From the NCBI GenBank assembly GCA_902768985.1, contig CACXNA010000012.1:1-59082 (forward strand): 59,082 nt of DNA, read 5' to 3'. Under the pieces are notes generated by a model. That model saw only the letters and a program-made list of their open reading frames with translations. It made no database searches and had not been told where the DNA came from. Source of the stretch: an uncultured Bacteroidia bacterium. GTDB taxonomy: Bacteria; Bacteroidota; Bacteroidia; Bacteroidales; UBA932. Below are positions 1 to 59,082 of the stretch, in pieces. The translations under genes and the position numbers were made by a program. Within the stretch, counting starts at the first letter, position 1; the number at the start of each line of letters is the position of its first letter.

Positions 1-7
1 TTGTACG

Positions 8-877
8 ATGGAAGCAAAAATCGTTGACCTTCAAGAATGGGTATCTTTTGGCGGAGGAGGTTTCGGGGAATCCTACTACAACAAGACAGACGACTCCGTA
101 ATCCTTAAGTTGAATAAACCCGGCATTTCTGCCAGCAAGGCGGAGGAGGAGTTTCTACGCTCCAAGGCAGTCTTTCAAATGGGGATTCCATCGGCCGAAC
201 CTTATGAGTTTGTAACGGACGGGCAGCGTTACGGCATGACTGTCCAGCGGATTCAAGGTAAGGAGTCGTTCGGAAGGATCATTGCCGACCATCCCGAACG
301 GCTGGAGGAACTGGCCGGCGTTACGGCAGAATATGCCAAGGCGCTTCACTCCATTCCATGCAATACGGAATCTTTTGACAATCTTGCCTTGCGTACCCGG
401 GAACTGATTATGGAGAACAAGGTGATTCCGGACAATGTCAAGGCAAGGCTGGCAGGCTATCTTGACGAATTGGAGCCGGCAAACACCTGTTTGCACGGAG
501 ACCTTAATCCCTGCAATATCATTACGGCGCAGGGCAAGGTGTACTGGATCGATTTGGGCGATTTCGGCTACGGCAATCCCCTGCTGGATTTCAACATTCT
601 CTCCCACATGAGCGGGTACGGTCCCAATCCCATGATCAAGCACCTTTTCCACATGGACAGAAAGATGCTTGCGCGTTTTTATCAGGCCATGGGAAAGAAG
701 TACTTCGGTCCCGTCTGGGATACACCGGAGCACAAGGAGCAGATGCACCGCATCGCCCAAATTATGGCAGGAAAGGCCATCTGTATGTGGCCCCAGTCCT
801 ACCATGTCAACCTGCCTTATCTTCAGGGAAAGAAACTCCTGACCGCCATCAACCTCTTTATCGGAGACCGGATGTAA
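8..877 (+). CDS. APH/choline-kinase-like phosphotransferase (TIGR02172-like)
   Basis: This 289-residue cytoplasmic protein has the layout of the aminoglycoside/choline phosphotransferase fold. A glycine-rich segment (GGGGFGES, residues 15-22) sits where the nucleotide loop is expected. The catalytic loop HGDLNPCN is at residues 163-170 and the metal-binding DLGD begins at residue 182. The opening 'KIVDLQEW' and the spacing resemble the family first named from Fibrobacter paralogs (TIGR02172). The substrate cannot be read from sequence; a small alcohol, amino sugar or nucleoside is possible, and nothing specifically supports drug resistance. The ATG at base 8 is the only plausible start in the window. 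It stands alone upstream of two tRNA genes on the other strand, so context gives no help. Confidence 0.75.
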   Translation: MEAKIVDLQEWVSFGGGGFGESYYNKTDDSVILKLNKPGISASKAEEEFLRSKAVFQMGIPSAEPYEFVTDGQRYGMTVQRIQGKESFGRIIADHPERLEELAGVTAEYAKALHSIPCNTESFDNLALRTRELIMENKVIPDNVKARLAGYLDELEPANTCLHGDLNPCNIITAQGKVYWIDLGDFGYGNPLLDFNILSHMSGYGPNPMIKHLFHMDRKMLARFYQAMGKKYFGPVWDTPEHKEQMHRIAQIMAGKAICMWPQSYHVNLPYLQGKKLLTAINLFIGDRM

Positions 878-994
878 ACCGCCCTCCTCGCGGCGGCCGT
901 CACCAACTGAATACCTACTCCACACCCGCACACAAAAAAAACCGCCGCAAGTATGCGCCGGAAGATATAGTGAAGTATTTGTATTGTGTCGGGT

Positions 995-1071
995 TGGTAG
1001 CGGGAGTGGGTCACGATCCCACGACCTCCGGATTATGAATCCGACGCTCTAACCAGCTGAGCTACCCCGCC
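995..1071 (-). tRNA. tRNA-Met (anticodon CAT)
   Basis: Read on the minus strand it folds as a full cloverleaf. The 7-bp acceptor has G-T wobbles at both ends, the D-arm is GCTC/GAGC, the anticodon stem is TCGGA/TCCGG with loop TTCATAA (anticodon CAT), and the T-stem is GTGGG/CCCAC. The 3' CCA is encoded. The T-loop reads ATCGTGA instead of the usual TTCRANY. A CAT anticodon could also mean initiator Met or lysidine-modified Ile2. The first acceptor pair (G-T) is not the C-A mismatch of initiators, so elongator Met is the best call. It probably shares a transcript with the tRNA-Gln just upstream. Confidence 0.93.
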
Positions 1072-1085
1072 ATCAGAAAAATTCG

Positions 1086-1156
1086 TTGAGATAGAAGGAT
1101 TCGAACCCTCACTGACAGAGCCAGAATCTGTAGTGCTACCATTACACCATATCTCA
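1086..1156 (-). tRNA. tRNA-Gln (anticodon CTG)
   Basis: Minus-strand cloverleaf with acceptor TGAGATA/TATCTCA, anticodon stem ACAGA/TCTGT, loop TTCTGGC (anticodon CTG) and a canonical T-loop TTCGAAT. The discriminator is A and no CCA is encoded. It lies 14 bases upstream of tRNA-Met on the same strand, so the two are likely one transcript from the promoter at 1187-1217. Confidence 0.95.
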
Positions 1157-1186
1157 ATATTCCCACACCTTGCGGTTTTGGGACTG

Positions 1187-1217
1187 CAAATGTACAACAC
1201 TTTTGCTAATTTGCAAA
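1187..1217 (-). promoter_or_regulatory. Promoter of the tRNA-Gln/tRNA-Met transcript
   Basis: On the minus strand TTTG (1214-1217) is followed by exactly 19 bases and then TACATTTG (1187-1194), a perfect match to the Bacteroidota -33/-7 consensus TTTG-N19-TAnnTTTG. The 14 bases at 1177-1190 (TTTGCAGTCCCAAA on the minus strand) recur exactly at the tRNA-Leu promoter at 20308-20321. Confidence 0.8.
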
Positions 1218-1218
1218 A

Positions 1219-1698
1219 TTATTTTCTCTCAATCAGTACGATTGCCCAGACTTCGCACCCTTCTTTGCGTCCGACGAAGCCCAATCGCTCGGTCGTGGTG
1301 GCCTTGACGCTCACCCGGGCGGGGCTGATGCCCATCACCTCGGAGAGGCATTCGCGCATCGCGTTGATGTAGGGCGCGACCTTCGGAGCCTGCAGGGCGA
1401 TGGTGATGTCCACATTGACGACCGACCAGCTGCGATACTCCGGGAGATTCAGCACAGCGGTCAGCAGCTCGGTGCTGTCCACGCCCTTCCAGCGGTCGTC
1501 CGTGTCGGGGAAAAGGTGGCCGATATCGCCGAGGGCGAGCGCGCCGAGCAGCGCGTCGCAGAGCGCGTGGATGGCCACGTCGCCGTCGGAATGGGCCACA
1601 AAGCCCGTCTCCGACGGAATCTGCACGCCGCCGAGGAACATCGGAAGGCCCTCCGCGAGCGCGTGCACATCGTATCCTTGTCCTATTCTGTACTCCAT
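1219..1698 (-). CDS. ispF: 2-C-methyl-D-erythritol 2,4-cyclodiphosphate synthase
   Basis: IspF cyclises CDP-methylerythritol 2-phosphate to MEcPP with loss of CMP in the non-mevalonate isoprenoid pathway. The 159 residues are the normal length. Visible landmarks are the zinc ligands in GYDVHAL (D10, H12), the HSDGD segment near residue 36, DTDDRW, and the C-terminal KATTTERLGFVGRKEG. The ATG at 1698 lies 7 bases after a -7 box (1706-1713), so the message is probably leaderless. A second gene of the same pathway, ispE, lies at 29393. The divergent neighbour at 1741 shares the tiny promoter region. Confidence 0.97.
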   Translation of the reverse strand: MEYRIGQGYDVHALAEGLPMFLGGVQIPSETGFVAHSDGDVAIHALCDALLGALALGDIGHLFPDTDDRWKGVDSTELLTAVLNLPEYRSWSVVNVDITIALQAPKVAPYINAMRECLSEVMGISPARVSVKATTTERLGFVGRKEGCEVWAIVLIERK

Positions 1699-1705
1699 AT
1701 TGCTG

Positions 1706-1734
1706 CAAAAGTACAGAAAAAATAGTTACTTTTG
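1706..1734. promoter_or_regulatory. Overlapping divergent promoters for ispF and the 1741 operon
   Basis: Two TACTTTTG boxes face outward, one on the minus strand at 1706-1713 (ispF) and one on the plus strand at 1727-1734 (the 1741 operon), only 13 bases apart. Each lies 6-7 bases from the start codon it serves. The -33 region of each must overlap the other promoter, so simultaneous firing may be mutually exclusive (inference). Confidence 0.7.
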
Positions 1735-1740
1735 TAAGTT

Positions 1741-2037
1741 ATGGGACTATTTAATTTCTTCGGTGAGAACGAACACCGGGTTTTCAACTACAAGCCGATC
1801 TACTACGATCCGGCGGAAGAAGAGCGCAAGCGCCGCTTCGGCGCCGTGGACGGCACGATGGAGCGGGAGAAGGAGGAGGGCACCTACGTGCCCGGCTCCT
1901 ACATCCGGGGCTCCTTCCGGGAGGGCGCGCGCACGCGCACCCCGATGAAGCGCGCACAGACCATCATCGGCATCATCTCGATGCTGCTGATCATCGGCGT
2001 GCTCTTCTTCATCGCCAAGTTCTACGCCCTGCTGTAG
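1741..2037 (+). CDS. Small conserved single-pass membrane protein
   Basis: A 98-residue protein with a charged N-terminal two thirds (FFGENEHRVFNYKP..., EEERKRRF) and one hydrophobic helix at about residues 72-96 (IIGIISMLLIIGVLFFIAKF). It resembles small proteins commonly seen beside housekeeping genes in Bacteroidota; I know no function. It is the first gene of the operon continuing into mutL, with only 4 bases before the mutL start. The -7 box TACTTTTG ends 6 bases before the ATG, implying a leaderless message. An N-in orientation with a cytoplasmic tail is the simplest topology. Confidence 0.8.
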   Translation: MGLFNFFGENEHRVFNYKPIYYDPAEEERKRRFGAVDGTMEREKEEGTYVPGSYIRGSFREGARTRTPMKRAQTIIGIISMLLIIGVLFFIAKFYALL

Positions 2038-2041
2038 CGGG

Positions 2042-3841
2042 ATGGGCAAGTTGAAGATCCTTCCGGCGCAAATCGCCAACATGATCGCCGCGGGCGAGGT
2101 CGTGCAGCGACCCGCGTCCGTGGTGAAGGAGCTCATGGAGAACGCCGTGGACGCGGGCGCGACGCAGGTCGCCGTGGTCGTGACCGACGCGGGACGCACG
2201 CTCCTGCAGGTCATCGACAACGGCTGCGGCATGTCGCCGGTGGACGCCGTGCTCTGCTTCGAGCGCCACGCGACCTCCAAGATCGCCACGGCCGAAGACC
2301 TGGAGCAGATCCTCACCTACGGCTTCCGCGGCGAGGCGCTCGCCAGCATCGCCGCCGTGGCGGAAGTGACGCTGCGCACGCGCCGGCCGCAGGACGAAAC
2401 AGCGACGGAAGTGCGCGTGGGCGCCTTCGGCGAAGTGAAGACCGCCACCGTGGCGGCGCCCGTGGGTTCCAATTTCGCGGTACGCAACCTCTTCTACAAC
2501 ACCCCTGCGCGCCGCAAGTTCCTCAAGAGCGACAACGTCGAACTCAAGCATATCCTCGAAGAATTCACGCGCGTGGCGCTGACCCGCCCCGACATCGCCT
2601 TCACCCTGTCCCACAACGGGCGCGAACTATTCGTGCTGAAGAAGGCCAAATCGCTGAAATTCCGCATCCTCGACCTGCTCGGCAGCAACGTGGTCGGGGA
2701 CATCGTGGACCTGTCGGCCAACACCTCCGTGGTGCGCGTGAGCGGCTTCGTCGGCCGCCCCGACACCGCCCGGAAGACCCCCGGCAACCAATATTTCTTC
2801 GTCAACGGGCGCTATTTCCGCAGCGCGTACCTCCACAAGGCCGTGATGAAGGCCTACGAGGAGATGATCCCCGACGGGGTCACGCCCGCCTACTTCATCT
2901 TCCTGGAGACGGACCCGCACGCAATCGACGTCAACATCCACCCGACCAAGACGGAGATCAAGTTCGAGGACGACGCTGTCATCTTCCAGATCCTCTACGC
3001 CTGCGTCAAGGAGACGCTCGGGCGCAACAGCTTCGGCGCCAGCATCGACTTCAACACCGAGGGCGCCACGCCCCTGCCCCAGCTCGGGGACAGTTTCGAG
3101 CAGTACAAGGGGGTCTCGATGCCCGTCATCGAGACGGACCCGGCGTACGATCCGTTCAAGGAGATTCCGGATCAGGTTCGGAATGACTATGGCGGGGCCA
3201 GGAATGACGGGGGCTACAGCCGCTTCGTCGACAAGAGCCAGGATTACGGCAAGCTCTTCGAGGAGAAGACCCTCCCGCTGGGCCGCCTGCTTATCCTGCA
3301 GGGCAAATACATCCTCACCCCGGCGGCCTCCGGCCTGATGATCGTCCACATCGGCCGCGCCCGCGAGCGCATCCTCTACGAGCAGACGCTCCGCGCCCTG
3401 GGGCAGAACGCGCACGTCACGCAGACCGCCCTCTTCCCCGTCCAGGTGCAGGTGGGCGCGCAGCAGCGCCTCCTCTTCGAGGACAACGCCGCGCTGCTCG
3501 CGCAGCTGGGCTTCGACATCGCCGCCTTCGGCACGGACACCGTGGTGGTGAACGGTGTGCCGGAAGGCTACAGCTGCGAACCCGGCAAGGTGGAGCAGCT
3601 TGTCAGCGACCTTGTGTACATTTTGTCAGAGGAACGCGAGGCCCTGCCGGAGATGCTCCAGCAGCGTCTGGCGGAGAAATTCGCCACCCTGGGTGCCTCC
3701 CACGCCGATCCGCCGTCCTCCCCGCAGGACGCGCAGCGGCTCATTGACACGCTTTTTGCATGCGACAACGCCGAACTCACCCCGAGCGGCCGGCGCATCG
3801 TCAGCATCGTCCCCCTCGGGGATATAGACAAGAAATTCTAA
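2042..3841 (+). CDS. mutL: DNA mismatch repair protein MutL
   Basis: MutL couples MutS mismatch recognition to strand incision or helicase loading. The N-terminal GHKL ATPase is intact: E33-N34 in ELMENAVDAGA, DNGCGM, RHATSKI and the lid GFRGEALASI. A transducer domain follows to about residue 330, then a linker and a C-terminal dimerisation domain ending CDNAELTPSGRRI. Two oddities stand out. The linker (about residues 375-390) is encoded by a dispersed-repeat-like sequence (3163-3210) reading IPDQVRNDYGGARNDGG. Where many MutL proteins carry the endonuclease motif DQHAxxE, this one has VHIGRARERILYE (residues 435-447), so the aspartate and histidine appear lost. At 599 residues the length is normal. 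Confidence 0.96.
   Translation: MGKLKILPAQIANMIAAGEVVQRPASVVKELMENAVDAGATQVAVVVTDAGRTLLQVIDNGCGMSPVDAVLCFERHATSKIATAEDLEQILTYGFRGEALASIAAVAEVTLRTRRPQDETATEVRVGAFGEVKTATVAAPVGSNFAVRNLFYNTPARRKFLKSDNVELKHILEEFTRVALTRPDIAFTLSHNGRELFVLKKAKSLKFRILDLLGSNVVGDIVDLSANTSVVRVSGFVGRPDTARKTPGNQYFFVNGRYFRSAYLHKAVMKAYEEMIPDGVTPAYFIFLETDPHAIDVNIHPTKTEIKFEDDAVIFQILYACVKETLGRNSFGASIDFNTEGATPLPQLGDSFEQYKGVSMPVIETDPAYDPFKEIPDQVRNDYGGARNDGGYSRFVDKSQDYGKLFEEKTLPLGRLLILQGKYILTPAASGLMIVHIGRARERILYEQTLRALGQNAHVTQTALFPVQVQVGAQQRLLFEDNAALLAQLGFDIAAFGTDTVVVNGVPEGYSCEPGKVEQLVSDLVYILSEEREALPEMLQQRLAEKFATLGASHADPPSSPQDAQRLIDTLFACDNAELTPSGRRIVSIVPLGDIDKKF
3163..3210 (+). repeat. Dispersed-repeat-like sequence inside mutL
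   Basis: The segment contains GATTCCGGATCAGGTTCGG followed by AATGAC twice (GGAATGACTATGG and GGAATGACGG). Short elements that translate as 'IPDQVRND..GARND' are a familiar type of dispersed repeat in many bacterial genomes. Here it is in frame and lies in the unconserved MutL linker, so the reading frame survives. Only this copy is visible in the window. Confidence 0.5.
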
Positions 3842-4555
3842 ATGGCATACTATTACTACGGCAACGACGGCGGTCGCAGGGGGGGATTCCTCTCCTCGCT
3901 GCCTCCCGTGACCAAGAACCTGATCATCATCAACGTGATCGTGTTCGTGGCCTCCCTCCTCAACCAGAACTTCATGATCGGCACCTTCGCCCTGTTCTAC
4001 CCCACCTCCGTGTATTTTCACTGGTGGCAGGTGGTCACGCACATGTTCATGCACGGCGGGTTCTGGCACATCTTCTTCAACATGTACACGCTGCTGATCT
4101 TCGGCTGCGTGGTGGAACGGATTATTGGCAGCAAGAAATTCCTGCTCTTCTACTTCATCTGCGGCCTGGGCGCCGTGGCCCTGCACCTCGGGGTGGAATA
4201 CCTCCAGATGCAGTCCTACATGCAAGGGGCCGCGCTCGGCAACGCCACCGCGATCCAGAACATCGCCATGATCAAGAACACCCCGACCGTAGGCGCTTCC
4301 GGCGCCATCTACGGCGTGCTGATGGGCTACGCGATGCTCTTCCCGGAGTCCCGGATGACCCTGCTCTTCCCGCCCGTGACGCTCAGCGCCAAGTGGATGG
4401 TCGCGATCTTCGCCGCCATCGAGCTCTTCACCGGCGTGACCGGCATCTCGGCCGGCATCGCGCATTTCGCCCACCTGGGCGGCATGCTCATCGGCTGGCT
4501 GATGATCCTGTCGTGGCGCAAGCGCGGCGTCTTGTTCGACCCTAACAGACTTTGA
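3842..4555 (+). CDS. Rhomboid family intramembrane serine protease
   Basis: A 237-residue polytopic membrane protein cutting substrates within the lipid bilayer. The serine motif GASGAIYG (S153) and the histidine in AHLGG (H211) form the expected Ser-His dyad. The HGGFWHIFFNMYTL segment is the conserved TM2 signature (HxxxxHxxxN). About six transmembrane helices can be read. The N-terminus (YYYYGNDGGRRGG) is Tyr/Gly-rich and cytoplasmic. It begins directly after the mutL stop codon, so the two are co-transcribed. The substrate is unknown. Confidence 0.93.
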   Translation: MAYYYYGNDGGRRGGFLSSLPPVTKNLIIINVIVFVASLLNQNFMIGTFALFYPTSVYFHWWQVVTHMFMHGGFWHIFFNMYTLLIFGCVVERIIGSKKFLLFYFICGLGAVALHLGVEYLQMQSYMQGAALGNATAIQNIAMIKNTPTVGASGAIYGVLMGYAMLFPESRMTLLFPPVTLSAKWMVAIFAAIELFTGVTGISAGIAHFAHLGGMLIGWLMILSWRKRGVLFDPNRL

Positions 4556-4556
4556 T

Positions 4557-5201
4557 ATGGACAGCACACCCATCCTCCAGGAAGCCGTCGAGATCCTGCG
4601 CAAAGGCGGCGTGATCCTCTACCCCACCGACACCGTGTGGGGCATCGGCTGCGACGCCACCAACGAGGCCGCCGTGGCCCGCGTGTTCGAGATCAAGCGG
4701 CGCTCCGAGGCCAAGAGCCTCGTGCTGCTGGCCAGCGACCTGGACATGGTTGCGAAATACGTCAAGCAGATTCCCTCCATCGCCATCGACCTCGTGGAGG
4801 TCAACGACGCCCCGATGACCATCATCTACCCGGGCGCGCAGTACCTGGCGCCGAACGCCGTCGCGGAGGACGGTTCCGTGGGAATCCGCATCCCGCTCGT
4901 TCCGGAAGATGAAGCTTCTGAAGATGAAGCGCCTGCGCGCAAAGGGGCGGCCCCGAAGGGCAACCTGACGGCCGGCGCCTTCTGCCGCGAGCTGGTGCGC
5001 CGGCTGCGCCGCCCGCTCGTCAGCACCTCCGCCAACATTTCCGGCGAGCCCACGCCCGCCTCGTTCGCCGAGATCTCCGAGGAGATCAAGGGCGCCGTCG
5101 ACTACGTCGTGCCGAAGCCCTTCGGCGCCGGCGCCTCCGGCCGCTCCTCGCAGATCATCAAACTCGGCCTCGACGGCGAAGTCCAGATTCTCAGACCGTA
5201 A
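4557..5201 (+). CDS. tsaC: L-threonylcarbamoyladenylate synthase (Sua5/YrdC family)
   Basis: Makes threonylcarbamoyl-AMP from threonine, bicarbonate and ATP, the first step toward t6A37 in ANN-decoding tRNAs. The YrdC landmarks are present: LYPTDTVWGIGCDATN near the N-terminus, the KRRSEAKSLVLL segment, VGIRIP, and PLVSTSANISGEP. The 214 residues include an unusual acidic insertion between VGIRIP and FCRELVRRL (roughly residues 118-143), encoded partly by a 15-base tandem repeat (EDEAS, then EDEAP). The protein lacks the C-terminal Sua5 domain. It starts one base after the rhomboid gene ends. Confidence 0.93.
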   Translation: MDSTPILQEAVEILRKGGVILYPTDTVWGIGCDATNEAAVARVFEIKRRSEAKSLVLLASDLDMVAKYVKQIPSIAIDLVEVNDAPMTIIYPGAQYLAPNAVAEDGSVGIRIPLVPEDEASEDEAPARKGAAPKGNLTAGAFCRELVRRLRRPLVSTSANISGEPTPASFAEISEEIKGAVDYVVPKPFGAGASGRSSQIIKLGLDGEVQILRP

Positions 5202-5207
5202 GCGAAT

Positions 5208-6581
5208 ATGGCGACGAAAGCGAAAACTGTATTCTACTGCACCTCTTGCGGCAACGAGAGTCCCAAATGGATGGGCCGCTGCCCCGCGTGCGGGGAGTGG
5301 AACACCATGAAGGAAGCCCCGGCGGAGCCGAAAAAGGGCACAGCGTCGGGCGGCAGCCGCGGCAGCGTGGCGGCGCGCAACGAACGTCGGCCGCAGCGGC
5401 TGCGCGAGATCGACTATTCGCAGGATGCGCGCATCTCCCTCGGCCTGGGGGAGGTGGACCGGATCCTCGGGGGCGGCATGGTGCCGGGGTCGCTGGTGCT
5501 CATCGGCGGTGAGCCGGGCATCGGCAAGTCCACCCTCAGCCTGCAGATTCCGCTGTGCTGCCAGGATTTGCGTACGCTTTACGTCACCGGCGAGGAGAGC
5601 GCCAGGCAGGTGGGCATGCGCGCCAAACGCCTGGGCGGCGACGACAGCAACTGCTCCATCTTCTGCGAGACGCTGATCGACACCGTGATCGAGGAGGCGC
5701 GCGAGATGATGCCCGACCTGATGATCGTGGACTCCGTCCAGACGATGTACACCGACTCCGTCGAATCGGCCCCCGGCTCCGTGAGCCAGATCAAGGAGGT
5801 GGCCGCTGCCCTGCTGCGCTTCGCGAAAGAAAGCGGCGTGCCGGTGATCCTGATCGGCCACATCACCAAGGATGGCTTCATCGCCGGCCCGAAGATCCTC
5901 GAACACATTGTGGACGTGGTCCTGCAGTTCGAGGGCGAGAACCGCGGCTCCTACCGCGTGCTGCGGAGCATCAAGAACCGTTTCGGCTCCACTTCCGAGC
6001 TCGCCGTCTTCGAGATGACGGGCACGGGCCTGCGCGAAGTCGCCAATCCCTCTGAAATGCTGATTCCGATGCACGAGCAGGGCCTGAGCGGCACCGCCAT
6101 CGCGGCGATGCTGGACGGCACGCGCCCGTTGCTCTTCGAGGTGCAGGCGCTGGTCAGCTCCGCCGTGTACGGCACGGCGCAACGCTCCGCCACGGGCTTT
6201 GACGCCCGGCGCCTCAACATGCTCCTGGCGGTGCTGGAGAAGCGCGCCGGCTTCCACCTCAGCGCCAAGGACGTGTTCTTGAATATGGCCGGCGGCCTGA
6301 AGGTCAGCGACCCGGCGGTGGACCTCGCGGTCATCTGTGCCGTCCTGTCTTCGAACTTCGATTTCGCCATCCCGTCCGACGTCTGCTTCGCGGGCGAGGT
6401 GGGCCTGAGCGGCGAGATCCGCCCCGTCGGGCAGATCGACCGCCGCGTGCAAGAAGCGGCCCGCCTGGGCTTCAAGCGCATCTTTGTGTCCTCCTTCTCC
6501 AAGGTGGAGGTCAAGCCCGATGGCATCAAGGTCGTGAAAGTCGCCGACGTGCCGGCGCTGGTGAAAGCCTTATTCAAATAG
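5208..6581 (+). CDS. radA: DNA repair protein RadA (Sms)
   Basis: RadA is a RecA-like, DnaB-type motor that processes recombination intermediates. In order: an N-terminal C4 zinc finger (C11, C14, C26, C29), a RecA-like ATPase with Walker A GEPGIGKST (residues 101-109) and Walker B DLMIVDS, the RadA-specific KNRFG motif (from K256), and a C-terminal Lon-protease-like domain ending VKVADVPALVKALFK. At 457 residues it has the standard length. It lies in the mutL-tsaC operon, 6 bases after tsaC, giving a run with two genome-maintenance genes. Confidence 0.97.
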   Translation: MATKAKTVFYCTSCGNESPKWMGRCPACGEWNTMKEAPAEPKKGTASGGSRGSVAARNERRPQRLREIDYSQDARISLGLGEVDRILGGGMVPGSLVLIGGEPGIGKSTLSLQIPLCCQDLRTLYVTGEESARQVGMRAKRLGGDDSNCSIFCETLIDTVIEEAREMMPDLMIVDSVQTMYTDSVESAPGSVSQIKEVAAALLRFAKESGVPVILIGHITKDGFIAGPKILEHIVDVVLQFEGENRGSYRVLRSIKNRFGSTSELAVFEMTGTGLREVANPSEMLIPMHEQGLSGTAIAAMLDGTRPLLFEVQALVSSAVYGTAQRSATGFDARRLNMLLAVLEKRAGFHLSAKDVFLNMAGGLKVSDPAVDLAVICAVLSSNFDFAIPSDVCFAGEVGLSGEIRPVGQIDRRVQEAARLGFKRIFVSSFSKVEVKPDGIKVVKVADVPALVKALFK

Positions 6582-6584
6582 CCG

Positions 6585-7292
6585 ATGGAATTATTCTTCT
6601 CCGACGATATCTGCGACGGACGCGTCCGGCTGGACGCCGAGGAGTCCGGGCACTGCGTGCGCGTGCTGCGGCACCGCCCGGGCGATGAGATCTCCGTGAT
6701 CGACGGGCGCGGGACGCTGTACCGCTGCGCGCTGGAGATCGCCGACGCCAAGGGCGCCGAGGCGCGCGTCATCGAAGCGCAGCCCGGCTTCGGCGCGCAT
6801 CCCTACCACTTGACGATGGCAGTCTGCCCGACCAAGAACATCGACCGCTACGAGTGGTTCGTGGAGAAGGCGACGGAGATCGGCGTCGACGTGATCGCGC
6901 CGGTGATCGGCGAGCGCTCGGAGCGGCGGGTCCTCAAGACGGACCGCCTGCGCCGCCTCACGCTCTCGGCCGCCAAGCAGTCGCTCAAGGCGGCCATCCC
7001 GACCGTCGCCGAACCGCAGTCCGTGCGCGACTTCATCCTCGCCGCGCCGGCCGACGCGCTGAAACTCATCTGCTACTGCTTCGACGATGTCGAGCGGAAG
7101 CAGATCCAGCAGCTGCTTCCGGCAAAGGAAATCTGTATTCTGATTGGCCCGGAGGGGGACTTCAGTCCCGAGGAGGCAGCACTGGCGCGGGAGCGCGGCT
7201 GGATCCCGGTGTCGCTGGGCGAGAGCCGCCTGCGCACGGAGACGGCGGCCGTCGTCGCCGCCACCGCGGTGTATCTTTATAGCGCAGTCTAA
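6585..7292 (+). CDS. rsmE: 16S rRNA (uracil1498-N3)-methyltransferase
   Basis: RsmE methylates U1498 of 16S rRNA using SAM. The 235-residue protein shows the N-terminal PUA-like part (ESGHCVRVLRHRPGDEI) and the C-terminal SPOUT knot with IGPEGDFSPEEAALA and SLGESRLRTETAA, the signature SAM-binding loops of the family. It begins 3 bases after radA and so belongs to the same operon. Confidence 0.95.
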   Translation: MELFFSDDICDGRVRLDAEESGHCVRVLRHRPGDEISVIDGRGTLYRCALEIADAKGAEARVIEAQPGFGAHPYHLTMAVCPTKNIDRYEWFVEKATEIGVDVIAPVIGERSERRVLKTDRLRRLTLSAAKQSLKAAIPTVAEPQSVRDFILAAPADALKLICYCFDDVERKQIQQLLPAKEICILIGPEGDFSPEEAALARERGWIPVSLGESRLRTETAAVVAATAVYLYSAV

Positions 7293-7308
7293 TCACATAA
7301 ATAACAAG

Positions 7309-8451
7309 ATGGAAAAACAGAGCAACGTTGAAAAGTTGGCCGGGTATCTCATCCTGATAGGCGTCCTGGCGATTGTAAGCGTGCTGTGCTGGTATTTCCG
7401 CAGCGTGCTGATTTACATCATTCTGGCCTTTGTCGTGTCGCTCATCAGCCTGCCGCTCGTGCGCCTGATGCGCAAGGTGCGCATCAAAGACAAGAGCGCT
7501 CCCGACTGGCTGCTGGCCATTCTGTCCATCTTGATTGTCATCGTCGGTCTCCTTCTGGTGGTAACGCAGGTGATCCCGGTGGTGGTAAACATCATCCGGG
7601 AAGCTGCCGTGTTCAATGACATGAACCTCTCGGGCTCTGACATATCCGAAACCGTCAACGGCTGGGTGGTGGGCATGTTCCCCAGTCTGGGCCCGGATTA
7701 CGACGCCATCAGCGTCATCCTCGACTACCTCAAGAACGCCACCTCCGGCTTCTCGATCACCAGCCTGCTCGGCTCCGTGGCCGGGGTCGTTGCGGATCTG
7801 GCCATCGGCCTTTTCGCCGTGGTGTTCATCTCCTTCTTCTTCGTCAAGGATGAGAAGCTGTTCTCCCGGATCGTGGCCGCCCTGGTCCCGGACCATATCG
7901 AGGCCTCTGTCACCGACGCCATCGGCGACATCGAACACCTTCTCTCCCGCTATTTCGTGGGCCTGCTGCTGGAAATGCTGGGCGTCGCGCTCTTTAACTT
8001 CCTGGGCCTGTGGCTGATCGCACGCATCGGTGCCAATTATGCCCTGGGTATCGCCTTCATCGCCGGCATCCTCAATATCATCCCTTACGTCGGACCCATC
8101 ATCGGAGAAGTCCTGGGCGTCCTGCTGTGCCTGGTGCTCAAGTATGGCGCCGGCGTCGGACTTGGCGTCAACATCTGGATCTTTGCGCTCATCGTGCTGG
8201 CCATTATGCTGGGCGTGCAGCTCATCGACAACGTTGTCCTGCAGCCGCTCATCTACTCCACCAGCATCCAGGCTTCGCCGCTGGAGATTTTCATCGTGAT
8301 GCTGATGGCCGGCCACGTCGGCGGCATTTTCGGGATGCTGGCAGCCATTCCGACCTACACGGTCATCCGCGTGATAGCGGGCCGCTTCTTCTACGACAAA
8401 AAAATAGTCCGGCGTCTGATGCCGGACTTGGAAAAAGAAGTTAATTCCTAA
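7309..8451 (+). CDS. AI-2E family transporter (PerM/YdiK type)
   Basis: A 380-residue polytopic inner-membrane protein. The open frame extends back to 7144 inside rsmE, but the ATG at 7309 (MEKQSNVEKL) is the sensible start because it follows the rsmE stop and precedes the first membrane helix. The pattern is typical of the family: a pair of N-terminal helices, a soluble central segment (about residues 95-200), the FISFFFVKDEKLFSRI region, and a C-terminal block with GILNIIPYVGPIIGEV and QLIDNVVLQPLIYS. Family members have been linked to autoinducer-2 export or sodium/proton antiport; neither can be decided here. It is the last gene of the operon and its stop lies one base from the convergent 8453 gene. 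Confidence 0.9.
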   Translation: MEKQSNVEKLAGYLILIGVLAIVSVLCWYFRSVLIYIILAFVVSLISLPLVRLMRKVRIKDKSAPDWLLAILSILIVIVGLLLVVTQVIPVVVNIIREAAVFNDMNLSGSDISETVNGWVVGMFPSLGPDYDAISVILDYLKNATSGFSITSLLGSVAGVVADLAIGLFAVVFISFFFVKDEKLFSRIVAALVPDHIEASVTDAIGDIEHLLSRYFVGLLLEMLGVALFNFLGLWLIARIGANYALGIAFIAGILNIIPYVGPIIGEVLGVLLCLVLKYGAGVGLGVNIWIFALIVLAIMLGVQLIDNVVLQPLIYSTSIQASPLEIFIVMLMAGHVGGIFGMLAAIPTYTVIRVIAGRFFYDKKIVRRLMPDLEKEVNS

Positions 8452-8452
8452 A

Positions 8453-9532
8453 TTAATACTCCTCCTGGGGCTTCATGCCGCAGCCGCCGTGGAACTCGTC
8501 CACGAGGTTGATGGAATAGGCCTCCTCTTTCGAGATCGCTACTTTACTCCAGTCGATCTCGCCTTCATGGCCGGCGTAGTCGCTGATGCGCACGGAGCAA
8601 AGATAGCCCTCGTCGTTGCGCTGGTAGGCGCTGCAACCCGACATGGCGATGCGGTTGCGCTCCTGCTGGCCCTGCTTGGAGACGATGTGGCACCATTCGA
8701 TAACGCAGGTCTTGCCGTCGTCGATGATGGTCTCATAGCGCATGCCCACGCAGGCGGGGATATATTTCGACAGTCCGTAGCCGAAGGTGTGGGCGTTGTG
8801 GTTCATCTCTTCTTTCGAGAGCAGCGGCGTGCCCCACGGGTCGTAGCCGCCCACGATGCAGTCGTCCGCGAAGGCGGCGTGGATCTTGTCCGCGTTGCAG
8901 TAGGGCGCGTGGTGCAGGGCCTCGTAGTAGGCGCGCATGGCGCCGGTCAGCAGGCCCGGGTCGCCCATCTCGTAGTGGGCGGGCTTGAAGATGGGCTTGC
9001 GGTACGGGGTCAGGCCGGGGATGAAGGTGTAGTGCGTGTACATCCGGACCTCCTCCAGCAGCTTCGGGGTGCGCAGGTCCGTGATCACGAAGAACGGGAC
9101 CTCCTCGATCTCCCCGTCTACGACGAATTTGAACACGCCTTCCAGGGCGATGCGGCCGCCGCCGATCGTCTGGAAGACCGGCGTGAAGCTCACGCTCTGC
9201 GCGTTGAATTTATCCAGGAAGCCATCGGCGAACGCGCGGATGCCGTCCAGGCCCTCGAAGCGCTCGTAGGGCGTGTCCACGGCCGGGAGCTCGTCCCAAA
9301 AGAGCTTCTTCTCGCGGAAGAGCGCGGCCACGTCAGCGCCCTTGCCGGAGCAGAGGGCGTTCACGAAGGCGATGTCCGGCGTGTCCTGGCGGATCTCGCG
9401 GGGCATGTCCTGGTAGAGGCGCTCGAGCAGGCAGGCCTTGCGGACCGGCAGCTCGGCGACGTTGTTCTCAGGGGCGCCGCAGCCGGCCAGCACGGCCAGC
9501 AGCAGGGCGGTCAGAAGGAGATGTCTTTTCAT
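8453..9532 (-). CDS. Lipoprotein with two SnoaL/NTF2-like domains
   Basis: A 359-residue putative lipoprotein with signal MKRHLLLTALLLAVLAGC (lipid-anchored Cys18). The mature part looks like two tandem cone-shaped NTF2/SnoaL-like domains. The first (about 45-170) includes FEGLDGIRAFADGFLDKF and the second (about 195-345) includes TGAMRAYYEALHHAPYCNADKIHAAFADDC. Such domains bind small hydrophobic or polar ligands or act as lyases/isomerases; which applies is not visible. The fold assignment is from pattern only. No operon partner is certain, though the phosphoesterase upstream is only 33 bases away on the same strand. Confidence 0.6.
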   Translation of the reverse strand: MKRHLLLTALLLAVLAGCGAPENNVAELPVRKACLLERLYQDMPREIRQDTPDIAFVNALCSGKGADVAALFREKKLFWDELPAVDTPYERFEGLDGIRAFADGFLDKFNAQSVSFTPVFQTIGGGRIALEGVFKFVVDGEIEEVPFFVITDLRTPKLLEEVRMYTHYTFIPGLTPYRKPIFKPAHYEMGDPGLLTGAMRAYYEALHHAPYCNADKIHAAFADDCIVGGYDPWGTPLLSKEEMNHNAHTFGYGLSKYIPACVGMRYETIIDDGKTCVIEWCHIVSKQGQQERNRIAMSGCSAYQRNDEGYLCSVRISDYAGHEGEIDWSKVAISKEEAYSINLVDEFHGGCGMKPQEEY

Positions 9533-9565
9533 GGTATCGGGTTATTAGTTTGTTCTGGTTCTCTG

Positions 9566-10060
9566 TCAGCTCCGCGGCAGCTCGAAGACTTCCATGTCCT
9601 TCACCTCGCCGGCCTCGATCTTGAAGCGGAGGGCGGTGCGGACCACCTGCCAGCCCTGCAGCCCGGCGGCGCCGGGGTTGATGTAGAGCATCTTGTGCTC
9701 GTGGTCCTGCATGACCTTGAGGATGTGGGAGTGGCCGCAGATGAAGACGTCGGGCTTGTAACGGTCGATCAGGGCGGCGGCGCGCAGGTCGTAGTGGCCG
9801 GGCGAGCCGCCGATGTGGGTCATCAGGACCTTGAGGCCCTGAACTTCCAGGTACTGGTGCTGGGGATAGCTGTAGCGGATGTCCTGCCCGTCGCAGTTGC
9901 CGCACACGCCGACCACCGGCTTGAACGCGGCGATCGATTCGGCGAAGGAGATGCCTCCGCCGAAGTCGCCGGCATGCCAGATGACATCCACCGGCTCCAG
10001 GAATTTCCGGAAGCCGTCGGAGAAGACTCCGTGGGTGTCACTGATCAGACCCACATACAT
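9566..10060 (-). CDS. YfcE/MJ0936-family metallophosphoesterase
   Basis: A 164-residue cytoplasmic calcineurin-like phosphodiesterase. All metal-binding motifs are present: DTHG (D8, H10), HAGDFGG, GNCDGQD, THIGGSPG, and CGHSHILK followed by NPGAA. Relatives hydrolyse small phosphodiesters, sometimes cyclic nucleotides; the natural substrate is unknown. Start at 10060 gives MYVGLISDTHG, the family's usual opening. A repeat-like sequence (10061-10090) occupies nearly the entire gap to galE. Confidence 0.9.
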   Translation of the reverse strand: MYVGLISDTHGVFSDGFRKFLEPVDVIWHAGDFGGGISFAESIAAFKPVVGVCGNCDGQDIRYSYPQHQYLEVQGLKVLMTHIGGSPGHYDLRAAALIDRYKPDVFICGHSHILKVMQDHEHKMLYINPGAAGLQGWQVVRTALRFKIEAGEVKDMEVFELPRS

Positions 10061-10090
10061 AGATTCTTCGCTTCGCTCAGAATGACAGGG
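10061..10090. repeat. Short dispersed-repeat-like sequence between galE and the phosphoesterase
   Basis: The 30-base gap reads GATTCTTCGCTTCGCTCAGAATGACA, with one further base before and three after. It contains TTCGCTTCGC and ends in AATGACA, as do widespread short dispersed repeats that translate as 'SSLRSE/ILRFAQND'. The sequence fills the entire space between two genes. It shares only the AATGAC core with the element in mutL (3163-3210). Confidence 0.45.
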
Positions 10091-11113
10091 CTATTTGCCA
10101 GCCAGGCGCTTTTCCCAGGCCCAGGCGGCGGCGAGGGTCTCCTCGATGCTGCGCTCCGCCTTCCAGCCGAGCTCCTGCTCGGCGAGGGTCGGGTCGGCCC
10201 AGATGGCCACCACGTCGCCGGGGCGGCGCGGGGCGTATTTCCAATTGAGTTTCAGGTTGTTGACCTTCTCGAAGGCGTTGATCAGCTCGAGCACGGAGAG
10301 CGGCCGGCCAGTGCCGACGTTGAAGATCTCGTACTCCTGCTTCATCTTGTTCTCGCACATGCGCGTGACGGCACAGACGTGCGCCTTGGCGAGGTCGACG
10401 ATGTCGATAAAGTCACGCTGGCAGGTCCCGTCGGGCGTCGGATAGTCGTTGCCGAACACAGACAGGCACGCGCGCTTGCCGATAGCCGTCTGCGTGATGA
10501 ACGGCACCAGGTTGTTGGGCACGCCGCGCGGCAGCTCGCCGATGAGCGCGGACGGGTGGGCGCCGATGGGGTTGAAATAGCGCAGCGCGATGCCGCGCAC
10601 GCCCGGATAGGCCTTCACGCTGTCGCGCAGGATGTCCTCGCACATCGTCTTGGTGTTGCCGTAAGGCGACTCCGCCGGCTGGCGCGGGCTCTTCTCCGTC
10701 ACAGGGAGCTGGTCCGTCTGGCCGTAGACCGTCGCGGACGAGGAGAAGAGCACGTTGCAGCCCTTCTGGCGCGCCACATCCAGGATGTTGATGAAGGAGA
10801 GGAGGTTGTTGCGATAGTATTTGAGCGGCTCGTCAACCGACTCGCCCACCGCCTTGAAGGCGGCGAAATGGATGACCGCGTCGATGGGATACTTCGCGAA
10901 CAGATCCTCCACGGCGGCCTTGTCGCAGAAGTCCATCCGGATCAGCGGAAGCTCCTTGCCGAGGATGGCGCAGACGCCCTTGTAGTTGGTCTCATCGCAG
11001 TTGGAGAAGTTGTCGGCGATGACGACGTCATAGCCTGCCTGGGTCAGTTCCACGGTCACGTGGCTGCCAATGAATCCGGCTCCGCCGGACACGAGAACGG
11101 TTTTCTTGCTCAT
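10091..11113 (-). CDS. galE: UDP-glucose 4-epimerase
   Basis: GalE interconverts UDP-glucose and UDP-galactose (often also the GlcNAc/GalNAc forms), supplying surface glycans. The 340-residue short-chain dehydrogenase has the NAD-binding GGAGFIGSH at the N-terminus, the catalytic Ser region FSSSATVYGQ, the YxxxK motif in SPYGNTK, and the C-terminal KYAPRRPGDVVAIWAD seen in bacterial GalE. It starts 14 bases after the CYTH gene on the same strand, suggesting co-transcription. Confidence 0.95.
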   Translation of the reverse strand: MSKKTVLVSGGAGFIGSHVTVELTQAGYDVVIADNFSNCDETNYKGVCAILGKELPLIRMDFCDKAAVEDLFAKYPIDAVIHFAAFKAVGESVDEPLKYYRNNLLSFINILDVARQKGCNVLFSSSATVYGQTDQLPVTEKSPRQPAESPYGNTKTMCEDILRDSVKAYPGVRGIALRYFNPIGAHPSALIGELPRGVPNNLVPFITQTAIGKRACLSVFGNDYPTPDGTCQRDFIDIVDLAKAHVCAVTRMCENKMKQEYEIFNVGTGRPLSVLELINAFEKVNNLKLNWKYAPRRPGDVVAIWADPTLAEQELGWKAERSIEETLAAAWAWEKRLAGK

Positions 11114-11127
11114 ATCGCTATTTTAGT

Positions 11128-11598
11128 TTATTTCCAATCTATGTACGGGCATTTGGTCAGCATGGAGTTGTAGTAGCGGCGGTCGCCCGTGACCTCCGCA
11201 CCCACCCAGGCGGGCCGCACGAACGGCTCCTCCTCGGCCCCCAGCTCGATCTCGGCGACCACGAGGCCCTCGTTGTCGCCGTGGAACTCGTCCACCTCCC
11301 ACACATGCCCGTCGGCGGCGGGGACGAGCCAGCGCGTCTTGTCGATCACGCCCGGCTCGCACAGGGCGAGCAATTGTTCCGCTTCGGCGGCGGGAATCTC
11401 CTTCTCCCACTCGAAGCGCGTCAGGCCCTGAGCCGGGCCCTTGACGGTCAGGAAACCCTGCTCTCCGCGGATCCGCACGCGTACGGTGCGGCCCGGAGCG
11501 GAGCTCAGGAAGCCCTGAATAATACGACTGGCGCCGGAAGCCTCCTTGCGGAAGTCTCCGGCGACCAGGAATTTGCGTTCTATCTCCTGAAAGGCCAT
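11128..11598 (-). CDS. CYTH-domain protein (triphosphate tunnel metalloenzyme)
   Basis: A 156-residue protein opening with EIERKFLV, the ExExK signature (E5, E7, K9) of the CYTH/TTM fold. Alternating basic and acidic strands follow (RTVRVRIRGEQGFLTVKG, RFEWEKEIPA, WEVDEFHG), as expected for an eight-stranded tunnel that binds triphosphates. Bacterial members are mainly inorganic triphosphatases; adenylate cyclase activity is rarer. It begins one base after the outer-membrane protein gene ends. Confidence 0.88.
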   Translation of the reverse strand: MAFQEIERKFLVAGDFRKEASGASRIIQGFLSSAPGRTVRVRIRGEQGFLTVKGPAQGLTRFEWEKEIPAAEAEQLLALCEPGVIDKTRWLVPAADGHVWEVDEFHGDNEGLVVAEIELGAEEEPFVRPAWVGAEVTGDRRYYNSMLTKCPYIDWK

Positions 11599-11599
11599 G

Positions 11600-12370
11600 C
11601 TACAGGCCGAGGAGAATTCCGAAGGTCAGGGTCCTGGCGTCGCTCAGGCTCGCGGGGAAGAGCGGCGTGAGGCCGTACTGCACAAACATACCGAGGTTGC
11701 CGTAGGAGAAACCTCCCTCAACCGTGGCGCGGAACGAATTGAAGAGATCCTTCATCTGCGTCCTGTTCTTCGGCGAGCGGTACTTGGCGTAGCCGTTCGT
11801 AAGGAACTCGACGCTGCCGCCGGCATAGACCGTGGCCTTGCCGAAATTGAGGCTCAGGCGCACCGGAATACCGAAATAACTGGCATGAATCTTCGACTTC
11901 TTAAAATCGTAGTTCGGTATGTACTTGTTAATCTCATACGGAGTGTAATAGCTGTATTGCGTCCCATCGGCAGGATTTGTTGCTGTCATCTGCCCCATGG
12001 AAATATCCGAATTCTTGAAGGTGAAGTCCATGAAGGTCCAGCGAATGCCAAAGTTGACACCCAGGGCGCCGTAGCGGATGTCCATGCCAAGAAGTTCCAG
12101 GCCATACACAAAGTTCTTACCCGTGTCGAAATTGAGGAAATCCGGCAGCTTGCTGGTGGACCAGGTCCCCTTGTAGTTGATGTTGGTGAGGGTTGTCCAG
12201 CCGAAATACATCGGGAAGGCGAAAGTCAGGTTGCTCTCTACGCGGGTGCGACCTTTCGAAAGTTCAATCTTGTTGAAATTGTCCCATTCCTCGAGATCGA
12301 TCTCGCGGTCCTGGGCGAAGGCGGCGCAGGAAAAAGCAAGCGCTGCGATGGCTAGAATCATTTTTTTCAT
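11600..12370 (-). CDS. Outer-membrane beta-barrel protein
   Basis: A 256-residue protein with signal peptide MKKMILAIAALAFSCAAFAQ (cleavage after about residue 19) and alternating amphipathic strands. It ends in a typical barrel C-terminus (LTFGILLGL). Repeated strand-like segments (VESNLTFAFPMYFGW, FGIPVRLSLNFGKATVYAGG, FRATVEGGFSYGNLGMFVQYGL) suggest 8-10 strands. No specific function is recognisable. The -7 box TAAATTTG (12375-12382, minus) ends 4 bases before the ATG, with TTTG 18 bases further upstream, so the message is probably leaderless. Confidence 0.75.
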   Translation of the reverse strand: MKKMILAIAALAFSCAAFAQDREIDLEEWDNFNKIELSKGRTRVESNLTFAFPMYFGWTTLTNINYKGTWSTSKLPDFLNFDTGKNFVYGLELLGMDIRYGALGVNFGIRWTFMDFTFKNSDISMGQMTATNPADGTQYSYYTPYEINKYIPNYDFKKSKIHASYFGIPVRLSLNFGKATVYAGGSVEFLTNGYAKYRSPKNRTQMKDLFNSFRATVEGGFSYGNLGMFVQYGLTPLFPASLSDARTLTFGILLGL

Positions 12371-12391
12371 AATGCAAATTTAGCAATTTGT

Positions 12392-13717
12392 TTAGAATTG
12401 CAAATCCTGCCCCCGGTAGAAGTCCAGCAGTTTGGTCTGGTAGAGGCACTGGAAACGGGCCTGGATGTGCTCCGACTCGGCGCGCAGCCAGTTGTTGCGG
12501 GCGTCGTTGTAGTCAGTCACGCCGGCCTTGCCCACCTTGTATTTCTCCTCCGTCAGCTCGTAGTGCTGGAGCGCGCTGGCGGCCGACTCGCGGCTGCCCG
12601 CATAGCGCGCCTGGGCGCTGACGGCGTTGTAGTAAGCCTGCTGGATTTCCTTGTAGAGCGACTTCTTGACACTCTCCAGCTGGATCTGCTGGCTCCGGTA
12701 GCTGAGCTCGGCGTTACGCACGTTGTTGCGCGTGTTGAAGCGCTGGAAGATGGGAATGCTCATCGACACGCCGACGTACTGGCTGAAGTTGTTTTTGATC
12801 TGCTCGCCGAAGGAGGCCGCCTGGTACTTGGAATTCGTATAGTAGTTGGTGCCCAGGCCGCCGTTGAGCGAGAGGCTCGGCAGGTAGGCGCCCTTGGCGC
12901 GCTTGATGTTCAGCGCGGCATAGTCCACATTCAGCTGGGCCGCCTCGATGGCCGGCTTGACGGCCAGCGCCTCGTCGTAGATGGCCTCCGGGCGCATCAG
13001 CAGCGCCTTCGAGGGGTCGCCCACCTCGGGCGTGACGATGGCGAAGCCTTCCGGCGAAGGGAGCTCCAGCAGCTGCGTCAGCTCCAGCAGGGAAATCTGC
13101 AGGTTGCCTTCGGCCTGGATCTCGGACTGTCGGCTCTGCGCCAGGGTGGCCTGCTGCGCGGACACTTCCGCGTCGCTGACCTTGCCGGCGCGCAGGCGCT
13201 CCTGCACCTGCTCCAGCAGTTGCGCGTCGTGCTCCGCCTGCTCGTGCGCCACGCGCAGCAGCTCCTGGTTGTAAAGGATCTGCACGTACGCCTGCGCCAC
13301 GGCCACGCGGATGTCGTCGCGGGCCTTCTCCAGGTCGGCCGTCGCCGCGGCGAGGTTCAGCTTGCTGAGCTTGATGCCGTTGGTGATGTCAAGCCCCTGG
13401 AAGATGGGGACCTCGCCGCCCAGGCTGAAGGAAGTCGAAGTCGTATTCGAATTGGAATAGGTGTTGTCCGCCGTCAGGCCGCGGCCGAAGGACAGGTTCT
13501 CCGAGGCCGAGGCGCTCAGGGACGGCAGCCGGCGGTTCTGGGCCGTGTTCAGCTCGATCTCGCGCTGTTCCACGGTGAGGGAGCTCTGCTGCACGCTCAG
13601 ATTGTGCTCCAGGGCATAGTCGATGCAGTCCGCGAGGCTCCAGGGAGCCTGCTGCGCCCGGGCGGCGCCGCCTGCCAGCAGCAGGACGACCGCCAGAAGG
13701 ATGCTCTTAGTTCTCAT
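12392..13717 (-). CDS. TolC-family outer-membrane efflux protein
   Basis: A 441-residue outer-membrane channel subunit. The signal peptide is MRTKSILLAVVLLLAGGAARAQ. Two long repeated TolC coiled-coil segments can be read: WSLADCIDYALEHNLSVQ and the ELNTAQNRRLPSLSASAS strand, then a second half with NYAALNIKRAKGAYLPSLSL-like spacing. The frame ends RGQDLQF. It is the last gene of the five-gene efflux operon and overlaps the adaptor gene by 11 bases. With the adaptor and ABC components it would complete a MacA-MacB-TolC-like export route. Confidence 0.92.
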   Translation of the reverse strand: MRTKSILLAVVLLLAGGAARAQQAPWSLADCIDYALEHNLSVQQSSLTVEQREIELNTAQNRRLPSLSASASENLSFGRGLTADNTYSNSNTTSTSFSLGGEVPIFQGLDITNGIKLSKLNLAAATADLEKARDDIRVAVAQAYVQILYNQELLRVAHEQAEHDAQLLEQVQERLRAGKVSDAEVSAQQATLAQSRQSEIQAEGNLQISLLELTQLLELPSPEGFAIVTPEVGDPSKALLMRPEAIYDEALAVKPAIEAAQLNVDYAALNIKRAKGAYLPSLSLNGGLGTNYYTNSKYQAASFGEQIKNNFSQYVGVSMSIPIFQRFNTRNNVRNAELSYRSQQIQLESVKKSLYKEIQQAYYNAVSAQARYAGSRESAASALQHYELTEEKYKVGKAGVTDYNDARNNWLRAESEHIQARFQCLYQTKLLDFYRGQDLQF

Positions 13718-14813
13718 TCTCTTCGGTTTTGATGATTTTCGGGCCGCGAACCTTGTCGCCCTGGTTCAGGCCGCTCTTGATTTCGATGTCCACGCCGTCG
13801 CTCAGGCCGGTCTGGACCTGCACGCGCTCGTAACCGCCCTCGGCGTTCTTCTTATACACGAAGGTGTCGTCGCCGTCGAACTCCAGCGCGCTCTCCGGGA
13901 TGGTCAGCACCTGGCTCGCCGTCTCCAGCACGATCTCCGCGTTGGCGCTGTAGCCGGAGCGGATCGTGTGGCCGGAGCCCGTCTTCAGGGCCGCCTTGAT
14001 CTCGAACTGGTTGGCTCCGTTGTTCTCGACTGCCTTCGGCGAAATGTACTCCAGGGCCGCCTCGGAGCTGTAGTCGCGCAGGGCGCCGATGCTGATGACC
14101 ATCGGCATGCCTTCCACGAGCGAGCCCACTTCGGTCTCATCGATGTTGCCGTCGAAGATGAGGTCGGACATGTTGGCCACGGTGGCGACGGTCGTACCGT
14201 CATTCATCGTATTGGCCTGGATCACGGAGTTACCCACCTTGACCGGGATGTCGAGGATGAGGCCCGTGATGGTGGAGCGGACCAGCGTGGAGCTGCCGGT
14301 GGTGTTGCGCGAGGACACGCCGTCGCGGATCACCTCCAGGGACTCCTGGGCGGCCGCCTGCTCCTCCTTGGCCTGGTTGTAGGCCTGCAGGACCTGGTCG
14401 TATTCCTCGTCGCTGACGAGCTTCTTGTCGTAGAGGGACTTCTCGCGGTCGTAGTTGGTCTTGGCCTGCTTGAGGTTGATCTCGGCGAGGCGCACGCGGG
14501 ACTGGGCGGAGCTCAGGGAGTTCATGTCCGGGATCACGCGGAGCTTGGCGATGACCTCGCCCTCCTTGACCTGCTGGCCGGCCTCCTTGTAGAGTTCGGC
14601 GATGATGCCGTTGATCTGCGGCTTGACGTTGACCTCGTTGCGCGGCGCGATCTTGCCGGTCACGACGGTCGTCCGGTGGATGTCGCCGAGCGTGGCCTCC
14701 AGCTCCTGGTATTCAACCTTCTCGGGGCGGGAGTTCTTGTACAGGAACACGAAGGTCCCGATGATGAGCACGCCGATCAGCGCGAAAATGATGTACTTGA
14801 CAATGCGTTTCAT
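13707..14813 (-). CDS. Periplasmic adaptor (HlyD/MacA-like) of a tripartite pump
   Basis: A 368-residue membrane-fusion protein. An N-terminal anchor (IVKYIIFALIGVLIIGTFVFLY) is followed by a lipoyl half-motif (GKIAPRNEVNVKPQINGIIAEL), an alpha-helical hairpin (about residues 95-165), the second lipoyl half (STITGLILDIPVKVGN), beta-barrel and membrane-proximal domains. It joins the ABC permeases to the TolC-like channel. Cargo is unknown; MacA homologues serve macrolides, peptides or lipoproteins. Confidence 0.9.
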   Translation of the reverse strand: MKRIVKYIIFALIGVLIIGTFVFLYKNSRPEKVEYQELEATLGDIHRTTVVTGKIAPRNEVNVKPQINGIIAELYKEAGQQVKEGEVIAKLRVIPDMNSLSSAQSRVRLAEINLKQAKTNYDREKSLYDKKLVSDEEYDQVLQAYNQAKEEQAAAQESLEVIRDGVSSRNTTGSSTLVRSTITGLILDIPVKVGNSVIQANTMNDGTTVATVANMSDLIFDGNIDETEVGSLVEGMPMVISIGALRDYSSEAALEYISPKAVENNGANQFEIKAALKTGSGHTIRSGYSANAEIVLETASQVLTIPESALEFDGDDTFVYKKNAEGGYERVQVQTGLSDGVDIEIKSGLNQGDKVRGPKIIKTEENEN

Positions 14814-14832
14814 ATCGTTGGTTTTTTATTTA

Positions 14833-16074
14833 TTATTCGTCTCTCATCGCATCCACCGGTTTGATGGCCATTGCGCGGGATGCCGGCGCCAGGCCCGCGA
14901 CCACCCCGAGGGCGGTCAGCAGCAGGGCGGCGACGATGGCCGTCCAGAAGCCGATCTGATAGCCGCCCGGGTCGCCGGAGGCCAGGGAAATCGAGTTGAC
15001 CAGGCGCAACAGCTGCACGGCGAACACGATGCCGAAGGATCCCGCCGCGAGCGTCAGGGAAATGCTCTCCAGGATGATCTGGGAGAGGATGTCTCGCGGC
15101 GTGGCGCCGATGGCGCGGCGGATGCCGATCTCGGTGGTGCGCTCCTTGACCGTGACCATCATGATGTTGCTCACGCCGATCACGCCCGCCAGGATGGTCC
15201 CCAGGCCGATCAGCAGGATCAGGAAGTTCACGCCCGCGAACAGGTTGTCCACCAGGGCGAACATCTGCTCGGTGTTGATGATCACGAGCGCCTGCTTGTC
15301 CTTCGGGTTGAACTGGTGCTGGCGGGCCAGGATTTCCCGCATGCGGGGCTCCTCGTCCGACATGCGCACGCCGGACTTGCCCGTCATGCAGATCAGGTCC
15401 ACCACCTTGCCGCGGTTGTAGATCTTCTGCGCCACCGGCAGCGGGATGCTGACGGTCTGGTCCGCGCGTCCGTTGATGCTGATATTGCCGCTGTTGTAGT
15501 CCACGCCAACGACCTGGTAGTACACCGGACCCACCTGGATGAATTCTCCGCAGGGATCCCCGCCGTCGGGGAACAGGTCGTTGTAGATGCGCTTGCCGAT
15601 TACGCAGACCTTGCGCTCCTGCAGGATATCGGCCTCATTGAGGTAACGACCGTATTTGATCTTGGGTTCCTCGATCTTGCAGTAATCCGCCAGCACGCCC
15701 TTGACGCTGCCGCTGGCGGTGTAGGTGCCGCGAACGACGCTTCCGCCCCACGAGGCGATGGTCGGCGTGACCGTCTCCAGGTTCGGCATCATCTGCCGCA
15801 GACGCTCCACGTCCGTATAGGTCAAATTCCAGTAGCGGCCTTCCTTGAAGCCCTTGTAGGGCTCGCTGGTCTGCGAGGACACCATGATACAGGTGTTCGT
15901 GGCAAAGCCCTCGAACTCGGACTCGAGCGATTTCTTGAGTCCTTCTCCGCCGCCCATCATGAAGAGGAGCATGAACACGCCCCAGAACACGCCGAAGCCG
16001 GTGAGCAGACTTCTGCTCTTGTTGCGGACGAGCGAGTCCGCAATCTCCCGGAAACTGTCTACATCGAATCTCAT
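14833..16074 (-). CDS. MacB-like ABC transporter permease (second)
   Basis: A 413-residue FtsX/MacB-type permease. An N-terminal transmembrane helix ([22 protein letters not shown]) is followed by a large MacB periplasmic core domain (about residues 45-270). Three C-terminal helices include the FtsX signature near [25 protein letters not shown]. It ends KPVDAMRDE. The start overlaps the end of the next upstream permease by 4 bases. Two unequal permeases in tandem imply a heterodimer, unlike the fused E. coli MacB. Confidence 0.92.
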
Positions 16075-17407
16075 TCTGCGCGGAGGGCTTCAATAGGTCT
16101 GACACGAGAGGCCTTGCGGGCCGGGAACAAACCGGCCAGGGAGCCGGCGATGATGAGTACGAGCGTGGCCTCGATGGCAACGTCCAGCCCGACGGTCGGG
16201 TTGACGAACATGGCGATCTCCTCGTCCATGATGGACATGGAGGACTGCCCCACGGTCTTGTCCAGGATCGTGCAGGCGAACATGCCGAGCAGCATGCCGA
16301 CGTAGCCGAAGAAGGCCGTGATGGTGACGCTCTCCGCCAGGATCAGCTTCATGATGTCCCAGGGGCTCGCGCCGATGGCCTTGCGGATGCCGAATTCGTG
16401 CGTGCGCTCCTTGACGGTGATGAGCATGATGTTGCTCACGCCCACGATGCCGCCGAGCAGCGTCAGCAGGCCGAGGATCCACAGCGCCGTGGTGAGGATA
16501 TTGCGGCCCCTGTTCATCTGGAGGTCCTGCGAAAAGCGGTTCCAGATCCAGAGGGCGCGCCGGTCGTCCGGCGCGGCGCGGTGGCGCACATTCATCGTGG
16601 CGCGGAACTGATCCTCGAAGGCGTCGCTTTCGGCCTGGGAGTTCAGTCCGTGGAAGGTAAAGGTGATGTCGTCCACGACGCGGCCCTTTCCGTAGATGGT
16701 GCGGATGGTCGTGTAGGGCGCATAGACAGTATTGCTGTTGGACTCCTCGTTGGCCTTGGCGATGCCCACCACGCGGAAGGAGAAGTCGCCGATGCGGATG
16801 TATTTGCCGAGCAGGTCCTGCACGTGAACTTCCTTGCCGGAGGAGATGCCGAGACTCTTCGACGTGTTCCTGGCCGTGCCCATCCGGGCGCCGGAATCAC
16901 GAATCTCGTTGCCGAGCAGCGTTTCCGCCCGGTCTTCCGGCAGGACGACCACCTTGCGGCTTTCCTGAATGTCTTTTTCGTTCAGGAAGCGGCCGTAGAG
17001 AATCTCGATCTTGTCCATCTGCTGACGGGCGGGGAAGTTTCCCTCGATGCTGCCGGAGAAGTGTTTCTTGCCGTAGCTGACCGTGGCGCTCGTGCTCACG
17101 GAGGAGATGACCTGATCGATGTGGTCCGCGAAGACTTCGCTGCCGGTCAGTTGTACGTCGCGCTCGTCCAGGTCGATCCAGCGGCCTTCCTTGAGGCCGT
17201 CGTAGGGCTTGGACGTGCGGCCGCCGCCCACCTGCATCACGTTGGTGGCGAGGCCTTCGCTGCCCGTCATGAAGGCGTTCATCAGGCCGTTGCCGGCACC
17301 CAGCAGCACAATGAGCATGAAGATGCCCCACGACACCGCGAAGCCGGTGAGCGCGGTGCGGAGCTTGTTGCGCCGAATGCTTTCCCAGATTTCGGTAAGG
17401 ACGTCTC

Positions 17408-17411
<4 letters not shown>
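16071..17411 (-). CDS. MacB-like ABC transporter permease (first)
   Basis: A 446-residue paralog of the adjacent permease with the same architecture: helix 1 ([20 protein letters not shown]), a large periplasmic core, then [27 protein letters not shown] and three C-terminal helices ending RPIEALRAE. It overlaps the ATP-binding gene by 4 bases. Both permeases carry a short N-terminal amphipathic stretch (WESIRRNK / ADSLVRNK) typical of this family in Bacteroidota. Confidence 0.92.
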
Positions 17412-18130
<719 letters not shown>

Positions 18131-18157
18131 ATAGTGTCTTATTGAACTATTACACTG

Positions 18158-18187
18158 CAAAGGTACATATCTTTTTTTATTTTGCAA
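18158..18187 (-). promoter_or_regulatory. Promoter of the efflux operon
   Basis: On the minus strand TTG (18185-18187) is followed by 19 bases and TACCTTTG (18158-18165), an excellent Bacteroidota promoter match. The box ends 27 bases before the ATG at 18130, leaving a short leader. Confidence 0.75.
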
Positions 18188-18234
18188 TACAGCTGCAAAT
18201 TTTTTCATCTCTCCCGGCCGCCTTTCCCCTCCTC

Positions 18235-18283
18235 AGCGGCAATTTATTTTTCGTGCGATAGCGCGAAAAACCAAATTGCCGCT
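18235..18283. repeat. Long two-part inverted repeat in non-coding DNA
   Basis: Arms AGCGGCAATTT (18235-18245) and AAATTGCCGCT (18273-18283) pair over 11 bases. Inside them TTTTTCGTGC (18247-18256) pairs with GCGCGAAAAA (18261-18270) around a GATA loop with one wobble. A palindrome CGTTGCAACG (18285-18294), a small hairpin GCCCG-CGCA-CGGGC (about 18294-18307) and a flanking pair GGCCGCC/GGCGGCC (18216-18222, 18304-18310) add further structure. It is not followed by a T-tract, so it is unlikely to be a simple terminator. With 18317-18349 it is the main content of the 18131-18564 gene-free stretch. Confidence 0.7.
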
Positions 18284-18316
18284 TCGTTGCAACGCCCGCG
18301 CACGGGCGGCCTGGTT

Positions 18317-18349
18317 TTGCAAAGATAATAAATATTTATTGTCTTGCAA
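18317..18349. repeat. AT-rich imperfect palindrome upstream of the efflux promoter
   Basis: TTGCAA at each end frames a perfect 14-base palindrome AATAAATATTTATT, with a three-base imperfect step on either side. The element is strikingly AT-rich in a GC-rich genome. The left half also contains a minus-strand TATCTTTG (18320-18327), which could be an additional -7 box about 190 bases upstream of the efflux genes. It may be a binding site for a dimeric regulator; nothing identifies which. Confidence 0.5.
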
Positions 18350-18439
18350 TAATTATATATCGTTTTATTGAATTTCTTCGCTCTCCCTACTTTCTCTATC
18401 CTTATATTAGACGTACAAACTCATAAAAAGGTTAAAAAA

Positions 18440-18465
18440 AAGACAGCCTCTTTCGAAGCTGTCTT
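18440..18465 (-). terminator. Rho-independent terminator (leftward)
   Basis: An 8-bp stem AAGACAGC/GCTGTCTT with a 10-base loop, followed on the minus strand by a run of T. It ends the leftward transcript carrying the hemerythrin regulator, queH and the small membrane protein. The same 26 bases occur, in the opposite orientation, at 20417-20442. Confidence 0.8.
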
Positions 18466-18469
18466 CATT

Positions 18470-18553
18470 TTATTCGTAGAGCCGTTCGACCTGCTTGGTG
18501 AACTGGCGCCAGAGACCGGCGACGTTGTCCTGTGTGATTTTGGCCAGGTCCAC
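18470..18553 (-). pseudogene. Possible gene remnant (27-residue frame)
   Basis: From a GTG at 18553 the minus strand encodes VDLAKITQDNVAGLWRQFTK plus QVERLYE and a stop. It looks protein-like (amphipathic, no low complexity) but has no proper start or length. It sits between the stop of the 58-residue membrane protein and the terminator. It could be the tail of a decayed gene, or simply the 3' untranslated region of the transcript. Confidence 0.2.
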
Positions 18554-18564
18554 GCGCCGGGAGA

Positions 18565-18741
18565 TTAGATCTTGTCGCGGATCAGGAAATAGTAGACCAG
18601 GAAGCCCACCCAGCTGAAAGCCAGGACGGCGATGGCGAGGAGCACCTTGAAGAGGGGCTCGAGTTTGTTGTGCTTGAAGATGTCGAGCACGCACCAGACA
18701 GCGGCGATGACGCCGGCAATCCAAACGATAGTTGCAATCAT
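18565..18741 (-). CDS. 58-residue two-helix membrane protein
   Basis: A short gene: MIATIVWIAGVIAAVWCVLD, a polar turn (IFKHNKLEPLFK), then a second helix (VLLAIAVLAFSWVGFLVYYF) ending LIRDKI. Two transmembrane helices with a short positively charged loop resemble the PLDc_N-type small proteins common in Bacteroidota, where a conserved 'W..G...Y' lies in helix 2. The start lies 11 bases downstream of the queH stop, so it is probably co-transcribed and ends at the terminator at 18440. Function unknown. Confidence 0.75.
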   Translation of the reverse strand: MIATIVWIAGVIAAVWCVLDIFKHNKLEPLFKVLLAIAVLAFSWVGFLVYYFLIRDKI

Positions 18742-18752
18742 ACTTGTATTAA

Positions 18753-19316
18753 TTAAGGGTTATCATGTCTTGAAAATTCGCAGCCGCACCAGTTCTGGTT
18801 GTAGAAGCCCTGCTCCCGGATCACCTCGTTCCTCCGCTCCTGCAGTCCCCCTTTCCGCCAGTTCTGCGGCCACCACTGTATATCTTTACAACATTGATTT
18901 CCGATTTCATTCACCTGATCCAAGTCCTTCCAGCGGGAGGAAGCGAGGGTGGTGGCGACGACGGGGAGGCCGCGCCGGGCGGCGAAGCGGGCGGCGCGAT
19001 CGAGCCGGAAGCGGAAGCAGGCCGCGCAGCGGGCGCCGCGCTCCGGCTCACGCTCGAGCCCGCGGACCGCCGCCAGCCACGCGTCGTGGTCGTACTCGTC
19101 GGCCACGAGTTCCACGCCCATCTTATCGGCGTAGCGCTGCAGCTCCGCCAGGCGCAGGTCGTATTCCGCGCGCGGATAAATATTGGAATTGCTGAAGAAC
19201 ACCACGGGGCGGATCCCGCTGTCCCGGAGGCACTCCAGAATGGCCCCGGAACAAGGCGCGCAGCACGCGTGCAGCAGGATGTCCCGGGCCCCGCCCGGCG
19301 CTTCCACCTTCAGCAT
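18753..19316 (-). CDS. queH: Epoxyqueuosine reductase QueH
   Basis: QueH is the non-cobalamin enzyme that reduces epoxyqueuosine to queuosine in tRNA, using an iron-sulfur centre. The 187 residues carry the diagnostic cysteines: HACCAPC (C18, C19, C22), CAACFRFRL, the double Cys in GNQCCKD, and the C-terminal WCGCEFS. The frame extends much further upstream, but the ATG at 19316 overlaps the regulator's stop codon (TAATG), the expected coupled start. Its link to a di-iron-type regulator hints at iron or oxygen-related control (inference). Confidence 0.93.
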   Translation of the reverse strand: MLKVEAPGGARDILLHACCAPCSGAILECLRDSGIRPVVFFSNSNIYPRAEYDLRLAELQRYADKMGVELVADEYDHDAWLAAVRGLEREPERGARCAACFRFRLDRAARFAARRGLPVVATTLASSRWKDLDQVNEIGNQCCKDIQWWPQNWRKGGLQERRNEVIREQGFYNQNWCGCEFSRHDNP

Positions 19317-20254
19317 TATTCGATCTCTTTGATGTCGATCAGATTGTTCAGGATGGCGTACACCGTCAGGCCCGGCACCGTCTTGATGCCCGTCTTGCGG
19401 GTGATGTTCTTGCGGTGCGTGATCACGGTGTTGATGGAGATGTTGTGCTTGTCGGCAATCTCCTTGTTCAGCAGGCCCTGCGCCACGCTGACCAGGATCT
19501 CCTTCTCGCGCGCCGAGAGCTCCAGGTGCTCCTCCGCCTCGTCTTCCTGCACCCGGGCGCGCTCGCGGTAGCGCTGGGGATTCTCCAGCAGGCGCACCAT
19601 CGGCACCAGGATGTGGTCCTCGATGTAGGTATGGCATTTCAGGTCCTCCTGCAAAGCGAAGATCCACAGCAGCAGCTGCAGCCGCTCCATGGAGTCGCAG
19701 GCCGGCGGGAGCGATTTCATCACCAGGTTCTTGAAGTCGGAGAGCTTCTCGTCGATGTTGGAATGGTTCTCCTCGAAGCGGTCGATGCTGAATCCGCTCC
19801 GCTGGCGGCCGATCATCAGGTCCTGCACATACGGAATCACCTCTTCTTCCTCGAAACCGAAGTGGTTCTTGAGCTCCACCTTGTAGCCGCGGAAGAAGTC
19901 CCAGACTACCTCCTGCTGCTGCTTCGTGCACGGCGCCAGCAGGCGCGTGGTGGACGCCTCCATCTCCACAATGGCGCGGCTCAGATAGTAGTCATGCGAC
20001 TGGTGGAGGTAGCGGAGGATATCGCCCACATGGCTGCGGTGCAGCATCTCGACGGTCGGCTTGAAATCCGGGTGGGAATACACGTCGCACAGGAGAATGA
20101 GCGTGTCGGGGTCCAGGCCGCACTGGGAGCACGCCTCGGCCACCGTCTTCTCGCCGAAACAGCCGTCAATCCCCACGCGGGCCAGCACGCCGAGCAGCCT
20201 ATAATTGGCCTCGACGAGGTCCGCGACCTTCATACTACTGGTAAACTTGTCCAT
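19316..20254 (-). CDS. RIC/hemerythrin-like sensor fused to a LuxR-type DNA-binding domain
   Basis: A 312-residue one-component regulator. Residues 8-60 (VADLVEANYRLLGVLARVGI, then DGCFGEKTVAEAC) resemble the N-terminal domain of RIC/ScdA iron-centre repair proteins. Residues 70-235 form a four-helix hemerythrin-like bundle with candidate iron ligands in LHQSHDYYL, KNHFGFEEEEV, ENHSNIDEKL and KCHTYIEDH. Residues 248-312 are a LuxR/GerE helix-turn-helix (LSAREKEILVSVAQGLLNKE, INTVITHRKNI). It would sense oxygen, nitric oxide or iron state and act directly on DNA. A minus-strand TAATTTTG (20262-20269) ends 7 bases before the ATG, so it is likely leaderless; a later ATG at 20233 is an alternative start. 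Confidence 0.85.
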   Translation of the reverse strand: MDKFTSSMKVADLVEANYRLLGVLARVGIDGCFGEKTVAEACSQCGLDPDTLILLCDVYSHPDFKPTVEMLHRSHVGDILRYLHQSHDYYLSRAIVEMEASTTRLLAPCTKQQQEVVWDFFRGYKVELKNHFGFEEEEVIPYVQDLMIGRQRSGFSIDRFEENHSNIDEKLSDFKNLVMKSLPPACDSMERLQLLLWIFALQEDLKCHTYIEDHILVPMVRLLENPQRYRERARVQEDEAEEHLELSAREKEILVSVAQGLLNKEIADKHNISINTVITHRKNITRKTGIKTVPGLTVYAILNNLIDIKEIE

Positions 20255-20280
20255 ACTCTTACAAAATTACGCAAAATATT

Positions 20281-20311
20281 TTTGTGATTTACAGAAATAT
20301 CCCTATTTTTG
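20281..20311 (+). promoter_or_regulatory. Promoter of tRNA-Leu
   Basis: TTTG (20281-20284), exactly 19 bases, then TATTTTTG (20304-20311): a perfect Bacteroidota promoter. The following bases CAGTCCCAAA match the start region of the tRNA-Gln promoter exactly. Confidence 0.82.
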
Positions 20312-20327
20312 CAGTCCCAAAGTGCAT

Positions 20328-20410
20328 GCGGCAGTGGTGAAATGGTAGACACGCTACTTTGAGGGGGTAGTGGGCGTTGGCCTGTGTGAGTTCGAGTCTC
20401 ACCTGCCGCA
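20328..20410 (+). tRNA. tRNA-Leu (anticodon GAG)
   Basis: Class II tRNA with acceptor GCGGCAG/CTGCCGC, anticodon stem CTACT/GGTAG, loop TTGAGGG (anticodon GAG), a variable arm TGGGCGTTGGCCTG and a canonical T-loop TTCGAGT. The discriminator is A and CCA is not encoded. It has its own promoter and terminator and is monocistronic. Confidence 0.95.
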
Positions 20411-20416
20411 CTTGAA

Positions 20417-20446
20417 AAGACAGCTTCGAAAGAGGCTGTCTTTTTT
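20417..20446 (+). terminator. Rho-independent terminator of tRNA-Leu
   Basis: Stem AAGACAGC/GCTGTCTT with loop TTCGAAAGAG, then TTTT. The 26-base hairpin is identical in transcript sense to the leftward terminator at 18440-18465. Confidence 0.85.
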
Positions 20447-20579
20447 CGTTTAAGGCGAGTTTTCAATCAATTTGGGCCAGCCGTCCGTCAATCTGCAAGG
20501 CCCACCCAGCGCCCTCCATTGCTTATTCCCCGGAATAGTCTAAATTTACTGAAACATCCAAACTAATAATCTATTTGCC

Positions 20580-20759
20580 ATGAATAAGACTTTCCTCCTT
20601 ATCTGGGTCATCGTCCAACTGGCGCTTTTGCTCGTTGGCTGGGGATGGGTGTTCATTGACCGGAAGAACGTGGAGCGCAAGAAGGCCCCCTACATCCTGA
20701 TCACGCTCGGCGCGATCATGCTCGCGATCTTCATGTTCTTCTTCGTTCCGAAGATTTAA
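20580..20759 (+). CDS. 59-residue two-helix membrane protein
   Basis: MNKTFLLIWVIVQLALLLVG and IDRKNVERKKAPYILITLGA, continuing into a second hydrophobic helix and ending FFFVPKI. Two transmembrane helices flank a basic loop (DRKNVERKK), giving an N-out/C-out or reverse hairpin. The gene is short but its codon use matches neighbouring genes and the start codon follows an AT-rich leader. The next small membrane protein begins 11 bases after its stop, suggesting a two-gene operon. Function unknown. Confidence 0.65.
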   Translation: MNKTFLLIWVIVQLALLLVGWGWVFIDRKNVERKKAPYILITLGAIMLAIFMFFFVPKI

Positions 20760-20770
20760 CGTATTTCTTG

Positions 20771-20968
20771 ATGAACTCGAAACTGAACAAAAAGCAGATT
20801 GGCCAAATCGTCATAGCGTCTTTGGCACTGGTGCTGATTATCGTTTGGATCTTCCTGCCAGGGAGCATTTCCACCAAAGTCCTCGGCATCATCGCCAACG
20901 CCCTGTTGCTTCTATCCATGACTCTCTCCTTCATCGCTGAGGAGAAAAAGAAGAAGGAAGGCAAATAA
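20771..20968 (+). CDS. 65-residue two-helix membrane protein
   Basis: Starts MNSKLNKKQIGQIVIASLAL; a TTG three bases earlier is possible but less likely. Two hydrophobic segments (IVIASLALVLIIVWIFLP and VLGIIANALLLLSMTLSFI) precede a very basic tail EEKKKKEGK, placing the C-terminus in the cytoplasm. It lies head to tail with the 59-residue protein and converges on the Feo cluster, its stop directly abutting the stop of the Cys-rich gene. Function unknown. Confidence 0.65.
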   Translation: MNSKLNKKQIGQIVIASLALVLIIVWIFLPGSISTKVLGIIANALLLLSMTLSFIAEEKKKKEGK

Positions 20969-21127
20969 TTATTTCCCCTGGCAGTGGGGGCAACCCGTGC
21001 AGGTGCCGGAGCAGCCGGTCGAGGAGCCGCAGCCGCAGGAACTGCCGCCCGAGCGGCGCAGGACGCGGAGGGCCAGCACCAGGGCGGCCAGGACGAGCAG
21101 CAGGACGATGAGGGTGGGCAGGTTCAT
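20969..21127 (-). CDS. FeoB-associated Cys-rich membrane protein
   Basis: A 52-residue protein starting MNLPTLIVLLLVLAALVLAL, one membrane helix followed by a short tail packed with cysteines (SCGCGSSTGCSGTCTGCPHC). This is the standard FeoB-associated small protein of Bacteroidota and Firmicutes, thought to assist ferrous iron passage or to act as an FeoC-like partner. The frame is open upstream to 21205, but the ATG at 21127 is 4 bases after the feoAB stop and fits the family's length. Confidence 0.85.
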   Translation of the reverse strand: MNLPTLIVLLLVLAALVLALRVLRRSGGSSCGCGSSTGCSGTCTGCPHCQGK

Positions 21128-21131
21128 GGCA

Positions 21132-23459
21132 TCAGAAGAATAAACCCGCGACGAGGTAGGCCAGCCAGGCCACGACCCATGCCACAGCACATTGGAATAA
21201 GACAACCCAGATGGCCCATTTGCCGCTGAGCTCGCGCTTGACCGCGGCGATGGCGGCCACGCACGGCGTGTAGAGCAGGCAGAAGGCCAGCATCGGAATG
21301 GCGGTCAGCGCCGTCAGGGAGGCCGTGACATTCAGCACCTCCAGCGTCGCCACCACACTCTCCTTCGCCAGGAAACCCGTCACCAGCGCCGTCACCACGC
21401 GCCAGTCGCCCAGCCCGAGGGGCTGGAAGAGCGGTGCGAGCAGGCCGGCCACGGCCGCAAGCATGCTGTCACCCGGCTCCACGAGGCGGAGCCGGAAATC
21501 GAAACTCTGCAGAATCCAGATCACGATCGAAGCCACGAAGATCACCGTGAAAGCCCGCTGGAGGAAGTCCTTGGTCTTGTCCCACAGCAGATGGCCTACA
21601 TTCTTCGCGCCCGGCCAGCGATAGTTCGGCAGCTCCATCACGAAAGGCGCCGCGCCGTCCTTCTGGGGCAGCAGTTTGCCCACCAGCGCCACCACAACAC
21701 CAATCAGGATAGCAGACAGATAGAGGACAACCAGCACCAGGCCGCCGTGGCCCGGGAAGAAGGCGTCCGTGAAGAAAGCATAAATCGGAATCTTCGCCGA
21801 GCAACTGATGAACGGCGTCAGCAGGATGGTCATCCGGCGGTCGCGCGACGACGGCAGCGTGCGCGTGGACATCACCGCCGGCACACTGCAGCCGAAGCCG
21901 ATCAGCAGCGGCACGATGCTCCGGCCGCTCAGGCCGAGCCGGCGGAGCGCCTTGTCGGTCACGAAGGCGACGCGCGCCATGTAGCCGCTGTCCTCCAGGA
22001 TGGACAGGAAGAAGAACAGGATGATGATGATCGGGACGAAGCTGACCACCGTGCCCACGCCGCCGAAGACGCCGTCCACGACGAGCGAGCACACGGCCGG
22101 GGCCACGCCCCAGCGGTCCAGGCCCGCGCCGACGATGCCCGCGAGCCCCTGGATTCCCTGATCCAGCAGGTCCTGCAGCGGTGCGCCCAGCACGTCGATC
22201 GACAGCCAGATCACGCAGCACATGATGACCAGGAAAATGGGAATCGCCGTCCAGCGACCCGTCAGCACGCGGTCGATGCGGCGGCTGCGGCGGTATTCCT
22301 TGCTCTCACGCGGCTTCACGACGGTCTGCGCCGTCAGCTTGCGGATGAAGGCGAAACGCATGTCGGCCATGGCCGCGTTGCGGTCCAGGCCGCGCTCCTC
22401 CTCCATTTGCACGATGATGTGCTCCACCATCTCCTTCTCGTTGGGCTCCAGGGCCAGCGCTTTCTCGATGGCGGCGTCGCCCTCCACGAGGCGGCTCGCC
22501 GCGAAGCGCAGCGGGATGCCCGCACGCTCGGCGTGATCCTCGATGAGCTGCATCACGCCGTGCAGGCAGCGGTGCACCGCACCGCCGTGGTCATTCTTGT
22601 CGCAGAAGTCCTGGCGGGCCGGGCGCTCCTGGTAGCGCGCCACGTGCACGGCGTGCTCCACGAGCTCGTCGATACCCTCGTTCTTGGCGGCGGAAATCGG
22701 CACCACCGGGATGCCGAGGGCCTCCTCCATCTCGTTCACGCGGATGGATCCGCCGTTGTTCCGGACCTCGTCCATCATATTGAGCGCCAGTACCATCGGC
22801 GTGTCCAGCTCCATGAGCTGCATGGTCAGGTAGAGGTTGCGCTCGATGTTGCCGGCATCCACGATGTTAATGATGCCGCGCGGCTTCTCGTTCAGGATGA
22901 AATTGCGGGAGACGATCTCCTCGGAAGTATAGGGAGACAGCGAATAGATGCCCGGCAGGTCGGTCACGCTCGTCTCCGCGTGACCGCGGATCACGCCGTC
23001 CTTGCGGTCCACCGTCACACCCGGGAAGTTGCCCACGTGCTGGTTGGACCCGGTCAGCTGGTTGAAGAGCGTCGTCTTGCCGCAGTTCTGGTTGCCCGCG
23101 AGGGCAAAGGTCAGCTTGGTGCCGTCCGGCAGCGCATTCTCATGGGCTTTGTCGTGGTATTTGCCGCCTTCACCCAGACCCGGGTGGTCGGCGTCGTGGA
23201 CGGGGCGTTCCATCTCGGGAACCACTTCCTCCCCCGTCACCGGCTCGACCTTGATCTTCGCCGCGTCGGCGAGGCGCAGCGTGAGGGCGTAGCCGTTGAT
23301 GCGCAGCTCCATCGGGTCGCCGAGCGGGGCGTATTTGACCAGCTTCACCCGGGCGCCCGGGATGAGGCCCATATCCAGGAAATGCTGACGCAGGGACCCC
23401 TTGCCCCCGACCGTCAGGATGACGGCGCTGCCGCCGATGGGAAGTTCTTTCAGTGTCAT
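21132..23459 (-). CDS. feoB: Ferrous iron transporter, FeoA-FeoB fusion
   Basis: A 775-residue fusion. Residues 1-75 form FeoA (SH3-like; GSLRQHFLDMGLIPGARVKL). Residues 110-280 form the FeoB GTPase with G1 GNQNCGKTT, G3 DLPGIYS and G4 LNMMDE. After the dissociation-inhibitor domain comes the polytopic iron channel with the two Gate segments (around GFGCSVPAVMSTRTL and the C-terminal LLYTPCVAAIAAVKRE). It imports Fe2+ across the inner membrane. FeoA-FeoB fusion is usual in Bacteroidales. Its partner Cys-rich gene follows 4 bases downstream. Confidence 0.97.
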   Translation of the reverse strand: MTLKELPIGGSAVILTVGGKGSLRQHFLDMGLIPGARVKLVKYAPLGDPMELRINGYALTLRLADAAKIKVEPVTGEEVVPEMERPVHDADHPGLGEGGKYHDKAHENALPDGTKLTFALAGNQNCGKTTLFNQLTGSNQHVGNFPGVTVDRKDGVIRGHAETSVTDLPGIYSLSPYTSEEIVSRNFILNEKPRGIINIVDAGNIERNLYLTMQLMELDTPMVLALNMMDEVRNNGGSIRVNEMEEALGIPVVPISAAKNEGIDELVEHAVHVARYQERPARQDFCDKNDHGGAVHRCLHGVMQLIEDHAERAGIPLRFAASRLVEGDAAIEKALALEPNEKEMVEHIIVQMEEERGLDRNAAMADMRFAFIRKLTAQTVVKPRESKEYRRSRRIDRVLTGRWTAIPIFLVIMCCVIWLSIDVLGAPLQDLLDQGIQGLAGIVGAGLDRWGVAPAVCSLVVDGVFGGVGTVVSFVPIIIILFFFLSILEDSGYMARVAFVTDKALRRLGLSGRSIVPLLIGFGCSVPAVMSTRTLPSSRDRRMTILLTPFISCSAKIPIYAFFTDAFFPGHGGLVLVVLYLSAILIGVVVALVGKLLPQKDGAAPFVMELPNYRWPGAKNVGHLLWDKTKDFLQRAFTVIFVASIVIWILQSFDFRLRLVEPGDSMLAAVAGLLAPLFQPLGLGDWRVVTALVTGFLAKESVVATLEVLNVTASLTALTAIPMLAFCLLYTPCVAAIAAVKRELSGKWAIWVVLFQCAVAWVVAWLAYLVAGLFF

Positions 23460-23528
23460 CTATTCACAACTAACCAAGATGCAAAGATGGCACGCGCGCG
23501 CGACATGCGCAATACCCATTTATGGGGA

Positions 23529-24398
23529 TTATAGGAACGCCCCTTTCTGCTTGGACCGCTCCCGAAGCTCCTGCAGCTCCGGCAGGCGCTCGCGGAATTC
23601 CCGGATGAATTTCCAGGGGATAGAGGAGAGATTCTTCACGCCCATTCCGACCAGCTCCAGCGCCTCGCGGATGCGCATCCAGCGCCAGGAGCGGTTGGGG
23701 TTGCTGACCTTCACCACCGTCGCGATGCACTTCAACTGCATCTTCTTCTCGCGCGGCAGCTTGCGGCCGCCGCGGTCGTGCACGGCGCGGGCTGCCGGCA
23801 CCACGCCGCACTGCAGCCCGTGCCAGTGCAGGCGGTCGATCCAGTTGTCGTCTTCGCCGTACTGCTTGAAGGCCGGCGAGAAGCCGCCCACCGTCTCGAT
23901 GGCGCGGCGGCTGACCAGCCAGTGCGCCGCCATCACGAAGGGCACTTCCACGACCAGGCGGTCGTTGTGGTAGCCCTGCAGGGCGCGCTCCACGTATTTC
24001 CCGCATTTCTTGCGGAAACGCTTGTCGCGCCGCCCGCGCGCGTCCAGCTGCATCGGGCTCAGGATGCCCCACTCCTGCCGGTGCGCGTCCACGAGCTTCT
24101 CCAACGTATCCATTTCCAGCCAGGCGTCCTGGTTCAGCAGGTAGGCGAAGTCGTAGCCCTCGTCCAGGGCGATGCGCAGGCCGATGTTGTTGGCCGCGCC
24201 GAAGCCCAGGTTCTCGCCCGTCTCGATGATGCGCGTGCGCGGCCAGTCCGTACGGACCAGCGGCAGCGTGCCGTCGGTCGAGCCGTTGTCGATCAGCAGC
24301 ACGTCGGCCGGGAGGGAGGATTTCTCTACGCTCTTCAGGCCCTTCTTGATCCACTTCAGGGCGTTGTAGGTGACGATGATGACGAGGATCTTAGGCAT
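23529..24398 (-). CDS. Family 2 glycosyltransferase (rhamnosyltransferase-like)
   Basis: A 289-residue GT-A fold enzyme. ILVIIVTYNALKWIKKGLKS opens the nucleotide-binding half, LLIDNGSTDGT follows, and LLNQDAWLEMD supplies the metal-binding acidic motif. C-terminal segments (RRAIETVGGFSPAFKQYGED and the D near HWHGL) match the rhamnosyl/N-acetylglucosaminyl GT2 groups. The start overlaps the previous GT2 gene by 8 bases, so the pair are co-translated. It presumably extends a cell-surface glycan; donor and acceptor are unknown. Confidence 0.88.
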   Translation of the reverse strand: MPKILVIIVTYNALKWIKKGLKSVEKSSLPADVLLIDNGSTDGTLPLVRTDWPRTRIIETGENLGFGAANNIGLRIALDEGYDFAYLLNQDAWLEMDTLEKLVDAHRQEWGILSPMQLDARGRRDKRFRKKCGKYVERALQGYHNDRLVVEVPFVMAAHWLVSRRAIETVGGFSPAFKQYGEDDNWIDRLHWHGLQCGVVPAARAVHDRGGRKLPREKKMQLKCIATVVKVSNPNRSWRWMRIREALELVGMGVKNLSSIPWKFIREFRERLPELQELRERSKQKGAFL

Positions 24399-25341
24399 GG
24401 AAATATCGGGTAAAGATTTCTTTGGGTGTGCGGCAGGTGAAGATGTTGCGCGTGATGTTGCGGAAGTTCTCCCAGGCGATGCGGTTCGCCTCGGAGGGGT
24501 CGCGGCGCAGCTTCAGCGCGGCCTTGGTGCGCTTGCTGAACTCCGCCAGCCAGACGGGCAGCGCCAGCAGGGCGTATTTCAGGCGCGAGCCGCCGCTGAA
24601 GAAGATCAGCGAGCCGCGCACGGCCGCCGGGCGAATGGCCGGGGAGATACGCGTGGCCGTGGTGCGCCACTTGTGCGTGAGGCTGACGGCCCGGTCGACA
24701 TAGACGCCGTAGCCTTTCTTCCGCGCGAGCGTGGAAAGGGCGATATCCTCGGGGGTGAAGAAATACATTTCGTCGAACCAGCCCAGCTCCCGGAAGATCT
24801 CCGTGCGGATCAGGAAGGCGGCGCCGGTGATGTTGGAGGTACGGAAGACCTCCCCGAAGAGGGGCGTCTTGCCGACGGTGTCGTCGATGGGCTCCTTGTG
24901 GAGGTGCCACTGCTGCAGCACGTAGTAGCGCGCCGGGTACGGCGGGCGGCCGCAGAGTTGCAGCGAGCCGTCGGCGTTGAGCAGCCGCGGGCTGACGATG
25001 GCCGCGTCCGCGGGGAGCTGCTCGAAATCGCGCACCAGCGCCCCGATCACGTCCTCGTGCAGCTCGGTGTCGTCGTTCAGCACGAAACAGAACTGCCCGC
25101 GGGCCTGCCGCAGGGCGAGGTTGTTGTTCTCGCTGAAGCCGCGGATCTCATTGCTCTCGATGAAGGTCACCCAGGGAAAATCGGCCTTCGCTTTCGCGAG
25201 AGTCTCCGGGCTGAAGCGGTACGCCACCACCAGCGTCTCGTACGGCACGCCGGTGTGCGCCCGGATCCCTTCCAGACAGGGAACCAGGTTATCCATGCGG
25301 TTCATGCACACGATGACGATGCTGACGAGCGGCGTTTCCAT
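24391..25341 (-). CDS. Family 2 glycosyltransferase
   Basis: A 316-residue GT2 enzyme with LVSIVIVCMNRMDNLVPCLE at the N-terminus, VLNDDTELHED as the metal-binding motif, and FFTPEDIALSTLARKKGYGV near the acceptor side. A GTG six bases upstream is open but the ATG at 25341 is preferred: the minus-strand -7 box TATCTTTG (25347-25354) overlaps that GTG and ends 5 bases before the ATG, implying a leaderless message. It starts a two-gene unit with the 23529 gene. Confidence 0.88.
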   Translation of the reverse strand: METPLVSIVIVCMNRMDNLVPCLEGIRAHTGVPYETLVVAYRFSPETLAKAKADFPWVTFIESNEIRGFSENNNLALRQARGQFCFVLNDDTELHEDVIGALVRDFEQLPADAAIVSPRLLNADGSLQLCGRPPYPARYYVLQQWHLHKEPIDDTVGKTPLFGEVFRTSNITGAAFLIRTEIFRELGWFDEMYFFTPEDIALSTLARKKGYGVYVDRAVSLTHKWRTTATRISPAIRPAAVRGSLIFFSGGSRLKYALLALPVWLAEFSKRTKAALKLRRDPSEANRIAWENFRNITRNIFTCRTPKEIFTRYFHA

Positions 25342-25360
25342 CAGCACAAAGATAGAAAAT

Positions 25361-25825
25361 TTAAATCAAACCTTCGGGGAGGTCGAGGTCGAGGGTGCGG
25401 GTGGCCGGGTCGGCCGAGAGGATGAGGTCTTCGTGCAGCGGCACGAGGGTTTCCCCGATGTACAGACAAAGATTGCCGGGGATGGGCTCCATGCCCGTGA
25501 CGGTGCCGACGCGCTCGCCGCGGTTGAGCAGGGTCCAGCCGGTGAAGTCCAGCTCTTCTTCCTCCTCCCATTCGCCCTCGATGAAGAGGCCGCGGCCGAC
25601 CACCTCCTCGGCGTCCGCCAGGGACGTGATGTCATTGAGGTGGATGATGGCCTTGGAAGTGCCCCGCTGCTGGAGGTCTTGAATAAAAAAGGGAACCGGC
25701 AGTCCATCGAATTCGATGAACACCGGTTCCTGAAGGTCGATCTGCCCGACCTCGATGTCGCGCACTCCGATCAGGAGGCCGCCATCGGTGCCGTTGGATT
25801 TAAGAATCTTGGCGATCTGGAGCAT
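25361..25825 (-). CDS. rimM: Ribosome maturation factor RimM
   Basis: RimM assists 30S maturation around 16S rRNA helices 31 and 33b with S19. The 154 residues form an N-terminal beta-barrel (AKILKSNGTDGGLLIGV, IEFDGLPVPFFIQDL) and a C-terminal PRC barrel (FTGWTLLNRGERVGTVTGME, LILSADPATRTLDLDLPEGL). It shares one base with the rpsP stop region and is co-transcribed with it. The usual trmD and rplS partners are absent here. Confidence 0.92.
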   Translation of the reverse strand: MLQIAKILKSNGTDGGLLIGVRDIEVGQIDLQEPVFIEFDGLPVPFFIQDLQQRGTSKAIIHLNDITSLADAEEVVGRGLFIEGEWEEEEELDFTGWTLLNRGERVGTVTGMEPIPGNLCLYIGETLVPLHEDLILSADPATRTLDLDLPEGLI

Positions 25826-26391
25826 TATGCCTCGGCGGGAGCCTCTGCAGCTTCCTCAGCGGGAGCTTCGGCGGCAGCCTCTTCGGCGACGGCCTCAGCA
25901 GCCTCCTCGGCGGCCTTCGCGGCGGCAGCAGCCTCCGCAGCCTTCTTGGCCAGAGCCTCGGCGCGAGCCTCGTTGACCTTGGTCTCCTCAGCCTTGGCAG
26001 CCTTCTTGGCCTCGATCGCAGCATTCTTGATGCCGCTCACCTTAGCCTCGACTTTGGCGTCACGCTGAGCCTTCCAGTCGTTCCACTTCTTGTCAGCAGC
26101 CTCCTGGGTCAGGGCACCCTTGGCGACACCGCCGTCGAGGTGGTGGCGAAGGAGAATGCCCTCGTAGGAGAGGATGCGACGAGCGGTGAGGGTAGGTTCG
26201 GCACCCACCTTCAGCCAAGCCAGGGCGCGCTCAGCATTGAGAACGATCGTGGCAGGGTTGGTGTTGGGGTTGTAGGAGCCGATCTGCTCGATGTAACGAC
26301 CATCGCGCGGGGAGCGCGAATCCGCCACTACAATGTGGAAGAATGCGAAATTCTTCTTACCGTGGCGCTGTAAACGAATCTTAACAGCCAT
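25825..26391 (-). CDS. rpsP: 30S ribosomal protein S16
   Basis: The first 80 or so residues are a classic S16 ([52 protein letters not shown]). The remaining 100 residues form an Ala/Glu/Lys-rich, helix-forming extension ([20 protein letters not shown]). This long tail is characteristic of Bacteroidota S16 and should project from the small subunit surface. It starts the rpsP-rimM unit behind a TATCTTTG promoter with a hairpin in the leader (26426-26444). Confidence 0.96.
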
Positions 26392-26425
26392 TGTGAATCT
26401 GTTGTTAAAAAGTTAAACCTAAATA

Positions 26426-26457
26426 CATTCCTACCCGAGGAATGGACGGCAAAGATA
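26426..26457 (-). promoter_or_regulatory. rpsP promoter and leader hairpin
   Basis: A minus-strand TATCTTTG (26450-26457) gives a leader of about 55 bases. Within it CATTCC (26426-26431) and GGAATG (26439-26444) pair around a 7-base loop. This could be a site for autogenous control by a ribosomal protein, or simply a protective structure. Confidence 0.5.
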
Positions 26458-26468
26458 GATCAAAAAAA

Positions 26469-27143
26469 TCACTTATGCAACAAATACTTGAAACCCGGAT
26501 GATTACGGGTGTTCAGGCCGTCCAGCAGGCGGTCGTCCCAGCGGAGGCCGCTGCGGCGCAGACACACCATCAGCGACAGCTGGTCGCGGCGGCTCAGGTT
26601 CCGGATGAGCCGCCACCAGCGCTCGTCGAAAGCCACCACGAAAGGGTCCTGGTGGCGCCGGAAGACCAGGTTGCTCTCCATCAGGCCGGCGTGGCGCGGC
26701 AGGCCGCAGATCCACAGATAGAACCAGACGCCCAGCAGCCCGCCCAGCTTCAGGTAGCGCATGTCGAAACATTTGCGCGCCTCAACGTACGTGCAGTCCC
26801 GGGTGGGGTGCGGCACGCCGCTGTACTGCACGTCCGAGGCCATTTTGGCGCGCACGGCCTCATAGATCGAGCCGTCCGGCAGGGCGATGTTGCCGTCGAT
26901 CCAGACGCAGGCGGCGTAATCGGGCAGCAGCTCGTGCGGGTGCGTCTTTGCCCAACGGGCGTCGTAGGTCGGCGTGCCGAAGCTCACCGGCAGCTCGCGG
27001 ACGTCCCAGACGCCGACGCGGCCACGCGCCGTCTCTCCTTTCCCGACGAAGCAGATGAAATCGAAGCCGTCCTCAACCACGGCCGGCTGCTGCAGCTCGT
27101 CGTAACCGCCGACGATGCAGGTATAGATCGCGATCTTATCCAT
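26469..27143 (-). CDS. DUF616 (TOD1/MUCI70-like) glycosyltransferase-domain protein
   Basis: A 224-residue protein beginning MDKIAIYTCIVGGYDELQQP, the typical DUF616 opening, with ACVWIDGNIAL as an acidic metal-site candidate and HPTRDCTYVEARKC further on. Eukaryotic relatives include plant alkaline ceramidase TOD1 and the mucilage protein MUCI70; bacterial ones sit in capsule and LPS clusters. The ATG at 27143 overlaps the flippase stop, so the open frame upstream is not used. Role: probable surface polysaccharide modification, with low certainty on chemistry. Confidence 0.75.
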   Translation of the reverse strand: MDKIAIYTCIVGGYDELQQPAVVEDGFDFICFVGKGETARGRVGVWDVRELPVSFGTPTYDARWAKTHPHELLPDYAACVWIDGNIALPDGSIYEAVRAKMASDVQYSGVPHPTRDCTYVEARKCFDMRYLKLGGLLGVWFYLWICGLPRHAGLMESNLVFRRHQDPFVVAFDERWWRLIRNLSRRDQLSLMVCLRRSGLRWDDRLLDGLNTRNHPGFKYLLHK

Positions 27144-28695
27144 TCTTCCGGGAAATCTTCTCGCGCAGGAGCCGCAGCTTGCGCAGCACCCACGCCTTCT
27201 CACCTTCGGTCAACAGGTAGTGCCAGGTGAAGTGGGCCATCGTGGCCCAGCCCAGCAGCGCGCCGAAGAGCAGGCGCCAGCCGGGCGCCCAGCCGAAGCA
27301 GAGGGCCAGGAGCGGGAAGACCAGCGAGAAATTGCTCGTCATCAGGAGCAGGAGCAACAGGGTCAGGTACGGCCGCAACGGGAAGTCCGTCAGCCGGTGC
27401 ACCAGCACGATGCGCTCCACGAACACGGCCAGGTAGACCACGATAAAGACAACGTAGGCCAGCGACGGACCCAGGCCCAGATTGAAGCAGAGCCAGGTCA
27501 GCGGGAGGCCCAGGTAGGAAGTCAGGCCGGTGACCAGGTAGAAACGTTTGACTTTTCCGTTCGCCTGCACCAGCGTGTGCAGCGAATTGCCCGCCAGGTC
27601 CACCAGCAGGCCCACGAGCGCCAGGCGCACGAAGGCGGGCGCGTGGGGCGGCACCTTGTCGGGGCCCAGCCAGATGCCCAGCAGCCACTCGGCTTCGCCG
27701 AAAATGGGGATAAAGCACGCCAGGATCACGAGCCAGGCGTATTTGGCGCCTTTGCGTACCAGTTCGAAGCAGTACTCGCGCTCCCCCGACGCCCAGGCCT
27801 TGGTGATCTGCGGATTCAGGGCGGTCAGGAAATTGGACACGAACTGCTTGACGGTATTCTCGATCTGCAGGGCGACGCCCCGGGCGGCGTTCACGGCCAC
27901 GCCGAAGAAGAGGTTGACCACCTGCCCGGCGCCCTGGGTATTCAAAACGTAGCCGCTGGAGCCGAAAAAGCTCCAGCCGGCGAAGGCGGTCATTTCGCGC
28001 GTCAGCGCGGGGTCATAGACCAGCTTGCCGCGCGTCTCCGCGAAGAAGCGGCGGCAGTAGAGCCCGTAGGCGGCGCGCACCAGCACGGCCACGCCAAGCA
28101 TCAGGACGGCGTAGCTGATCAGCTTGTCGAAGGGCGAGAAGAAGAGCAGCAGCGCGACGCCCAGCTTGAGGAGCGCCTCGCCGAGGCTGATCACGGCGAA
28201 GGCCGACATCCGCTCATGCGCGATGATGGCGGCGTTGTACGGCACGGCCAGGAGCGTGACCACGAGCACGCCCAGCGAGCAGTGGAGCACCCAGCGGGCC
28301 GCCTCCAGGCGCCCGTCCGGGATGAGTAGCTTGTGGTTCAGCCACCACAGGCCGGCTGTCTCCGTGAGGAGCACGAGCAGCAGTGACAGGCCGATCTGGA
28401 TCAGCACGCCCGTCGAGAAGATGCGCCGCAGGTGCGCGGGGTCCCCTTTGCCAAGACCCACAGCCAGATAGCGGCTGATCGCCGCGGAAATGGAATTCGT
28501 GAGGAAGGTGAACACCGTCACCACGCCCCCCACGACGTTGTAGACGCCGTAGTCGTCCACGCCCAGGGTCCTGAGCACCACGCGCGAGGTGAACAGGCCG
28601 ATGAGCAGCAGCAGGAACATACGGAAATACAGCAGGAGGGTGTTTTTCGCCAACCTCCTGCTGTTTTCCGATAGCTGTCCTGCCGGTTGCGGCAT
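27136..28695 (-). CDS. Polysaccharide flippase (Wzx/MOP superfamily)
   Basis: A 519-residue polytopic protein with about 12-14 transmembrane helices. It carries the family's early motif region (RVVLRTLGVDDYGVYNVVGG) and the long basic loops expected of lipid-linked oligosaccharide flippases. It would move undecaprenyl-linked glycan units across the inner membrane for O-antigen, capsule or teichoic-like polymers. Its coupling to the DUF616 gene supports a surface glycan role. The upstream DUF975 gene converges functionally only by position. Confidence 0.88.
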   Translation of the reverse strand: MPQPAGQLSENSRRLAKNTLLLYFRMFLLLLIGLFTSRVVLRTLGVDDYGVYNVVGGVVTVFTFLTNSISAAISRYLAVGLGKGDPAHLRRIFSTGVLIQIGLSLLLVLLTETAGLWWLNHKLLIPDGRLEAARWVLHCSLGVLVVTLLAVPYNAAIIAHERMSAFAVISLGEALLKLGVALLLFFSPFDKLISYAVLMLGVAVLVRAAYGLYCRRFFAETRGKLVYDPALTREMTAFAGWSFFGSSGYVLNTQGAGQVVNLFFGVAVNAARGVALQIENTVKQFVSNFLTALNPQITKAWASGEREYCFELVRKGAKYAWLVILACFIPIFGEAEWLLGIWLGPDKVPPHAPAFVRLALVGLLVDLAGNSLHTLVQANGKVKRFYLVTGLTSYLGLPLTWLCFNLGLGPSLAYVVFIVVYLAVFVERIVLVHRLTDFPLRPYLTLLLLLLMTSNFSLVFPLLALCFGWAPGWRLLFGALLGWATMAHFTWHYLLTEGEKAWVLRKLRLLREKISRKNG

Positions 28696-28699
28696 GGAA

Positions 28700-29359
28700 T
28701 TAAGGGGTCACGGCTTCCTCGCCCTGCTCCGCCTTGAGATCTTCATAGAAACCGATCTCGGAGGCGCTCATATACGGAATGAGCCAGAACAGGCCGATGC
28801 CGAAGGTCAGGATGCAGAGGAGGGCCCAGCCGATAAAGCTGAGGTACAGCCAGAAGAGGTCGAAACGATGTCCGGTCATGATCTCCTTGCTGCGGGTGCT
28901 GGCCTCCCAGGCGCCGATCTCGGGATGCTCCTCGAGAATATACGGCGTCATCGCATAGGAGAAGGACATGATGATACCCGGAATGAGGAAGAGCAACGAC
29001 CACAGGAACACCTTGAGCTCCATCAGGAACATGCCCCAGACCTTGTGGAAGTAGTTGGTCGTCGCGATCTTGAACAGGTTGCTGAGAATCTCGGTGTCGC
29101 CGCGCTCATAGAAGAGCCGCATCGCGTTGTCGTAACCGACAATGAGGGGGTTGATGACAAAGATCGACAACAGGAAACTGCCGCCGCAGAGCCAGAGGAT
29201 CAAACCTGTGTTTGCATTCGGAACATACTGCGGGACGGTCTGGCCGCCCGTGCAGACGAGACAAAGGATGGTGATAACGATCGTCGCCAGCACGGCCGGC
29301 GACCAGTTGTCACGCAGGCGATCCAACGCTGCGTTCTTGTAGTCCTGATTTGTTCTCAT
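28700..29359 (-). CDS. DUF975 family membrane protein
   Basis: A 219-residue protein with an N-terminal amphipathic stretch (NQDYKNAALDRLRDNWSPAV) and four to five membrane helices, matching DUF975. The large conserved block SFSYAMTPYILEEHPEIGAW, continuing EASTRSKEIMTGHRFDLF, is its signature. The function of this family is unknown. A minus-strand TATATTTG lies about 25 bases upstream of the ATG. The flippase gene begins 4 bases after its stop and may be co-transcribed. Confidence 0.82.
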   Translation of the reverse strand: MRTNQDYKNAALDRLRDNWSPAVLATIVITILCLVCTGGQTVPQYVPNANTGLILWLCGGSFLLSIFVINPLIVGYDNAMRLFYERGDTEILSNLFKIATTNYFHKVWGMFLMELKVFLWSLLFLIPGIIMSFSYAMTPYILEEHPEIGAWEASTRSKEIMTGHRFDLFWLYLSFIGWALLCILTFGIGLFWLIPYMSASEIGFYEDLKAEQGEEAVTP

Positions 29360-29392
29360 ATCGCTAATTGGTTATCGTTCCTACAAATATAA

Positions 29393-30148
29393 TTATTTTT
29401 TGAAGAGTCCGAACACGGCCGAACCGGAACCCGACATCGAGGCATAGACAGCCCCGTCGGCGTAGAAACGCTTCTTGAGCGCCTCCACGGCCGGGTAGAT
29501 CGGGAAGACGGACGACTCGAAGTCGTTGAAGAGCACGTCCTGCCACATCATCACCGGGTAGCGGAGCGCCTCGCGCAGGGGCGGGAGGGCGACGCGGTCG
29601 CGCGGGATGACGCGCGAATAGGCCTCGCTCGTGCTCACGTGCACCCCTTCGGGGACTTCCACGCGGATCTCATAATCCGACAGGTCGATCTCATAATCCG
29701 ACAGGACGTCGCCGCGGCCCTCGCCGAACATCGGGCGGTTGTAGATGAAGAAGGAACAGTCCGAACCCAGGCAGGCGGCGTAGTCGGCCAGCTGCCAGTC
29801 CTCGAGACCCAGCTTGAACATGTCGGCCAGCGCCATCAGTGTGAAGGCCGCGTCCGCGGAGCCGCCGCCCAGGCCGGCGCCCACAGCGGAGCGCTTCGTG
29901 AGCCGGATCTCCACCGGCGGCAGGTCGAAGCCGGATTTAAGCAGCGAGTAGGCGCGCAGGGTCAGGTCGTCGTCCCAGGTCACGTTGTCCGAGGCCACGA
30001 AGCGGAGCTTGTCCGAAGGCACGATCTCCAGTTCGTCCGACATGCCGAAATACGGGACGAAGAGCGTCTCGATGTCGTGGTACCCGTCCGGGCGCTTGCG
30101 CAGCACGCTCAGGCCCAGGTTGATTTTGACGTTAGGATAGACAAGCAT
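29393..30148 (-). CDS. ispE: 4-diphosphocytidyl-2-C-methyl-D-erythritol kinase
   Basis: IspE phosphorylates CDP-ME in the non-mevalonate isoprenoid pathway. The 251 residues show the GHMP kinase motifs: PNVKINLGLSVLRKRPDGYH at the N-terminus, the glycine-rich ATP loop SAVGAGLGGGSADAAFTLMA, and the C-terminal ASMSGSGSAVFGLF. The start overlaps the end of sufD by 17 bases, tying isoprenoid synthesis (which needs iron-sulfur enzymes IspG/IspH) to the suf operon. Confidence 0.95.
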   Translation of the reverse strand: MLVYPNVKINLGLSVLRKRPDGYHDIETLFVPYFGMSDELEIVPSDKLRFVASDNVTWDDDLTLRAYSLLKSGFDLPPVEIRLTKRSAVGAGLGGGSADAAFTLMALADMFKLGLEDWQLADYAACLGSDCSFFIYNRPMFGEGRGDVLSDYEIDLSDYEIRVEVPEGVHVSTSEAYSRVIPRDRVALPPLREALRYPVMMWQDVLFNDFESSVFPIYPAVEALKKRFYADGAVYASMSGSGSAVFGLFKK

Positions 30149-30728
30149 GGATTTCTTCGATTAAGGGTTCGGGCAGTCGGCGGAGCACCGGGGCGAGGAA
30201 GGCGACCATCTGGAGCCGCCGGGCCTCCGCCTCGGGGATGCCGCGCGAACGCAGGTAGAACAGTTCGTCAGGATTGAGGTAGCCGGTCGTGGCGCCGTGC
30301 GAGCACTGGACGTCGTCGGCGTAGATCTCCAGCTGCGGGCGGGACTCCACGCGGGCCGCGTCGGAGAGCAGGATCGAATGGTTTTCCTGGAAGGCCTGGG
30401 TCTTCTGGGCGTCCTGCGCCACGTAGACCAGGCCGTCGAAGGAGGCGCGGGCCGTGCCGCCCACCAGGCCCTTGAAGAGCTGGCGCGAGACGCAGCCGCC
30501 GACGCTGTGGCGGACCAGCAGGCGCAGGTCGAGCTGCTCGTCGCCCGGGCAGAGGTACAGGCCGGCCAGGTCCAGCGAGGCGCCGGGGCCCACGAGGTCG
30601 ACCTCGAGGACGTGCCGGCCGGTGGCGCCCGGCAGGAAGACCAGGGTCACGCTGCGCTCCTCCCCGGCTTCCAGCCGGAGATACTGGGGCGCGCTGTCGC
30701 GGCCGATGACGTACACCTCGTTATTCAT
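30132..30728 (-). CDS. sufD: Very short SufD-like Fe-S scaffold protein
   Basis: A 198-residue protein aligning only with the C-terminal part of SufD (usual length about 420-450). The beta-helix core and the conserved SHGATTGYLNPDELFYLRSR followed by GIPEAEARRL are intact, but the N-terminal helical domain is missing. The ATG at 30728 overlaps the sufC stop. The open frame continues upstream but inside sufC. SufD normally forms SufBC2D with SufB and SufC, so a truncated but coupled SufD suggests a minimal scaffold or partial loss. Confidence 0.85.
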   Translation of the reverse strand: MNNEVYVIGRDSAPQYLRLEAGEERSVTLVFLPGATGRHVLEVDLVGPGASLDLAGLYLCPGDEQLDLRLLVRHSVGGCVSRQLFKGLVGGTARASFDGLVYVAQDAQKTQAFQENHSILLSDAARVESRPQLEIYADDVQCSHGATTGYLNPDELFYLRSRGIPEAEARRLQMVAFLAPVLRRLPEPLIEEIHACLS

Positions 30729-31476
30729 CGATGCTTTCGTAGCCTTTCTCTTCGATGCGGTCCACCAGCTCGCGGCCGCCCGTCTTGACGATGCGGCCGT
30801 CCTTGAGCACATGGACGACATCCGGGACAATATACTCCAGCAGACGCTGGTAGTGCGTGATCACGATGGCCGCCGTCTCCGGCGTGCGGAGCCGGTTCAC
30901 GCCCTCCGCCACGATGCGGAGCGCGTCCACGTCGAGGCCGGAGTCGGTCTCGTCAAGGATGCTGAGCGTGGGCTCGAGCATGGCCATCTGGAAAATTTCG
31001 TTGCGTTTCTTCTCGCCGCCGGAGAAGCCCACGTTGACTTCCCGCCGGGCGAATTCGCCCTTCATCTGCACGAAGGCCATTTTCTCCTTGAGCAGCTTCA
31101 GGTACTCCGCGGGCGTGAGCTCCGGCAGGCCCTGCGCCTTGCGGCGCGCGGACACGGCGGCCTTCATGAAATTGGTGATGCTCACGCCGGGGATCTCCAC
31201 CGGGTACTGGAAGCTCAGGAACAGGCCGGCCCAGGAGCGCTCCTCCGGGCTCATCGCGAGCAGGTCGCGCCCGTCGTAGCGGACGCTGCCGGCCGTGACC
31301 TCGAAGGTCGGGCGCCCCGCCAGGACCGCGCCCAGCGTGCTCTTGCCGGCACCGTTGGGGCCCATCACCGCGTGCACTTCTCCCCGGCGGATGGTCAGGT
31401 CCACCCCCTTGAGGATCTCCTTGTCCTCCACCCGGGCGTGCAGGCCCTTGATTTCCAGTAAGACGTCGTTATTCAT
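30721..31476 (-). CDS. sufC: Fe-S cluster assembly ATPase SufC
   Basis: A 251-residue ABC-type ATPase that energises the SufBCD scaffold. Walker A GPNGAGKST, the SufC-specific signature FSGGEKKRNEIFQMAML, Walker B ILDETDSGLDVDA and the switch histidine in VITHYQRLL are all intact. The ATG at 31476 overlaps the pnuC stop codon; the upstream part of the frame lies inside pnuC and is not used. It is the third gene of sufB-pnuC-sufC-sufD. Confidence 0.96.
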   Translation of the reverse strand: MNNDVLLEIKGLHARVEDKEILKGVDLTIRRGEVHAVMGPNGAGKSTLGAVLAGRPTFEVTAGSVRYDGRDLLAMSPEERSWAGLFLSFQYPVEIPGVSITNFMKAAVSARRKAQGLPELTPAEYLKLLKEKMAFVQMKGEFARREVNVGFSGGEKKRNEIFQMAMLEPTLSILDETDSGLDVDALRIVAEGVNRLRTPETAAIVITHYQRLLEYIVPDVVHVLKDGRIVKTGGRELVDRIEEKGYESIDE

Positions 31477-32070
31477 GTTTGTTGAAGAGTTTTTTCCAAG
31501 AAATGAGGGACCAGATGCCGTTCGCAAGGTACAGCGCGCTGACGATCGGCATCAGATAGAGTCCGGAAGTGATGTACAGGACGATGTTGGCGGCGTTGAC
31601 CACCAGCCACACAATCCAGCACTCCCAGCACTTCTGGGCGCTGAGGTACTGCGCCAGCAGCGTGAACATCAGCAGGTAGGAATCCAGCCAGGGGGAAGGA
31701 TCCACCTGGAAGGTCTCCGGCCATTTGACGGGCAGCCAGTCCAGGCACATGGCCCAGACGGCGCCGAACACGCACACCAGCAGAATGAGGCCCGGCCACT
31801 GCTCCTTCGTCAGGTGGCCGACCTTGAGCCGCTTTTCGTCGGCGGCGCTGCGCTCGTCTTCCCTGGGGTGCGTCCAGCGCCAGTGACCGAACGCGTTGAT
31901 CGCGAAGGACACGGGCTGGAGCAGCATCGCGCTGTAGAGATGCTGCCGCCAGAAGAGCACGAACAGGAAAATATTGTAGATATAGCCAACCCAGAAGTTG
32001 ACTTTCGAGTTGCGGCCCGCAAGGAACACGCAGGTCAGGCCCAACAGGGCGGATATGATTTCGATCCAGG

Positions 32071-32074
<4 letters not shown>
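31469..32074 (-). CDS. pnuC: PnuC-family nicotinamide riboside transporter
   Basis: A 201-residue membrane protein with about seven helices. The PnuC pattern is clear: [19 protein letters not shown], the substrate-site region [15 protein letters not shown], and [20 protein letters not shown]. PnuC imports nicotinamide riboside for NAD synthesis. Remarkably, its start overlaps the sufB stop and its end overlaps the sufC start, so it is embedded in the suf operon by translational coupling. Confidence 0.9.
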
Positions 32075-33522
<1,448 letters not shown>

Positions 33523-33564
33523 GAAATTGCAAAGATAGCGATTCTGCCGGATTTTTGGAAGAGG

Positions 33565-35031
33565 CTACTTACCGATCCCGCTGAGCCAGAGGCCCAGCCA
33601 GGTGATCAGGGCGTTGTAGAGCAAAAGCTCGAAGCCGATCTGGTAGCCGCCGAACCAGGCCACGCTATGGGTGGAAAGGATATAGCAGATGACCGGCGAG
33701 AGGGCGCAGATGAAGGGCACCCAGCCGTCGCGCACGCGACGCCGGGTGAGAATGCCGAAGAAGAAGAGGCCCAGCAGGGGGCCGTAGGTGTAGCCGGCGA
33801 CGGTGTAGATGGCGTTGATGACGCTGCCGTCGCGGATGGCTTCGAAGCCGAGGATCACCAGACCCATCACGACGGCGGCGCAGGCGTGCACCCGGCGACG
33901 GGTGCGCAGCAGGTCCGCCTCGTCGAGGCGCGTGTCGGCGTGCAGGAAGTCCACCGTGAAGGTGGTCGTCAGCGCCGTGAGCGCCGAGCCGGAGCTGCTG
34001 AAGGCCGAGGCCGTGATGCCGAGGGCGAAGAGCAGGCTGACGACGGGGGGCATGTACGCATTTCCTGCGGCGTCCGCTCCGCAGGCGATGGTCGGGAAGA
34101 GGTCGTCCGGCTTCGCCACGGAGATGCCGCGGGCCGCGGCAAATTGGTACAGCAGCACGCCGAGGGCGAGGAAGAGCAGGTTGACCGGAATGAAGGCGGC
34201 ACCGTAGCTCATCATATTACGCTGGCTCGCGCGCAGAGTCTTGCAGGACAGGTTCTTCTGCATCATGTCCTGGTCCATGCCCGTCATGGCGACGGTGGTC
34301 AGCGCGCCGGCGGCGAACTGCTTCCAGAACAGGCGCGTGTCCTTCCAGTCATCGAAGAACCAGACGCGCGCCATGCCGCTGTCGCGGATGCTGCCGACCA
34401 TTCCGCCGAGGTCCAGCCCCATCACGCGGCCGATCTGCACCAGGCAGAGCACCACCACGGTGAGCAACGCAAGCGTCTGGAACATGTCGGTCCAGACCAG
34501 CGAGCGCACCCCGCCGCGGAAGGTATAGAGCCACACGCAGAGCATCGTGGCGGCCACGTTGACCCACATCGGGATGCCCAGCGGGTCGAAGACGATGAGC
34601 TGCAGCACGATGGCCGTGAGGTACATCCGCACCCCGCAGAGGAGGAGCTTGGACAGGAGGAAGAAACCGGCCCCGGCGCGATGGCTCCAGCGGCCGAAAC
34701 GGTCCTCCAGGTAGATGTATAAGCTGTTGAGATTGAGGCGATAGTAGAGCGGCAGCAGGACGTAGGCGATCACGGCGTAGCCCGCCACGAAGCCCACGGC
34801 CATCTGCAGGTAGGACCACTGCGAGGCGGCCACCATGCCCGGCACGGACACGAAGGTGATGCCGGAAATGGAAGTACTGACCATCGCCACGGCGACGGCC
34901 CACCAGGGCGACTTGCGCCCGCCGCGGAAGAAGTCCGCGCTCCCCTGGGCGCGGCGCGAAATCCACCACCCCGCACCGATGACGGCGGCGAGGTAGACCG
35001 CTATGACCAAAAGTAAAACTATGGGAGGCAT
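33565..35031 (-). CDS. Sodium:solute symporter (SSS family)
   Basis: A 488-residue symporter with about 13 helices. The family regions SADFFRGGRKSPWWAVAVAM and STSISGITFVSVPG (sodium-site loop) are present, as is the late GVRSLVWTDMFQ. SSS members carry sugars, sialic acid, amino acids or vitamins; the exact cargo is not readable. It lies just downstream of the susC-susD genes but is separated from them by a strong terminator (35063-35096), so it is a separate transcript that may still serve the same sugar-use locus. Confidence 0.9.
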   Translation of the reverse strand: MPPIVLLLVIAVYLAAVIGAGWWISRRAQGSADFFRGGRKSPWWAVAVAMVSTSISGITFVSVPGMVAASQWSYLQMAVGFVAGYAVIAYVLLPLYYRLNLNSLYIYLEDRFGRWSHRAGAGFFLLSKLLLCGVRMYLTAIVLQLIVFDPLGIPMWVNVAATMLCVWLYTFRGGVRSLVWTDMFQTLALLTVVVLCLVQIGRVMGLDLGGMVGSIRDSGMARVWFFDDWKDTRLFWKQFAAGALTTVAMTGMDQDMMQKNLSCKTLRASQRNMMSYGAAFIPVNLLFLALGVLLYQFAAARGISVAKPDDLFPTIACGADAAGNAYMPPVVSLLFALGITASAFSSSGSALTALTTTFTVDFLHADTRLDEADLLRTRRRVHACAAVVMGLVILGFEAIRDGSVINAIYTVAGYTYGPLLGLFFFGILTRRRVRDGWVPFICALSPVICYILSTHSVAWFGGYQIGFELLLYNALITWLGLWLSGIGK

Positions 35032-35062
35032 ACCTACTGACTAAATAACGTGCGAAGATACG

Positions 35063-35096
35063 AAAAAAAGGAACCGGACCATCGCGGCCCGGTTCC
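35063..35096 (-). terminator. Terminator after susD
   Basis: On the minus strand GGAACCGGGCC pairs with GGTCCGGTTCC (11 bp with one G-U) around GCGAT, followed by TTTTTTT. This ends the leftward susC-susD transcript and insulates the symporter. Confidence 0.85.
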
Positions 35097-35138
35097 AGTT
35101 CCAACCAAATATTTATTAATCAAGCAAACAATTGCTTT

Positions 35139-36920
35139 TTATTTCCAGCTCGTGTAGAGGGCGGAGGTAGCATCCCAACCATCCTTCTGCTTGAGGACGC
35201 CGTTGGAGAGGCTGATTTCCGTCTGCGGATACGGGCGGAAGCCCCAGGTGGCCTCGTAGCGGGCACGGTAACCGGCGCCCTGGTCCTTCATCGTCGTCTC
35301 GACACCGTTGTTCCAGATCTTCTGGTTCAGCTGGCTCTCGAGGGCAGCGATGCAGTAAGCCTTGCCGTAGCGGCGCATGTCACCCCAGCGGATGGCCTCG
35401 AAAGGCATCTCGTGGCGGCGCTCCAGGCGGAGGGCGTCGACGCTGTACTGAATCTGCGGCAGCTTGGCGCGGTTGCGGACAGCGTTCATACCGTCCATGC
35501 CCTTGTAGATCACCTTGCCGTCGGTCAGCTCGGCGTGCATCAGGAGCACGTCAGCGAAACGCAGGATCGTGAAGTCGTTCGTAGCCTTCTTGCGGCCAAG
35601 ATCCTTGCCCTGTCCATAGTACTCCGCAATGGAGGTGAACTCATAGCTCCACTTTCCGTTGAGGTAGCAGGCCGGGGAGATGAGTTTCTTCTGCCACAGA
35701 CCGGACTCTTCCATCTGCGACTCGGCGCCGAACTGGTAGGAGTCGAAGTCCGGGGCCTCTTCCCACACGCTCCAGATGGAGCCCATACGGCGGATGTCCG
35801 CAGCGTCCCAGGTATTCCAAAGATCCGGATTGACGGTGCCGAAACCATAGCCGCGGCTCATCGGGAACACGCCCTTGTAGTCGCCGCTGTCGAAGGTACG
35901 CAGACCACAGTAGTAGTTGAGGTAGTTGTACTTGTGGCTGGACTTGGCGGCATTGATGTGGAACATCTGCTCGGGGTTGTGGGCATCCATATACCAGGAG
36001 TCTTCGCAGTCGGCCATGAACGGATAATCGGGCTTGGTTGCCTTGTTGCTGTAGGTCCACAGGCAGCGGTAGTCGGGCACGAGGGAGTAACCGGAGTTCT
36101 GGATGCAGTCCTCGAGCTTGCTGACCACGTAGTCCTTGCCGACGGTCTCGTTGATGATTTCGCCCGTCTCCAGGTCCACGAGCGGGAGGGCGGTGATGTT
36201 CTCACCGTTCTTGTCGCTGTAGAAGCCGGTGTAGAAGAGGTACACGCGGGCCAGCAGGCCTTCGGCGACCCAGCGGTTCACGTGGCCGCGGCCGGTCAGG
36301 ATGCTGCCGTACGGCGTGGAAGGCATGATGTCGCAGGCCTTCTTGAGGCTGGCGGCGATGAAGCCGTAGATCTCCGGCACGGTCGCCAGGGCCGGGTACT
36401 CGGCGGCGTCACCGACGCTCTCGGGAACCGTGGTCACGAGCGGCACGATCTCGAACATCTGGGCGAGTTCGAAATAGAACCAGGAACGAAGGATGTAGGC
36501 CTCGCCGAGGAGCTGGTTGCGCAGGTCCTCGTCCTCCACCTTGTCGAGGGCGGAGATGGCCATGTTGGCGCGGCCGATACCGCTGTAGCAGTTGGTCCAG
36601 AAGTCACCCTGGGCATCGATGTCGTTGTACATCAGGTGATCCCAGGCCTGGGCCTCGGAGTCATCCATGCCACCGCCGCCGAACTGGTCGTCGGAGCAGA
36701 GGTTTGCCTGCATGATGTAGCAGGTGCCGGCGTAGTCGCGCAGGTCCAGGTTGAGCGTAGCGTAGATACCTGTCACGAGCTGCATGGCATCCTCTTCGGA
36801 GGCCGGGAAGTTACTCGTGTTGCGCTCGGTGTAGCTGACCGTGTCCAGGAAGTTCTCGCAAGCGGAGAGAGCAAGCAAGGCCGAGGCAACGGTGAAAAGT
36901 CGTATGATAGTCTTTTTCAT
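35139..36920 (-). CDS. SusD/RagB-family glycan-binding lipoprotein
   Basis: A 593-residue surface lipoprotein partnering the TonB-dependent channel. The signal peptide is MKKTIIRLFTVASALLALSAC (lipid-anchored Cys21). The helical TPR-like scaffold typical of SusD is visible, with YILRSWFYFELAQMFEIVPL and RRHEMPFEAIRWGDMRRYGK as family landmarks. It binds the target oligosaccharide at the cell surface. It begins 6 bases after the susC stop. No carbohydrate specificity can be assigned from sequence alone. Confidence 0.95.
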   Translation of the reverse strand: MKKTIIRLFTVASALLALSACENFLDTVSYTERNTSNFPASEEDAMQLVTGIYATLNLDLRDYAGTCYIMQANLCSDDQFGGGGMDDSEAQAWDHLMYNDIDAQGDFWTNCYSGIGRANMAISALDKVEDEDLRNQLLGEAYILRSWFYFELAQMFEIVPLVTTVPESVGDAAEYPALATVPEIYGFIAASLKKACDIMPSTPYGSILTGRGHVNRWVAEGLLARVYLFYTGFYSDKNGENITALPLVDLETGEIINETVGKDYVVSKLEDCIQNSGYSLVPDYRCLWTYSNKATKPDYPFMADCEDSWYMDAHNPEQMFHINAAKSSHKYNYLNYYCGLRTFDSGDYKGVFPMSRGYGFGTVNPDLWNTWDAADIRRMGSIWSVWEEAPDFDSYQFGAESQMEESGLWQKKLISPACYLNGKWSYEFTSIAEYYGQGKDLGRKKATNDFTILRFADVLLMHAELTDGKVIYKGMDGMNAVRNRAKLPQIQYSVDALRLERRHEMPFEAIRWGDMRRYGKAYCIAALESQLNQKIWNNGVETTMKDQGAGYRARYEATWGFRPYPQTEISLSNGVLKQKDGWDATSALYTSWK

Positions 36921-36926
36921 GATGCA

Positions 36927-39900
36927 CTAGAATTGAATGTTAACACCAATGAGGAAAGTCCTGGAAGCAGGATAGAAGCCCACGTCGATGCCGGAAGCCC
37001 AGTCGTCGTCGGTACCCTTGCCCATTTCGGGATCCATACCGGAGTAGCCGGTGATGGTCAGGAGGTTCTGGGCTGAGAAATACAGGCGGGCCTTGCTGAT
37101 GTACTTCATGTTCACCAGTTTACGGAAGTCGTAACCGATGGTGACATTGGAGATCTTGAAGTAGTCGCCGTTCTCGATGTAGATATCGGAGATGTTCTGC
37201 CAGTTGCGGTTGCTGCCGTAGGTCAAGATCGGAAGGCGGTTCGAGGTGCCCTCACCCTGCCAGGTCTGGAAGACGTCGGTGGTGAAGTTGTCGCGCTGGC
37301 TGTCGGCGAAGGAACGGTAGGACTTGGCGATCTGCTGACCGAAAGCACCGTAGCCGGCGATGTTGAAGTCGAAGCCCTTCCAGGCCATCCAGAAGTTCAG
37401 ACCGGCGGTGAAGTGCGGGTTCGGATCACCGATCATGGTGCGGTCGTCAGCGGAGATCACGCCGTCATTGTTGGTGTCGACGAAAATCAGGTCGCCCGGC
37501 TTGGAATCCTCGTATTTCACCTTCGTGGCGTCGACCTGGGCCTGGTTCTGGAAGACACCGGCGGTCTTGTAGCCGTAGAAGTAGCCGATCGGATAACCGA
37601 CCTGGGCGCGGTACATTTCGACCGTACCCTCGGAGAGGACGTCCTCGGCACCGTGGATGATGCCTTCGGCGTTGGCGATGCGGGTGACAACGTTCTTATT
37701 GTAAGCACCATTCACGTTGATGCCGTAGGTGAAGTCACCGGTGTTCTTGCTCCAGTCGATGGAGAGTTCGATACCGGCGTTGCGGATGTCACCACCGTTG
37801 ATATACGGCGGATTCAGACCGTACACGGAAGCGATCGGGGCGTTGACCAGCCAGTCGCGCGTGTCCTTGATGTAACCGTCGAGGGAAACACCGAGGCGGG
37901 AGTTGAAGAAGCGGGCGTCGATACCGAGGTCGAGCTGCTGGGAGGTCTCCCAGCTCACATCCGGGTTGGCGAGCACGTCACCGACGGCGCCGGTCGAGAA
38001 GGAATCCTCGGAATCAAAGGCGTAGGACGCATTCGTGTCCAGCACGATGGAGGAGAGGTACTGGAAGTTGGAGATGCTGGCGTTACCGTTCTGGCCCCAG
38101 CTGGCACGCACCTTCAGGAAGCTGAGCCAGTCCTTGGCTTCGGCCATCCACGGCTCGGAAGAGATCACCCAACCGGCGGACACGGAGGGGAAGATACCCC
38201 AGCGGTGACCACGGGCGAAGTTGGAGGAACCGTCGGCACGGACCGTTGCGGAGAACATGTACTTGCCGTCGAAGTTGTAGTTCACACGGCCGAAGAAGGA
38301 AGCCAGGGCGCCCTGGCTCCGGGGAGCACCGGACACGGAAACTTCGCTCAACTGCTTCGGTTTGGTGTTGGACAGGTAGGCGCGCTCGAAGTCGTTCGGG
38401 AAGATGGAGTTGTAGCCCGTTCCCTTGACCGAGGCACCCATGCCCCATTTCTCGATGGACTGACCGGCCACAACGTCGAAGTTGTGCTTGTCAGCGATGG
38501 AGAAGGAGTAGGACACCGTATTTTCCCAGGTGATGCGCTGGTTCGTGTTCATGCTCTGGCTGACATTGTCGAAATCATTGAAAGCCTTCGCATTGATGTT
38601 GTAGATCATGTTGTACGAGCGGGAGGAGCCGGCGGTCATCAAGTAACCGAACTGGGTCTTGAACTTGAGGTTCTTGATCGGCTGGAACTCAGCGAAGACG
38701 CTGGCCTGCAGCGTGTAGCTGGAGCTCGTGTTCAGACCGCGGGAGGTATAGAAGTCGTATGCCAGCGGGTTGGCGGAGCTGGTGGTGGTGTCGAAGGTCC
38801 AGCCTTCGGCCAAGCGCACGTCCTGATCGTAGAAGCCCGTCACGTTGCCCTGCTCATCATAAGTATAGGCAGGGAGGAGCGGGGTCGTGCGCAGGATGTT
38901 GTGGACGGAGTTCCAGTAGATGTCCACGTCGTTCGCGATACCACTGTTGGTGCTGTGGTTGAAGTTCAGCGTCTGGCCGATGCGCAGGATGTCGAGCTTG
39001 TCGTTCTTGATCACCACGTTGTCGGTGTTCACGCGGAAGGTGTAGCGCTGGAATTTGGCGTTCATCGGCGTGATCTTGTTGTAGCCGATGATACCGTCCT
39101 GTCCGGTGTAGGACAGACCGATGGCGTACTTGTGGTCCGCCGTGCCGCCGGTCACGTTGATCGCGTGGTTCGTCGTCATGGCGCCCTTGTTATAGGCTTC
39201 TTCCATCCAGTTGGTGCCCTTCCAGGCGCCGCTCTGGATCTGCTGGTACAGGTAGGACGGCAGGACGCTCGCCCAGTCGGTCAGGGCGATACCTTCGTTC
39301 TTGTACATCAGGTCGAGGGCCTTCATATACTCCTGCGCGTTGCAGAGGTTCGGCATCTTGGAGATGAACTGCCAGCCGTAGTAGCCGTCGTAGGACACCA
39401 CGGCGCGGCCTTCCTTACCCTGCTTGGTGGTCACGAGCACGACGCCGTTCGCAGCACGGGCACCGTAGATGGCGGCCGATGCAGCATCCTTGAGCACGTC
39501 GATGGACTCGATGTCAGCGGGGTTGAGGGCGCTGAGGCTACCGCCTGCCACACCGTCGATGACGTAGAGCGGGTCGGAATCGCCGATAGTACCCATACCG
39601 CGGATGTTGACCTTGTAGCCTTCGCCCGGCTGGCCGGAGGCCTGAGTGATGGTAACGCCCGGGCTCTGGCTCTGGAGAGCGCCCAGGACGGAGGTTGTGC
39701 TGAGTTTCGTCAGGTCTCCACCCTTCACCTGTACGGTGGAACCGGTGATGAGTTTCTTCTGCTGCACACCGTAACCGATGACGACCGCCTCGGAGAGCTG
39801 GTCCAGATCGGGATAGAGCGTAATGTTCAGGGACTTCTTGCCATTCACGGCGACTTCCGCCGGGACGTAGCCGAGGCTTTCCACGGAAAGCATGGCGGTC

Positions 39901-40100
39901 GCAGGTGCTTCGACGGAGAAGTTGCCGTCCGCGTCGGAGGTGCACCAGGCGCCCGTACCCTTGACAACGACGGACGCGAACGGGACAGGGTCGCCGCTGG
40001 CGCCATCGGTGATCGTTCCCTTGACCGTCAGGTTCTGGGCATTGACAGTCAATGCGGCCAATCCCGACAGGAGGAACAGAAAGATTTTGTTGGCTTTCAT
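36927..40100 (-). CDS. SusC/RagA-family TonB-dependent outer-membrane channel
   Basis: A 1057-residue channel. The start is MKANKIFLFLLSGLAALTVN at 40100; the open frame upstream overlaps the promoter. After the signal peptide come a carboxypeptidase-regulatory-like domain (GTITDGASGDPVPFASVVVK), the TonB-box/plug region (VVIGYGVQQKKLITGSTVQV) and the 22-strand barrel ending RTFLIGVNIQF. With SusD it imports glycan fragments. Transcription starts from the A promoter (40147-40212), which carries the locus operator. Confidence 0.96.
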   Translation of the reverse strand: MKANKIFLFLLSGLAALTVNAQNLTVKGTITDGASGDPVPFASVVVKGTGAWCTSDADGNFSVEAPATAMLSVESLGYVPAEVAVNGKKSLNITLYPDLDQLSEAVVIGYGVQQKKLITGSTVQVKGGDLTKLSTTSVLGALQSQSPGVTITQASGQPGEGYKVNIRGMGTIGDSDPLYVIDGVAGGSLSALNPADIESIDVLKDAASAAIYGARAANGVVLVTTKQGKEGRAVVSYDGYYGWQFISKMPNLCNAQEYMKALDLMYKNEGIALTDWASVLPSYLYQQIQSGAWKGTNWMEEAYNKGAMTTNHAINVTGGTADHKYAIGLSYTGQDGIIGYNKITPMNAKFQRYTFRVNTDNVVIKNDKLDILRIGQTLNFNHSTNSGIANDVDIYWNSVHNILRTTPLLPAYTYDEQGNVTGFYDQDVRLAEGWTFDTTTSSANPLAYDFYTSRGLNTSSSYTLQASVFAEFQPIKNLKFKTQFGYLMTAGSSRSYNMIYNINAKAFNDFDNVSQSMNTNQRITWENTVSYSFSIADKHNFDVVAGQSIEKWGMGASVKGTGYNSIFPNDFERAYLSNTKPKQLSEVSVSGAPRSQGALASFFGRVNYNFDGKYMFSATVRADGSSNFARGHRWGIFPSVSAGWVISSEPWMAEAKDWLSFLKVRASWGQNGNASISNFQYLSSIVLDTNASYAFDSEDSFSTGAVGDVLANPDVSWETSQQLDLGIDARFFNSRLGVSLDGYIKDTRDWLVNAPIASVYGLNPPYINGGDIRNAGIELSIDWSKNTGDFTYGINVNGAYNKNVVTRIANAEGIIHGAEDVLSEGTVEMYRAQVGYPIGYFYGYKTAGVFQNQAQVDATKVKYEDSKPGDLIFVDTNNDGVISADDRTMIGDPNPHFTAGLNFWMAWKGFDFNIAGYGAFGQQIAKSYRSFADSQRDNFTTDVFQTWQGEGTSNRLPILTYGSNRNWQNISDIYIENGDYFKISNVTIGYDFRKLVNMKYISKARLYFSAQNLLTITGYSGMDPEMGKGTDDDWASGIDVGFYPASRTFLIGVNIQF

Positions 40101-40146
40101 AAGGTTATTTGGATTTAAAATAAAGTGATTACGGTAGTTTATGGTA

Positions 40147-40212
40147 CAAAAATATCCAATTTGACTCCACAGCAAAGCCAAATTCGCGTATTCCTATACG
40201 CAATTTGCGTAT
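40147..40212 (-). promoter_or_regulatory. susC promoter with locus operator A
   Basis: Minus-strand -7 box TATTTTTG (40147-40154) and -33 TTTG (40173-40176, 18-base spacer). Upstream lies the 25-base element GCGTA-N16-GCGT (40186-40210, plus-strand reading), which includes a 17-base palindrome ATACGCAA-T-TTGCGTAT (40196-40212). The distance from the -7 box to the operator is 32 bases, the same as at the B and C sites. Confidence 0.75.
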
Positions 40213-40220
40213 GAAGCAGA

Positions 40221-43200
40221 TTATTGCATAAGTGAGCGGACAATCCGACCGATCTCGTCATTTTCATGAACACCCGTAAATGCCTCGGCATGCGGGCCAT
40301 AGGCGAACACGGGAACGAGGATGCCGTTGTGTCCCTTGGTGGAGAAATGCACTTTCACGGTGCGGTTTTCGAGGCTGCCGTCGATCAGCGTGAGGCCGCC
40401 GGTGGCGTGGTCCGCCGTCACGATGACGAGCGTCTGCCCGTCCTGCTCGGCCCACTTCAGGACCTTGCCGATCGTGCGGTCGAAGTCGAAGAGCTCCTCG
40501 GCCATGTAGCCGACCTTCTGGCGGTGGCACCAGTCGTCGATGCTGGAGCCTTCTACCATCAGGAAGAAACCTTTCTTGTTGTCCAGCAGCTCAATAGCCT
40601 TCATGGTACTGTCCTCGAGCACCGGGCCGCGGTCGAGCGCGGGCTCCATCTCGAGCGGGGCGAAGAGGCCGAGCATGCGGCCGCTCTTCACCTTGTTCAG
40701 GTCGTCCAGATTGTCCACGAAGGTGTAGCCGCGGTCCACCATCTCCTTCACCAGGTCGCGGCCGTCGGAGCGGTTCTGCCAGAACTGGATGCCGCCGCCG
40801 CAGAGGAAGTCCACGCCGCTGTCCACATACTGGGCGGCGTTGATCTCCTCCTCGTCGCGGTCGAGCGAGTGGCCGACGAAGTCGAGCGGGGTGGCGTCGT
40901 TGATGCGGCAGGTCACGGTGACGCCGGTCTTCATGCCCTTGCGCTGCGCGTCATGCAGCAGGGACGGAACCGGGTTGCCGTCCGGATCCACACCCATATA
41001 ATGGTAGCGCGTCTTGACGCCCGTCGCCAGGGCGGAGCCGCCGGCGCAGGAGTCCGTCACGAGGCGGTCGACCGCATAGGTGCGGGAGAAGCCGGACACG
41101 GGCATGTTGTCCATATTGAGGTGGCCGCCGTTGAGCACCCAGCCGCAGCTGACCTGCTCCACGCCCATGCCGTCGCCGATCATGAAGATGACGTTTTTAA
41201 TCTTCTTGCCTTTCGGCTGCTGCACCGTCACCGTCTCGTACGGCTCGGCGACCGTGTACTGGTCATCCTCGCTGAACTGGTCGTTCGCGTACTTGGAGCG
41301 GTTGCGGGAGATGTCTTCCTCCTCCGTCAGCGGGGTGGCGGGGGCACCGCTGTCGAGCACGAAGTGCACATTCTGCGCCTCCGTGCGGCAGGTGACCGCC
41401 TTGGTCTGGCCCGGCAGGAGCGGGAAGAAATTGTCGCTCCAGAAGGCCGGGGCGACCAGCTGGCCGGCGGCGTCGAGCGCCTTCACGATGTTCATGTAGG
41501 CGATGACGTCGGACCTGTTGGTCAGGGTCACGGTCCAGGTGCCGTCCCCGCCGGCCACGCTCATCTGCACGTCGGCCGGCTCCTGTGCGAAGACGAAGCG
41601 CAGGTCGGCGTGGCGCGTGATCGGGGTGAGGTACCAGTTGGTCTTGGACCAATTGTATTCATTGTCCTTGGCGGGCAGGCAGTAGAAGTTGTCCGCGACG
41701 GGCGTGCCGTCCGGCTCCGTGAGCGTGAGCGCCACGAAATGCGGCTTGCCGTCGAAGCGGCGCAGGTCGAAGACCGGCAGGCTCTGGCGGTAGCCGAGGG
41801 TGAGCTCGCGGCTGTCGCCGCCCAGCACGCGGGAGTTCGCGTCATAGACGAGGTAGGTGGCCTTCAGCGTGCGCGCTTCCGGCTGCTCGCTGACCGCGTA
41901 AACCTTGCGGTCGGCGTAGTCGAAAATCAGCTGGACGGGCTCGCAGGCCTTCTTGGTGCCGTAGTAGGCGGCGGTCGGAGCGCCGTACCAGTCGTAGAGC
42001 TGCCAGTAGAGGGACGGCCAGGCGGAGTTCAGCATCCACTGGACGATGCCCGTGCCCTTCGGCAGGCGGGCGCGGAAGGCCTCGAACATGGCGCGCGTGC
42101 CGTCGTAGTCCACGGCGTGCGCCTTGCGGACAAAGTCCGCGAAATCGGTGGCAGCGCCGTACTGCTCCGTCACGATGGTGTTGAGCATCTTCGGCGAATT
42201 CATCGCCGAGCCGGAGGCCGTGCAATGGTAGTTCCAGCTCTCGGAAAGCGGCCAGAGATCCGCTTCCGGGATCATGCGGTGCAGGGATTCCGCCTGCGGC
42301 AGGTTGGCGCCGATGCCGGTCTCGGTGTTGAAGCCGAAGGCGCCGCCGGCCTGCTTGTCACGGTACCAGTAGTCCGGGCCGACGTACTCGTACGGGCCTT
42401 CCATCTTGGTGCCGGACCAGCCGGTGATGGTGCTCTCCAGGTTCTTGGCGGAGCAGACGTAGGGGCGATACTCCTCAGCGTTGTAAATCTCCATATAGCG
42501 CTGCTCCAGCCGGGGATTCGGAATGCGGTCGCTGCCGGTCAGCCAGCCGATCACGGCGGCGTGGTTGTGCAGGCGGACCACCTGGTCGCGGAAATACGCG
42601 ACGGCCAGGTCCTCCGTCTCCGGGGTGTTGATGCAGCCGTAGCCGTGGACCTCGGGCAGACCGCAGTAGTCCTCCCACTCCCACTGGCAGCTCCAGCCCA
42701 CGAGGGCGAGCACACCGAGCCGGTCGCAGAGGTCATAGACCGTGTCGTCCTTGCCCCAGATGTTTTCGAAGCGGATACAGTTCAAGTTCATATCCATGAC
42801 GTACTCGACCTGCTGCCGGATGCTCTCCGGAGTGTCGCGCAGGAAGAGGTCGTCGGTCCAGCCGGCACCCTTGATCAGGATGTCGCGGCCGTTCAGTTTG
42901 AATTGGCGGTAATTCTCAGCGGTCATGCAGCTGGTGATCTTGCGCACGCCGAAGTCGACCTCCTTGCGGTCGGACACGGCGGCGCCCAGCTTCACGCAGG
43001 CGCTCAGATGATAGAGTTCCGGCTTGCCCAGGTCATAGCTCCACCACACGCGGGGGTTCTCCAGGTGCAGCATCGCCACCTGCTCCGGGGTCAGGACCAG
43101 CGTCTGTTGGGTGGCGGCGGGCAGGCTGACGGGAACCGTGGCCTCGCCGACGCCGTCCAGCGCGAGCACCAGCGTGCCCTCAACCGGCGTGGCGGCATGG

Positions 43201-43868
43201 TTGCGCAGCTTCACGCGCAGCTCCAGGTCGGCCTCTGCGAGCGTCTCGACATTGAGGTCAGGCACCACGAACACATCCTCGACGGACACGGCGCCGGTCG
43301 CGCGGAGCGTCACCGGGCGCACGATGCCCATGCTCTCGTCGAACGGACGGGGATTCCAGTCCACGAAACCGATGTTCAGGTCGCCTTTCTGCGCGCGGCG
43401 CAGCTTCACTTCCAGGCGGTTGTTGCCCTTGAGCAGCGAGCCGACCTCGTAGGCGCGGCGGCGGAAGACGCCGAAGGTGGTGTCGGACGAGGCGAGCTGC
43501 GTGCCGTTCAGGAAAATGTCGGCGTAGTAGTTCAGGCCGTCGAACGCCAGCTCGACGAACTGGCCCGCGGCGGGCTTCGCCGTGAAGGTGGTGCTGTAGG
43601 TCCACACATCGTCGAAGGGCGCCTTGTCCACGGCGGCGTAGTTGCGGCCGTCGAAGAGGTCGTCGCCGAAGTAGCCGGCCTCGGAGAGGACGCCGCACAC
43701 GGTCGAAGGGACCGTGGCCGCATACTGCTCCGCCGCGCCTTCGCGCGAGAGCTGCCAGCCCCCGTCCAGGACGAGGGCGTCCCCGGAGGCCATCCGGCCC
43801 TGCTGCCCGCAGGCGCAGAGCATCACTGTCAGAAGGAGGTAGAAGATCTTTTTCATACGTGGGTTCAT
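40221..43868 (-). CDS. Fusion: GH2 exo-beta-glucosaminidase-like enzyme + alkaline phosphatase
   Basis: A 1215-residue lipoprotein. The signal is MKKIFYLLLTVMLCAC, counted from an internal Met; the 43868 start shares a TGATG with the ROK gene. Residues 30-880 form a GH2 enzyme of the exo-beta-D-glucosaminidase/mannosidase group with acid D447 (WLTGSDRIP) and nucleophile E516 (FGFNTETGIG). Residues about 890-1215 are a complete alkaline phosphatase: metal site MIGDGMG, nucleophile S940 in TDSCAGGSALATG, EGSSIDDWCH, and VTADHATGG (Ala where most have Glu). One polypeptide would thus remove phosphate and cut a hexosaminyl or mannosyl bond on the same glycan. Confidence 0.9.
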   Translation of the reverse strand: MNPRMKKIFYLLLTVMLCACGQQGRMASGDALVLDGGWQLSREGAAEQYAATVPSTVCGVLSEAGYFGDDLFDGRNYAAVDKAPFDDVWTYSTTFTAKPAAGQFVELAFDGLNYYADIFLNGTQLASSDTTFGVFRRRAYEVGSLLKGNNRLEVKLRRAQKGDLNIGFVDWNPRPFDESMGIVRPVTLRATGAVSVEDVFVVPDLNVETLAEADLELRVKLRNHAATPVEGTLVLALDGVGEATVPVSLPAATQQTLVLTPEQVAMLHLENPRVWWSYDLGKPELYHLSACVKLGAAVSDRKEVDFGVRKITSCMTAENYRQFKLNGRDILIKGAGWTDDLFLRDTPESIRQQVEYVMDMNLNCIRFENIWGKDDTVYDLCDRLGVLALVGWSCQWEWEDYCGLPEVHGYGCINTPETEDLAVAYFRDQVVRLHNHAAVIGWLTGSDRIPNPRLEQRYMEIYNAEEYRPYVCSAKNLESTITGWSGTKMEGPYEYVGPDYWYRDKQAGGAFGFNTETGIGANLPQAESLHRMIPEADLWPLSESWNYHCTASGSAMNSPKMLNTIVTEQYGAATDFADFVRKAHAVDYDGTRAMFEAFRARLPKGTGIVQWMLNSAWPSLYWQLYDWYGAPTAAYYGTKKACEPVQLIFDYADRKVYAVSEQPEARTLKATYLVYDANSRVLGGDSRELTLGYRQSLPVFDLRRFDGKPHFVALTLTEPDGTPVADNFYCLPAKDNEYNWSKTNWYLTPITRHADLRFVFAQEPADVQMSVAGGDGTWTVTLTNRSDVIAYMNIVKALDAAGQLVAPAFWSDNFFPLLPGQTKAVTCRTEAQNVHFVLDSGAPATPLTEEEDISRNRSKYANDQFSEDDQYTVAEPYETVTVQQPKGKKIKNVIFMIGDGMGVEQVSCGWVLNGGHLNMDNMPVSGFSRTYAVDRLVTDSCAGGSALATGVKTRYHYMGVDPDGNPVPSLLHDAQRKGMKTGVTVTCRINDATPLDFVGHSLDRDEEEINAAQYVDSGVDFLCGGGIQFWQNRSDGRDLVKEMVDRGYTFVDNLDDLNKVKSGRMLGLFAPLEMEPALDRGPVLEDSTMKAIELLDNKKGFFLMVEGSSIDDWCHRQKVGYMAEELFDFDRTIGKVLKWAEQDGQTLVIVTADHATGGLTLIDGSLENRTVKVHFSTKGHNGILVPVFAYGPHAEAFTGVHENDEIGRIVRSLMQ

Positions 43869-44695
43869 CAGATTAAGGATGCGCCGATCACCGGAATGTC
43901 GTCGCCGGTGCAGACATCGATGGAGAGCTTTTCCAAACTGGACTTATACGGGAAATCCCGCTTCAGGCGCGCCTCCATGGACTGCCGGAAGAGCGGGTAG
44001 TTGTAGGCCACGCCACCGCCGAAAGCGATGTGGCTCGGATCGTACGCGAACATGACGGTGCAGAGCAGGTCGCCCAGGCGCTTGCCCAGCTCCGTGAACA
44101 GGGCAATGGCGCGCGGGTCGCCGTTGCGCGCGGCCTGGGAGGCGGTCATGCTGTCCCAGCCGCTGCCGGCGAAGAACTGCTTGCTGCAGAAAGCCTCCAG
44201 CGTGGCGCCGCGGTAAGGCAGGCTGCCGAGCTCGCCGGCGCCGCAGTTGGCGCCGCAGAAGAGCCGGCCGCGGTCCACGATGCCCATGCCAACGCCCGTA
44301 CCGAGGGTGATGACGACGAGCACCTCCGGCTTCGCATCGGCCGGATAGCCCTCGTACACGCCCATCGCGTAGCAGTTGGCGTCGTTGTTGACGGCAACGG
44401 GCAGGCCGAAGCGCTGCTCCAGGAGCTCTTTGAGGGGGACTTCCGTCCAGGACGGAATATTAACCGTGTCATAAACGATACCCCGCTTGACGTCCACGAC
44501 GGACGGAACGCCGATGCCGATTTTCTCCGTGTCCGGGGTAATGATTCCGGCGATCCGCTCCGACAGCGTGTCGATCGTCTCCTGCAGGGTAGCTTCATGG
44601 GGGAACCACGGGGCAGATTCCCGCTTGACAATCTTTCCGTCCTGGACCAGGCCCACGACGAGATTGGTTCCTCCTACATCAATTCCAAGTGTCAT
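43868..44695 (-). CDS. ROK-family sugar kinase
   Basis: A 275-residue sugar kinase starting MTLGIDVGGTNLVVG (the upstream frame extension overlaps the promoter). The ROK landmarks are the phosphate loop DVGGTN, the catalytic aspartate in NNDANCYAMG, and LGTGVGMGIV. The zinc cysteines of some ROK members are absent (CGANCGAGELGS). Likely substrates are GlcNAc, glucosamine or glucose; its linkage to hexosaminidase and NagB genes favours an amino sugar. The stop shares a base with the GH2-phosphatase start, so the two are coupled. Confidence 0.9.
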   Translation of the reverse strand: MTLGIDVGGTNLVVGLVQDGKIVKRESAPWFPHEATLQETIDTLSERIAGIITPDTEKIGIGVPSVVDVKRGIVYDTVNIPSWTEVPLKELLEQRFGLPVAVNNDANCYAMGVYEGYPADAKPEVLVVITLGTGVGMGIVDRGRLFCGANCGAGELGSLPYRGATLEAFCSKQFFAGSGWDSMTASQAARNGDPRAIALFTELGKRLGDLLCTVMFAYDPSHIAFGGGVAYNYPLFRQSMEARLKRDFPYKSSLEKLSIDVCTGDDIPVIGASLI

Positions 44696-44713
44696 TCTCT
44701 GTGTGATTTTTTG

Positions 44714-44777
44714 CAAAAATAGGTTTTTGATTGTTAGCTTGGGAACAAATTTGCGTATTTTCCTACACAATTTGCGT
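44714..44777 (-). promoter_or_regulatory. ROK operon promoter with locus operator B
   Basis: Minus-strand -7 box TATTTTTG (44714-44721) and, 32 bases upstream of it, GCGTA-N16-GCGT (44753-44777, plus-strand reading). The divergent GH20 gene starts at 44840 on the other side; its own near-match -7 box CATATTTG is at 44808-44815. One operator could thus serve both directions. Confidence 0.75.
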
Positions 44778-44839
44778 CAAGCTGTTTTCCGGGACCTCTT
44801 TTTTTTTCATATTTGTATCGCAAACAAAACCCGCTGATT

Positions 44840-46915
44840 GTGAACACTAAGCATTATCTTCTCCTCTTTCTCGCGTACGCGTTTTGCGTAGCGTGCACCC
44901 AACCTTGCCGCATTGTCTGGACGGAAGGCGTCACGGATCCCGCTTCCGGACGGGCCGCCCACACCCTCGAAATCCAGAACCCGCCCGCCGGTACGGACTG
45001 GACCGTCTGGTTCAGCCAGTTCCGCACCCCCGTCACCATGGAGGAGGGCGCGCCGGGCAGCATCGAGCACATCAGCGGGACGCTGTATCGCGTCGTTCCC
45101 GGCGCGGACACGCGCGGAGAGGCGATGGTCCTGAACTACGAAGCAAAGCCCCTGGTCAACCAGTGCCGCGCCCCGGAAGGCTTCTTCCTGCAGCGCAAGG
45201 GCGGCAAGCCCGTCCCCGTGGAGGCGGAATACCGTTTCCTGCCCGCCGAGCCCGTCCAGGGCTTCAGCTACACGCACGTGGAGACCGGCGTCTATGATCT
45301 CATTCCCCGCCTCAAGGAGGTGAAGCCCCTCGCGGGCGAGACCGACCCGGCCGCCGAGCCGTCCGTCACCCTGATCGACGGACAGCGCCCCGGCTGGTAC
45401 CGCATCACCCTCGCGGACGGCACCGTCCGCATCGAGGCGGCCGACGAAGACGGCGCCTGCTACGCCCGCACCACGCTGGAGCGCATCCGCCGCAACGCGC
45501 AAGGCGCGGCGGTGCCCGCTGCCGTGGTCAGCGACTGGCCCGACCTGCCCTGGCGCGGCCTGATGCTTGACGTGAGCCGCAATTTCACGAAGAAAGCCGA
45601 CCTGCTCCGCCTGATCGACCTGATGGCCACCTACAAGGCCAACTTCCTGCACCTGCACTTCGGTGACGACGAGGGCTGGCGCATCGAGATCGACGCCCTG
45701 CCGGAGCTGACCTCCTACGGCGCCTTCCGCTGCCTGCCTGTCCTCAACGAGGACGGCACCATCTCCGAGCCGGACGGCCTCCAGCCGACCTACTGCGTCG
45801 CGGCGAAGCCCGGCGACGACTCCCCCGGCAACGGTTATTATTCCCACGCCGACTTCGTCGAAATCCTCCGCTACGCCTGGGAGCGCCGCATCCGCGTGAT
45901 CCCGGAATTCGACACCCCGGGCCACTCCCGCGCGGCCGTCAAGTCCATGGAAGTCCGCGCGCAGCGCACCGGCGACGCCTCCTGCCTGCTCTCCGAGCCG
46001 GAGGACATATCTGAATACGAATCCGTGCAGGACTACACCGACAACGTCATGAACGTGGCCCTGCCCAGCACGTATACCTTCTTCGAGACCGTTTTCGACG
46101 GCTTGATCGCGCTCTACGCGGAAGCGAGCGTGCCCCTCGACGCCATCCACATCGGCGGCGACGAGGTCCCCGAGGGCTCCTGGACCGGCTCCCCGGCCTG
46201 CAAGGCCCTGCTGGCAGCCAACGGCAAGAGCAACATCGGCTGGCTCCAGGACTACTTCCTGAACCGCCTGATGGACATCGCCGAGGCGCGCGGCGTCAAG
46301 CTCGGCGGCTGGCAGGACGTCTGCCAGAACGTCGAACCCGCCACGCTCGAGCGCCTGAAGCGCAACCTCGCGCTCACCAACCTCTGGACCGTCTCGCACG
46401 GCCGCGACGTGCTCCCCTACGAGTTCGCCAACGCAGGCATCCCCGTCGTCATCTCCAGCGCCCCCAACTGCTACATGGACTTCGCCTACAACTACAGCAA
46501 GACCGAGCGCGGGCACAACTGGGGCGGCTTTGTGGACGAGCGCCGCAGCTTCTCCGTGCAGCCCTTCGACATGTACCGTTCCGTCCGCTGGGACGACTAC
46601 GGCAAGCCGATCGACCTCACGCACGCCGGCGAGGGCAAGCCGGCCCTGCAGCCGGCCGCCCGGCCGCAGATCATCGGCATCGAAGGCCACCTCTGGGCCG
46701 AGACGCTCCGCTGCTTCGACCACGTGACCTATTATTTCTTCCCCAAGTCGCTGGGCCTCTTCGAGCGCGGCTGGAACGCCACCCCCGACTGGGCCGGCAC
46801 GACCGCCCCGGACGATCCGGCCTTCACGGCCGACTTCGACCGCTTCTTCAGCATCATCACGGACCACGAGTATCCGTACTACGAGGAGCTCGGCATCAGC
46901 TATCACCGTCATTGA
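44840..46915 (+). CDS. GH20 beta-N-acetylhexosaminidase (lipoprotein)
   Basis: A 691-residue secreted enzyme removing terminal beta-GlcNAc/GalNAc. A GTG start at 44840 gives the lipoprotein signal MNTKHYLLLFLAYAFCVAC; an earlier TTG at 44813 lies inside the promoter and is rejected. The N-terminal GH20b-like domain is followed by the catalytic barrel with the acid pair in HIGGDEVPEGSW, and downstream AYNYSKTERGHNWGGF and GIEGHLWAETL line the active site. First gene of the rightward operon with the XylR regulator and the phosphatase-propeller. Confidence 0.93.
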   Translation: MNTKHYLLLFLAYAFCVACTQPCRIVWTEGVTDPASGRAAHTLEIQNPPAGTDWTVWFSQFRTPVTMEEGAPGSIEHISGTLYRVVPGADTRGEAMVLNYEAKPLVNQCRAPEGFFLQRKGGKPVPVEAEYRFLPAEPVQGFSYTHVETGVYDLIPRLKEVKPLAGETDPAAEPSVTLIDGQRPGWYRITLADGTVRIEAADEDGACYARTTLERIRRNAQGAAVPAAVVSDWPDLPWRGLMLDVSRNFTKKADLLRLIDLMATYKANFLHLHFGDDEGWRIEIDALPELTSYGAFRCLPVLNEDGTISEPDGLQPTYCVAAKPGDDSPGNGYYSHADFVEILRYAWERRIRVIPEFDTPGHSRAAVKSMEVRAQRTGDASCLLSEPEDISEYESVQDYTDNVMNVALPSTYTFFETVFDGLIALYAEASVPLDAIHIGGDEVPEGSWTGSPACKALLAANGKSNIGWLQDYFLNRLMDIAEARGVKLGGWQDVCQNVEPATLERLKRNLALTNLWTVSHGRDVLPYEFANAGIPVVISSAPNCYMDFAYNYSKTERGHNWGGFVDERRSFSVQPFDMYRSVRWDDYGKPIDLTHAGEGKPALQPAARPQIIGIEGHLWAETLRCFDHVTYYFFPKSLGLFERGWNATPDWAGTTAPDDPAFTADFDRFFSIITDHEYPYYEELGISYHRH

Positions 46916-46919
46916 TCCC

Positions 46920-48092
46920 ATGTTACGCCTGCTGATCATCACCGACTTCACGGAGTCCTTCGCCAACAAGCTCCTCCAGGGCATCGTCCGCTATTCCCGC
47001 CGCAAGGAACAGTGGGCGATCTGCCGCATGCCGCCGTCCTTCAAGGCGGAGATCGGCATCCCGGGCGTGGTCAAATGGGCCAAGGACTGGGGCGCCGACG
47101 CCGTGATCGGCCAGTTCGAGGAGACGGACGACGTGAGCCTGTTCGGCAAGAACGGCATCGTGGTCGTGGCCCAGGACTTCAAGAAGCGCTTCAAGACCAT
47201 TCCCAACATCACCGCCGACTACCTCGGCACCGGTAAGATGGCCGCCCGCTTCTTCGTGGACCGCGGCTTCCGCCATTTCGGTTTCTTCGGCTTCAACCAG
47301 GTATGCTGGTCGGACGAGCGCTGCGAGGGCTTCCGCCGCGAAGTGGAGGCCGCCGGCTTCGGCAGTTCCTTCTACGCCTACAACCTGCAGGACATCGACC
47401 ACCTGTGGTACTACGAGCGCGACCGGCTGCGCGAATGGCTCCGGATGATCCCCAAGCCCATCGGCATCATGGCCTGCGACGACAACCAGGGCAACAACCT
47501 CATCGAGGCCTGCCACGCCGCCGGGGTCCGCATCCCGGACGAAGTGTCGGTGATCGGCGTGGATAACGACGAGCTGCTCTGCAGCCTCGGCAGTACCACG
47601 CTGTCCAGCATCTTCGTGGACATTGAGGAGGGCGGCTACAAGGCCGCCGAGCTCATCGAGCGCCGGGTGGCCAACCCCGACGCCCCGCTCGAGGACGTGG
47701 TCCTCAAGCCCGTCAAGATCGTCGGGCGCATCTCCACGGCGGCCTTCGCCACGGACGACGCCCAGATCCAGAAAGCGGTGCAGTACATCCACCGCAACTA
47801 CCAGAAGAAGATCTCCGTCAAGGACGTCATCGCGGAGGTCGCCCTGTCCCGCCGCCTGCTGGAGCGCCGCTTCAAGGTCGTGACCGGGCAGACCCTCTAC
47901 CAATATATTTCCGACCTCAAGATCAAGCGCTTCGCCGAGCTGCTCCTCGACACGGACGAGCAGGTGGTCGGCATCGCGCTGTCCCTGGGAGAGAACGACA
48001 CCAAGAGCATCTCCCGCCGTTTCAAGCAAATCTACGGCTGCTCACCCCATGAATGGCGCGAGCGCCACCAACAGAAAAAACCAAGCTTATGA
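46920..48092 (+). CDS. XylR-type transcription activator (sugar-binding + AraC HTH)
   Basis: A 390-residue regulator. Residues 1-270 are a LacI/periplasmic-binding-like sugar domain (LLIITDFTESFANKLLQGIV, GFFGFNQVCWSDERCEGFRR, VSVIGVDNDELLCSLGSTTL). Residues 285-385 carry an AraC helix-turn-helix pair (VQYIHRNYQKKISVKDVIAE, IALSLGENDTKSISRRFKQI, YGCSPHEWRERH). This is the XylR arrangement of Bacteroidota and proteobacteria. It is the natural candidate to bind the three operators at 40186, 44753 and 52803 (inference). It lies 4 bases after the GH20 gene. Confidence 0.93.
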   Translation: MLRLLIITDFTESFANKLLQGIVRYSRRKEQWAICRMPPSFKAEIGIPGVVKWAKDWGADAVIGQFEETDDVSLFGKNGIVVVAQDFKKRFKTIPNITADYLGTGKMAARFFVDRGFRHFGFFGFNQVCWSDERCEGFRREVEAAGFGSSFYAYNLQDIDHLWYYERDRLREWLRMIPKPIGIMACDDNQGNNLIEACHAAGVRIPDEVSVIGVDNDELLCSLGSTTLSSIFVDIEEGGYKAAELIERRVANPDAPLEDVVLKPVKIVGRISTAAFATDDAQIQKAVQYIHRNYQKKISVKDVIAEVALSRRLLERRFKVVTGQTLYQYISDLKIKRFAELLLDTDEQVVGIALSLGENDTKSISRRFKQIYGCSPHEWRERHQQKKPSL

Positions 48093-50014
48093 TCCGCAAA
48101 ACCCTTCTCATCGTCGTCCTGGGCGTCCTCGCGCTGAGCGCCGGCGCACAGAATTTCGACGTCCTGCAGGACCTGCAGGCGCATCCCGAACTCCTCGCCG
48201 GCACCGACTACCTCTGCCCGACCGGCCCCGTCTCGCTCACGCCTGCCCCCAAGGGCTACCAACCCTTCTACATCAGCCACTACGGCCGCCACGGCGCCCG
48301 CTACGCCTGGCAGAGCGACATGTACGAGCGCCTGAACAACGTGTTCGGCGCCGCCGCCGAAGCGGACAACCTCACGCCGCTCGGCGCCTCGTTCAAGCAG
48401 CGCTTCGACAGCCTGTACCCGGACGTGCGCTACCGCGTGGGCGACCTTTCCCGCAAGGGCTGGCAGCAACAGCAGGAGCTCGCCGCGCGGATGTATGAGA
48501 GTTTCCCGAAGGTGTTCGGGAAAGGCGCGAAGGTCCGCTCCTGGACCTCCACCTCCACCCGCTGCATCATGACGATGTCCTCCTTCTGCCTCGGCCTGAA
48601 GGCCAAGGACGCGCGGATGGACATCTTCGAGAACTTCGGCGTCAGCTTCCTGCCCGCCATCCTGCCGCTCGACCGCAGCAACCCCTTCCGCAACGACAAC
48701 TACCTCCGCACGCCCGTCAGCTTCGACGAGACCTGGGAGCAGTATATCGAGCGCACCGTGGACTACCGCGCCATCCTCGCGCGGATCTTCAAGGACAGCG
48801 ACAAGGCCCTTCCGGCCGGGGAGCAGTGGGACTTCGTCTCCTATCTGTACTTCTTCGCCGCGGGCATGAACAGCCTGGACACGGACCTCGACTTCAACGA
48901 CATCTTCACCCCCGAGGAGCGCATCGCCCTCTGGAAGATCGACGACTTCCAGTTCTACGCCAACGCCTGGCCGACCCACTTGGGCTACCAGCCCATCGTG
49001 GATGACATCATCGCCAAGGCCGACGCGCGCATCGCCTCCGGCGAGCAGGGCGCCGACCTGCGCTTCGGCCACGACTACACCTTCCTGCCGCTGCTGATGA
49101 CCCTCGGCGTGAACGGCTTCGACCACGACGTCACCAACCCGGACGACATCCCGTTCTGGTGCCAGCTGCACGAGGTGCCGATGGGCGCCAACCTCCACTT
49201 CGTCTTCTTCCGCAATCCCCGCTCCTCCAAGGTGCTCTTCAAAGTGCTCCTCAACGGCCGGGAAGCCCACCTGCCCCTCGAGACCGACAACTGGCCGTAC
49301 TACGACTGGGACGCCTTCAAGCAGAAGGCCAGCCTCCCGGTGATGGGCGATTATACCACCATTGACACGGAGGTTCCCGAGGTCTCCGGCCTCTGCCTGG
49401 CGCCGGACGGAAACGGCTTCCTGGCCGCCTCCGACGAGAAAGGCGTCTACGCCGTCAGCTGGACGGGCGAGACGAAACCCTTCTTCGTGGCGGAGCGCAG
49501 CATGGACTGCGAGGGCGTCACGATGGACCCGGCCACCGGGGATGTCTACTACATCGTCGAGCGCAAGCAGGAAGTCCGCCGGCTGCGCGCCCCGGAGTAT
49601 AACGAGTCTGAACTGCTTACGGTGATCAAGGAAGTGGGCTACCGCACCAACAGCGGCCTCGAGGCCATCACCTGGATGGGCGACGGCACCCTGATGCTCG
49701 GCAACCAGGCCAAGCCGCGCCTGCTCATCCGCTACTCCCCGACCGAGGGTATCCTCGGCCAGACGGAGATCACGGAAGGCATCGTCGACATCTCCGACCT
49801 CTGCTACGACCCGGTGCGCAAGGCCCTCTGGATCCCGGACAGCGAAGCGCGCACGATCAATCTCTGCACCCTGGAAGGCAAGGTGATCGCCTCCTACCCG
49901 GTGCCCTTCATCGATAACGGAGAAAGCTTGTACGTGGATCGCGACCGCCAGTGCATCTGGGTAGGCGACGACACCACGTCCAAGCTCTACAAAATCAGTT
50001 TCAAGAATCTATAA
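48089..50014 (+). CDS. Fusion: histidine acid phosphatase + SdiA-regulated beta-propeller
   Basis: A 641-residue secreted protein with signal peptide MIRKTLLIVVLGVLALSAGA. Residues 55-420 are a histidine acid phosphatase of the MINPP/phytase-like group: RHGARY (H68) and the partner HD motif at H328-D329 (RFGHDYTFLPL). Residues 425-641 look like an SdiA-regulated/esterase-like-phytase propeller (EVSGLCLAPDGNGFLAASDE, GLEAITWMGDGTLMLGNQAK). The start overlaps the XylR stop (ATGA). The tail overlaps the nagB tail by 6 bases on the opposite strand. A second phosphatase in the locus, with a domain pairing I do not recognise as standard. Confidence 0.88.
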   Translation: MIRKTLLIVVLGVLALSAGAQNFDVLQDLQAHPELLAGTDYLCPTGPVSLTPAPKGYQPFYISHYGRHGARYAWQSDMYERLNNVFGAAAEADNLTPLGASFKQRFDSLYPDVRYRVGDLSRKGWQQQQELAARMYESFPKVFGKGAKVRSWTSTSTRCIMTMSSFCLGLKAKDARMDIFENFGVSFLPAILPLDRSNPFRNDNYLRTPVSFDETWEQYIERTVDYRAILARIFKDSDKALPAGEQWDFVSYLYFFAAGMNSLDTDLDFNDIFTPEERIALWKIDDFQFYANAWPTHLGYQPIVDDIIAKADARIASGEQGADLRFGHDYTFLPLLMTLGVNGFDHDVTNPDDIPFWCQLHEVPMGANLHFVFFRNPRSSKVLFKVLLNGREAHLPLETDNWPYYDWDAFKQKASLPVMGDYTTIDTEVPEVSGLCLAPDGNGFLAASDEKGVYAVSWTGETKPFFVAERSMDCEGVTMDPATGDVYYIVERKQEVRRLRAPEYNESELLTVIKEVGYRTNSGLEAITWMGDGTLMLGNQAKPRLLIRYSPTEGILGQTEITEGIVDISDLCYDPVRKALWIPDSEARTINLCTLEGKVIASYPVPFIDNGESLYVDRDRQCIWVGDDTTSKLYKISFKNL

Positions 50015-50806
50015 GCGATTCTCCGCGGCCTCCACGGCCTTGAAATAGCGGTAGCTGGACACTTTGAGCTCCCCCACGGCGGCCTCGTCGCAGACGATGG
50101 TTCCCGCGGGGTGGTTCTGCATGCCGCTGAGCGTGCAGTAGTGCGACATCGGACCCTCCACGGCGTCGCGCAGCGCGCGGGCCTTGCGCGGGCCGAAGGC
50201 CAGGATGACGACTTCGCGGGCGGACAGGACCGTGGCCACGCCCACCGTCAGCGCCTGCGCGGGCACGGCCTCGGGGTTGCCCCCGAAGAAGCGTGCGTTC
50301 ACCTCGCGCGTGTCCTGCGTGAGGGTCATCACCCGCGTACGGGAGCACAGCGGGGAGAAGGGCTCGTTGAAGGCGATGTGTCCGTCCTCGCCCACGCCGC
50401 CGAGGAAGAGGTCGAATCCGCCGGCGGCGGCGATGGCCTCCTCGTAGGCGACGCACTCGGCGTCCAGGTCGGCGGCGTTGCCGTCGAGGATGTGGATGTT
50501 CGCCGCAGGCTCGTCGATGTGGTCGAAGAGCTGGCGGTGCATGAAGGAGTGATAGCTCTCGGGATGATCCACCGGCAGGCCGACGTACTCGTCCATGTTG
50601 AACGAGATCACGTTCTTGAAGCTGACTTCCCCGGCGCGGACCATGCGGATGAGTTCATTATAGGTTCCAATGGGGGTGGAACCGGTGCAGAGACCGAGCA
50701 CGAAGGGCTCGGAGGTCCGGGCCGCCTTGGCGTTGATGGCGGCGGCGATGTAGTGCGCGGCCCACAGGGAGCCTTCGGCGGCGTTGTTGCGGATGATGAG
50801 TTTCAT
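50009..50806 (-). CDS. nagB: Glucosamine-6-phosphate deaminase
   Basis: NagB converts glucosamine-6-phosphate to fructose-6-phosphate and ammonia, bringing amino sugars into glycolysis. The 265 residues have the sugar-phosphate loop CTGSTPIGTYNELIR, the catalytic DEYVG, and GVGEDGHIAFNEP with catalytic Asp, His and Glu all present. The upstream gene (50811) is a NagB-like fusion, so two NagB-type proteins are encoded side by side. It begins 4 bases after that gene. Confidence 0.96.
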   Translation of the reverse strand: MKLIIRNNAAEGSLWAAHYIAAAINAKAARTSEPFVLGLCTGSTPIGTYNELIRMVRAGEVSFKNVISFNMDEYVGLPVDHPESYHSFMHRQLFDHIDEPAANIHILDGNAADLDAECVAYEEAIAAAGGFDLFLGGVGEDGHIAFNEPFSPLCSRTRVMTLTQDTREVNARFFGGNPEAVPAQALTVGVATVLSAREVVILAFGPRKARALRDAVEGPMSHYCTLSGMQNHPAGTIVCDEAAVGELKVSSYRYFKAVEAAENRL

Positions 50807-50810
50807 ATGC

Positions 50811-52736
50811 TTAACAGAGTTTCAGGAATACTTCGATGGCCTGGTACTCGGCCATGCCCAGGCGGTCGTACTGCCGGGCGGTGTTCTGCGTGCGCTCCTC
50901 GGCGCGCTGCCAGAATTCGCGCGGATCCTCGCCCGGGAACGGGACGATGTCCTTCTGCGAGAGGTGGCGGAAGATGGCGTGGCGCTTCATCACCACTTCG
51001 TCCGGGCTGAGCGGCACGGCCATGTCCACGCGGCCCAGCTCCCACTCCATCCAGGCGCCGCGATAGAGCCAGATGTGCGTCTCGGCGAGCCAGTCGTTGC
51101 CCTCGGCGCGCAGCTGCTCCACGGCCTCCAGGGCCGCTTCCGTGCACACGCGGTGCGTGCCGTGCGGGTCGGCGAGGTCACCGGCCATGAAGATCATGTG
51201 CGGCCGCAGGCGGCGCATCAGGTCCTTGATAATATCCACGTCCGCCTGCGTGCGCGGCTTCTTCTTGATACCGCCGGATTCGTAGAACGGGAGATTCAGG
51301 AAATGGGCGTTCGTGTTGTCGTCCAGGCCGAAAGAGCGCACCGCCGCGCGGGCCTCGCTGCGGCGGATGGCCGCCTTGAGGTCGAGCAGCTCGCGCGGCT
51401 CCGGCTCGCCCGGGACCTTTTGGGCCACCAGCGCCTGGATTTCCGCGAAGCGGTCCGCCAGGCCCAGCTGGCACGCCGCGTCGAAGTGCTGCAGCACCAC
51501 GTCGTCGTGGACGGCCACGTCGCCGGAAGTCTCGTAGGCCACGTGCACATTGTGCCCCTGCGAGACCAGGCGGATGAAGGTGCCGCCCATCGAGATCACG
51601 TCGTCGTCCGGGTGCGGCGAGAAGATCAGCACGGTCTTGGGGAACGGCGCGGCCGGGACCGGACGCGTGCTGTCGTCCGCGTTGGGCTTGCCGCCCGGCC
51701 AGCCGGTGATCGTATGCTGCAGGTCGTTGAAGACCCGGATGTTGATCTGGTCGTAGGGGCCGTACAGCTCCAGCAATTCGCCCAGGGAGTTCTCCAGATA
51801 GTCGCGCTCCGTCAGCTTGAGGATCGGCATGCCGGCCGTCTCGCAGAGCCAGACCACGGCCTTGCGGATGAGCTTCTGCGTCCAGTCGCAGGGGCCCACC
51901 AGCCAGGGGGCCACCACGCGGGTCAGCAGGCTGCCGGCCGTCGCGTCGACGTAGAAATGGATATGGTCGTGCCGCTGCAGCAGCGAGGCCGGGCAGGCGG
52001 GCGTCATCTCGCCTTCGACGATGGCCTTGACCGCCTGGGCCTTGTCTTCTCCCCACGCCATCAGGACGATGCGGCACGCCGAGAGCATCGTGGCGATGCC
52101 CATCGTGATGGCGCTCTGCGGCGTGGCCGCAAGGTCGTGGCCGAAGTTGCGCGACTGGCGCTTGCGGGAGCCGTAGGAGAGCCGCACGGTGCGGGTGCGC
52201 GTTTTCTCGTTGCTGCCGGCTTCGTTGAAGCCGACCTGCCCCTCTTCACCGATGCCGATGACCAGCAGGTCCAGCCCGCGCGCGAGCTTGTCGAACGCGG
52301 CGCAGTAGTCGGAAACTTCCGCCTGCGGGACGGTCCCGTCCGGGATGTGGATATTCTCCGGGAGGATATCCACCTGGTCCAGGAGCGCCTCGTGCAGGCG
52401 GTGGTTGCGGCTCTGCAGCTCGTCCGAGGAGGACGGGTAGTATTCGTCGATCGAGACCACCTCGACGTTCCGGAAGGACACCTGACCCGCCTGGTAGCGG
52501 CGCAGCAGCTCCTCATAGAGCAGGGTCGGCGTGGCGCCGGTCGTCAGGCCGAGCCGGAACAGCCGGCCCTCGCAGGCCTTGATCCCCGCGACGATCATGT
52601 CCGCCACGGCCAGCGACGCCGGCCGGGCCTCCGGATAGATATCCGTCCAGATCTTCTCGTAGTTGTGCAGGATGCCGGCGGGCAGGTTCTTTTCGATCAG
52701 GCCGCCTTCGTAGGGTAGAGTAAACTGCTTGTCCAT
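50811..52736 (-). CDS. NagB-like domain + LmbE/PIG-L deacetylase fusion
   Basis: A 641-residue cytoplasmic fusion matching the Bacteroides 'glucosamine-6-phosphate deaminase-like' type. Residues 30-270 are NagB-like with loop LTTGATPTLLYEELLRRY and DEYYP, but the catalytic motif reads GEEGQVGFNEAG. The usual Asp is Glu165 and the histidine is Gln167, while the late Glu remains. Residues about 385-641 are an LmbE/PIG-L deacetylase with metal motif SPHPDDDVISMGG and DPHGTH. It may deacetylate a GlcNAc-type phosphate while the altered NagB half binds a related sugar. The locus operator C controls it. Confidence 0.9.
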   Translation of the reverse strand: MDKQFTLPYEGGLIEKNLPAGILHNYEKIWTDIYPEARPASLAVADMIVAGIKACEGRLFRLGLTTGATPTLLYEELLRRYQAGQVSFRNVEVVSIDEYYPSSSDELQSRNHRLHEALLDQVDILPENIHIPDGTVPQAEVSDYCAAFDKLARGLDLLVIGIGEEGQVGFNEAGSNEKTRTRTVRLSYGSRKRQSRNFGHDLAATPQSAITMGIATMLSACRIVLMAWGEDKAQAVKAIVEGEMTPACPASLLQRHDHIHFYVDATAGSLLTRVVAPWLVGPCDWTQKLIRKAVVWLCETAGMPILKLTERDYLENSLGELLELYGPYDQINIRVFNDLQHTITGWPGGKPNADDSTRPVPAAPFPKTVLIFSPHPDDDVISMGGTFIRLVSQGHNVHVAYETSGDVAVHDDVVLQHFDAACQLGLADRFAEIQALVAQKVPGEPEPRELLDLKAAIRRSEARAAVRSFGLDDNTNAHFLNLPFYESGGIKKKPRTQADVDIIKDLMRRLRPHMIFMAGDLADPHGTHRVCTEAALEAVEQLRAEGNDWLAETHIWLYRGAWMEWELGRVDMAVPLSPDEVVMKRHAIFRHLSQKDIVPFPGEDPREFWQRAEERTQNTARQYDRLGMAEYQAIEVFLKLC

Positions 52737-52763
52737 AATTGATTATCTGTGGCTCATCTGCTA

Positions 52764-52827
52764 CAAAGATAGAAAAAAGGGGGCAAGTTCGGTGCGGGTT
52801 TTGCGTAATCCGACACACAAATTGCGC
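52764..52827 (-). promoter_or_regulatory. nagB-operon promoter with locus operator C
   Basis: Minus-strand -7 box TATCTTTG (52764-52771) and, 32 bases upstream of it, GCGTA-N16-GCGC (52803-52827). The spacing is identical to sites A and B. The divergent DUF3108 gene has its own -7 box at 52854-52861. Confidence 0.75.
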
Positions 52828-52853
52828 AAATTCGGGTATTTGCATAGTTTTTG

Positions 52854-52861
52854 TACCTTTG
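52854..52861 (+). promoter_or_regulatory. -7 box of the DUF3108 gene
   Basis: TACCTTTG at 52854-52861, 15 bases before the ATG at 52877. The -33 element 19 bases upstream is weak (TTCG). Confidence 0.5.
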
Positions 52862-52876
52862 TAGAAAATTAAACGT

Positions 52877-53620
52877 ATGAAGAGATTCCTCCTTCTCCTT
52901 TCTGCCCTGCTGCTCTCCGCATCCTTCTGCGAAGCGCGCAAACTTCCTGCAGAAACGCTCGGGACCGTCAAGTACGAGATCCGCTACAAGTGGGGCGCCA
53001 TCAACGCCAAGGTGGCCTCGATCGACCTGTCCCTGAACGCCGACAAATGGGAGAACCACCACACCTACCACTCCAAGGCCGTCATCAAGACCTCTGCCGT
53101 CTTCAGCCTGTTCATCGGCGCCGACATGGCGGCTGAGTGCCAGATCGAGCAGTCCGACCTCCAGCCGCTCTACTTCATCAATCCTCACAAGAAAGGCGGC
53201 AAGGATGTCTGCTTCACCTTTATTTATAACCGCAAGACCAAGAACATCGAGTCCACGTTCCAGGACGTGAAGGCCACCTCCACGAAGAACTTCCCGATGG
53301 ACGGCAAGACCTACGACCTGCTGTCCGTCATCCAGTTCGTCCGCTTCCTGGACGCCTCCTCCAAGAAGAACGTCGACATCAACCTGCTGCTGGGCGAGGA
53401 CCGCTACCCGGGCGTGCTCACCTACGAGGGCAAGGACACGAAGAGGTTCCCGGGCCGGGAGACCGACCGTTTCGTGCTCCGCCTGACGGGCCGCGGCGTG
53501 ATGGAGAACGGCAGCGGCAACGAGCTGACCTTCTGGCGCAGCACAGGCTCCGACCGCAATATCGTCGGCCTGGAAGCTCCAATCAACCCCGGCTTCATGA
53601 CCATCCTGATCAAGGAATAA
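52877..53620 (+). CDS. DUF3108 domain secreted protein
   Basis: A 247-residue protein with signal peptide MKRFLLLLSALLLSASFCEA. The mature part is beta-rich with DUF3108 features (KYEIRYKWGAINAKVASIDL near the start, KNVDINLLLGEDRYPGVLTY in the middle). Members are often encoded near cell-envelope or outer-membrane genes; no biochemistry is known. It is divergent from the nagB operon and lies upstream of the DUF6150 gene with a 21-base gap, suggesting they form one unit. Confidence 0.8.
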   Translation: MKRFLLLLSALLLSASFCEARKLPAETLGTVKYEIRYKWGAINAKVASIDLSLNADKWENHHTYHSKAVIKTSAVFSLFIGADMAAECQIEQSDLQPLYFINPHKKGGKDVCFTFIYNRKTKNIESTFQDVKATSTKNFPMDGKTYDLLSVIQFVRFLDASSKKNVDINLLLGEDRYPGVLTYEGKDTKRFPGRETDRFVLRLTGRGVMENGSGNELTFWRSTGSDRNIVGLEAPINPGFMTILIKE

Positions 53621-53641
53621 CTCTATTAATATTTTACCTTT

Positions 53642-53980
53642 ATGAAAAAATTGTTGGTTTTCTTTGCCCTGCTCCTCCTGTGGGCAGGCGCAGCATCCGC
53701 CCAGGCGGTGTATTCCTGCTCTTCCAAGAGCGACGCGAAAGTGAAAGTGTATGTGACCACGACCAAGAGCGAAGCCGACCTGGTCGTCTACAAGTGCAGC
53801 TCCAAGAGCGAAGCCTCCGGCAACAACGGCCTCTGGTACTTCGTCAGCTCCAAGAGTGACGCCAAGACGACGGTCTACTTCGTCAGCTCCAAGTCCGACT
53901 CCGATATCGTCATCTACTACACCTCCACCAAGAGTGAGGCCGGCTGGCAGAACCGAAGTAAATCCTACAAAATGGAATAG
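53642..53980 (+). CDS. DUF6150-type short-repeat secreted protein
   Basis: A 112-residue protein with signal MKKLLVFFALLLLWAGAASA followed by seven repeats of about 12-13 residues built on [S/T]-K-S-[D/E]-[A/S] (for example YSCSSKSDAKVKVY, VTTTKSEADLVVY, FVSSKSDSDIVIYY). Alternating short beta strands and KS[DE] turns suggest a beta-solenoid or stacked hairpins. It matches the DUF6150 type found in Bacteroidota. Function unknown. A strong terminator (54004-54032) follows closely. Confidence 0.8.
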   Translation: MKKLLVFFALLLLWAGAASAQAVYSCSSKSDAKVKVYVTTTKSEADLVVYKCSSKSEASGNNGLWYFVSSKSDAKTTVYFVSSKSDSDIVIYYTSTKSEAGWQNRSKSYKME

Positions 53981-54003
53981 CTTCGGAAGACAGCCCAAAG
54001 AAG

Positions 54004-54032
54004 AAAAAGCATCGCGAATTGCGATGCTTTTT
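54004..54032 (+). terminator. Terminator after the DUF6150 gene
   Basis: AAAAAGCATCGC pairs with GCGATGCTTTTT over 12 bp around GAATT, and is followed by further T-rich sequence. It separates the DUF6150 unit from the downstream gene remnant and pilus locus. Confidence 0.85.
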
Positions 54033-54060
54033 CTTTTGTTTTATTCGTATCTTTGTCTCA

Positions 54061-54123
54061 ATGCAAATACCTATGAATATCAGACTATTCCTCCTTGCCA
54101 CGCTGGCGCTGTGCGCCGGGTGA
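54061..54123 (+). pseudogene. Broken gene: promoter and signal peptide only
   Basis: A good -7 box TATCTTTG (54048-54055) ends 5 bases before ATG 54061, which encodes MQIPMNIRLFLLATLALCAG then TGA. The sequence is a signal peptide (with a later ATG at 54073) that stops where the mature protein should begin. Downstream DNA up to the pilus promoter shows no continuation. This looks like the 5' end of a secreted protein gene truncated by deletion or insertion. Confidence 0.55.
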
Positions 54124-54196
54124 CCCTCTCAGTGAACTTTTAGGTCCGCATTTAAAAAATTTGTACAAAACCTGAACACTGTGACCTGAATTTGAT

Positions 54197-54204
54197 TACC
54201 TTTG
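54197..54204 (+). promoter_or_regulatory. Promoter of the pilus locus
   Basis: TACCTTTG lies 52 bases before the ATG at 54257. The -33 region is poor. The leader includes a sequence CCCACCAGTAGACTGGAGGG with a small inverted repeat (CCA.GTAGACTGG). The 54124-54196 stretch holds no gene; no clear inverted repeats of the kind that flank invertible promoters are seen. Confidence 0.5.
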
Positions 54205-54256
54205 CCGAGTTTTTTCGAGCTGTTGATACCCACCAGTAGACTGGAGGGAGTGATAA

Positions 54257-55573
54257 ATGAGAGGCTTCGGCAGAATATTATTGGTAATATTCGGACTGTT
54301 TCTGGTCCTTCTGGTATTACCGTCACGATTGGTTGCCCAAACATGCACTGACCGCGATACGGTATCTTTTCGCTTCCGCCTCAATAGCACCGAACTCGAC
54401 TTTTCGTATGCCAACAACGCCCAGAACTGGCAGCGTTTCGAGCAATGCTTCCAAGAGAAATACGGCAACCGCAACCCCATCGGCATCCAGTTCGACGTCT
54501 ACGCCGGCGCCTCACCGGAAGGGTCCCGCAACCGCAACATGGAGCTGGGCCAGGCCCGGGCTGAAGCCATCGCCGCACACCTGCGGAAACGCCTGGGGAA
54601 TAAGGCAGGAACCATCAATCTCCATAACCTCGGCCCACGCTGGGACGACCTCTACGACTTGGTTGCGGCCAGCGACGAGCCTTGGCGCGACGAAGTACTC
54701 CGCATCATCCGGGCTGACGTGGAAGCAGATCCTCAACACCTCGACCCCCGCGAAATGCGGCTGCGGCGTCTCCACGACGGAACGGTCTGGCCGGAGCTCA
54801 TGGACAAATACCTGGCGCCGCTGCGCAGCGGCGGATCCGGTGCCGTGGTTGTCTCCTGGCACCCCGAGCGCGATACATTGGTGATCCGCGATACGGTCGT
54901 CATCGAGAAGCGAGTGGTCATCGTCCACGAAAACTATTACAAGCCTGACACCACCTCTGTCGTTGCAGCGCCCCGTGTCCGGCAGAAAGCCGATCAGACC
55001 AAAGCCTGGGCCATCAAGACCAACCTGCTCCTGCTGGGTGCAGCGGCCCCCAACCTGGAAGTCGAAATTCCGCTGGGCAAGCGCAACCGCTGGAGCCTCG
55101 AATTCGAAGCCTTCGCGCCCTGGTTCATCTGGAACAACAACGCGCAGGCCTCCCAGGCCGTAGACCTGGGCCTCGAGTTCCGCCTTTGGCTGGGTAATCG
55201 TGAATACCATCGCTGGCTCGACGGTTGGCACCTCGGCCTGGCGCTGGCCGGCGCTTACTACGATTGGGAATGGAAGCCGAGTGACGGCTATCAGGGAGAA
55301 TATGCCAACGCCTACTTCAACATCGGCTGGCAGCACCGCTTCGGCAGGAAAGGGAACTGGGCCATCGACCTGGGTGTCGGCATCGGCGCGATGGGCACGC
55401 AGTATCGCCATTACCTCGGCAGCTCCGTGTATCCTGAGGGCCGTAAGGAGGATTGGGATCAGCACCTCATCTGGCATGACACGGGCTACTACATCTGGCC
55501 CGGGCCCTGCCACGCCAATTTCTCGATTGTCTACGTTATTAATTATAAGGATAAGAACCGCCGTCAGAAATGA
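54257..55573 (+). CDS. OmpA-like + DUF3575 protein of the pilus locus
   Basis: A 438-residue outer-membrane protein. After an N-terminal hydrophobic signal (ILLVIFGLFLVLLVLPSRLV), residues 50-190 resemble an OmpA/Pal peptidoglycan-binding region (DVYAGASPEGSRNRNMELGQ, ARAEAIAAHLRKRLG). The C-terminal half is DUF3575, a barrel-like domain (IKTNLLLLGAAAPNLEVEIP) ending in YVINYKDKNRRQK. DUF3575 proteins accompany Mfa/Fim pili in Bacteroidales and are thought to anchor them. The next gene overlaps it by 4 bases. Confidence 0.85.
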   Translation: MRGFGRILLVIFGLFLVLLVLPSRLVAQTCTDRDTVSFRFRLNSTELDFSYANNAQNWQRFEQCFQEKYGNRNPIGIQFDVYAGASPEGSRNRNMELGQARAEAIAAHLRKRLGNKAGTINLHNLGPRWDDLYDLVAASDEPWRDEVLRIIRADVEADPQHLDPREMRLRRLHDGTVWPELMDKYLAPLRSGGSGAVVVSWHPERDTLVIRDTVVIEKRVVIVHENYYKPDTTSVVAAPRVRQKADQTKAWAIKTNLLLLGAAAPNLEVEIPLGKRNRWSLEFEAFAPWFIWNNNAQASQAVDLGLEFRLWLGNREYHRWLDGWHLGLALAGAYYDWEWKPSDGYQGEYANAYFNIGWQHRFGRKGNWAIDLGVGIGAMGTQYRHYLGSSVYPEGRKEDWDQHLIWHDTGYYIWPGPCHANFSIVYVINYKDKNRRQK

Positions 55574-56658
55574 GCTGGAAACGCACATATGGTTTGTTGA
55601 CGGTGCTGATGGCCGTCCTGGCGCTCTCCGGGTGCCGGCGTGACCTGTGGGTCTACACCGATGAGTACCGACAGGTTGAGCTCTTCACCGACTGGTCGCT
55701 CTGCGACAGCCGGCCCGACGGCATGACGGCCTGGTTCCTTTCGAACGACAACGACGGACGCAACCGCCGCATCACCACGGCAGACGTGGAACACGCCTGG
55801 CTCAATCTGCCCCGCGGCCGCTTCACGGGCATCATCTTCGACTGGTCGCCCGCCGAGTATGCCAACCAGGAATTCGTTGGAATGACACAGCCCGAAACCG
55901 CGCTGGTGAAGGTGCGTCCCGCCACCGTGCAGCCCGCCCCCGACGACGAACTCTACGGCCTGAAGGCCGTCCCCGCGAACATGTCCATTCCTGTTGACGA
56001 ATCGACCGGGATGCACCTGCTTTGCGTGACGCCCGACCCGATGTGCGCCGACACGCTCAAGAACGTGGAGATCATCACCGGCGTGGACGGAGACCTCGTG
56101 CTGTGGAAAGACCGGGAAGAATACGAGAAATCCCTGGTCCATCAGACTTTCTCCTGCCAGCCCCAGCCCATTACCTGGGACCTGCGGATCATGATCAGAG
56201 TCAAAGGGGCGCAGTACCTGCAATCCGTGCAGGCGACCGTAGCCGGCCTGGCCGAAGGAAATTGGCTCGCCGATTTGCGGCACACCTCCACGGCCTGCCT
56301 GCATCCGCTGGACGGATGGAGCATGCAGGTGCTCAGCGAAGATGTCAGTGCTTTGATGACCAGCATCCACACATTCGGTTTGCCGGAAGCGCCCGCGACG
56401 CGCGCTGGAGACAATACGACAGAGTATTCTCCCCTGCGCCTGAATCTGCGCGTCCTGCTGCGCGACGAAGAGACCGTCCTGTATTATCACTTTGACGTGT
56501 CGCCCGAAGAGTTGACCATCATTGAGGATCAGTTGGTGGCGCGGGTCGAAATTCCCATCGGGATGGATCTCCCCTACGTGGATCCCAAGGATTCTGCGGG
56601 TTTCGACGCCACGGTCACACCGTGGGAGAATGGCGGCGACGCAGAAGTAAACATGTAA
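55570..56658 (+). CDS. DUF5119 lipoprotein of the pilus locus
   Basis: A 362-residue lipoprotein with signal YGLLTVLMAVLALSGC (Cys22). The first mature strands (RRDLWVYTDEYRQVELFTDW) are the DUF5119 signature; the rest is beta-rich with two Greek-key-like domains. Such proteins are regular members of Bacteroidales pilus loci, probably tip or accessory subunits. It overlaps the OmpA/DUF3575 gene (ATGA) and is followed 26 bases later by the first fimbrillin. Confidence 0.85.
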   Translation: MSWKRTYGLLTVLMAVLALSGCRRDLWVYTDEYRQVELFTDWSLCDSRPDGMTAWFLSNDNDGRNRRITTADVEHAWLNLPRGRFTGIIFDWSPAEYANQEFVGMTQPETALVKVRPATVQPAPDDELYGLKAVPANMSIPVDESTGMHLLCVTPDPMCADTLKNVEIITGVDGDLVLWKDREEYEKSLVHQTFSCQPQPITWDLRIMIRVKGAQYLQSVQATVAGLAEGNWLADLRHTSTACLHPLDGWSMQVLSEDVSALMTSIHTFGLPEAPATRAGDNTTEYSPLRLNLRVLLRDEETVLYYHFDVSPEELTIIEDQLVARVEIPIGMDLPYVDPKDSAGFDATVTPWENGGDAEVNM

Positions 56659-56684
56659 AGGAAATAGAACAACAAAATATTATA

Positions 56685-58037
56685 ATGATGAAAAAGTTTG
56701 TATTTGCATTGGCAGCGATCGCCGCAGTGACGGTTTCCTGCAACACGAAACTTGAATCTGACACCCCCAAGGATGAGCCTGTGGCCGTGGATTTCAGCGC
56801 GTACCTGAACCGCGGCGTGACCACCAAGGCCGGTGTGACTGGTGAGCTGACCACGACTGGCCTGCAGGGACCAGCTGCCGGCTTTGGCGTCTTTGCCTAC
56901 TACACGGCCGACGAACCGTACTCGGGCGCCTCCGGCCCGAGCTTCATGTACAATGAAAAGATTTCCTGGGACGGAAGCAAATGGGTTTACTCGCCCATCA
57001 AATACTGGCCCAACGAGTTTGGTGCCGCTGCCTCCAGCGACGAAGTGGACCGGATCACTTTCTTTGCATACGCACCGTATGTTGCCGTGACGCCCTCCAA
57101 CGGCATGGTCACCGGTACCGAGAACACCTCCGGCATCGTCGCCCTCTCACGCAACAGCGTCGGCGGCGACCCCATCGTGAAATATATCGTGAGCCTGGAT
57201 CCCACTAAATGCGTGGACCTGTGCTGGGGCGTGTCGAAAAACGGCCTGACCAATTCTGTTGATGGCAGCAACAACCACGTGGCCGCGGGCGATCCTTACA
57301 TTGACGTGGTCAAGCTCAAACTGGGCGACAAGATTGACTATGACTTCCGCCACGCCCTTTCGGCCATCAACGTGACCATTGATGCCGCCGTGGATGCCAC
57401 GACGGTCGGCACCGACGTGGACGCCAACACGAAAATTTTCATTCGTTCGGTCAGCTTTGAGGGCCTGGCCACCAAAGGCGCCTTGAATCTCAACAGCACG
57501 GCGGCGAACGGCCCGCTTTGGACCGATTATTCCGGCTCAGGCACTCCTCTCGCTGAGGTCCTGACCGTCTATGACGGCCGCCGCGACGGCAAGGAAGGCG
57601 TCGAGGGTGCCGTTGCCAGCAACGAAACGCCCACCGGCCTGAACCCGAAGCTCGTCCAGTCCAAGCCCTACACCTCCCTTGATCTGACGCCCGGCGTGAC
57701 CAAGACCGCTGTGAACCTGTTCAACGCTACCTCCTCCACTGCTTCCGTCTTCGTCATCCCCAGCAGCGAGCCGCTCAAGGTGACCCTCGTCTACGACGTG
57801 GAGACCAAGGACGACAAGCTGTCGACCCTGCTTTCCGACGGCGTGACACACGGCAGCACGGTGGAGAATGTCATCTCCAAAAACATCCAGATTGGTGGTT
57901 CTGATTTCTCGCTCGAGGCCGGCAAGAAATACACCATCGCCCTGCACATCGGCCTGACCAGCGTCAAGTTCGATGCCAGCGTCTCGACTTGGGCAGATGG
58001 CCAGAGCGCCAGCGCTGATCTTCCGCAGAACAACTAA
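56685..58037 (+). CDS. Fimbrillin family lipoprotein (Mfa1/FimA-like)
   Basis: A 450-residue pilus subunit precursor. Start MMKKFVFALAAIAAVTVSC gives a type V pilin lipoprotein signal (Cys19 or 20). The mature N-terminal strand region (PVAVDFSAYLNRGVTTKAGV, GFGVFAYYTADEPYSGASGP) and YNEKISWDGSKWVYSPIKYW match fimbrillin family folds, in which a donor strand is released by gingipain-like proteases. An upstream in-frame extension to 56622 overlaps the DUF5119 gene and is not used. Probably the major stalk subunit or an adhesin. Confidence 0.88.
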   Translation: MMKKFVFALAAIAAVTVSCNTKLESDTPKDEPVAVDFSAYLNRGVTTKAGVTGELTTTGLQGPAAGFGVFAYYTADEPYSGASGPSFMYNEKISWDGSKWVYSPIKYWPNEFGAAASSDEVDRITFFAYAPYVAVTPSNGMVTGTENTSGIVALSRNSVGGDPIVKYIVSLDPTKCVDLCWGVSKNGLTNSVDGSNNHVAAGDPYIDVVKLKLGDKIDYDFRHALSAINVTIDAAVDATTVGTDVDANTKIFIRSVSFEGLATKGALNLNSTAANGPLWTDYSGSGTPLAEVLTVYDGRRDGKEGVEGAVASNETPTGLNPKLVQSKPYTSLDLTPGVTKTAVNLFNATSSTASVFVIPSSEPLKVTLVYDVETKDDKLSTLLSDGVTHGSTVENVISKNIQIGGSDFSLEAGKKYTIALHIGLTSVKFDASVSTWADGQSASADLPQNN

Positions 58038-58046
58038 TCTTCTATT

Positions 58047-58988
58047 ATGAAAAGGTGTGCAATCGCTGTACTGCTGACGCTGTTCGCAGGCGTGGCTTGT
58101 AACGAGATCGAGCGGCCGGAGGAGAAGATGGTTCCTATCTCCTTCTCTGCCGCTGTCTCGGACGGCATCGCCACGCGAGCGACCGGCATGATTGGCGATG
58201 ACGCCAGTCTGCAGTCCGGCGGCTTCGGTGTGTTCGGCTGCTACACGGGATTGCACAACTATAGCGAAAGCGACGCCAATTCCAGTTTCATGTACAACCA
58301 GGAACTGGAATGGGTGTCGGGTGACGCTCACTGGGAATACAACCCGGTGAAATACTGGCCCGGCGAAGAAGGCCATAAGGTGAGCTTCTTCGCCTACGCC
58401 CCCTACAGCGAATGTGACGGGACGGGCTGCATTCCTTCCTGCGTCCGCTACCAGGAGACCGCCGACCCGTGGGTCATGTACCGCATCGCTGAAGACCCCG
58501 CCCAGCAGGTGGACCTCCTCTACGCCACACCGCTGCTGGACCAGACGAAAATGGCCGTGAACGAACGCCTGGAATTCACCTTCAAGCACGCCTTGGCGTG
58601 CGTGGGAGACAATGTGACCATAAGCACATCTGCCACGGGCGTAACCCTGAAGGAGGTTTCGATAGACTATACGCTGACCGCCAAGGGCCGGCTGGTGCTC
58701 TGGAACCGCGGCTCGGCCAACTGGACGCCCATCCAGAGCGAGGACGTCGTGACGGTACGCAGCGTTTCGCTGCTGACGGGCGGCCACGAGCCCCTGCCCA
58801 AGACGTTCTCCGGCCAGGGCCTCTTCTGCATCCCGGCCGAGGCGGCCGGCTATCCGCAGAAAGCCACCATTCACGTGACTTACGTCGTAAACAACGTGGA
58901 GCACACTGCCACAAGTGAACTGATGTTGAAAGGCCTGCTTCAGGAAGGCAAGACCCTCGACATCAACATTACTTTGAATGTCAACTAA
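58047..58988 (+). CDS. Fimbrillin family lipoprotein (short)
   Basis: A 313-residue paralog with signal MKRCAIAVLLTLFAGVAC. The sequence SGGFGVFGCYTGLHNYSESD, FMYNQELEWVSGDAHWEYNP and VKYWPGEEGHKVSFFAYAPY parallels the preceding fimbrillin segment by segment. It is shorter, so it may be a minor, tip or capping subunit. The 9-base gap to the previous gene indicates an operon. Confidence 0.87.
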   Translation: MKRCAIAVLLTLFAGVACNEIERPEEKMVPISFSAAVSDGIATRATGMIGDDASLQSGGFGVFGCYTGLHNYSESDANSSFMYNQELEWVSGDAHWEYNPVKYWPGEEGHKVSFFAYAPYSECDGTGCIPSCVRYQETADPWVMYRIAEDPAQQVDLLYATPLLDQTKMAVNERLEFTFKHALACVGDNVTISTSATGVTLKEVSIDYTLTAKGRLVLWNRGSANWTPIQSEDVVTVRSVSLLTGGHEPLPKTFSGQGLFCIPAEAAGYPQKATIHVTYVVNNVEHTATSELMLKGLLQEGKTLDINITLNVN

Positions 58989-58989
58989 A

Positions 58990-59082
58990 ATGAAAAGAAT
59001 CAGTTGTATTGTTTGTTTGATTGTCATCGCGTTGCTCCCTTCCTGCAAGGGAACCGTTGATTCGCCGGACAAGCCGGTGAAC
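58990..59082 (+). CDS. Lipoprotein of the pilus locus, cut off by the window end
   Basis: Begins one base after the previous stop: MKRISCIVCLIVIALLPSC is a lipoprotein signal peptide (Cys19), followed by KGTVDSPDKPVN at the window edge. Only 31 codons are visible. Its position suggests a third fimbrillin or accessory subunit. Confidence 0.7.
   Translation, partial: MKRISCIVCLIVIALLPSCKGTVDSPDKPVN

Follow-up and report, generated by a model that had tools for sequence, protein, structure and literature searches.

A direct-repeat operator at fixed distance from the -7 box in an amino-sugar locus of uncultured Bacteroidales, and its probable XylR-type regulator

Genes and operators of the locus

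The window, meaning the whole stretch of 59,082 nt that was analysed, comes from an uncultured Bacteroidia bacterium (UBA932, Bacteroidales; GCA_902768985.1, contig CACXNA010000012.1). It carries an amino-sugar utilization locus in which three leftward units each start behind one operator: susC-susD-symporter, a ROK kinase with a GH2/alkaline-phosphatase fusion, and a NagB-like/PIG-L fusion with NagB. A rightward series starts in the gap between ROK and GH20 and consists of the genes for GH20, a XylR-type regulator and a histidine phosphatase. Operon membership here and below is judged from gene order.

33565..35031, minus strand: sodium/solute symporter, from its position probably the end of the susCD unit
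35139..36920, minus strand: susD
36927..40100, minus strand: susC, first gene behind operator 1, ATG at 40100
40221..43868, minus strand: GH2 (exo-beta-D-glucosaminidase-type Ig domain) fused to alkaline phosphatase, behind ROK
43868..44695, minus strand: ROK sugar kinase, first gene behind operator 2, start at 44695
44840..46915, plus strand: GH20 hexosaminidase, start probably GTG 44840 and not TTG 44813
46920..48092, plus strand: XylR-type regulator (Peripla_BP_3 and AraC HTH), the predicted binder
48089..50014, plus strand: histidine-phosphatase (branch 2)/phytase-like protein, last gene of the GH20-XylR unit
50009..50806, minus strand: NagB glucosamine-6-phosphate deaminase, second gene behind operator 3
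50811..52736, minus strand: glucosamine-6-phosphate deaminase-like (nagB-like) and PIG-L fusion, first gene behind operator 3, start at 52736

The open reading frame called for the histidine phosphatase begins at 48053, and its start at 48089 is taken from the translation. NagB directly adjoins the NagB-like/PIG-L fusion, which is of the PRK02122 type, both lying behind operator 3 (50009-52736). In four related loci (L136, L137, L139 and L160) the GH2/alkaline-phosphatase query matches two stretches some 110-130 bases apart, and there the GH2 and phosphatase parts are perhaps two genes. That the locus has both a GH2-alkaline phosphatase fusion and a histidine phosphatase (48089-50014) is a hint that the amino-sugar substrate is phosphorylated.

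The operators and their associated -7 boxes are as follows.

40147..40154, minus strand: -7 box TATTTTTG of susC, 31 bases from operator 1
40186..40210, minus strand: operator 1 (susC promoter), CGCAAA-type half-sites in direct repeat 21 bases apart, read towards the leftward gene
44714..44721, minus strand: -7 box TATTTTTG of ROK, 31 bases from operator 2
44753..44777, no strand assigned: operator 2, between the divergent ROK and GH20 genes, probably serving both directions
44808..44815, plus strand: weak -7-like box CATATTTG, 30 bases beyond the far edge of operator 2, for the GH20-XylR-phosphatase operon
52764..52771, minus strand: -7 box TATCTTTG of the nagB-PIG-L fusion, 31 bases from operator 3
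52803..52827, minus strand: operator 3 (nagB-PIG-L fusion promoter)

A preliminary description of this DNA had drawn attention to the pattern GCGTA-N16-GCG[T/C] at 40186-40210, 44753-44777 and 52803-52827. Coordinates and sequences are confirmed, as are the identity of 16 of the 25 columns in all three sites and the position of each upstream of a leftward gene (susC, ROK and the nagB-PIG-L fusion, respectively). Half-sites recurring every 21 bases were also correctly recognized: at all three sites a CGCAA(A/T)-type half-site forms a 21-base direct repeat read towards the leftward gene, with one half-site of operator 1 off by a single base (CGCGAA for CGCAAA). Written towards the gene, the operator consensus is CGCAAATTG-n-G...TTGAAATACGCAAAT, with the repeat at 21 bp. 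Promoters of Bacteroidota have a -7 box of consensus TAnnTTTG and a -33 TTTG element at about 19 bp spacing. The boxes of the operator-linked promoters read CAAAnnTA on the plus strand, that is TAnnTTTG leftward, in agreement with the -7 consensus. The distance from box to operator is indeed equal at the three promoters, as had been claimed; the figure of 32 bases is the difference in coordinates in all three cases, and the number of intervening bases is 31.

Specificity and conservation of operator and spacing

The short pattern GCGTA-N16-GCGY has three matches in the window where 1.47 are expected, a number that 17 of 100 shuffles reach, and genome-wide it has 74 matches against 100 for the backward control. 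It is not significant and was rejected as stand-alone evidence. It is the coupling of operator to box that is distinctive. Operator plus box gives three matches in the window and none in 100 shuffles. The window contains 24 TAnnTTTG boxes, and the 25-mer 31 bases upstream is shared by these three alone; the next best triple of such 25-mers (two of the three with another) has 10 identical columns. With a 32-base matrix derived from the three sites, they themselves score 41-44 bits; the next score in the window is 12.4 and comes from the opposite strand of site 1. The genome search for the operator with the box at fixed distance that the preliminary description had proposed was run in a looser version on the 2.35 Mb genome; it returned the three sites and one dissimilar match (contig C15), against none for the backward control, so that the motif is not, in this genome, a common feature of unrelated promoters. 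A longer operator pattern taken without the box finds, at up to three mismatches in the genome, the three sites and C2:137506 (two mismatches). This last place (C2:137506-137532 of G000; L055 7507-7533) was considered as a fourth site and is not counted as one. It lies upstream of another susC and is inverted relative to it; inspection by eye found no box at the expected place.

For comparison, loci were gathered from a regulator search of 149 family genomes (20 stretches) and from the best 80 of 269 loci in GTDB genomes, titled mostly as ruminant gut samples with some Bacteroides isolates. Among those best 80, a close set of 34 has a regulator 69-97% identical, and 46 are more distant. The operator is present in 33 of the 34 close loci, so that it is by no means absent from orthologous loci; the stretch without it (L092) begins 1.2 kb upstream of XylR and hence does not include the ROK promoter. 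The window and the 34 close loci supplied 56 sites for an operator matrix, which was built with the box left out. At a score of at least 25 the close set and the three window sites yield 53 sites, with the box at 31 in 46, at 32 in five and elsewhere in two, and the spacing is thus conserved, at 31 or 32, in 51 of 53, the three window ones counted. Extended to the window and all of the best 80 of 269 loci at a score of at least 22, the matrix finds 89 sites in 61 of 81 sources. TAnnTTTG stands at 31 in 78 of them, at 32 in seven and at neither in four, hence at 31 or 32 in 85 of 89 even though the box had no part in the matrix, and the proportion is 64 of 68 after sites with at least 70% similar flanks are dropped.

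At a lower threshold, 93 sites in the best 80 of 269 loci were assigned to the first matched gene within 400 bases. ROK is that gene for 47 sites, the nagB fusion and susC for eight each, GH2 for six, GH20 for two, and the phosphatase and XylR for one each; the remaining 20 have no match to a window gene at that distance. Sites also occur in XylR-seeded loci whose stretch has no ROK match (L131, L134, L135 and L138).

In the more distant set a joint score (matrix at least 8, box at 30-33) gives 47 matches in 35 of 62 loci, while neither reversed sequence nor any of five Markov sets gives a match; some of the 62 loci are the same genome twice, and the 35 bearing the motif include 32 of the 46 more distant ones among the best 80 of 269. 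The other 14 of these 46 have no motif in the stretch examined, and 12 of the 14 are titled Bacteroides. In five loci outside the joint-score count (L037, L038, L044, L046 and L047) inspection by eye shows a box at 31 or 32 that departs from consensus by one letter. A half-site scan and reading of the XylR flanks found no operator beside most of the Bacteroides-type homologues. The B. heparinolyticus relative (L151), a cultured carrier, has a variant operator upstream of ROK with the box at 31. Distant homologues also gave a variant operator with a TATCYTCA spacer, which is suggestive only, as its matrix was hand-built from sites that it later found and the reversed control gave two joint and 34 plain matches. 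Ten Bacteroides-titled loci (L141-L144, L146, L148, L150, L153, L155 and L161) have XylR homologues 49-52% identical and no operator in the stretch examined; eight of the ten have both GH20 and GH2/phosphatase matches nearby.

The base profile of the 57 sites with dissimilar flanks and the box at 31 reveals no further conserved element between operator and box, the operator and box themselves being conserved there because the sites were selected that way. At the columns where a -33 TTTG element would be expected the same 57 sites contain 0.12-0.26 bits. This missing -33 signal fits activation, short of proof.

The two sides of operator 2

On its far side, operator 2 faces GH20. In relatives that side carries CAT[AC]TTTG, a -7-like box whose first base is C in 29 of 32 cases. 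Counting used the form [CT]AnnTTTG, which was defined after 26 sites had been viewed. A site was taken as divergent where a GH20 or XylR start lies within 160 bases, which holds for 36 of the 89 sites in the window and the best 80 of 269 loci. The far-side box is found 29-31 bases from the operator in 32 of these 36 (23 of 26 with dissimilar flanks) and in none of the 53 others. Of the four exceptions, L099 and L101 carry at 30 a box that differs by one letter, and L118 and L119 carry, on the XylR side, a consensus TATTTTTG at 20 bases in place of CATnTTTG at 30. The TTG at 44813 lies within the -7-like box, making the GTG at 44840 the likely GH20 start; an ATG or GTG near the equivalent of 44840 is present in many relatives.

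From this arrangement, site 2 probably also controls the GH20-XylR-phosphatase operon, in which case the regulator would control itself and the regulon probably includes both the regulator and GH20, which the preliminary description missed. The two-sided operator is the most novel feature of the system. It is possible, at rather less than even odds, that one directional operator drives both divergent promoters, a strong TAnnTTTG at 31 bp and a weak CATnTTTG at 30 bp. An AraC-type protein would then activate whichever way it faces, and the ratio of catabolic to regulator expression would be set by the single base that distinguishes the two -7 boxes. Were this so, the TATTTTTG at 20 bp in L118 and L119 would represent another way of meeting the same need. 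It is doubtful, and yet deserves consideration, that the CAT[AC]TTTG box is instead a remnant or an independent weak promoter and that the operator works only leftward. In favour of this, 29 of 32 boxes differ from TAnnTTTG in their first base, a tandem repeat is directional so that the protein would present its other end, and the box definition was chosen after the event; the retention of box and distance at divergent sites, including those with dissimilar flanks, and nowhere else, argues against it.

A further box, TACCTTTG, stands in the window at 52854-52861 on the plus strand, 26 bases from operator 3 and before a divergent DUF3108 gene. TAnnTTTG at 25-26 from the operator recurs in L085-L087 and not in L089 and L090; operator 3 may accordingly also touch the DUF3108 promoter.

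The XylR-type regulator, its co-occurrence with the operator, and known relatives

The protein encoded at 46920 aligns with E. coli XylR (4fe4/4fe7) over residues 6-383 with E of about 1e-40, and has the XylR-type architecture, a LacI/PBP-like sensor followed by an AraC-type HTH, in about 390 residues. The CGCAAA direct repeat at 21 bp, in sites that were selected by matrix, agrees with the direct repeats about two helical turns apart that go with XylR-type proteins. The units behind the operators encode amino-sugar enzymes and transporters, and not the xylose isomerase and xylulokinase that are the targets of a xylose regulator. Neither is the 46920 protein a hybrid two-component protein, as its 390 residues contain no histidine kinase or receiver domain.

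Because loci picked by XylR contain it by construction, 398 family genomes sampled without regard to XylR were searched by operator and box alone. There are 44 such sites in 37 of the genomes, and none for the backward pattern. Set against a search of the same genomes for XylR homologues (E up to 1e-60), 40 of the 44 sites have a homologue of at least 42% identity no more than 10 kb away, and for 24 of these sites it is within 400 bases. With homologues of at least 45% identity, 35 genomes have both site and XylR, two the site only, 24 XylR only and 337 neither (Fisher p 6e-32, a value that ignores relatedness and, related genomes not being independent, is not meant literally). The strict pattern thus misses 24 of 59 genomes with a XylR of at least 45% identity. 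Of the four sites further from a homologue, that in G743 is upstream of ROK with XylR on the same contig 18.7 kb away, and that in G658 is upstream of ROK on a short contig with XylR elsewhere in the genome. G764 (L195, C25:300000-318000) has a decayed locus that has kept operator, GH20 and ROK, with GH2 broken and XylR not found in the 18 kb read, and in G558, where 18 kb contain no XylR, the site lies upstream of a distant susC. Operator and regulator accordingly co-occur, the exceptions being G764, G558 and the 24 genomes with XylR and no strict site. Without the box, across 148 family genomes, all seven places at no more than one mismatch (five genomes) and five of eight at two mismatches are in XylR loci. 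At up to three mismatches 42 of the 148 genomes match and the backward control has matches as well; the places at three mismatches are mostly outside XylR loci and many are far from XylR, which makes the loose operator alone unspecific; beyond one or two mismatches it was discarded as too loose to use.

On this genomic evidence the protein at 46920 very probably binds the operators, and the earlier reading of a shared operator of one regulon is supported. We put a probability of roughly 0.88 on the three sites being operators through which the XylR-type regulator (46920-48092) activates an amino-sugar regulon. A XylR dimer would bind the tandem half-sites of the 21 bp repeat, 31 bp upstream of the -7 box, and once an amino-sugar signal is bound would recruit RNA polymerase to promoters that lack a conserved -33 element. 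Uptake (susCD and the symporter), ROK with the GH2-phosphatase, and the NagB enzymes would then be switched on together, and operator 2 would very likely serve the divergent GH20-XylR-phosphatase promoter too, with autoregulation as the outcome.

Proteins with a LacI-type sensor often act as sugar-relieved repressors. The LacI/PBP-like sensor half and the location of the regulator's own promoter on the other side of site 2 would suit a XylR that binds chiefly as a repressor relieved by sugar. That is improbable, as 31 bases separate the operator from the -7 box downstream and it covers neither that box nor the start, and fixed spacing without overlap of the core promoter favours activation over repression. 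Spacing constant to 1 bp in 85 of 89 sites, with no -33 signal in 57, similarly suits an activator, as does the AraC-type DNA-binding half, the solved relative, E. coli XylR, being described as an activator (PMC12125979). Still less credible is a regulator from outside the locus, for instance an AraC-type hybrid two-component system, with XylR a mere neighbour: the direct repeats predicted for Bacteroides hybrid two-component systems also average 21 bp apart (PMC3878776), and G764 keeps the operator with no XylR in the stretch read, as against the proximity of 40 of 44 sites to XylR (24 within 400 bases) over 398 genomes, the persistence of XylR and site together in XylR-seeded loci while the surrounding gene content varies, and the lack of any other regulator among the 20 window proteins scanned with Pfam, a scan confined to the window.

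If XylR is the activator, a DNA word, a promoter geometry and a set of targets would be assigned to one-component regulators of mostly uncultured Bacteroidales, and amino-sugar regulons could thereby be read from genomes by pattern. The rigid spacing together with the missing -33 signal would provide a natural series for activator-dependent transcription at Bacteroidota promoters, and the shared divergent operator offers a direct test of whether an AraC-type activator works both ways.

No published description of this operator was found in a literature coverage without supplements and most subscription journals. The solved relative, E. coli XylR, is like the 46920 protein in full-length homology and in domain order (AraC HTH and LacI/GalR-like sensor). 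The XylR-type XylRA of Vibrio binds AT-rich direct repeats at several promoters of its own locus (PMC12125979), and so resembles the present case in having direct-repeat operators at several promoters of one sugar locus. In contrast to both, the promoters here are those of Bacteroidales, the half-site is CGCAAA, the genes are for amino sugars and not xylose, and a single operator stands between divergent units. The AraC-type hybrid two-component systems of B. thetaiotaomicron are alike in the HTH and in predicted direct repeats averaging 21 bp apart, upstream of susCD among others (PMC3878776), whereas they have sensor kinase, receiver and AraC-type domain in one chain and the present protein is small, with a periplasmic-binding-protein-like domain and no kinase. 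Two other regulators of B. thetaiotaomicron are of different protein families: the NrtR-family XylR (BT0791), for which the name in common is a coincidence, and the ROK-family NanR (BT0433), with which there is overlap in pathway (sialic acid/GlcNAc). With 21-bp direct repeats predicted for the hybrid systems and direct repeats bound by XylRA, the operator is of a familiar type, unusually clearly marked.
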